Shown here: in pieces, positions 1 through 25,772 of the stretch
Position numbering within the stretch: position 1 is the first letter of the stretch
How the letters are laid out: the number at the start of each line of letters is the position of its first letter
From: a virus
Virus record (IMG/VR): IMGVR_UViG_3300040771_000435
Location: 1 to 25,772 of that record
Reading direction: 5' to 3' (one strand)
DNA length: 25,772 nt
Program-made: the position numbers and the translations under genes
Notes under the pieces: model-generated
Told to the model about the DNA's origin: nothing
The model's input: the letters and a program-made list of their open reading frames with translations, nothing else
The model's database searches: none

Positions 1-2
1 AA

Positions 3-761
3 ATTCGAAATTTCAAAACTAAAAATTTGAATATGTGGGTAGATCAGCAGTTTTCTTGGATTTACAACGAAGATTGGATGAAAAATAAAGTCGATGAAAT
101 CCCAATGGAGAAATTCACAAAATATGGAGCTTATGCTGGATTGGACCTTTCTACAACTACAGATTTAAGTGCTTATGCGATTTTATCGGAACCGGATGAA
201 AACATGGAGCGTTACCTTAAAATTTGGCTTTTTTGCCCAAAAGATACCATCGAAAAGCGTTCCAAAGAGGATCGCGTGCCGTATCAATATTGGGCTGACA
301 AAGGGTATATCATTGCAACGCCTGGAAACGTAATCGATTATTTTGTGATTAGTGATATAATCAAATCCACGTTTCACGAACACAAAGTAATCCGTCTCGA
401 ATACGATCGCTATAACGCTACGCAATTAATCCAGGAACTACAGGAAGACGGTTTAAATGTTTCTGAATTTTCGCAGGCTATTGGAACGATTTCGGCACCT
501 ACAAAAGAGTTTGAAAAACTCGTGTATTCCGGTAAGATAAAACATGACGGAAATCCCGCATTAGCTTGGATGCTTGCTTCATGTGTGATTTATGCAGATG
601 CAAACGACAATTTAAAAGTACACAAAGGGCGTTCCGGTGCAAATGGCCGCCGTGTCGATGGAATTATTGCAACAATAAATGCGTTGGGCGGCTCGATGTC
701 AACGCCTGAAGAAACAAACGAAAGTATCTACAACAGGGAAGATACTGAATTCACTTGCTAA
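3..761 (+). CDS. terL: Terminase large subunit, C-terminal part (cut by window start)
   Basis: The frame is open through the left edge, so the 5' part with the ATPase domain lies outside the window. The first ATG at 33 (or TTG at 27) is internal: the residues before it (NFKTKNLN, then MWVDQ) match the conserved linker seen just before the nuclease domain in HK97-type (Terminase_1) large subunits. The nuclease domain is visible: YAGLDLS near the start carries the first acidic residue, RLEYDRYNATQLIQEL is a conserved core segment, and RRVDGIIA near the end carries the last catalytic Asp. The enzyme cuts phage concatemers and, with the missing ATPase part, pumps DNA into the prohead through the portal encoded about 1.2 kb downstream. 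Family assignment is firm; the product is incomplete only because of the window edge. Confidence 0.93.
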   Translation: MRNFKTKNLNMWVDQQFSWIYNEDWMKNKVDEIPMEKFTKYGAYAGLDLSTTTDLSAYAILSEPDENMERYLKIWLFCPKDTIEKRSKEDRVPYQYWADKGYIIATPGNVIDYFVISDIIKSTFHEHKVIRLEYDRYNATQLIQELQEDGLNVSEFSQAIGTISAPTKEFEKLVYSGKIKHDGNPALAWMLASCVIYADANDNLKVHKGRSGANGRRVDGIIATINALGGSMSTPEETNESIYNREDTEFTC

Positions 762-780
762 CTTAAATCTATTAATAATT

Positions 781-1035
781 ATGAACGCAGTCGAAGAAAA
801 CGCTCTTAGAATTTACATCGCTAAAATTGAAAAACAAAATGAGCAAATGCGAGAGCTCTCAACTAGAAAAGGTTTTTATGCTGCTTATTTTGTAGCGTTG
901 AAAACTGCAAAATCCAATAAAGAAGCTTTTGATACCGTCAATGAAAACTATCATGAATTATTTGGAAATTATCGTTATTCAGATTGGAATTCCTTTAAAA
1001 AAATGACGAACTATTATAACAACCAAAAAAAATAA
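781..1035 (+). CDS. Small hypothetical phage protein
   Basis: 84 residues from ATG 781, 19 bp after the terminase stop. The same frame is open back to 679, but that would overlap the conserved end of the terminase, so 781 is preferred. The protein is mostly helical, charged and soluble, with no signal peptide or membrane segment; the C-terminal half is rich in Tyr, Asn and Lys (NYRYSDWNSFKKM). It is the first of a run of very small genes between terminase and portal. I do not recognise a family. Similar short helical proteins at this position in other phages are usually of unknown function. Confidence 0.7.
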   Translation: MNAVEENALRIYIAKIEKQNEQMRELSTRKGFYAAYFVALKTAKSNKEAFDTVNENYHELFGNYRYSDWNSFKKMTNYYNNQKK

Positions 1036-1036
1036 A

Positions 1037-1210
1037 ATGAAAATAGCAATTATAATTCTACTTACATTCTTATTCGCATTTGCCACCAGTGCGTTATTAG
1101 AATTCAATTTTATACAAAAAAATCCCGTGCGTTATACGCTCGTGGTTTTTTTAATCAGCATCGAATTACTAACTGGATTTTTTTACATAAAATCTGAAAT
1201 AAAAAAATAA
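1037..1210 (+). CDS. Very small membrane protein (57 aa)
   Basis: ATG 1037 starts one base after the previous stop and the frame closes at 1208-1210. The product has two hydrophobic segments: residues about 3-20 (IAIIILLTFLFAFATSALL) and about 35-50 (LVVFLISIELLTGFFYI), separated by a short polar turn and followed by a lysine-rich tail. This is a two-helix membrane hairpin. Tight packing with its neighbours supports it as a real gene. The function is not recognisable; superinfection exclusion or a moron-type membrane role is possible but not shown. Confidence 0.6.
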   Translation: MKIAIIILLTFLFAFATSALLEFNFIQKNPVRYTLVVFLISIELLTGFFYIKSEIKK

Positions 1211-1211
1211 C

Positions 1212-1415
1212 ATGAGTCAAGAAAATGAAAACTGGATTGAAATAACTCTAGAAAGTGAATTACCAATAAAAGGATTGTATTTCGCTTATTATAAAATGGA
1301 AAAAAAAGTGACTGCGATAGAGTTTGATCCAAATAATACAATTGATAAAAAATTATTTAAAAAAATGTTTTCGCATTACAAAAAAATGCATTTGCCGGAA
1401 CCGCCAATAGTTTAA
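1212..1415 (+). CDS. Small hypothetical protein (67 aa)
   Basis: Starts one base after the previous stop codon, so it is probably translationally coupled. The product is soluble, with an acidic N-terminal half (ENENWIEITLESE) and a basic C-terminal half (KKLFKKMFSHYKKMH) ending in LPEPPIV. There are no membrane segments and no recognisable catalytic motif. I do not recognise the family. Context makes it part of the small-gene run between terminase and portal. Confidence 0.65.
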   Translation: MSQENENWIEITLESELPIKGLYFAYYKMEKKVTAIEFDPNNTIDKKLFKKMFSHYKKMHLPEPPIV

Positions 1416-1437
1416 AAAAAACATAATTAATAAAAAA

Positions 1438-1590
1438 ATGTCCGAAAATCTAAAAGTAGAAAATATCGCAAAAGCAATAAAGCTGTTGCCTAAACCTAAA
1501 ACGTACCCGCCAACAACTGTAACGGTGGTAGTAGGGAAACTAAAATACACCTTCGAAAAAATAAAAGACGAATGGTATTATAAATTTTAA
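1438..1590 (+). CDS. Very small hypothetical protein (50 aa)
   Basis: ATG 1438 to TAA 1588-1590. The product is 50 residues, basic, with a proline-rich centre (LPKPKTYPPTTVTVVV) and an aromatic C-terminus (DEWYYKF). It lies 22 bp after the preceding gene and 3 bp before the next ATG. It looks like a small beta-rich protein of unknown role. Codon use and spacing resemble the neighbours, which is the main support. Confidence 0.55.
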   Translation: MSENLKVENIAKAIKLLPKPKTYPPTTVTVVVGKLKYTFEKIKDEWYYKF

Positions 1591-1593
1591 GCT

Positions 1594-1829
1594 ATGAAAA
1601 TATTCCTGCAATCATTTTTCCAAATTGGATTAGTAGCCATAAACACGATGTTGATCTCAAAGGGATTTACATCGGTGTTTTTATAGTGTCGTTTTTAATT
1701 AGCTTACTTTGGGCCTTTAATGTTTCTAAAGTAGCAATATCGACAATAAAACAAAAATTGATCTACGCATTAGGCGCTGGCTGTGGAGCCGTGATTGGAT
1801 TAATTTTAATATCTTTAATTTACAAATAA
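1594..1829 (+). CDS. Small membrane protein split by an apparent -1 frameshift
   Basis: In the first frame ATG 1594 reads 30 residues to TAG 1684-1686. A second open frame, -1 relative to it, runs from the same spot to TAA 1827-1829. Joining them at AAAGGGA (1659-1665) gives a coherent 78-residue protein: MKIFLQSFFQIGLVAINT, then LISKG, then IYIGVFIVSFLISLLWAFNV, then a basic loop, then a glycine-rich C-terminal membrane helix (ALGAGCGAVIGLILISLIYK). Three hydrophobic segments result, as in small phage membrane proteins. Neither half is convincing alone. Either a base is missing (a four-A run reduced to three would do it), making this a pseudogene or a sequencing error, or the ribosome slips -1 on A AAG GGA. 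Function unknown. Confidence 0.6.
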
Positions 1830-1851
1830 TATCCGCTAAAAAAGCAAAGCA

Positions 1852-1907
1852 CACAAAGTTGAATTATTCAACCATTTAAAAAGCATCGTTCCAATACTTT
1901 TACACTT
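1852..1907 (+). promoter_or_regulatory. Candidate phage late promoter, copy 1 (upstream of portal)
   Basis: The 22 bp at 1852-1873 recur exactly at 8390-8411. They contain the palindrome GTTGAATTATTCAAC (1858-1872, two 7-bp arms around a single T). Twenty-two bases later comes TACTTTTA (1895-1902), one base away from the Bacteroidota -7 consensus TAnnTTTG, followed by CACTTAA. The palindrome-to-box distance is identical in both copies. No TTTG -33 box sits at the usual distance; the palindrome lies there instead, suggesting an activator dimer site centred near -43. The portal ATG is 20 bp after the box. Promoter function is inferred, not shown. Confidence 0.6.
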
Positions 1908-1922
1908 AAATCAAAGGTGTAA
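1900..1922 (+). repeat. Imperfect dyad overlapping the portal start
   Basis: TTACACTT (1900-1907) pairs with AGGTGTAA (1915-1922) over eight positions, one being a G-T pair, with a 7-base loop. The right arm ends in the A of the portal start codon. A different-sequence but similarly placed dyad precedes the tape-measure gene at 8431-8459. Confidence 0.4.
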
Positions 1923-3148
1923 TGAGTTTGAACGGTGCTTTTAGCGAAATGTTTGCTTCTCAAAAAAGAAGTGTAAATACTGATAATTCCTATTTTTCGG
2001 GATTTGGCGGTATATTCTCGCAGGGAACTTCGGGAACAAATATGAGTGCTTCGCGAGCATTAAAACTTTCTGCATTTTACAATGGCGTTGATCAGATATC
2101 AAATGATATTGCGAAAATCCCTTTTTCGATATATCAAAAAGACGGAAAAAACCGTGTTTCACGCTCAAATCATCCTGCATACAATGTAATTGCTATAGAG
2201 CCAAATTCCTTTATGACTTCTTTTGTTTTTCGTAAAACAATGGCGGTTTCATTTTTGATTAAAGGGAATGCTTTAGCGAAAATCAATTCTGATAAAGCAG
2301 GAAAACCTATCTCTACAGATTTTATTAGTTGGGATAGAGTGAATGATATTCGAATGAAAAACGGTGAATTACTTTACGATGTCACCGGTTACAAATATCC
2401 ATTGTTATCTTCTGAAGTATTGCATTTCAAAAACTTATCTCACAACGGAATAAGTGGTGTGGGTGTAATTACAAATGCAGCACAACAATTAAACCTGGCT
2501 ATTGAAGTACAGGAATTTTCTGCTACAAATTTTGAAAACAAAGGGGTTCGTCAAGCAGTTGTTGAAAGTGATAAAACAATTAGTGACGGTAAGGCTAAAA
2601 TAATCGCAGGAATAAAAGCTGCCTTTTCTGAAAAAGATGCTACACGTGTAGCGGTGCTGGATGAAGGCATGAAGTGGAAAGCAATTACCGTAACGCCACA
2701 AGAAGCGCAAATCATTGAGCAAGCACGTTTTAGTATTGAAGATATTGCCCGCTGGTTGAATATCGCACCACACAAAATCAAGTCTTTATTACAGTCTACT
2801 AATAATAATATTGAGCAGCAGTCACTAGATCATGTAAGTGATACGATACAGCCACACGTTACCAACTGGGAACAGGAGTACGCAAAAAAACTGATCCTGC
2901 CATCTGATATCCAGGACGGATATTATGTGCGTGGAAATATGAATGTATTGCTTCGCTCGGATATTAAATCACGTGGTGAATATTACGGAAAAGCAGTCAA
3001 CGGTGGTTGGATGAATAGAAATGAAGTGCGACAATTAGAAGATATGAATGTGGGTCCTGATTTGCTCGAAGAGTTCTTAACTCCGGTCAATACGTTTACA
3101 GAATCACAAATCAAAAACAATTTAAAAACAGTCCAAGATGGAAAGTAA
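1922..3148 (+). CDS. Phage portal protein, HK97 family
   Basis: 408 residues, the usual length for the HK97-type portal family (Phage_portal). The N-terminal region has the typical SASRALKLSAFYNGVDQISND followed by IAKIPFSIYQKDG, and the central part has EVLHFKNL and SATNFENKGV, all family hallmarks. The C-terminal half (RFSIEDIARWLNIAPHKI) matches the clip and stem region. Twelve copies form the ring at the unique vertex through which the terminase pumps DNA. It opens the head module, preceded by a candidate late promoter, and overlaps the protease gene by 11 bp. The ATG at 1922 places the start just after the dyad; no strong Shine-Dalgarno is present, as usual in Bacteroidota. Confidence 0.95.
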   Translation: MSLNGAFSEMFASQKRSVNTDNSYFSGFGGIFSQGTSGTNMSASRALKLSAFYNGVDQISNDIAKIPFSIYQKDGKNRVSRSNHPAYNVIAIEPNSFMTSFVFRKTMAVSFLIKGNALAKINSDKAGKPISTDFISWDRVNDIRMKNGELLYDVTGYKYPLLSSEVLHFKNLSHNGISGVGVITNAAQQLNLAIEVQEFSATNFENKGVRQAVVESDKTISDGKAKIIAGIKAAFSEKDATRVAVLDEGMKWKAITVTPQEAQIIEQARFSIEDIARWLNIAPHKIKSLLQSTNNNIEQQSLDHVSDTIQPHVTNWEQEYAKKLILPSDIQDGYYVRGNMNVLLRSDIKSRGEYYGKAVNGGWMNRNEVRQLEDMNVGPDLLEEFLTPVNTFTESQIKNNLKTVQDGK

Positions 3149-3800
3149 AGATTATATAAAAAGCCTTAGCGACACGGCAGAACGTCGTTTCTTTTCATCT
3201 GAAGTTCGTGCTGAAAAGCGTGAAGATACAGTGGATGGAACGTCTTCTTTAATCGAAGGTTATGCTGCCAAATTTAATTCGGATACTGTGATTGGTAATT
3301 ATTACCAGTTCAGAGAAAAGATTAGTCCAGGTGCATTTGATGATGTGTTGAATGATGATGTACGCTGTCTTTTTAATCATAATCCTAACTACGTTTTGGC
3401 ACGTTCTAAGGAAGGAAAAGGAACGCTGACATTATCGGTTGACGAAATCGGATTGAAATATTCTTATGTAACGCCTGAAAGGTCGTTTGCAAAGGATTTA
3501 GAAGATGCAATCGCTTTGGGTGATGTTTCGCAATCTTCTTTTGCTTTTGATATCGAAGAACAAACGTGGACCGAAGTAGAAGGTGAAATTCCGATGCGTA
3601 CAATTGTACGCTTCAAAAAATTATATGATGTGGCTCCGGTAACGTATCCAGCTTATGCAGATACGGAAGTGGCAAAAAGAAGTTTAGATGCTTTTATCGA
3701 AAAAACACATGCGAAAGACGATTCGAAAGAGACTCGCTCGGATAACAATAAAGAGCTCAACGCTTTTGAAGCTCAATTAATTATTAATTCAAATTTATAA
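3138..3800 (+). CDS. Prohead maturation protease (HK97, Peptidase_S78)
   Basis: 220 residues, starting inside the end of the portal gene. The fold markers of the S78 family are in order: LIEGYAAKFN (about 38-47), KISPGAFDDVL (61-71), then CLFNHNPNYVLAR with the catalytic His at about 81, and QSSFAFDI with the catalytic Ser at about 134. SPGAF and SxSFxF are diagnostic. The enzyme removes the scaffolding (delta) domain of the capsid protein and itself during prohead maturation. The next gene, the capsid protein, has exactly such an N-terminal extension. Function is well supported by motifs and gene order. Confidence 0.93.
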   Translation: MESKDYIKSLSDTAERRFFSSEVRAEKREDTVDGTSSLIEGYAAKFNSDTVIGNYYQFREKISPGAFDDVLNDDVRCLFNHNPNYVLARSKEGKGTLTLSVDEIGLKYSYVTPERSFAKDLEDAIALGDVSQSSFAFDIEEQTWTEVEGEIPMRTIVRFKKLYDVAPVTYPAYADTEVAKRSLDAFIEKTHAKDDSKETRSDNNKELNAFEAQLIINSNL

Positions 3801-3807
3801 CAAGCAA

Positions 3808-5109
3808 ATGAAAAAATCTGCTATTATTTTGCAACAAAGAGCTCAAAAGATTGAAGCTCAAAAGGCGCTTCATGCTACTGCTGACGGCGAAAAAAGAAGC
3901 TTGAATGAGACTGAAACTGCAACGTTTCGTTCTCTTCAAAAAGAAATCGACGGATTAACGGATCAGGCTAATGATGCGTTAGCGTATGAAGAAAATCTTC
4001 GTTCAATAGAAGGATCTGAAGGAACTGATTTTGTAGGCGAAGGAGATTCTGTAAAGAAAAAAAAGACTACACAACGTGCTTACTCACTTGCCGCGCACAT
4101 TCGTGGTGCAATGGGCGGGAAGTTGACAGGTGCTGAAAAAGAAGCTCAGGAAAAAGGAATTGCGGAACGTGAAGCGCGTGGTTTAGAAATAAACGAAAAA
4201 GCGGTTTATATCCCTGAGGAATTGATGACTAGAGCTACTCAGCAAACTGTTACGCAGGATGCAGGTGAGTATGGTGGTCAATTGGTTTCTGATGCGGCTC
4301 CAAGAGTGATTGATGGTTTTATGCCAAAATTATTTTTGGAAGATATGGGTGCTAATGTTTGGACTGGTTTATCAGGTGGTGATATTCCTTTGCCAGTGTC
4401 TTCAAACTATACTTTTCAATGGTTAGAAGAAGGTCAAGCAATTACAGGTCAAAAACAAAAGTTTGTTGGTCCTAAATTGTCTCCAAAACGTGCAGGTGCG
4501 TTAGTGTCAATCACTAAAAAACTGTTGATGCAAACTTCTATTGATGTAGAAGCTACAATCAGAACGAGATTGCAAGATGGAATCCGTAGAACATTGGAAG
4601 GTGTTGCTATTCAAGGTTTGGCTGCAAACAATGAGCCAGTTGGTATTTTGAATAAAGTAGGCGTTTTAGCTTCTGCTAATCAAGTTGCAGCTGGTGCTGC
4701 TACTTATGCAAACGTGGTAGAATTACAAGGATTGGTTGAAGATGCGGATGCAACTGAAATCTCTTTGGGATACTTATGTAATCCTAAATTACGTGCCAAA
4801 TTGAAAACTATTACAAAAGGTGCTGATATGGGTGGGGCAATTTGCCAAAATGGATTAATCGATGGGATGCCAACAGTTTCAACTTCATTAGTGAAGAAAA
4901 TTGCAGGAACTCCTGACACGTATCCATTGATTTACGGTGACTTCTCTCAACTTTATGTTGGTGTTTGGGGTGGAATCGAAATCATTGTTGATGCAGTATC
5001 TACAGAAGCGGCTTCGAAAGCATCTGTGAATTTAATCATCAACATGGAAGCGGATGTTCAAATCGCACATCCAGCAGCATTTGCAAAAAACAATTTCATG
5101 ACTGCATAA
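3808..5109 (+). CDS. Major capsid protein, HK97 fold, with N-terminal delta domain
   Basis: 433 residues. The first 100 or so are charged and helical (coiled-coil-like LRSLQKEIDGLTDQANDAL type), matching the scaffolding domain that the adjacent protease removes. A basic stretch (VKKKKTTQRAY) lies near the expected cleavage zone. The rest matches the Phage_capsid family: an N-arm rich in Gln and Thr (RATQQTVTQDAG), the FQWLEEGQAITGQKQKF segment with the E-loop region, and the A-domain ending KASVNLIINMEADVQIAHPAAF. It builds the icosahedral shell. A strong hairpin terminator follows, which would separate capsid transcription from the genes downstream. Confidence 0.95.
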   Translation: MKKSAIILQQRAQKIEAQKALHATADGEKRSLNETETATFRSLQKEIDGLTDQANDALAYEENLRSIEGSEGTDFVGEGDSVKKKKTTQRAYSLAAHIRGAMGGKLTGAEKEAQEKGIAEREARGLEINEKAVYIPEELMTRATQQTVTQDAGEYGGQLVSDAAPRVIDGFMPKLFLEDMGANVWTGLSGGDIPLPVSSNYTFQWLEEGQAITGQKQKFVGPKLSPKRAGALVSITKKLLMQTSIDVEATIRTRLQDGIRRTLEGVAIQGLAANNEPVGILNKVGVLASANQVAAGAATYANVVELQGLVEDADATEISLGYLCNPKLRAKLKTITKGADMGGAICQNGLIDGMPTVSTSLVKKIAGTPDTYPLIYGDFSQLYVGVWGGIEIIVDAVSTEAASKASVNLIINMEADVQIAHPAAFAKNNFMTA

Positions 5110-5121
5110 GCAGTTTAATAT

Positions 5122-5150
5122 AAAGAAAAGAGTTTCGGCTCTTTTCTTTT
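5122..5150 (+). terminator. Intrinsic terminator after the capsid gene
   Basis: Perfect 11-bp stem AAAGAAAAGAG / CTCTTTTCTTT with a TTTCGG loop (5133-5138), followed by T and A residues. It lies 12 bp after the capsid stop codon and 14 bp before the next gene. The stem is AT-rich, so termination is probably partial, which would favour capsid mRNA over downstream genes. Confidence 0.7.
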
Positions 5151-5163
5151 AATATTTTACAAA

Positions 5164-5385
5164 ATGGCAAAAAAAATAAAGATTGTAGCCTTATTGCCTT
5201 TGTTGGCGTATGGTTTACCGCAAAGCGAAGGTCAGAGTGTTTCTGTTGAAAAGAAACAAGCGGATGAAATTATAGAAGCTGGTTACGCTAAATTATATGT
5301 AGCGGCTAAAGGTGAAGTTGTTGTTGAAGAAGAAGGCGCTGAAGAAGAAGGTGCTTATTTCGAAGGAACTGAATTGGTAAAATAA
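5164..5385 (+). CDS. Small acidic protein downstream of the capsid gene
   Basis: 73 residues. The N-terminal half has VALLPLLAYGLPQSEGQSVSVEKKQADEIIEAGYAKLY, resembling short proteins that commonly follow HK97 capsid genes and share a pattern of a small beta segment followed by ADxLIxxGYAxxY. The C-terminal third is very acidic (VVVEEEGAEEEGAYFEG). A role in the capsid or neck, for example as decoration or assembly factor, is plausible from position only. The ATG at 5164 follows the terminator, so expression needs read-through or an unseen promoter. Confidence 0.75.
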   Translation: MAKKIKIVALLPLLAYGLPQSEGQSVSVEKKQADEIIEAGYAKLYVAAKGEVVVEEEGAEEEGAYFEGTELVK

Positions 5386-5399
5386 TAAAAAACTAAGGT

Positions 5400-5960
5400 A
5401 TGATGACTCATTTTTATACATCCGTAACGGCCGAAGCTCCGATTCTTTCTTTGGAAAAAGCGAAGAAACAACTTCGTATTGATGCGGATAATACAGACGA
5501 AGATGATTTGCTGACATCTTACATCGATGCTGCACAAGTAGCTTGTGAGGACTATATGAATCGTGCTATTGGGAAGCGTAATTTCATTATGGAGTTAAGC
5601 GCTTTTCCATCAAGTATAACCTTCGAACGTAATTATGAAAATGATGTCATCACTAAGGTTGAGTATTACGCACCTGGTGAAACAACGCTTACCACTTTAG
5701 CAGTGGATCAATACAAACTGCGCAATTCTAATATTGTGGAATGTTTTGACGTCAAATTTATTTCGTTACCGGAAACGGATAAACGCGATGATGCTGTAAT
5801 CGTAACTATCGAGCAAGGTTTTACATTGGCGCAATGTCCTAAACCTATTTTGCAAGCCATCAACTTGAAGCTTTCGGATTTTTACGAACGTAGAGAAGAC
5901 CGCGAGCAAGGGAATAATCCTGCATCCAATAATTTACTGAGAAAGTACCGAAAATATTAA
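5400..5960 (+). CDS. Head-tail connector protein, gp6-like
   Basis: 186 residues. The N-terminal part (LSLEKAKKQLRIDADNTDEDDLLTSYIDAAQVACEDYMNRAI) is the signature of the phage gp6-like head-tail connector family: LxxxKxxLRID, then an acidic loop, then an AxxxxExYxxR helix. The middle is beta-rich and the end returns to a helix (PILQAINLKLSDFYERRED), also typical. In HK97-like phages this adaptor ring binds below the portal. The start may be either ATG of the tandem ATGATG at 5400. The next gene begins 2 bp after its stop, so it forms one translational block with the neck genes. Confidence 0.87.
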   Translation: MMTHFYTSVTAEAPILSLEKAKKQLRIDADNTDEDDLLTSYIDAAQVACEDYMNRAIGKRNFIMELSAFPSSITFERNYENDVITKVEYYAPGETTLTTLAVDQYKLRNSNIVECFDVKFISLPETDKRDDAVIVTIEQGFTLAQCPKPILQAINLKLSDFYERREDREQGNNPASNNLLRKYRKY

Positions 5961-5962
5961 TC

Positions 5963-6295
5963 ATGGAAAAAGCACCTTTCATAGGCCAAATGGACCGAAA
6001 AGTTCAGATAGTAAAGTTTGTGGCAACACGTAACTCTACTAATGAAAAAGAAGTTACTCAGGAAGTAATTGCGGAACCGTGGGCGCACATGATGGATGTT
6101 TCAGGAAGTGAAGATGTAGAGGGAAAAATACGGTATTTGGTGAATAAGAAATTTACAATTCGATACAATCAAATGGTGAATAATCTAAAAAACCAACTCG
6201 GATTGCTGTATGAAGGAAAATTGTATGACGTGGTAAATGTTATCGAGATTGGACGCAAAGCGCACCTGCAATTAATCGTGAAAAACTATGAGTAA
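5963..6295 (+). CDS. Head-tail joining / head-closure protein (SPP1 gp16-like)
   Basis: 110 residues of the Phage_H_T_join type. MDRKVQIVKF at the start, EPWAHMMDVSGSED in the middle, KKFTIRYN, and LYEGKLYDVVNVIEIGRKAHLQLIVKNYE at the end reproduce the family pattern (ligation of W/A-rich strand, then a YDV strand, then LxxxxK). It closes the head after packaging and forms the tail docking surface. It overlaps the next gene by 8 bp. Position between the gp6-like connector and the gp10-like protein fits the standard order. Confidence 0.87.
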   Translation: MEKAPFIGQMDRKVQIVKFVATRNSTNEKEVTQEVIAEPWAHMMDVSGSEDVEGKIRYLVNKKFTIRYNQMVNNLKNQLGLLYEGKLYDVVNVIEIGRKAHLQLIVKNYE

Positions 6296-6836
6296 TCTAG
6301 GTATCACAGTAAGTGGATTTCCTGAACTCAAAGAGAAGATCAGGGAGCTGGCAAACGATAAAGACAAGAAAAAAGAAGTCCTTCTTATTCTACGTCAAGT
6401 CGCACGTCCTTCTCTTGTAGCAGCACGAAATGCGGTTCCGGTAAGTAGTAAATCGCATATTGCACGGGGCAAAAAAATTGAATCCGGAAACCTTAAAAAA
6501 TCGCTTGGATTAATTACTTCAAAATCGAGTAATCCAATGATTTTAGCAGGTCCAAGAGCAAAAAACGGAAACGATGGTTGGTATGGTCACATGGTGCACG
6601 GTGGGCACGCTATTTACCGTAATACGGAGAATATCCGTAGAACGCTTCGAAACGGACGGAAAAAAAGCGTGCTTGCTCGTGTTACTAATAAACGCAAAGG
6701 AAACACAGTTGGGCGTGTGCGAGCAATCCCGTTTATGGATATTGCATACGAACAAACAAAAAACACGGTTACGGCTGATGCTCAGGATAAAATGGCAAAA
6801 TTCATTCAAAGAAGAATCAATAAATTAAGCAACTAA
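6288..6836 (+). CDS. HK97 gp10-like neck/tail protein
   Basis: 182 residues. It begins with a GITVSGFPELKEKIREL segment, then a helix of the type KxxxxxLRQVARPSLVAARNAVPV, then basic beta strands with GKKIESGNLKKSLG and a C-terminal helix after RAIPFMDIAYEQTKNTV. This is the layout of the HK97 gp10 / tail-component family, found between head-closure and tail-terminator genes. The protein is strongly basic. A likely role is joining tail to head. The ATG overlaps the previous gene and the stop shares its A with the next ATG (TAATG). Confidence 0.82.
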   Translation: MSNLGITVSGFPELKEKIRELANDKDKKKEVLLILRQVARPSLVAARNAVPVSSKSHIARGKKIESGNLKKSLGLITSKSSNPMILAGPRAKNGNDGWYGHMVHGGHAIYRNTENIRRTLRNGRKKSVLARVTNKRKGNTVGRVRAIPFMDIAYEQTKNTVTADAQDKMAKFIQRRINKLSN

Positions 6837-7177
6837 TGTTAGAACTATCAGACGAAATAACGGACTTTTTATTGACTGAAACGGTTTTTACAACGGTTAT
6901 GAATGATCGTTTAGCGCCTGTAGTTTCTTCTGCTGATGAAACGTATCCTTTTGCAAATTATGTGATTCGGGAACAAACAGGACAAAGTTTAGATGGTGAC
7001 GCGTATAGTGTGACATTGTTGTTTTATTTCGAACAAAATAGCTATCGAAAATGTGTAGCTTTTTTGGACCAAATGAAACCTATTATCAAAGAAAAATACG
7101 ATTGGCAAAACTCCGAAATTGAATTTGTAGAAGTAGATCAGTCTTTTGTGGGAATTATTAATTTTAATAAAATATAG
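6836..7177 (+). CDS. Tail completion/terminator protein (DUF3168-like)
   Basis: 113 residues. The beginning (SDEITDFLLTETVFTTVMNDRLAP) and the middle (YPFANYVIREQTGQSLDGDAYSVTLLFYFEQNSYRKCVAFLDQM) follow the DUF3168 tail-completion pattern: N-terminal helix, PYVVY-type strand, then a strand-helix with a serine/tyrosine pair. The C-terminal strand reads FVGIINFNKI. The protein caps the tail tube at the head-proximal end and sets tail length with the tape measure. It sits directly before the tail tube gene, as expected. Confidence 0.8.
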   Translation: MLELSDEITDFLLTETVFTTVMNDRLAPVVSSADETYPFANYVIREQTGQSLDGDAYSVTLLFYFEQNSYRKCVAFLDQMKPIIKEKYDWQNSEIEFVEVDQSFVGIINFNKI

Positions 7178-7182
7178 AAATT

Positions 7183-7602
7183 ATGGCAGGAAATACCTAT
7201 GCTGGAAAAAATTTAAGAATTAGAGTAGATGGAAAAACAATCTTCCATGCTACAGAATGTACATTTACAACTTCGCGTAACATGGAAAGCATCGCTTCCA
7301 AAGATACAAACGGGGAGCAAGTAACACCAGGGAATTATACTTGGGGAGTTTCTACAAACTTTTTAGTGGCAAATAAGCCAACTGCGTCATCTACTCAAAT
7401 TGGTACAAAAGAAGTTATTGATATTTTTCAAAACGGAACTGAAGTTGAAGTACAATTCTCTACTAACATTGTAGGTGATGTAATCATTACAGGACAAACG
7501 TTTATTGAAGGAATGAACATGTCAGCAGGAACTAATGGAGTGGCAACTGGGGATTGCTCTTTCAAAGGAAATGGTGACTTTATTACAACAGTAGGTGTTT
7601 AA
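7183..7602 (+). CDS. Major tail tube protein
   Basis: 139 residues, beta-rich. GKNLRIRVDGKTIFHATECTFT at the start, ATN-type SRNMESIASKDTNGEQVTPGNYTWGVS in the middle, and GTEVEVQFSTNIVGDVIITGQTFIEG with a glycine-rich end fit the TP901-1-type major tail protein family (Phage_tail_2). Hexameric rings of this protein stack to form the tail tube. Context agrees: it follows the tail terminator and precedes the tail-assembly chaperone pair. The stop TAA shares its A with the next ATG (TAATG). Confidence 0.87.
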   Translation: MAGNTYAGKNLRIRVDGKTIFHATECTFTTSRNMESIASKDTNGEQVTPGNYTWGVSTNFLVANKPTASSTQIGTKEVIDIFQNGTEVEVQFSTNIVGDVIITGQTFIEGMNMSAGTNGVATGDCSFKGNGDFITTVGV

Positions 7603-7943
7603 TGGATGAAATCGTTTTACAATTAGGAAATAAAAGTTTCAAGCTGAAATTCGGCTTGAAACTTTTTAGAGTTTTGGGTCGAAAATGGCAATTACCTGGC
7701 ATTGATGATGTCGTACAAAAAATCGCTGTTTTAGATTCCGCTGATGGAAAACTGACGTTTGAGCAAATTGACGTTTTAGAAGTGATTTTAGTTTCGGCTA
7801 TTGAGTGTGGTGGGAATGAAGTAAACCTTTTTGAATTTGATATTATCGATGAATTTTTTAAGGATCCAAAAGCTTTGGAGAATTTTAAAAACGCATTGGT
7901 TAATTCGATGCCAACGAATGAACCGGAAGAAACGGGAAAGTAG
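7602..7943 (+). CDS. Tail assembly chaperone, short form (gpG analogue)
   Basis: 113 residues read in the 0 frame to TAG 7941-7943. Short acidic helical protein directly after the tail tube gene and before the tape measure, the standard position of lambda gpG. VLQLGNKSFKLKFGLKLFRVLGRKW at the start and the final MPTNEPEETGK are visible. The last two sense codons are GGA AAG, part of the slippery sequence G GGA AAG that lets a fraction of ribosomes make the long form (7602-8317). Both forms bind the tape measure during tube polymerisation and are absent from mature particles in lambda-like phages. Confidence 0.88.
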   Translation: MDEIVLQLGNKSFKLKFGLKLFRVLGRKWQLPGIDDVVQKIAVLDSADGKLTFEQIDVLEVILVSAIECGGNEVNLFEFDIIDEFFKDPKALENFKNALVNSMPTNEPEETGK

Positions 7944-8317
7944 AAGGTCACGAAAGTGACGAACCACCACCACCTTTAACCTGGGACAAACTAGAACAAA
8001 TAGGATTAGGCGAACTGCGAATGACATTTGATGAAATGTATGCGCTTACACCACGTTCTTTTTTTAATGCCGTAAATGGCCAACGAAAAAAAGAAGATGC
8101 CTTTTCAAAAGAACGTTGGATAATGACTCGTGAAATAATGTACGCCGTTATGAAACCGTACCTGGAACAAGGAATCGAAAAACATGACGTGCTTACTTTT
8201 GAATGGGAACAAAAACAACTGCAACAAATAGCAGCTCAAAAACAAGAAACAATCTTTGAAGACCTGGAACGCATGAACGCTTTTTGGGAACGACAAGATA
8301 ATGCGAAAGCAGAATAA
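7602..8317 (+). CDS. Tail assembly chaperone, frameshifted long form (gpGT analogue)
   Basis: A -1 shift at G GGA AAG (7934-7940) joins the short chaperone to a second open frame that runs to TAA 8315-8317, giving about 238 residues. The added part begins VEGHESDEPPPPLTWDKLEQ, a proline-rich hinge, then helices with LGELRMTFDEMYALTPRSFF and a Trp/Glu-rich end. The frame has no good start before ATG 8021, and the coding signal is continuous from the slip site, so I do not treat 8021-8317 as a separate gene. This mirrors lambda gpGT, where the T domain recruits the tail tube protein. A hairpin with a GAAA loop lies 6 bases after the heptamer. Confidence 0.87.
7934..7960 (+). promoter_or_regulatory. 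Programmed -1 ribosomal frameshift site
   Basis: Heptamer GGGAAAG at 7934-7940, in phase as G GGA AAG, the same as in lambda G-T. After a 6-base spacer comes a 5-bp hairpin GTCAC-GAAA-GTGAC (7947-7960) closed by a GNRA tetraloop. The 0-frame stop TAG directly follows the slip site. Confidence 0.85.
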
Positions 8318-8350
8318 TATGTTTTCTTTTTTATTTATTTTTTTAGGCGG

Positions 8351-8380
8351 AAAACCCAAATAGAGATATTTGGGTTTTTT
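8351..8380 (+). terminator. Strong intrinsic terminator after the chaperone genes
   Basis: Perfect 12-bp stem AAAACCCAAATA / TATTTGGGTTTT (8351-8362 and 8367-8378) with a GAGA loop, followed by more T residues. It ends the head and neck transcription unit; the second copy of the candidate late promoter starts 10 bp later. Confidence 0.85.
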
Positions 8381-8389
8381 GTTTTATGT

Positions 8390-8448
8390 CACAAAGTTGA
8401 ATTATTCAACCTTTTAAAATACACCCTAAAACTACTTTTAACACTTAA
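8390..8448 (+). promoter_or_regulatory. Candidate phage late promoter, copy 2 (upstream of tape measure)
   Basis: Second copy of the element at 1852. The first 22 bp (8390-8411) are identical, including the palindrome GTTGAATTATTCAAC (8396-8410). The next bases share TTTAAAA, then diverge, and TACTTTTA reappears at 8433-8440 exactly 22 bases after the palindrome, followed by ACACTTAA. The element lies between a strong terminator and the tape-measure ATG at 8463, which is where a new promoter is needed. The lack of a -33 TTTG and the palindrome in its place suggest control by a phage activator. Confidence 0.65.
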
Positions 8449-8459
8449 TTAAAAGTAGT
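8431..8459 (+). repeat. Perfect 11-bp dyad before the tape-measure start
   Basis: ACTACTTTTAA (8431-8441) and TTAAAAGTAGT (8449-8459) are exact reverse complements around a 7-base centre CACTTAA. The left arm includes the TACTTTTA box; the right arm ends 3 bp before the start codon. It could be an operator on the promoter or an mRNA hairpin hiding the start. Confidence 0.55.
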
Positions 8460-8462
8460 CAC

Positions 8463-10955
8463 ATGGCATCATTAGCGAGTATCAACATTCGATTTGCAGT
8501 TGACCTTCGGGAGTTTTCCTCGGAGATGCAAAATTCGTTGAGAACTATTGATAAAGTAGGGCAAAAGTTTCAAGCAGTAGGACGCTCGATGTCGGCTTTT
8601 GTGACGTTGCCAATATTAGCAGCAGGAGCTGCAGCCGTGAAATTTGCAAGTGATTATCAGGAGTCATTAAATAAAGTAGATGTTGCTTTTAAATCATCTT
8701 CTACAGGAGTAAAAGAATTTTCGAAAAGCTCACTAGATAGTTTTGGTATTGCTGAAGGGACTGCATTAGATATGGCGGCTGCTTATGGCGATATGGGAAC
8801 CAGTATGGGTTTGACTACAGGTCAAGCGGCTAAAATGTCTACTTCTTTAGTAGGATTGGCAGGTGATTTAGCTTCTTTTAAAAATATTTCTATTGATATT
8901 GCTAATACTGCAATTTCGGCAATTTTTACTGGTGAAACCGAAAGTTTGAAAAAGCTTGGTATCGTTATGACTGAAGTTAATTTAAAGCAATTTGCTTTGA
9001 ATTCGGGCATCAAAAAGAACTACGAGCAAATGACGCAGGCTGAAAAAGTGCAATTGCGATACAATTATATTTTATCTGTTACTAAGAACGCACAAGGCGA
9101 TTTTGAACGTACACAAGGCGGTGCGGCCAATCAAACAAGAATATTTACAGAAAGTTTAAAGCAAGTAGGGCAACAACTAGGAGCCGTTATTTTGCCTTTA
9201 TTCACGTCAGTAATTACTAGTATAAATGAAAAAATAAAAGCGTTTTCGAAGCTATCTGAAGGCACTAAAACAACCATTGTTGTTATTGCTGGATTGGTGG
9301 CTGTTATTGGTCCTTTGTTACTGGGAATTGGCGCAATACTGTCTATTATTCCTTTTGTTGTAGCTGGATTTGCAGTTATATCCGGTGCAATAGTTCCTAT
9401 TTTGGCAGGATTGGTTTTATTGACTGGCGCTTTATTGATTGCAAAAAATGCTTTTTCAGATACTGCAAAATCTGTAGTGACGCTTACTGATAATCAAAAG
9501 TTGATTCAAAAAGTTACTGATGAAGCGACAGCTTCGATTGTAGATCAAAAAGCGGAACTGGATAACCTTTTGATTACGGCTCGAAACGAAAACGAAACAA
9601 AAGTCAATCGCTTAAAAGCAATCCAGGCAATCAACAGGATATCACCTGAATATTTAGGCAATCTTACTCTAGAAAATATAGGTACGGATAAAGCTCGTAT
9701 GGCTATTGAAAAATACAATGGGGCATTGATATCCGGTGCAACGGCTCGTGCCGCTTCTCGTTTGCTAGAACAAAACCAAGCTGATAAAATTAAAGCGGGT
9801 TTTGAACGTGAAAAAGCATTAGCTGATTATAATGCAAAACGTGAAAATGCAATTGGTCAAGGTTGGGAAGCTGAAAAGGCTTTTTATGAAGAGAATAACC
9901 GTTTGATGCAATTTGCTAATGAAGCATTGGACCGTAAAAATGCAAAATATGATTCGGAAGCTAAATTGCTAACTGAAATCTATAATAAAAACAAGCAAAA
10001 TTTAGACTTGCTAAACGGCAACACGGTTAAAGCTGATGTGGTTGCGCCTGCTAAAATTAAAAAAGAAAAAGCAGCAAAAGCACCTGCTAATTTAAGTGCT
10101 TTTGATAGTAGTTTGCCAGTTGCTGTTTCTGCAGGAAGTATTGAATCTTATGATCGTGAAATAGCAAAGTTAATCGAGTTTAGAGACCAGTTTACCACTA
10201 CAGCTGAACAGGTTGAAATGGCAAAAGAAGCGATTAAGAACGTTGAATTTGCTAAAGCGATAAACTTTGATCCTTCTTCATTGATAAAAGCTACTGAAAC
10301 GACTGAGCAAATGATGCAAAGATTAGCTGCTGCCGTTGGTGGTGCTAAAGCTAGTCTTGAAGTGGAGCAAAACGCTATGGTGGTAAATGCCACGAATTTT
10401 AACGAGCAGTTTTCGCAGGTTTGGCAAAATACTATTGGTGGTTTTGCGGAGAATTTTGGTGCTTTAATTGGGCAATTCGCAGCGGGTGGCGCTTCGTTAT
10501 CTTCTATAGGTAATTTGTTTTTAATGACATTAGCTGATATGGCTATTCAGGTAGGTAAAATTGCTATATCTGTGGGTATAGCGGTTTTAGGAATTAAAAA
10601 AGCATTAGAGTCATTGAATCCTGTTGTGGCTATTGCAGCGGGAATTGCTTTGATTGCTTTAGGGACTTTTGCAAAATCTGCTTTATCAAAATCTTCCGGG
10701 CAAAAACCGCAAGCTTTTGCAAATGGTGGTATTGTTGGGGGCTCTTCATTTTATGGCGATAAAATATTGGCTCGTGTAAATAGTGGGGAATTGATTTTAA
10801 ATAATTCTCAACAAAAATCTGTTTTTGGTGCTATGAATAAAGCAGTAAATGCTAGTGATGTAGCCGTTCAAATAATGGGAAATTTAAGTGTAAGCGGTAA
10901 TGAACTGCAATTGCTTTTGGCTCGTACTGATAAACGTAATCAAAGAACTCAATAA
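8463..10955 (+). CDS. Tail tape measure protein
   Basis: 830 residues. The N-terminal third is the conserved phage tail tape-measure region (SMSAFVTLPILAAGAAAVKF, then TQAEKVQLRYNYIL and FERTQGGAANQTR). Two long hydrophobic stretches follow, about residues 269-330 and 692-740, as expected for a protein that enters the cell envelope during DNA injection. A lysine- and alanine-rich helical middle (about 400-560) separates them. The C-terminus has the frequent GGIVGGSSFYGDKILARVNSGEL motif. Its length fixes tail length; at about 830 residues a tail of roughly 120 nm is expected from the usual 1.5 Angstrom per residue, which is inference. The stop overlaps the next ATG (TAATG). Confidence 0.93.
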   Translation: MASLASINIRFAVDLREFSSEMQNSLRTIDKVGQKFQAVGRSMSAFVTLPILAAGAAAVKFASDYQESLNKVDVAFKSSSTGVKEFSKSSLDSFGIAEGTALDMAAAYGDMGTSMGLTTGQAAKMSTSLVGLAGDLASFKNISIDIANTAISAIFTGETESLKKLGIVMTEVNLKQFALNSGIKKNYEQMTQAEKVQLRYNYILSVTKNAQGDFERTQGGAANQTRIFTESLKQVGQQLGAVILPLFTSVITSINEKIKAFSKLSEGTKTTIVVIAGLVAVIGPLLLGIGAILSIIPFVVAGFAVISGAIVPILAGLVLLTGALLIAKNAFSDTAKSVVTLTDNQKLIQKVTDEATASIVDQKAELDNLLITARNENETKVNRLKAIQAINRISPEYLGNLTLENIGTDKARMAIEKYNGALISGATARAASRLLEQNQADKIKAGFEREKALADYNAKRENAIGQGWEAEKAFYEENNRLMQFANEALDRKNAKYDSEAKLLTEIYNKNKQNLDLLNGNTVKADVVAPAKIKKEKAAKAPANLSAFDSSLPVAVSAGSIESYDREIAKLIEFRDQFTTTAEQVEMAKEAIKNVEFAKAINFDPSSLIKATETTEQMMQRLAAAVGGAKASLEVEQNAMVVNATNFNEQFSQVWQNTIGGFAENFGALIGQFAAGGASLSSIGNLFLMTLADMAIQVGKIAISVGIAVLGIKKALESLNPVVAIAAGIALIALGTFAKSALSKSSGQKPQAFANGGIVGGSSFYGDKILARVNSGELILNNSQQKSVFGAMNKAVNASDVAVQIMGNLSVSGNELQLLLARTDKRNQRTQ

Positions 10956-13735
10956 TGGCTTATTATATCGATATAATAGACACTACAAGTCCTTTGACTA
11001 AATTAGTCTTAGAGGATGCTTCTGCTTCTGGAATTGTCCTGAAGTGGAACGGTGGCGACTCTAAGGATGAAATGGCTATTGTGAGCAGCGAATTCAACTT
11101 TGATATGTTGACTAAAACTGCAGAAGATGCGGCGTTTATCGAATTCTTTACTGGTGACGAACATCGTTATAAGGTTTTGGTGAAAAATTATGTGGGTGAT
11201 AGTGTTGTTTGGCAAGGGTACATCCTTCCTGATTTATATTCTGAACCATATAAAAACGTGTGTTTCTTTGTTTCGTTTACGGCCACTGATGGATTGGGTC
11301 GTTTGAAAGGAAAATACCTTCCGGATGAATACTATTCTCGTGAAAAATCATTGATTGATATTTTTTGTCAATGCTTAAAATTAACTGGTTTGGAGCTTGA
11401 TTTATATTTTAATCCTGCTATCGAAAATTTTACCAATAAAGACTGGAATACCATTTATGTTGATACGGCTGATTTTTTAAACAAAGAAAAAAAACAAGAT
11501 GCTTACAAAATCCTTCAAACTTTATTAGAAGACACGCTTTGTGTTTGCTACCAAGCGGATAATCGCTGGTATATTGAGGGTATAAACACCCGTCACTTAC
11601 GTAAAGTAACTTATAAAGTGTATGATGTTGATGGCCAGTTTGTAAGCAATGTGGTTTATAATCGTTTGTTGAAACAAATAACGCCATTGGTAACACCAAC
11701 TGTTACTATTATACCGCCTTACAACGAAATCACAATTACGCATCCAAAAATAGAGCCTTCGATACCTAAGACTGCATGTAAAGAAGTAAATGATGGCTGG
11801 GCACTAGTTACGGGTGTCAAGGGCACTATTTATAATTCGGATTGGGTGGGACACGGTGGCTTGTATGCGATTTGTGACCAACCGGATTATTATACGCGTA
11901 TCTATAATGAAGGTCATTTTACGGGTGATGGATCTCTTTCTTATCCTCAGGATAATACGCGTTGGGTTTCATTAAAAGAAAAAATATACTTTGCTAAGGC
12001 GCAAAAAATAACCTTCAATTTAGAGTTTAGTATTGTAAAATTTATTTCTGTAGTTTCTGATGTGATTGATTATGAGTTATGGAAAAATCCTTTTAAGTAC
12101 GAAATTGTACTGAATGGCGTGGTTGTTTTTACCAATTTTAAAGAAAACGTTTCGGATAATGAAAACATATTTTTTGAAGAAAGTGGTACTGTAAAAAAAG
12201 AATTTCAACATATTGTTACAGCTGATTCTTTGCTTGATATTCGGATTTATGCGCCTTTTGGTTCGCTTATTACTACTAAAATTATGGGTATTGAATTGCG
12301 TTCAGCAGCAGTATCTGTAATAGGATTTAAAGATGAGGAAATTATTACTGATTTAATTAGCGGTGATTTTACTGTTGATAAAGAATTAGAATTGACTTAT
12401 GGTGATGACAAATCAGGAACTTCAAAAGGGTTCCGATTGAAAAAACTAAAAGAACAAACTACATTTTTTAACGCTATTCAAGCACCTATTTTATATGGCT
12501 TTTCAAATAATGGAAAATTTTATAGTGTAATGAGTTTGCAGGATGCAAATTTAATTGATGAAAACCGTTTTCAAGTTTTTAAAGAAGGCGTTTTGATTCC
12601 TGTTATAGATGTTTTTTACAATTTTAATGATGGCGAGCAAATGGTTGTTGAAACCGAAATAGCTTATACTTCAGGTTTTTTTGTAGTACATAAATACGCC
12701 GTTGACGATTTACTTGACAATAGAACAACCTGGCAACAATGGACCGATGCTATTTATCAAATAGAAAACACATCCTACGCTAAAACGGTATCTAATATTT
12801 ACCGAAGAATGTTTAATGCAGCACACGAAAAAATAGATTGTGTGGCTTTAAATGCTGTAAAATTTAACGATGTTGTTTTGTTTAAATATGTTTATCCAAA
12901 AGATTTTTACCTGCTTAATTGTAGTTGGAATCTTGACGAAAACAAAACTACCATTACAGTAGGGCGTTCTATTTATAAAGATGCTACAGCGACCGTTCCA
13001 GGTGATGATAATGTGCCGCCAATTGTATTGGCTGGTGATGATATTTATTTAACAGATTTACAAACTACAGCTTCGCTTACGTCAAATGCTTATGATCCTG
13101 ATGGGTTTATTGCTAGTCAGCAATGGACCAAAACCAGTGGGACTTTTGGTGGCATCATCGATTCGCCTTTTGCTTTGAATACTGATTTAACCAATTTAAC
13201 TGGTGATTATTATACCTATCAAATTCAAGTAACAGATAATGATGGCGCTACGGCATTAGATACCGTCAATGTAATTCGAAAAAAAGACTATCAAATCATT
13301 TTTGAAGAGCTGTATTACAATGAGGTTGAAACGCTTGAAAATCATGCGGTGCAAGCACGATACAAGCTAGTGATTGATCCAAATATTCCTGAGGGTTTTG
13401 TGCTGAACCTGGAAGGTATTTATAAAATATTAGTAGAAGTAAGTAGATGGAGTGTTTACGGCTATCTGCTTATTGAAAAAAATGGAGTGGTGTTAGAGGA
13501 ATATGTGACTTATGGAGCGTTTTCAGTTCCTGTTTTACTGAATTATATAGCTACTGATGAAATCTTCTTTACTATTGAAGCAAGTGCTTCTGCAGGTTCT
13601 TTGAGTGGCGAAACAGCTTCTTTTGCAAGTATTAATTCAAGTGTTCAGTTTGATACAGTAAACTTTATAAATGGTCAAGGTACGGTGATTAATTTACCGG
13701 CAAAAATTGAAATTAGAGCAGCAGTAAGAGAATAA
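10955..13735 (+). CDS. Large tail-tip/baseplate protein with PKD-like domain
   Basis: 926 residues directly after the tape measure, where the distal tail and tail-associated (Dit/Tal) proteins are usually encoded. The N-terminal region (YIDIIDTTSPLTKLVLEDA, WNGGDSKDEMAIVSSEFNF, FFTGDEHRYKVLV) resembles the beta-rich tail-tip proteins of Bacteroidota phages. Residues about 686-775 form a PKD/Ig-like module: PPIVLAGDDIYL, SNAYDPDGFIASQQWTKTSG and YTYQIQVTDNDGATALDTV. The last 150 residues are another beta-rich domain that may bind the host. No lytic or protease motif is visible. I am confident of tail-tip location, less so of exact role (hub, adhesin, or both). Confidence 0.75.
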   Translation: MAYYIDIIDTTSPLTKLVLEDASASGIVLKWNGGDSKDEMAIVSSEFNFDMLTKTAEDAAFIEFFTGDEHRYKVLVKNYVGDSVVWQGYILPDLYSEPYKNVCFFVSFTATDGLGRLKGKYLPDEYYSREKSLIDIFCQCLKLTGLELDLYFNPAIENFTNKDWNTIYVDTADFLNKEKKQDAYKILQTLLEDTLCVCYQADNRWYIEGINTRHLRKVTYKVYDVDGQFVSNVVYNRLLKQITPLVTPTVTIIPPYNEITITHPKIEPSIPKTACKEVNDGWALVTGVKGTIYNSDWVGHGGLYAICDQPDYYTRIYNEGHFTGDGSLSYPQDNTRWVSLKEKIYFAKAQKITFNLEFSIVKFISVVSDVIDYELWKNPFKYEIVLNGVVVFTNFKENVSDNENIFFEESGTVKKEFQHIVTADSLLDIRIYAPFGSLITTKIMGIELRSAAVSVIGFKDEEIITDLISGDFTVDKELELTYGDDKSGTSKGFRLKKLKEQTTFFNAIQAPILYGFSNNGKFYSVMSLQDANLIDENRFQVFKEGVLIPVIDVFYNFNDGEQMVVETEIAYTSGFFVVHKYAVDDLLDNRTTWQQWTDAIYQIENTSYAKTVSNIYRRMFNAAHEKIDCVALNAVKFNDVVLFKYVYPKDFYLLNCSWNLDENKTTITVGRSIYKDATATVPGDDNVPPIVLAGDDIYLTDLQTTASLTSNAYDPDGFIASQQWTKTSGTFGGIIDSPFALNTDLTNLTGDYYTYQIQVTDNDGATALDTVNVIRKKDYQIIFEELYYNEVETLENHAVQARYKLVIDPNIPEGFVLNLEGIYKILVEVSRWSVYGYLLIEKNGVVLEEYVTYGAFSVPVLLNYIATDEIFFTIEASASAGSLSGETASFASINSSVQFDTVNFINGQGTVINLPAKIEIRAAVRE

Positions 13736-13887
13736 TGGATATACAAAGAATAGGTGTAGGAAATAGTAAGTTTCCAGCCATAACCGAAAACGATTTAAAG
13801 GATCCTAAAATTCCTTTTGAATTTAGTACTAACGAAATCACGTTTGATCAAGAAGATAGAACGTTTGATGAAAACCCAACTGAATAA
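13735..13887 (+). CDS. Very small hypothetical tail-region protein (50 aa)
   Basis: Overlaps both neighbours by one base (TAATG at each end), which strongly supports a real, coupled gene. The 50-residue product is acidic (MDIQRIGVGNSKFPAI ... TFDQEDRTFDENPTE), polar and without membrane segments. Position between the tail-tip protein and a fibre-related protein suggests a small structural or assembly role. I do not recognise the family. Confidence 0.68.
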   Translation: MDIQRIGVGNSKFPAITENDLKDPKIPFEFSTNEITFDQEDRTFDENPTE

Positions 13888-14183
13888 TGGCTTTGCAAAA
13901 AATAAATCTAGGAACTACTGTAGGCGATAAAACAGGAGATGGAGCAAGAATTGCGGGTGCAAAAATCAACGCAAATTTTGACTATTTAACAGCACCACAT
14001 CCTTTTAACGCATTTAAGCTTATTCAAAAAGGATTTGGAAATTTATTACCAACACCTGAACCTGGAGACATTTATTGCGGATGGACCAACGATGGTTTAA
14101 TTCGATACACAGAAGCTATTTACATATCAGGATCTTTGAGCGATTCTAACAATTTTACACCATTAGTTCAAACAGAAATTTAA
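13887..14183 (+). CDS. Tail fibre-associated protein
   Basis: 98 residues. The first 32 (LQKINLGTTVGDKTGDGARIAGAKINANFDYL) carry the motif INxGTxxxDGTGDxxRxAxxKINxNF, widespread at the N-terminus of phage tail fibre proteins and thought to attach to the tail. Here it is followed by only about 60 residues with PEPGDIYCGWTNDGLIRYTEAIY, so it is a short stand-alone version. It may be an adaptor for the long fibre encoded 290 bp downstream. Assignment to the fibre module is good; precise role is inference. Confidence 0.78.
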   Translation: MALQKINLGTTVGDKTGDGARIAGAKINANFDYLTAPHPFNAFKLIQKGFGNLLPTPEPGDIYCGWTNDGLIRYTEAIYISGSLSDSNNFTPLVQTEI

Positions 14184-14187
14184 AATT

Positions 14188-14469
14188 ATGTATAAATATA
14201 TTATTGCGTGGGTAGTAGTTTCAATTCAATCAGCTTCTTGTCCTGATGCTTCAAAAGTTTCGGAATTTGGAACGATGAATAGATCAACAATGTCTTGTGC
14301 TGCTTATCATTTGAAAACAGTAAAAGAAACAATAAAAAAGGAATTTTATTCAAAAGATTCTGCTAGTTATTTTTTAAAAAACATAAACCAATATAAGCCG
14401 TCAGGGGTTAATTTGTTTATGGAAGATAAAATAGAAAATATAAAAATTGACTCAATTAAAATTAAATAA
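14188..14469 (+). CDS. Small, possibly exported protein in the fibre region
   Basis: 93 residues. Residues 1-17 are hydrophobic (MYKYIIAWVVVSIQSASC), looking like a short signal peptide or anchor ending at a Cys; the bases around this Cys do not form a classic lipobox because the -3 residue is Ser. The rest is polar with two more Cys-containing segments and a lysine-rich end. It starts 4 bp after the previous gene and ends 3 bp before the fibre gene. Family not recognised. Confidence 0.6.
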   Translation: MYKYIIAWVVVSIQSASCPDASKVSEFGTMNRSTMSCAAYHLKTVKETIKKEFYSKDSASYFLKNINQYKPSGVNLFMEDKIENIKIDSIKIK

Positions 14470-14472
14470 ATC

Positions 14473-17007
14473 ATGAAAAAGTATTTCTTACTCTTATTAA
14501 TTTTTGCAGCATCATTGCAATTAGAAGCACAGACAACACTAGCGAATAAGCTAAAAATAACAGGCAACACTACTTCTATAACTGCGCCATTTGTCAATGT
14601 GCAAGAAATAGACGGCCTTGTAAATAAAATATCTAAAGGAGATTTAATTGATGCTATTTTCGTAGATACTGCATCTCAACTTACTACCGAAATTGGTAAC
14701 ACATCAAAGCTGTATGTAACTCGTGACAATAATATCATCTACCGATATAACGGCACTATTTACATTTCTTTGAGTGCCGATATAAGTGGCAAAGAAAACA
14801 TTTCAAATAAAGGAATAGCAAACGGTTATGCTTCATTAGACTCTTCAGGAAAAGTTCCTTTAATACAAATAAATGATGCTTTATTAGGAGCAGTAAACTA
14901 TAAGGGTACTTATGACGCGGCTAATAACACACCTGCGTTACCATTGGTAGCTAGTGAAAATAAAGGTCATTATTATATTGTTTCTACAGCTGGTACTCAG
15001 GTAGGTTTAACTTTAAATATTGGTGATTGGATTATTTCAAATGGAGTATCATGGGGCAAAGTTGATAATAATAATTCAGTAACTTCGGTTAATGGAAGGA
15101 CCGGTGCTGTTGTGGTAGATAAAACGGATGTTTTACTTTCTAATGTAGATAATACAAGTGATGCAAATAAACCAGTTTCTACTGCAACTCAAACAGCTTT
15201 AAACTTAAAATTTAATACCCCTACTGGTTTAACGACAAACTATTTGCCAAAATGGAACGGAACTTCATTTGTCAATTCTAAAGCTTTTGAAACTTCAAAT
15301 ACTTTTTCTGTTGGCACAAATACTAACATTGATTTTTTTACTAGGTTTTATATTTTCGGAGGTACAAATGGCGCAAATTTAGATGTTAGACCTGGAGGTG
15401 GAGGATATGACCAAGCAATTGTTGATTTACAAAGTAGTGATTATTCTACAACATCTAGTTCTGTTCATTTAAAATATCAAGGACCTGGAGCAATTGGTAC
15501 TTTAGATGGTTTTCCTTCTACAAATTTAGCAGATTTAACATATAGTTATTTGCCAGGCGACAGAGCATTTTTAATTAGAAGCTTAGGATTAAGCCCTATT
15601 GTTTTTACTGTAGATGGAGTTGAAAGAGGTAGATTTGGAACAAATGGTCTAACTGCTACATCGTTCATTAAATCCGGCGCCACTTCAACAAACATACTTT
15701 TAGCGGGCGGAACAGATATAACACAAGCAAGTTTGCCAGTTTCAACAGCAACGCAAACCGCTTTAGATTTAAAAGCAAATTTAGCCTCTCCAACTTTTAC
15801 AGGAACGCCAACAGCACCGACAGCAACAGTAGGAACGAATACAGCACAAATAGCAACAACGGCTTTTGTTTTAGCTAATGCTAACAATATACCACAATTA
15901 GAAAGTAACGCTACTGATTTAACGGTTTGGAATAATGGAAAAGGTAATATTTCTACTAATACAAGTTTTGGAGACGGAGCATTAAAAGTTAATAGTACAG
16001 GACAAAATAATACATCAATAGGATTTAACGCATTATCAACCAATACAACTCAAAGTGGAAATACAGCTGTAGGCGTTAATTCTGGCTCTTTAGCTGCTAA
16101 TGGAGTAAGTAATGCAAATACAACAAATTCTGTTTATTTAGGTAAAGATACTAGGGCTGGAATAGGTGGGGGATTTGATAACGAAATAGTTATAGGTGCA
16201 AATGCAGTAGGATTAGGTACAAATACAGCTATTATAGGAACAACAAGTACTGCTTTCACAAGGCTTCACGGTCAAGTACAAACGGCAGGTTCATTTGTTA
16301 AAACTTCAGCTACTTCAACAAACATACTTTTGGCAGGGGGAACGGATATAACACAAGCAAGTTTGCCAGTTTCAACAGCTACTCAAACCGCTTTAGATGG
16401 TAAGTTAAATTTAACGGGTGGTACTTTGTCGGGTGCTTTAAATGGTACAAGCGCTAACTTTTCTTCAAGTGTTACGGCACAAGATTTAATATTAAGTAAA
16501 CCTGTAGTACCTTTTGTTGATACTTATACTTTTTTAAAAATGGATTCGGCAAATTACGGTTACAATATTAAAGCTGGACTTCAACAAGATGTTGGTTCAA
16601 AGTTCGCAATAGAAAGAAATAATTTAGGGGCAATCACAGAGGCATTTTCATTAAACTCCGCTATGCAAGCAACCTTCGCTTCAAGTGTTACGGCAAGCGG
16701 AAATATTGAGGGGGCTGATATTGTAACGGTTAAAGGTTCTTCCCCATTTTTTAGATTTAATAATGCTTCTGGTACAAGGTTGGCTTATATTCAGCATAAT
16801 GGAACAGGCTTGGCTATAAGTTCTGATGTAGGTAATATATCTATTGATAAGCCAACAACCTTTGCCTCAAGTGTTACGGCAGGAGGAAATTTAAAAGCTG
16901 TCATCCCTATTTACGCAAGTGATGCGACAGCCGATGCTGACACTGCTTTATTATCAGGTCAATTGTACAAGTTAACGGGTTCAAGGGTTGTATATCAAAA
17001 ACCATAA
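14473..17007 (+). CDS. Tail fibre / receptor-binding protein with N-terminal signal-like segment
   Basis: 844 residues. It starts with a textbook Flavobacteriia Sec signal (MKKYFLLLLIFAASLQ, then LEAQ as cleavage site). The next part (ITAPFVNVQEIDGLVNKISKGDL) is a fibre attachment-like region. Fibre repeats follow: NVDNTSDANKPVSTATQTALNLK, and the phage fibre motif ASPTFTGTPTAPTATVGTNTAQIATTAFV at about residues 437-465. A 29-residue block (TSTNILLAGGTDITQ then ASLPVSTATQTALD) occurs twice, and FxSSVTAxxN three times near the end. The final part (YASDATADADTALLSGQLYKLTG) matches a common fibre C-terminus. No chaperone (S74) domain is present. It is the probable host-recognition protein. Confidence 0.82.
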   Translation: MKKYFLLLLIFAASLQLEAQTTLANKLKITGNTTSITAPFVNVQEIDGLVNKISKGDLIDAIFVDTASQLTTEIGNTSKLYVTRDNNIIYRYNGTIYISLSADISGKENISNKGIANGYASLDSSGKVPLIQINDALLGAVNYKGTYDAANNTPALPLVASENKGHYYIVSTAGTQVGLTLNIGDWIISNGVSWGKVDNNNSVTSVNGRTGAVVVDKTDVLLSNVDNTSDANKPVSTATQTALNLKFNTPTGLTTNYLPKWNGTSFVNSKAFETSNTFSVGTNTNIDFFTRFYIFGGTNGANLDVRPGGGGYDQAIVDLQSSDYSTTSSSVHLKYQGPGAIGTLDGFPSTNLADLTYSYLPGDRAFLIRSLGLSPIVFTVDGVERGRFGTNGLTATSFIKSGATSTNILLAGGTDITQASLPVSTATQTALDLKANLASPTFTGTPTAPTATVGTNTAQIATTAFVLANANNIPQLESNATDLTVWNNGKGNISTNTSFGDGALKVNSTGQNNTSIGFNALSTNTTQSGNTAVGVNSGSLAANGVSNANTTNSVYLGKDTRAGIGGGFDNEIVIGANAVGLGTNTAIIGTTSTAFTRLHGQVQTAGSFVKTSATSTNILLAGGTDITQASLPVSTATQTALDGKLNLTGGTLSGALNGTSANFSSSVTAQDLILSKPVVPFVDTYTFLKMDSANYGYNIKAGLQQDVGSKFAIERNNLGAITEAFSLNSAMQATFASSVTASGNIEGADIVTVKGSSPFFRFNNASGTRLAYIQHNGTGLAISSDVGNISIDKPTTFASSVTAGGNLKAVIPIYASDATADADTALLSGQLYKLTGSRVVYQKP
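15682..15768 (+). repeat. 87-bp direct repeat in the fibre gene, copy A
   Basis: Matches 16312-16398 with six differences in 87 bp, all silent: both copies encode the same 29 residues of the fibre. A shorter, more distant relative (PVSTATQTALN) sits near 15173-15205. Confidence 0.85.
16312..16398 (+). repeat. 87-bp direct repeat in the fibre gene, copy B
   Basis: Second copy, 630 bp after copy A and in the same reading frame. The differences from copy A fall only in third positions and at one first position of a Leu codon family, leaving the protein unchanged. Confidence 0.85.
16465..16881 (+). repeat. Three dispersed 15-bp repeats (TCAAGTGTTACGGCA)
   Basis: Exact copies at 16465-16479, 16681-16695 and 16867-16881, all in the same frame and encoding SSVTA within F-x-S-S-V-T-A. 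They mark a modular, recombination-prone end of the fibre. Confidence 0.75.
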
Positions 17008-17010
17008 AAT

Positions 17011-17073
17011 ATGAAATCATTAATCATCCCAGTAATCATAGCTATTGTAACGGTTTCAATTTTTATTTTTTAA
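17011..17073 (+). CDS. Putative 20-residue membrane peptide
   Basis: ATG 17011 to TAA 17071-17073. The peptide is one hydrophobic helix with a single lysine near the start (MKSLIIPVIIAIVTVSIFIF). It starts 3 bp after the fibre stop and 21 bp before the holin-like gene. Its sequence is too short for firm coding evidence, but it is a typical shape for a lysis-associated peptide. It could also be chance in AT-rich DNA. Confidence 0.35.
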   Translation: MKSLIIPVIIAIVTVSIFIF

Positions 17074-17094
17074 TCACGTAAAATCCAAATAACA

Positions 17095-17436
17095 ATGCAA
17101 AAATTTTTAGAACAATTACTCGGAACAACAGATTTACCAACCTACGCAGCTTGGTTTGTATTAGCTTTCATTGGAGCATTTACAGCTATACTGATTCGTG
17201 CAAAAGTGAAATATAAGTCAAGCGATGAAACTCCAAATAGCTGGTCTTGGAAATTCTTGATTCAAGACAACTTAATCAATTTGTTAGTTGGTTTTTTAAT
17301 CACTTTTATTTTTTTACGGTTTTCAAATGAAACTTTAAAAATGGAACCTACGGCCTTTGGAGCATTAATAATCGGAGCAACAAATAACGAACTCGCTTTA
17401 CTTTTTATGAAGTTTAGCATGAAAGCAAGAAAATAA
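17095..17436 (+). CDS. Holin-like membrane protein
   Basis: 113 residues with hydrophobic segments at about 17-36 (YAAWFVLAFIGAFTAILI), 62-79 (NLLVGFLITFIFLRF) and a weaker one at about 86-103. The ends are charged and the C-terminus is basic (KFSMKARK). It is the first full-size gene of the lysis cassette, two genes before the endolysin, which is the usual site for a holin. Sequence-level family membership is not recognised, so the role rests on topology and context. It would form the inner-membrane lesion that releases the endolysin. Confidence 0.62.
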   Translation: MQKFLEQLLGTTDLPTYAAWFVLAFIGAFTAILIRAKVKYKSSDETPNSWSWKFLIQDNLINLLVGFLITFIFLRFSNETLKMEPTAFGALIIGATNNELALLFMKFSMKARK

Positions 17437-17437
17437 T

Positions 17438-17731
17438 ATGAATGTAGATAATATAAATTTTAGAGCAAAAGATGTTATTCAATTTGGCATCTATGTAATT
17501 CCATTGTTTGCTTTCTTTTTAGGCATGAGTGCAAAAGTTGAAAGAGCAACAGAAGCACTTGAGGAATTGAAAGCAGAAAGAAAAGAAGCAACAGTTGATA
17601 GCAAAGCGTCATCTATTATTATTCAAAATGAAATTAAAACTTTAACCGTTCGCGCTGAATTAAATCGTCAAAGTATAGAGATAATGAAAGCGGATATTGA
17701 AATTTTAAAAAGGAAATATTTAAATAATTAA
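17438..17731 (+). CDS. Membrane-anchored coiled-coil protein of the lysis cassette
   Basis: 97 residues: a short N-terminal part (NINFRAKDVIQ), one membrane helix at about 14-32 (FGIYVIPLFAFFLGMSA), then a long coiled coil of about 60 residues (LEELKAERKEA ... IMKADIEILKRKY). This layout recalls XhlA-type holin partners and i-spanins. It starts 1 bp after the holin-like gene and ends 2 bp before the endolysin gene. A role in lysis is likely; whether it is a holin partner or a spanin component cannot be decided from sequence. Confidence 0.65.
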   Translation: MNVDNINFRAKDVIQFGIYVIPLFAFFLGMSAKVERATEALEELKAERKEATVDSKASSIIIQNEIKTLTVRAELNRQSIEIMKADIEILKRKYLNN

Positions 17732-17733
17732 TC

Positions 17734-18261
17734 ATGAACTACGACTATCTAAAAAAATTAACATCGCCTCAAATTTTGGTCCAGGCATTAACATTAGTTG
17801 GTACTAAAGAAATCATTGGAACCAAACATTCAGCAGAGATTATGTCATGGGCAAAAGAGTTGGGTATTGAAAAAATATATAACGCTGATGAAATTGCGTG
17901 GTGTGGACTTTTTATGGCGTATGTCTGTAAGGAATCAGGATTAGATTTGCCATTTACTGCTACAGAAAGTCTTTGGGCATTGAACTGGAATAAGTTCGGA
18001 ACCAAGCAAAAAGTGGCTATGCTAGGAGATGTACTAACTTTTAAAAGAAACGGCGGTGGCCATGTTGGTATTTATGTGGGAGAAGATAATACGTGCTACC
18101 ATGTATTAGGCGGAAATCAATCTAATATGGTTTGTATCACACGAATTGAAAAAACAAGATGCGCGGGAATTAGAAGAACTGCTTGGAAAATATCTCAGCC
18201 AGATAGCGTAAGAGCAATTGCAGTAAATTCAAATGGTTTTATATCTAAAAACGAAGCGTAA
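17734..18261 (+). CDS. Endolysin, CHAP-type cysteine amidase/peptidase (TIGR02594-like)
   Basis: 175 residues. The CHAP signature is clear: DEIAWCGLFMAYVCKESG with catalytic Cys at about 57, and LGDVLTFKRNGGGHVGIYVGED with catalytic His at about 110, followed by NQSN. LVGTKEIIGTKHSAEIMSWAKELG at the start is the usual beginning of the TIGR02594 family. There is no signal peptide, so it needs the holin to reach the cell wall. It cleaves peptidoglycan amide or peptide bonds at the end of infection. The stop shares its last base with the next ATG (TAATG). Confidence 0.92.
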   Translation: MNYDYLKKLTSPQILVQALTLVGTKEIIGTKHSAEIMSWAKELGIEKIYNADEIAWCGLFMAYVCKESGLDLPFTATESLWALNWNKFGTKQKVAMLGDVLTFKRNGGGHVGIYVGEDNTCYHVLGGNQSNMVCITRIEKTRCAGIRRTAWKISQPDSVRAIAVNSNGFISKNEA

Positions 18262-18950
18262 TGAAGCAGATAAACTTATTTACTCCATTTTGGAAGGAAG
18301 CCTTGAAATATCTTGGTTGGGTATTACTGTTTGTTGTATTATGGTTCAATGGATGCTCCCGTAGCGCGCCAACACCACAAACTGCAAAAGTAATAGTTCC
18401 GGAAGTAAAAGGAAAGTTTGAAGCTAAAAAGCCAGTTCATGAGCCTATTTTAAACAAGCCGAATTCAACACAATTAAAAATTAGTACAGAACCTCAGTCG
18501 CTTAGTACAGAACCTAGTCCCTTAGTACAGAAGTTAATTGAAGAAAATAAAAAATTGGCACAAGATTTCGCTAAAGCAAACGATAGTATCAAAAAGCTTT
18601 TATTCGATAAAGCTGTTCAATTAAATAAGTTCTCTACTGATTTTGAAGATGAAAATTTGACACTCAACATCAATGGAGTTGTCCAGGGCGAAGTAAAAGA
18701 GATTACACCAAACTACACAATTAAGAAAAAAACAATCTCGGTTCCGGTTAAGCAGAAGGAAACTGTGTTTCGAGTTTTGGCCGGTGGAGCAGTAGGATTG
18801 AATAAAGATTTGAACCAAGCAGCATACAAACTGGATCTAAATTTTCAAAACAGAAAAGGCGATATTATTTCAGGAGAATTTTTGCGAGTTGGTGATCAAA
18901 GTTTTGGGATGGTAGGGTTTAAAAAGTCGATAATTAATATTAAAAGGTAG
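18261..18950 (+). CDS. Membrane-anchored protein after the endolysin, spanin-like candidate
   Basis: 229 residues. One membrane segment lies at about 14-31 (LKYLGWVLLFVVLWF), ending NGCSR; the Cys resembles a lipoprotein site but the -3 residue is Phe, so lipidation is doubtful. A proline-rich linker follows, then a predicted coiled coil (PLVQKLIEENKKLAQDFAKANDSIKKL), then a beta-rich end. It overlaps the endolysin gene by one base and is the last gene of the late operon. The linker contains 20/21-bp tandem repeats (18481-18532). A spanin role (joining inner and outer membranes) is plausible; no family was recognised. Confidence 0.68.
   Translation: MKQINLFTPFWKEALKYLGWVLLFVVLWFNGCSRSAPTPQTAKVIVPEVKGKFEAKKPVHEPILNKPNSTQLKISTEPQSLSTEPSPLVQKLIEENKKLAQDFAKANDSIKKLLFDKAVQLNKFSTDFEDENLTLNINGVVQGEVKEITPNYTIKKKTISVPVKQKETVFRVLAGGAVGLNKDLNQAAYKLDLNFQNRKGDIISGEFLRVGDQSFGMVGFKKSIINIKR
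18481..18532 (+). repeat. Tandem 20/21-bp repeat in the spanin-like gene
   Basis: TTAGTACAGAA begins at 18481, 18502 and 18522. The first two units are 21 bp apart and read in one frame (STEPxSL); the third is 20 bp further and so is read in a different frame (LVQK). Confidence 0.75.
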
Positions 18951-18996
18951 GTTTTGTTTATATTTGGTTTTAGTTCCGGTGTGGTTCCCGGTGATT

Positions 18997-19023
18997 AGCA
19001 GTTCAGAAATGGACTGCTTTTTT
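18997..19023 (+). terminator. Intrinsic terminator of the late/lysis operon
   Basis: Eight-bp stem AGCAGTTC / GGACTGCT with one G-T pair and the loop AGAAAT, followed by TTTTT. It lies 47 bp after the stop of the last lysis gene and upstream of the att site. Confidence 0.75.
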
Positions 19024-19112
19024 ATTTATAATCACGAACAATTAACATAAAAAAATGTCTTACAAATTGTAAAGTATTGGTTTTATTGGCTTTTATGTAT
19101 TTTGGTTTGTGC

Positions 19113-19154
19113 CTTCTAAGCAGGCGGTCGAAGGTTCGAATCCTTCTGCCTTCA
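19113..19154 (+). other. 3' half of tRNA-Arg (UCU), att core
   Basis: CTTCTAA (19113-19119) is the anticodon loop with UCU; GCAGG is the 3' anticodon strand; CGGTC the variable loop; GAAGG-TTCGAAT-CCTTC (19130-19146) a perfect T arm; TGCCTTC then A (19147-19154) the acceptor strand and discriminator. The upstream bases show no D arm and no matching acceptor strand, so it is not a functional tRNA. Confidence 0.85.
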
Positions 19155-19157
19155 CTT

Positions 19158-19186
19158 AAAAACCCACTGATTTCAGTGGGTTTTTT
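19158..19186 (+). terminator. Intrinsic terminator next to the att core
   Basis: Twelve-bp perfect stem AAAAACCCACTG / CAGTGGGTTTTT with an ATTT loop, followed by T. It sits 4 bp after the tRNA remnant, and in an integrated prophage would end transcription of the reconstituted host tRNA gene. Confidence 0.82.
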
Positions 19187-19276
19187 GCGTTTAATGATTT
19201 TTGTATTTCTTATTTTCCTACATTTACCACAACAAAAAGCAACATTTTACAACATTTTCACGAACAAATCACGAAC

Positions 19277-20485
19277 ATGAAAATAGAAATTAAACTTATA
19301 ACTTCAAGAAAAGAAACTGAAGATGGTTTTCCTTTAGTGGTGGAAATTGCGCACCAAAATAAAAGGAAATCTAAGACAATAGCTTTTTGTGCAGCTGCTC
19401 ATTTTATCCAGGACGGAAAAACGATTTCTAGCAAACATCCTGATTATGATATTTTGGCTCCTATTATAATGGAGTTGAAAATTAGAGCGCGCAAATTGAT
19501 TTTGAGTGGCGTTACTGATGTTGAACAAACATACCAGGACATGTTTGCGATGGATTTTTCGCAAATTGGATTTTTGGATTATGCTGCAAAACTGGTTTCG
19601 GAAATGAAAAGCGTGGCTGAAAATGTAGGTAAGTATGATTTGAAGGCGAAAAATAAATTGCTTGGTAATGTACGCTGTTATGAAAATGTGATTGCGCAAT
19701 TTGAGAATTTCGGAAAAAACGTTTCTTTGCAAAACTTAGATTATGAAATTTTGATGCGTTTTAAGAATTACAATATTAGCATTGGGAATTCGAAATCTAC
19801 TATTCATTTATATTTGCGCACTTTGCGCTCGATTTATAATAAAGGCATCCTGATGCACAAGTTTGCGGACCAAAAACCGTTTACTGGCGTTTTTGATGGA
19901 TTGAAAACCCGAAGCTTTGATTCTCAAAAAAAGTACCTGGATCGTGAAACTTTGGTAAAATTGGAAAATTTAGACTTGAAAAATGAAAAACAGAAATATG
20001 TAGATTTATTTTTGTTGCAATTTTATTTTGGCGGCTGTGATTTGATTGATTTGTATTACCTGAAAAAAAGGCAAATACGCAAAGGACGTATTGTTTTTGA
20101 ACGGACCAAAACCAATACTGGAACACGAATTGATTTGAAAGTACATCCTAAAGCAAGCGCGCTATTGGCAAAATACGCTAGTGATGGCGACTGGTTGTTT
20201 CCCTGGAAAAAAGAGAATGAATCTTATATTACTTTTCGTAGGAATTACCAAAGGGATATTTTGATTGTACAAACAAAAAATGAACTTGAAGTTTTGCCTG
20301 ATGGTGGAAATATTGGAATAAAAGTGGCTCGACATACCTTTGCAAATCTCGCCAAAACACTTAACATTGAAACCGATGTGATCCGGGAACTAATGGGCCA
20401 CGAGCGTGACGATGTTGATAATTATTACAAAGATAAATACCCTGAAGCGGTGCGAGATAAAGCGCTGTTTGATATTATTGGTTAA
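19277..20485 (+). CDS. int: Tyrosine-type site-specific integrase
   Basis: 402 residues with the three-part Bacteroidota layout: an N-terminal arm-binding domain (about 1-90), a SAM-like core-binding domain (about 95-205), and a C-terminal catalytic domain. Catalytic elements: Lys at about 278 in FERTKTNTG, VARHTFANLAK with Arg 352 and His 353, LMGHE with His 375, and the nucleophile Tyr in DNYYKDKY (383 or 384). The first catalytic Arg, expected in GxR-S-D, is replaced by Cys 254 in FGGCDLIDLYYLKK, and the HxxR His is Lys 349. Such substitutions occur in Bacteroidota integrases. It recombines attP with a host tRNA-Arg gene. The 3' end overlaps the convergent secreted-protein gene by 11 bp. 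Confidence 0.92.
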   Translation: MKIEIKLITSRKETEDGFPLVVEIAHQNKRKSKTIAFCAAAHFIQDGKTISSKHPDYDILAPIIMELKIRARKLILSGVTDVEQTYQDMFAMDFSQIGFLDYAAKLVSEMKSVAENVGKYDLKAKNKLLGNVRCYENVIAQFENFGKNVSLQNLDYEILMRFKNYNISIGNSKSTIHLYLRTLRSIYNKGILMHKFADQKPFTGVFDGLKTRSFDSQKKYLDRETLVKLENLDLKNEKQKYVDLFLLQFYFGGCDLIDLYYLKKRQIRKGRIVFERTKTNTGTRIDLKVHPKASALLAKYASDGDWLFPWKKENESYITFRRNYQRDILIVQTKNELEVLPDGGNIGIKVARHTFANLAKTLNIETDVIRELMGHERDDVDNYYKDKYPEAVRDKALFDIIG

Positions 20486-20846
20486 ATGGATTTTTTATTT
20501 CGCCTGTTTCTAGTGCTGCTTCATAATCTATTGAGCAATTGAATCCATATCCTTTAAAGAATAGATAGGTTTTAAATCCTCTCGCAGCGTTTCCGATTGA
20601 TTTTATTTTTGAGATAGTTACTTTGCTATTAGATAATCGTGCTTCTACTTGCAAATCGCCTTGTGTAATAAAAGTAAAATATTGGCCTAAGGGATATCCA
20701 ATTGTTATGGTGTCACCTACTTTTAAAACTGATCCTTCTTTTGTTTGGTATTCACTGAATTTTCCTGCTGTGTTGGTTTTATTGTAAACTGCCTTTTGCG
20801 CAAATCCTGAAAAACTAATAAATAATAATAGTACAATTGTTTTCAT
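20475..20846 (-). CDS. Secreted protein, candidate lysogenic-conversion (moron) gene
   Basis: The frame is open up to 20912, but the Met at 20846 begins a clean Sec signal (MKTIVLLLFISFSGFAQ, cut after FAQ or GFA), so 20846 is the start, giving 123 residues. The mature part is small and beta-rich (YNKTNTAGKFSEYQTKEGSVLKVGDTITIGYPLG ... NCSIDYEAALETGEIKNPF). Secreted proteins of this type are common in Flavobacterium chromosomes; the function is unknown to me. It lies beside the repressor, on the strand expressed in the lysogen, and has its own consensus promoter (20864-20895). Integrase overlaps its end tail to tail. Confidence 0.8.
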   Translation of the reverse strand: MKTIVLLLFISFSGFAQKAVYNKTNTAGKFSEYQTKEGSVLKVGDTITIGYPLGQYFTFITQGDLQVEARLSNSKVTISKIKSIGNAARGFKTYLFFKGYGFNCSIDYEAALETGEIKNPFNQ

Positions 20847-20863
20847 AAAAGTAATTTTTCTCT

Positions 20864-20895
20864 CAAATATACTTATTTTACTCTTCGTCTTCAAA
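20864..20895 (-). promoter_or_regulatory. Bacteroidota consensus promoter for the secreted-protein gene
   Basis: On the minus strand TTTG (20895-20892), a 20-base spacer, then TATATTTG (20871-20864) match the Bacteroidota -33/-7 consensus TTTG-N19/20-TAnnTTTG exactly. The ATG follows 17 bp after the -7 box. The -33 box lies in the last codons of the repressor gene. Confidence 0.75.
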
Positions 20896-21258
20896 AAAAT
20901 CCTTGAATTCAATCTTGTTTTTTCTTAGTAAGCTTTGAAGTTTGTGAATTTCTTTTAATAATTTACTTTCTCTTTCGATGCAATTGACATATTTTGTCAA
21001 ATCTAAATTAGGATCAGTATAAACTGCAGCTGGCTCTTCTATTTTGTTATCATCGATTCCTAAAATCCTTTTCTCAAAAAACGCAATAATTTCATTTAGA
21101 GAATTTTCTTGTGGATTCTTGCTCGTTCCGTTTAATATTCTTTGGATGCCAGCTTCGGTCAATTTCGTGTTTTTGGAAATAGTATTGGCGCTAATCTTTA
21201 ATTCCTTTTGATTTTTCAATACAAAATCCAACTTTTCTTTTTTATTTAAGTTGTACAT
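20878..21258 (-). CDS. CI-type helix-turn-helix repressor
   Basis: 126 residues. The N-terminal half is a helix-turn-helix of the XRE/CI type: LDFVLKNQKELKISANTISKNTKLTEAGIQRILNGTSKNPQENSLNEIIAFFEKRIL; the recognition helix is around TEAGIQRILNG. The rest is acidic, with a leucine-rich helix near the end (CIERESKLLKEIHKLQSLLRKNKIEF), probably for dimerisation. There is no LexA-like peptidase domain, so induction is likely by another route than RecA-driven self-cleavage. It is transcribed divergently from the early genes across an operator-rich gap, as in lambda. Confidence 0.83.
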   Translation of the reverse strand: MYNLNKKEKLDFVLKNQKELKISANTISKNTKLTEAGIQRILNGTSKNPQENSLNEIIAFFEKRILGIDDNKIEEPAAVYTDPNLDLTKYVNCIERESKLLKEIHKLQSLLRKNKIEFKDFFEDEE

Positions 21259-21410
21259 TTTCAGGTAGTTATAAATTAATATTATATAATTTTACATTTT
21301 TATCGATATAGTATGTATTTGTATCGATACTTTTATTATATTTGTCTTGTCAAATAATACAAATAGACATTACAATATGTGTGCCAACCTTGACAAGACA
21401 ATACAAATAT
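21259..21410 (+). promoter_or_regulatory. Divergent early control region (repressor/early operon)
   Basis: Two palindromes, TATCGATA (21301-21308) and GTATCGATAC (21321-21330), are operator candidates with 20-bp spacing. A -7 box TATATTTG at 21337-21344 points rightward; TTTG at 21318-21321 is only 15 bp upstream, so the -33 is non-standard. The 12-bp arms TTGTCTTGTCAA (21342-21353) and TTGACAAGACAA (21390-21401) form an inverted repeat, the left one overlapping the -7 box. ATACAAATA occurs forward at 21357 and 21401 and reversed at 21317. Several DNA-binding proteins probably act here. Confidence 0.7.
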
Positions 21411-21668
21411 ATGAAAAAGTTGATACAAATTGATCCCGTTGATGATGAAATGGCTTTGCTAGGTAATGCTGTTTTTATTTTGAACAACTATAAAAAAGTA
21501 GGTTTTGTAAAAAGAGAATCTTTTGTGGAGCTTATTATGGATGAAGATAAGTCTTATCATACACTGCAAGGGATGCAAAAATTAAACAATTTTTGGGCTG
21601 GTCGTGTAAAAGATAAGTCTTTGAATGAAGATTTAACTCGAATTCTTGAAAACATGAAATCTGAATAA
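21411..21668 (+). CDS. First early gene, Cro-like position
   Basis: The frame is open from 21342, but that would start inside the inverted repeat and -7 region; ATG 21411 gives an 85-residue protein beginning MKKLIQIDPVDDEMALLGN. The product is small and helical, with KRESFVELIMDEDKSYHTLQGMQKLNNFWAGRVKDKSLNEDL. The segment RESFVELIMDED-x4-TLQGMQKL could be a helix-turn-helix, but this is not certain. It is the first gene of the rightward early operon, facing the repressor, so a Cro-like or antirepressor role is an inference from position. Confidence 0.62.
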   Translation: MKKLIQIDPVDDEMALLGNAVFILNNYKKVGFVKRESFVELIMDEDKSYHTLQGMQKLNNFWAGRVKDKSLNEDLTRILENMKSE

Positions 21669-21670
21669 TC

Positions 21671-21982
21671 ATGGCAGCACCAAACTACATCAACGCAAAT
21701 GATTTCATTGAGACACTTAAGTCTCATGGACTTGTGATTGTTTCTATTCGGGAATTTGAAGCAGGAAAAGATTTGCTTCGTAAAAAGCTCATGCGTAGAA
21801 AAGCGCTTTCTCTTAAGGAAATTGCAGACAATAAACTACTTCCAGTTAAGGATAAAAAAACGGTGAATGACTGGATTTTAAACGGAAAAATAAAACCTAC
21901 CGAAACTTACCAAGAAGCAAATGGTTGTAAAAGAATTATGGTGTTAACCAGTGCAATAAGAAGATTAGGTTATGAAGACTGA
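21671..21982 (+). CDS. Helix-turn-helix protein, excisionase-like candidate
   Basis: 103 residues. It starts 2 bp after the preceding stop. The central part ALSLKEIADNKLLPVKDKKTVNDWILNGKIKPTETYQEANG matches the pattern of a winged helix or excisionase/MerR-type domain: L-S-x-x-E-I-A-x ... TVxxWIxxGKIK. The end (CKRIMVLTSAIRRLGYED) is basic. It could be the excision factor for the integrase, or a transcription regulator. No firm family assignment. It overlaps the next start. Confidence 0.65.
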   Translation: MAAPNYINANDFIETLKSHGLVIVSIREFEAGKDLLRKKLMRRKALSLKEIADNKLLPVKDKKTVNDWILNGKIKPTETYQEANGCKRIMVLTSAIRRLGYED

Positions 21983-22124
21983 TATAGTAAAAACTACTGC
22001 TGAAATAAAGGAAATCACTGTTATTGATGAAGTGGTTCTTAAATGTGAAGGTGTAAAGCTCTGCTTTCCTGAAGCGTATTTTGAAATGATAGAAACCTGT
22101 AAACTTTGTGAAAAATGTGTGTAA
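21972..22124 (+). CDS. Small cysteine-containing protein (50 aa)
   Basis: ATG 21972 overlaps the previous stop and TAA is at 22122-22124. The product is acidic, with five Cys; the C-terminal ETCKLCEKCV has a C-x2-C-x2-C cluster that could bind a metal. The overlap on both sides (the next ATG is at 22115) supports translational coupling and a real gene. Function unknown. Confidence 0.58.
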   Translation: MKTDIVKTTAEIKEITVIDEVVLKCEGVKLCFPEAYFEMIETCKLCEKCV

Positions 22125-22276
22125 TTCAATTAAATGCTCCTACAGTATTAAAAACGCCTGAAGAGCAATCGATTTTTAATCGCTATAAAAAGTGGTTGTA
22201 TGAGGATACGATACCTGATCACGTTGTTGAAAATTTTACAACTGAAGTTCGAAAATTTAAACGTAAAAATAAATAA
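22115..22276 (+). CDS. Small basic protein (53 aa)
   Basis: ATG 22115 lies inside the end of the previous gene; stop at 22274-22276. The product is basic and helical (NRYKKWLYEDTIPDHVVENFTTEVRKFKRKNK). No membrane segment. It might bind nucleic acid, given the basic C-terminus, but nothing specific is visible. The next gene starts 3 bp after the stop. Confidence 0.58.
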   Translation: MCVIQLNAPTVLKTPEEQSIFNRYKKWLYEDTIPDHVVENFTTEVRKFKRKNK

Positions 22277-22279
22277 ATC

Positions 22280-22444
22280 ATGGAAATAGTAAAGTTAATT
22301 TTTTGGTTTGTAATCATAGGTGTTGCATCCAGTATTTTGTTAATCACTTCTTGGTTTTTATTCTCTCTAGCAGTCGCTTTTTACAAGGTGTACTGCAAAA
22401 AAAATTCCAGTGATCCTGATTTGTATAACGGTAAACTAGATTAG
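22280..22444 (+). CDS. Single-span small membrane protein (54 aa)
   Basis: ATG 22280 to TAG 22442-22444. Residues about 5-36 are strongly hydrophobic (LIFWFVIIGVASSILLITSW and beyond), long enough for one or two membrane passes; the tail is charged and polar (YKVYCKKNSSDPDLYNGKLD). Tight spacing with neighbours supports it. Such early-operon membrane peptides can act in superinfection exclusion, but no evidence decides. Confidence 0.55.
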   Translation: MEIVKLIFWFVIIGVASSILLITSWFLFSLAVAFYKVYCKKNSSDPDLYNGKLD

Positions 22445-22446
22445 TC

Positions 22447-22527
22447 ATGTGTAAATTATATGATATAATATCGATGTTTTTATTTGGTGGGAAATCATGT
22501 ATGCCAAAAGAGTTTGCAAGTTTTTAA
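22447..22527 (+). CDS. Possible 26-residue peptide
   Basis: ATG 22447 starts 2 bp after the previous stop and TAA is at 22525-22527. The peptide (MCKLYDIISMFLFGG ... CMPKEFASF) has two Cys and no recognisable domain. Gene-like spacing is the only support. The next gene starts 25 bp later. It may be chance. Confidence 0.32.
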   Translation: MCKLYDIISMFLFGGKSCMPKEFASF

Positions 22528-22552
22528 GTAGTAACTAAATAAATAAATATAA

Positions 22553-22972
22553 ATGGAAAAACACATTTTACAAGGTGAAAGTGCCAGCGATCGCCTGGAA
22601 CAGTTGAAAAATTCGGCTGAAAAAGTAGAGTCATTCTCTTATCCAAGGGAATTGTCTACTGGCGAAATTCAGGAACTACAATCGCACTTGTCACAGGACA
22701 TGATTACTGTGGATCAGGAAGAACAAAAATTAAAGGTTGCAAAAGAGATTTTTAAAGCAGCTACAAAACCAGTAAAGCAAACCATTGCTAAAAACTTGCA
22801 AATGATTCGAACGCAGGTTGAAGAAGTTACTGAAGATGTCTATTTATTAAAAGACATCGAAGAAAGTAAAATGGGGTATTACTCTAAAGAAGGGAAGCTT
22901 GTTTTTGAGCGCAACCTTCGCCCTGAGGAACAACAGTATAGTATTACAGATCATTTAAGAAAAGCGCAATAA
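22553..22972 (+). CDS. Coiled-coil protein of unknown function in the early operon
   Basis: 139 residues, acidic and helical. Heptad-like runs cover about 30-100 (LSTGEIQELQSHLSQDMITVDQEEQKLKVAKEIF, then KNLQMIRTQVEEVTEDVYLLKDI). The end switches to beta (MGYYSKEGKLVFERNLRP). It lies 2 bp before the DUF2303-like gene, and these two often appear together in phage early regions, possibly with recombination or replication functions. I do not recognise a family name. Confidence 0.7.
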   Translation: MEKHILQGESASDRLEQLKNSAEKVESFSYPRELSTGEIQELQSHLSQDMITVDQEEQKLKVAKEIFKAATKPVKQTIAKNLQMIRTQVEEVTEDVYLLKDIEESKMGYYSKEGKLVFERNLRPEEQQYSITDHLRKAQ

Positions 22973-22974
22973 TC

Positions 22975-23685
22975 ATGGAACAAGAATTGAAAATTACCGT
23001 AGAAAACGGTGTGAAAGAATTGGTGATCTTGAATGGTCAGGCGGCACCTGTTTATTACGAAAAAAGTTTTGATGTAAAAGATGCTTCGATTGCGGCAGTA
23101 CATGAATTTTTAGTAAAAAAAGGAATTGAAAACGAAGATGTTGTAAACTCTAAAGTTGAGTTTTCATATACTGATTTGTTTTTGAACTTGTATTATTCTA
23201 TTCGTAGAAGAAATCCTGACACTATTAAAGGAGTTTTGAAGTTGCATCCTGATTTAAAGAAATTTGATATTAATGGATCTAAAACCTACAACACTTTTGA
23301 ATTAGCTGATTTTATAAAAATGAATCGTCATTATTTTGAAAACAAAGAATACGCAATGAAATTAGTTTCTGAATTGCGTGGTTTTGAAGGTAAGGTAAAT
23401 AGAGATATTGAAGCTAAAGCAGATACTAGAGGTAATGCAAAGATGTTGATTAATCAGGTTGTGGAATCTAATATTCCAGCGGGATTTCATTTAGTACTTC
23501 CTGTTTTTGTTGGCCAAGAAAAAGTAAGGCTGGCGGTTGAGATAAATATTACTTCAGATTTTAGTTGCTCATTAATTTCTCCTGATTTAAAACAATTAAT
23601 TGATGAAGAAACGAAAGTGATCATTGGTGGTGAATTGGATAAAATCAAATTATTACATCCAGATTTGAAAATTTTTGAATTGTAA
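22975..23685 (+). CDS. DUF2303-like (YfdQ-type) protein
   Basis: 236 residues. The order of segments matches DUF2303: TFELADFIKMNRHYF (about 108-122), then AMKLVSELRGFEGKVNRDIEAKADTRGN, where a helix is followed by a strand, then the PAGFHLVLPVFVGQEKVRLAVEINI strand pair with the IPxxFxLxxPVFxG pattern, then a C-terminal beta segment (CSLISPDLKQLI). The family is common in phage early operons; its function is unknown, although association with replication or recombination genes is frequent. Assignment rests on pattern memory, not a search. Confidence 0.7.
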   Translation: MEQELKITVENGVKELVILNGQAAPVYYEKSFDVKDASIAAVHEFLVKKGIENEDVVNSKVEFSYTDLFLNLYYSIRRRNPDTIKGVLKLHPDLKKFDINGSKTYNTFELADFIKMNRHYFENKEYAMKLVSELRGFEGKVNRDIEAKADTRGNAKMLINQVVESNIPAGFHLVLPVFVGQEKVRLAVEINITSDFSCSLISPDLKQLIDEETKVIIGGELDKIKLLHPDLKIFEL

Positions 23686-23689
23686 AATC

Positions 23690-24010
23690 ATGAATACAAC
23701 CACTTTCAACCTTGAAAAAGCCAAAATAATAGAAGATGCCGTGTGTATGGAGTTTGGTTGTAGTATTTACGAAATCGTGTGTTTCAAGAATACTTTTTTC
23801 AAGAAAGTGGTTGTTTTTCTTTTGTCGAAAGTTCATGGTTATAATAAGCGAAATATTGGGCACAAGTACCAAATCACTTACTTATATGTGCCTACAGTAG
23901 TAGAAGAACTGGAATGGCAGTTTAAGAATGTAGAAGCGTTCCAGGTGGCGATTAATAATGTTTGTAAAAAAATAGGATATGAGCAGAATTTGGACTTTGC
24001 AGGAAGATAA
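23690..24010 (+). CDS. DnaA domain IV-like DNA-binding protein
   Basis: The frame is open from 23675, but ATG 23690 lies after the previous stop and is preferred, giving 106 residues. VCMEFGCSIYEIVCFKNTFFKKVVVFLLSKVHGYNKRNIGHKYQI resembles the DnaA C-terminal helix-turn-helix: V-x4-F-x-I, a basic linker, a hydrophobic helix, then xxIGxxY. It has no ATPase domain. In Bacteroidota phages such mini-DnaA proteins are found near replication genes. The last 32 bp overlap the HNH nuclease gene. Function (origin or DNA binding) is inferred; resemblance is moderate. Confidence 0.6.
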   Translation: MNTTTFNLEKAKIIEDAVCMEFGCSIYEIVCFKNTFFKKVVVFLLSKVHGYNKRNIGHKYQITYLYVPTVVEELEWQFKNVEAFQVAINNVCKKIGYEQNLDFAGR

Positions 24011-24716
24011 TATTTTGCGTGAAAAATATCCTGATTTATTGACTTCTGATTTGATGAAGTTTTTACCAGGAAGGACATATTCAAGCATTACGGGTCACGC
24101 AAATGTTTTAGGAATAAAGAAAAGCGATTTGTTTTTTTCTCTTGGTATGGGTGGTCGAATATCTAATAGCAATAACATTGGTATCGATACTAGATTTAAA
24201 ATAAATAAACCTGGTTGGAATAAAGGCAAAAAACAAAGTGATTACATGTCTCCTGAAAAAATAGAGCGAACAAAAGCGACTCGATTTAAAAAAGGTCAAG
24301 ATCCACACAATACGGTTCCTATAGGAACAGAACGAATTTCGAAAGATGGTTATGTTGAAATAAAAATAAGGCATTTAAAAAATGGGGATGCTAATAATAA
24401 AAATTTTGTTTCGAAGCATCGAATGATTTACCAAGAACACTTTGGTCCAATACCGGACAATTATAATGTGGAATTTATTGATGGTAATAGAATGAATTTC
24501 GAGCCTTCAAATTTTATTTTAAGAAGTAAAACAGAAAACTTTTTAAAAAATACAATGTCGGACGCTTCTGTTGTGAAACGTTTTTTAGGAGTAAAGGAAC
24601 CGGAGTTGGTTGATCGAATTATCAAGGACATGCCGGAAGTTATAAATCTAAAAAGGAATGCGATTAAATTAAACCAAAAACTAAATAAAAAAGAAAATGC
24701 AAAATCTACTAAATAA
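23979..24716 (+). CDS. HNH endonuclease with N-terminal Myb/SANT-like domain
   Basis: 245 residues. RIWTLQEDNILREKYPDLLTSDLMKFLPGRTYSSI is a Myb/SANT-like helix-turn-helix (W-x-EED-x-L ... GRTxxSI). A basic region with FKINKPGWNKGKKQS and RFKKGQDPHN then leads to the HNH core: IGTERISKDGYVEIKI, KHRMIYQEHFGPIPDN and YNVEFIDGNRMNFEPSNF. The central HNH His is replaced by Phe (VEF-IDGN), a variant I know from similar phage HNH proteins. It is a free-standing nuclease, typical of homing endonucleases, overlapping its upstream neighbour by 32 bp. It may be a mobile nuclease or a phage function; activity cannot be judged. Confidence 0.82.
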   Translation: MSRIWTLQEDNILREKYPDLLTSDLMKFLPGRTYSSITGHANVLGIKKSDLFFSLGMGGRISNSNNIGIDTRFKINKPGWNKGKKQSDYMSPEKIERTKATRFKKGQDPHNTVPIGTERISKDGYVEIKIRHLKNGDANNKNFVSKHRMIYQEHFGPIPDNYNVEFIDGNRMNFEPSNFILRSKTENFLKNTMSDASVVKRFLGVKEPELVDRIIKDMPEVINLKRNAIKLNQKLNKKENAKSTK

Positions 24717-25143
24717 ATTAAACGGAAAAGCTTTTAAGTACTGCGGAAAAACCTGCATAGTAAAAGAGACGAAAATTGTGAATCAAAGAGCAGTGATACT
24801 TACTGATGGGCAGTCATTTGTGAAAACAAATTCGGAGCTGGAAGCTTTTATGGATGATATTGAGATCGTGAAAATAGAAAAAACAACTGCAATAGCAGCT
24901 CCTGCAAAGTCTTTCAATCAACCGGATGAATTAGTAGTGAAACCATCGCCTTTGCAAGCTGAAATTGTCGTGGATGAGAGTACTGCTCAGAAGGTTTCGA
25001 ATAAGCTTATGGAGGTTTTTGATATGTTATCTGACGCTCCAACTGAAGAGACTTATAAAAAAGCTCAGGCGATGGTTAATGTATCGAATTCTATCGTGGC
25101 GGTGCAAATGGCTCAGATTAAGTTTTTATCGCTTAAAAAGTAA
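24697..25143 (+). CDS. Hypothetical early protein (148 aa)
   Basis: Overlaps the HNH gene by 20 bp. Residues 1-55 are a compact beta domain (GKAFKYCGKTCIVKETKIVNQRAVILTDGQSFVKTNSELEAFMDD), then an Ala/Pro-rich linker (about 62-85), then a helical C-terminus (AQKVSNKLMEVFDMLSDAPTEETYKKAQAMVNVSNSI). No recognised family, and no catalytic motif. It sits directly before the replication initiator, so a replication accessory role is possible. Confidence 0.72.
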   Translation: MQNLLNKLNGKAFKYCGKTCIVKETKIVNQRAVILTDGQSFVKTNSELEAFMDDIEIVKIEKTTAIAAPAKSFNQPDELVVKPSPLQAEIVVDESTAQKVSNKLMEVFDMLSDAPTEETYKKAQAMVNVSNSIVAVQMAQIKFLSLKK

Positions 25144-25147
25144 TATT

Positions 25148-25772
25148 ATGGACCACTTCAAACTGCTTCGGGATTTTTGGGATTTTGCGTTTGAAAATCC
25201 TGAGAAAATATCGCCAAATCATTGCGCCTTGTATTGTTTTATAATTAATCATTCCAATCGATTAGGGCAAAAGATAAAATTAGGTTTACCTACAGAAATG
25301 GCAAAAGAAGCGATTGGAATAAAATCTTACAATACTTATATCAATACTCTTAACGATTTAGTTGGCTGGGGTTTTATAAAACTGTTAGAACGAAGCAAAA
25401 ATCAGTACAGTTCTAATATAGTTGCTTTATCATATTTTGATAAAGCACTTGATAAAGCACTTGATAAAGCAATGTTAATGCAGCAAAGAAAGCAAAGTGA
25501 AAGCAGTAGTGAAAGCATTAGTGAAAGCATTAGTAGTATAGATAAACTAATAACTAATAAAGAAGAACTAATAACTAAGAGAGAAGAAAGAGAAAATTTC
25601 GCTCTCTCTTTTTTAGAAATTAATCATCCTTCAGATCATGAAGTTTTAACGATGCAATTCAAGAAGCAAATAAATGATTATGAAAAGTTTTTGCAAATGT
25701 TTGAAGCGACTATTGAGCAAGAAGGATTGGAATTTAAAAAAAATGTAATCGTAGGGCGTTTTAAAAAATATG
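25148..25772 (+). CDS. Replication initiator/DnaD-like protein (cut by window end)
   Basis: ATG 25148 opens a frame that reaches the right edge (208 codons). The N-terminal domain is a winged helix as in phage replication initiators of Bacteroidota: FWDFAFENPEKISPNHCALYCFIINHSNRLG, GLPTEMAKEAIGIKSYNTYINTL and GWGFIKLLERSKNQY. A low-complexity linker with DNA repeats follows (DKALDKALDKA, SESSSESISESISS), then a helical domain beginning DHEVLTMQFKKQINDYEKFLQMF. The layout matches initiators such as lambda O that carry their origin inside the linker. Downstream part lies outside the window. Confidence 0.78.
   Translation, partial: MDHFKLLRDFWDFAFENPEKISPNHCALYCFIINHSNRLGQKIKLGLPTEMAKEAIGIKSYNTYINTLNDLVGWGFIKLLERSKNQYSSNIVALSYFDKALDKALDKAMLMQQRKQSESSSESISESISSIDKLITNKEELITKREERENFALSFLEINHPSDHEVLTMQFKKQINDYEKFLQMFEATIEQEGLEFKKNVIVGRFKKY
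25439..25578 (+). other. Candidate replication origin inside the initiator gene
   Basis: Three sets of direct repeats: GATAAAGCACTT three times (last copy 9 bp) at 25439-25471 with 12-bp period; AGTGAAAGCA(G/T)T three times at 25496-25531 with 12-bp period; and AACTAATAACTAA twice, at 25545-25557 and 25566-25578, in a very AT-rich stretch. Iterons followed by an AT-rich zone inside an initiator gene is the lambda ori design. Confidence 0.5.

Follow-up and report, generated by a model that had tools for sequence, protein, structure and literature searches.

The window analysed here (25,772 nucleotides, positions 1 to 25,772 of the IMG/VR virus record IMGVR_UViG_3300040771_000435) carries two copies of a compound element ahead of the portal and tape-measure genes, and we consider it likely, with a probability of about 0.78, that these are late promoters activated by an 84-aa phage protein and fitted with a hairpin that locks the translation of read-through RNA. 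The case is built on sequence comparison, which establishes the element, its spacing, the symmetry of its arms, their covariation with a protein and the complementarity of the hairpin.

Layout and conservation of the repeated element

The 22-bp sequence CACAAAGTTGAATTATTCAACC has only two copies in the record, even when 3 mismatches are allowed, and includes the 15-bp palindrome GTTGAATTATTCAAC with a 6-3-6 layout (Table 1). In both copies the box TACTTTTA starts exactly 22 nt past the palindrome, the two fillers in between being identical at 13 of 22 bases, and the predicted leaders measure 15 nt before the portal gene (copy 1) and 18 nt before the tape-measure gene (copy 2). The repeat, the palindrome, the box at 22 bp and the filler matches that the first-pass annotation had given were all reproduced, and the neighbours are as it had described them, with copy 1 before the portal gene and copy 2 after a terminator-like hairpin. 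Elsewhere in the window, the ORF at 7602-7943 contains in its coding sequence a 17-nt inverted repeat with a 1-nt gap (7632-7666).

Table 1. Positions of the repeated element, its neighbours and the candidate reader in the window
Feature	Position	Strand	Remark
84-aa protein, candidate late activator, directly after terL	781..1035	+	top covariation with the operator
Predicted recognition helix, codons 69-81	985..1023	+	K74 (1000-1002) and Y78 (1012-1014) covary
22-bp repeat, copy 1	1852..1873	+	sequence identity
Putative palindromic operator GTTGAA-TTA-TTCAAC, copy 1	1858..1872	.	centre ~ -42
Putative -7 box TACTTTTA, copy 1	1895..1902	+	predicted +1 ~1907; numbering from PMC6847099
Start-region hairpin, copy 1	1896..1927	+	5' arm from -7 box to +1, 3' arm with portal start codon
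Portal gene, 408 aa	1922..3148	+	first gene of late unit 1
Terminator-like hairpin ahead of copy 2	8348..8381	+	-17.2 kcal/mol, z -6.5
22-bp repeat, copy 2	8390..8411	+	sequence identity
Putative palindromic operator, copy 2	8396..8410	.	
Start-region hairpin ACTACTTTTAA/UUAAAAGUAGU, copy 2	8431..8459	+	ends 3 nt before tape-measure start codon
Putative -7 box TACTTTTA, copy 2	8433..8440	+	predicted +1 ~8445
Tape-measure gene, 830 aa	8463..10955	+	first gene of late unit 2

The -7 element of F. johnsoniae has been described as T-12 A-11 H H T-8 T-7 T-6 G-5, accompanied by a weak -33 element (PMC6847099). The box, which had been proposed to be the -7 element, agrees with this flavobacterial consensus (TAHHTTTG) except for an A in place of the G at -5. 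Across 43 aligned copies the T, A, T, T and T of the box are invariant or nearly so and most of the filler is variable; the last base of the box is A rather than G in 42 of the 43. The same alignment bears out the proposal that the -33 element is missing, as none of the copies has a TTTG 19-20 nt upstream, where AACC(A/T)TTT is found instead. When the box is set to the flavobacterial numbering, the palindrome spans -49 to -35. The reading of the element as a promoter with a dimeric activator is supported, with the palindrome centred at -42 and not near -43 as first suggested; promoter activity and start sites are predictions from the sequence. All 43 elements keep the base directly after the palindrome (the second C of AACC) and the A that precedes it unchanged, though both break the dyad; this suggests that contact is made asymmetrically, perhaps by sigma region 4. 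A scan for sigma-70-type promoters found 26 where 26.5 were expected.

The element is real and far beyond chance: it stands ahead of the portal and tape-measure genes in dozens of related phages and prophages, and in 13 of 13 close portal relatives it lies just upstream of the portal start (with a degenerate copy in L013). A scan with fixed spacing found it in a set of related contigs. When the spacing was left open in a scan of IMG/VR (8-36 nt allowed from AACC to TAnTTTTA), at least 25 of the matches listed were at 21 nt, which corresponds to 22 nt after the palindrome; 22 of these 25 have perfect 6-3-6 palindromes, and palindromic matches at all other spacings combined number 5 among the matches listed. 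In the relatives, where the first-pass annotation had advised looking, the palindrome, the box and the spacing are kept before the portal and tape-measure genes and the filler diverges; the arms of the palindrome vary, with the dyad symmetry retained. Prophages in Flavobacterium and Aquimarina genomes carry the same element with different arms (GGCATA-AAT-TATGCC, GGAACA-TAT-TGTTCC and GTACAA-ACT-TTATAC). Two Flavobacterium genomes with a prophage contain the exact 47-nt pattern solely at the portal and tape-measure genes of that prophage. A search of 299 Flavobacterium-group genomes gave 4 occurrences of the pattern and likewise 4 of the reversed control; two of the former are in one prophage, and another has a relative of the candidate activator 4.5 kb away. 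A megablast search of INPHARED and a search of Rfam returned no match. Third copies are present in three phages, at 14591 before terL (G018), at 14599 before a small protein that is probably exported (G013) and at 13647 upstream of the tape-measure gene (G015).

In each of the 18 phages that carry two or three copies, the arms agree from copy to copy (18/18); in 20,000 shuffles, such agreement was reached by 11 phages at most. Imperfect arms are repeated too: G015 has GTTAAA/GTTATA in three copies, and G027 and G028 each have GTACAA/GTATAA in two. As the arms vary among phages and agree within a phage, a trans-acting reader shared by the whole phage is implied by these sequences. The centre triplet differs between copies in 3 of the 18 phages, and the filler can differ as well. 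Gene conversion is an unlikely cause of the identical arms, since the filler, the hairpin described below and sometimes the centre differ between copies. Two complete elements stand in tandem before the tape-measure gene of one contig (L089, 3300040770_000521; rc 3577 and 3656), GTTGAA first and GTTACA second, with a box and a hairpin on each; this two-flavour tandem may be an intermediate of an operator swap. Tandem GTTGAA and GTTACA elements are also found in G020.

The 84-aa protein and its candidate recognition code

We compared the arm sequence (the flavour) with all shared protein families of the phages. Whole-protein distances gave no convincing association with flavour among 28 families (best p 0.037, for terL). 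Among the 6,266 alignment columns of all shared families, the top association with flavour was that of residue 74 of the 84-aa protein; for the portal, the tape measure and the small ORFs between them no association was found. Every column of the 84-aa protein was then scored against every half-site base in 31 non-redundant protein-operator pairs, which included relatives from IMG/VR and host genomes and for which the operator was picked by palindromicity alone. The strongest pair is residue 78 with base 6, where R or K goes with C (9/9) and other residues go with A (21/22) or T (1/22; Fisher p=5e-8). Residue 74 corresponds to half-site bases 4-5: K occurs with GA, V mostly with AA or AT, and R with AC in 7 of 9 cases. 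Lysine and arginine contact guanine and valine faces thymine methyls, and the covariation agrees with this protein-DNA chemistry.

The flavours are dispersed over a tree built from residues 1-68 (for GTTACA 5 changes, compared to 5.3 in shuffles), and between neighbours that are 93%, 91% and 87% identical, flavour and residue 74 have switched together, in one case along with residue 78; thus shared ancestry does not explain the covariation. Exceptions to the residue-74 rule are R74 with AA in the GGGAAC phages and the weak-palindrome pairs L146, L256 and L310. A further exception is G011/L013 (V74, R78), where the degenerate portal copy has GTTAAC, as the code predicts, and the tape-measure copy GTTACA. 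An apparent exception with Q74 in G004 was discarded: the gene in question, at 10556 just upstream of the tape-measure copy, encodes a second paralogue, and R74 is found in the true orthologue. A match to the code would be predicted for L245 (V74), which shares its sample of origin with G006 (GTTAAA), but the two contigs do not overlap. The code appears best supported within the GTTNNN class.

AlphaFold2, run with a 34-row alignment, predicts four helices (residues 3-26, 29-40, 46-61 and 69-81; pLDDT 91), which would correspond to an N-terminal dimerising helix (3-26) and a helix-turn-helix, and places residues 74 and 78 one turn apart on the last helix. Judged by its covariation with the arms, the 84-aa protein is the best candidate for the reader of the palindrome. 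The idea of a phage-specific activator in the first-pass annotation is supported; the likely gene, the recognition code and the start-region hairpin had been missed there.

The family has no relative in Pfam, PHROG, NCBIfam or the PDB; Foldseek and VIA-align searches of the PDB gave no convincing match and hence no structural relative of known function, and the matches in the viral structure library are uncharacterised proteins. In INPHARED, tblastn found a sole relative (37%), the hypothetical gp08 of Cellulophaga phage phi39:1, which has merely a weak palindrome upstream of its portal. The gene is present in 15 of 399 and 7 of 397 host genomes (a few percent), so it is phage-borne. A shortened relative, whose helix ends RYDNFLQFCGMIRN, is encoded in a Flavobacterium genome (L301, G204 C1:958500-965800). 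An array of near-identical repeats carrying TACGTTTG boxes is found 4.5 kb away; its palindromes are GTTGAA-AAG-TTCAAC and GTTAAC-TAA-GTTAAC, and it lies ahead of an excisionase-like ORF. In G003, a XerC-like recombinase (24702-25502) is accompanied by a 73-aa XRE protein on the minus strand (25563-25784); XerC-like and XRE genes, besides an integrase, are often found just upstream of terL in related phages.

Start-region hairpin and proposed mechanism

Nearly every copy of the element contains an inverted repeat that reaches from the box to the start codon: 44 of 51 copies have a folding z better than -1 relative to shuffles of the same base composition, and a convincing hairpin is absent in 7 of the 51. 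Unlike the palindrome, the hairpin differs in sequence between the copies of one phage, with its complementarity kept; native arms pair with a mean of -6.1 kcal/mol, compared to -3.4 kcal/mol for arms exchanged between elements (p 0.0002). The predicted late RNA begins at or after the 5' arm. The computed accessibility of the start region is 0.32 in the read-through RNA and 0.61 in the late RNA, whose start is a predicted one, and control ORFs gain 0.03. We infer that the hairpin silences the translation of read-through RNA.

We likewise infer binding, activation, start sites and timing, and propose that each copy acts as an activator-dependent late promoter. Early and terL-linked transcription would yield the 84-aa protein, the dimer of which would bind the 15-bp palindrome with one recognition helix (69-81) per 6-bp half-site, with residue 74 responsible for bases 4-5 and residue 78 for base 6. 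At about -42 the dimer would replace the missing -33 element and recruit host RNA polymerase to the -7 box, and the head genes (from the portal) and tail genes (from the tape measure) would start together once the activator accumulates. Read-through RNA from the upstream units would be poorly translated, its start region being covered by the hairpin, and terminators would add to the silencing; RNA begun at the late promoter would lack the 5' arm and have an open start region. In G018, the element before terL would give a positive loop.

We favour activation over repression because the -33 element is missing and the palindrome lies at -42. Covariation would support binding equally well if the 84-aa protein repressed the late promoters from an operator over their upstream region, and a palindrome beside a promoter is a common operator position. 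However, a promoter that lacks a -33 element in 43 aligned copies would be weak unaided, neither the -7 box nor +1 would be blocked by a repressor bound at -49 to -35, and the gene is grouped with terL, ahead of the units, instead of lying beside the lysogeny repressor, so that we regard repression as unlikely. It is similarly improbable that another phage protein or a host regulator reads the palindrome and that the 84-aa gene, which lies ~1 kb from the portal copy, covaries merely through linkage: the linked ORFs and the portal do not covary, the tape-measure copy, 6.5 kb off, agrees as well, and the association falls in the predicted recognition helix. A host regulator is further disfavoured by the different flavours within one host genus. 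Among phage proteins, the DnaA-domain-like 106-aa and HTH_17-like 103-aa proteins are also widespread early proteins; both were rejected as readers, as they are near-identical in G022 (GTTACA) and G000 (GTTGAA), where the operators differ (92% identity for the 106-aa protein). The G022 contig does not include its own 84-aa gene. The 106-aa protein (23690-24010) resembles a lone DnaA domain IV by eye and has no match in Pfam.

The palindrome and the downstream repeat both fold, and the latter retains complementarity while its sequence changes, as would be expected if the two were hairpins of a leader RNA and TACTTTTA a stem arm instead of a -7 box. We give this RNA-based explanation very little weight, since the copies of one phage have in common the sequence of the palindrome, beyond its complementarity, and this sequence tracks the protein helix; moreover, TAnTTTTA keeps its fixed distance even when the stem lies downstream of the box (L141, L199 and L265), and the box equals a known -7 element. 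Chance or a recent duplication without function would fit the mere two copies in the window, but is already refuted by the fact that the element is conserved at these two gene starts in dozens of phages and prophages, and has a negligible probability. Beyond the model of activated late promoters with a hairpin lock, we lean slightly towards a broader view: the 84-aa proteins may form a family of late activators, so far undescribed, in Bacteroidota phages, in which the two-residue code and the operators have switched together repeatedly in freely recombining mosaic genomes, which would insulate the late regulons of co-resident prophages, with a translational lock in each promoter.

Relation to known regulatory systems

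The timing of late genes in Bacteroidota phages is essentially undescribed in the literature searched, and the model offers a concrete, testable answer to how these flavobacterial viruses may turn on their late genes. By naming the promoter, the probable activator and a base-by-residue code, it turns an unannotated 84-aa ORF into a directly testable candidate regulator, and the repeated co-switching of operator and protein amounts to a natural experiment in regulatory specificity. With the primary-sigma promoters of Bacteroidota (TTTG / TANNTTTG) the element shares the -7 box and short leaders (13-38 nt, median 17); it differs from them by the lack of a -33 element, by the palindrome at -49 to -35 and by the A for G at -5. 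The late activators Ogr of P2 and Delta of P4 are small zinc-finger phage proteins that use a dyad upstream of late promoters. A small phage protein and a dyad site upstream of late promoters would be common to both systems; the site described here is nearer to the promoter, and the cysteine zinc-binding motif of Ogr/Delta is missing, the 84-aa protein of the window being devoid of cysteine.

In the Pm promoter of phage Mu, the Mor dyad is centred at -43.5 and replaces the -35 element (PMC4287176). A comparable dyad in place of a -35-type element is found here, with its centre at -42, a fixed spacing and a predicted +1. Shared with Mor/C (Pm; late lys, I, P and mom) would be a small phage activator, here a candidate, whose dimer occupies a dyad that overlaps or replaces the -35 element, the use of host RNA polymerase at a promoter with the proximal box alone, and related activators with non-overlapping specificity. 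Unlike Mor/C, the system described here has an 84-aa protein with a predicted N-terminal dimerising helix, a -7 box of the flavobacterial type and a start-region hairpin that overlaps it. The Mor family in Pfam gave no match for 16 members at E up to 1, and NCBIfam gave none for 34. By analogy, the element would work like Mu Mor/C with no detectable family relation.

In the leaders of the T4 genes e, soc, 49 and I-TevI, a hairpin of the long early RNA conceals the start region, and since the late promoter is located in the 5' strand of this hairpin, the late RNA is open (PMC3014915). Here, likewise, the start region is computed to be paired in read-through RNA, and the 5' arm is missing from the predicted late RNA. 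T4 uses a phage sigma and clamp together with Shine-Dalgarno sites, whereas a host-type -7 box and an upstream operator without a Shine-Dalgarno site are found here, and, unlike in the T4 leaders, the hairpin is placed on the portal and tape-measure genes. The arrangement of a putative promoter within a hairpin resembles, independently, the solution of T4 gene e.
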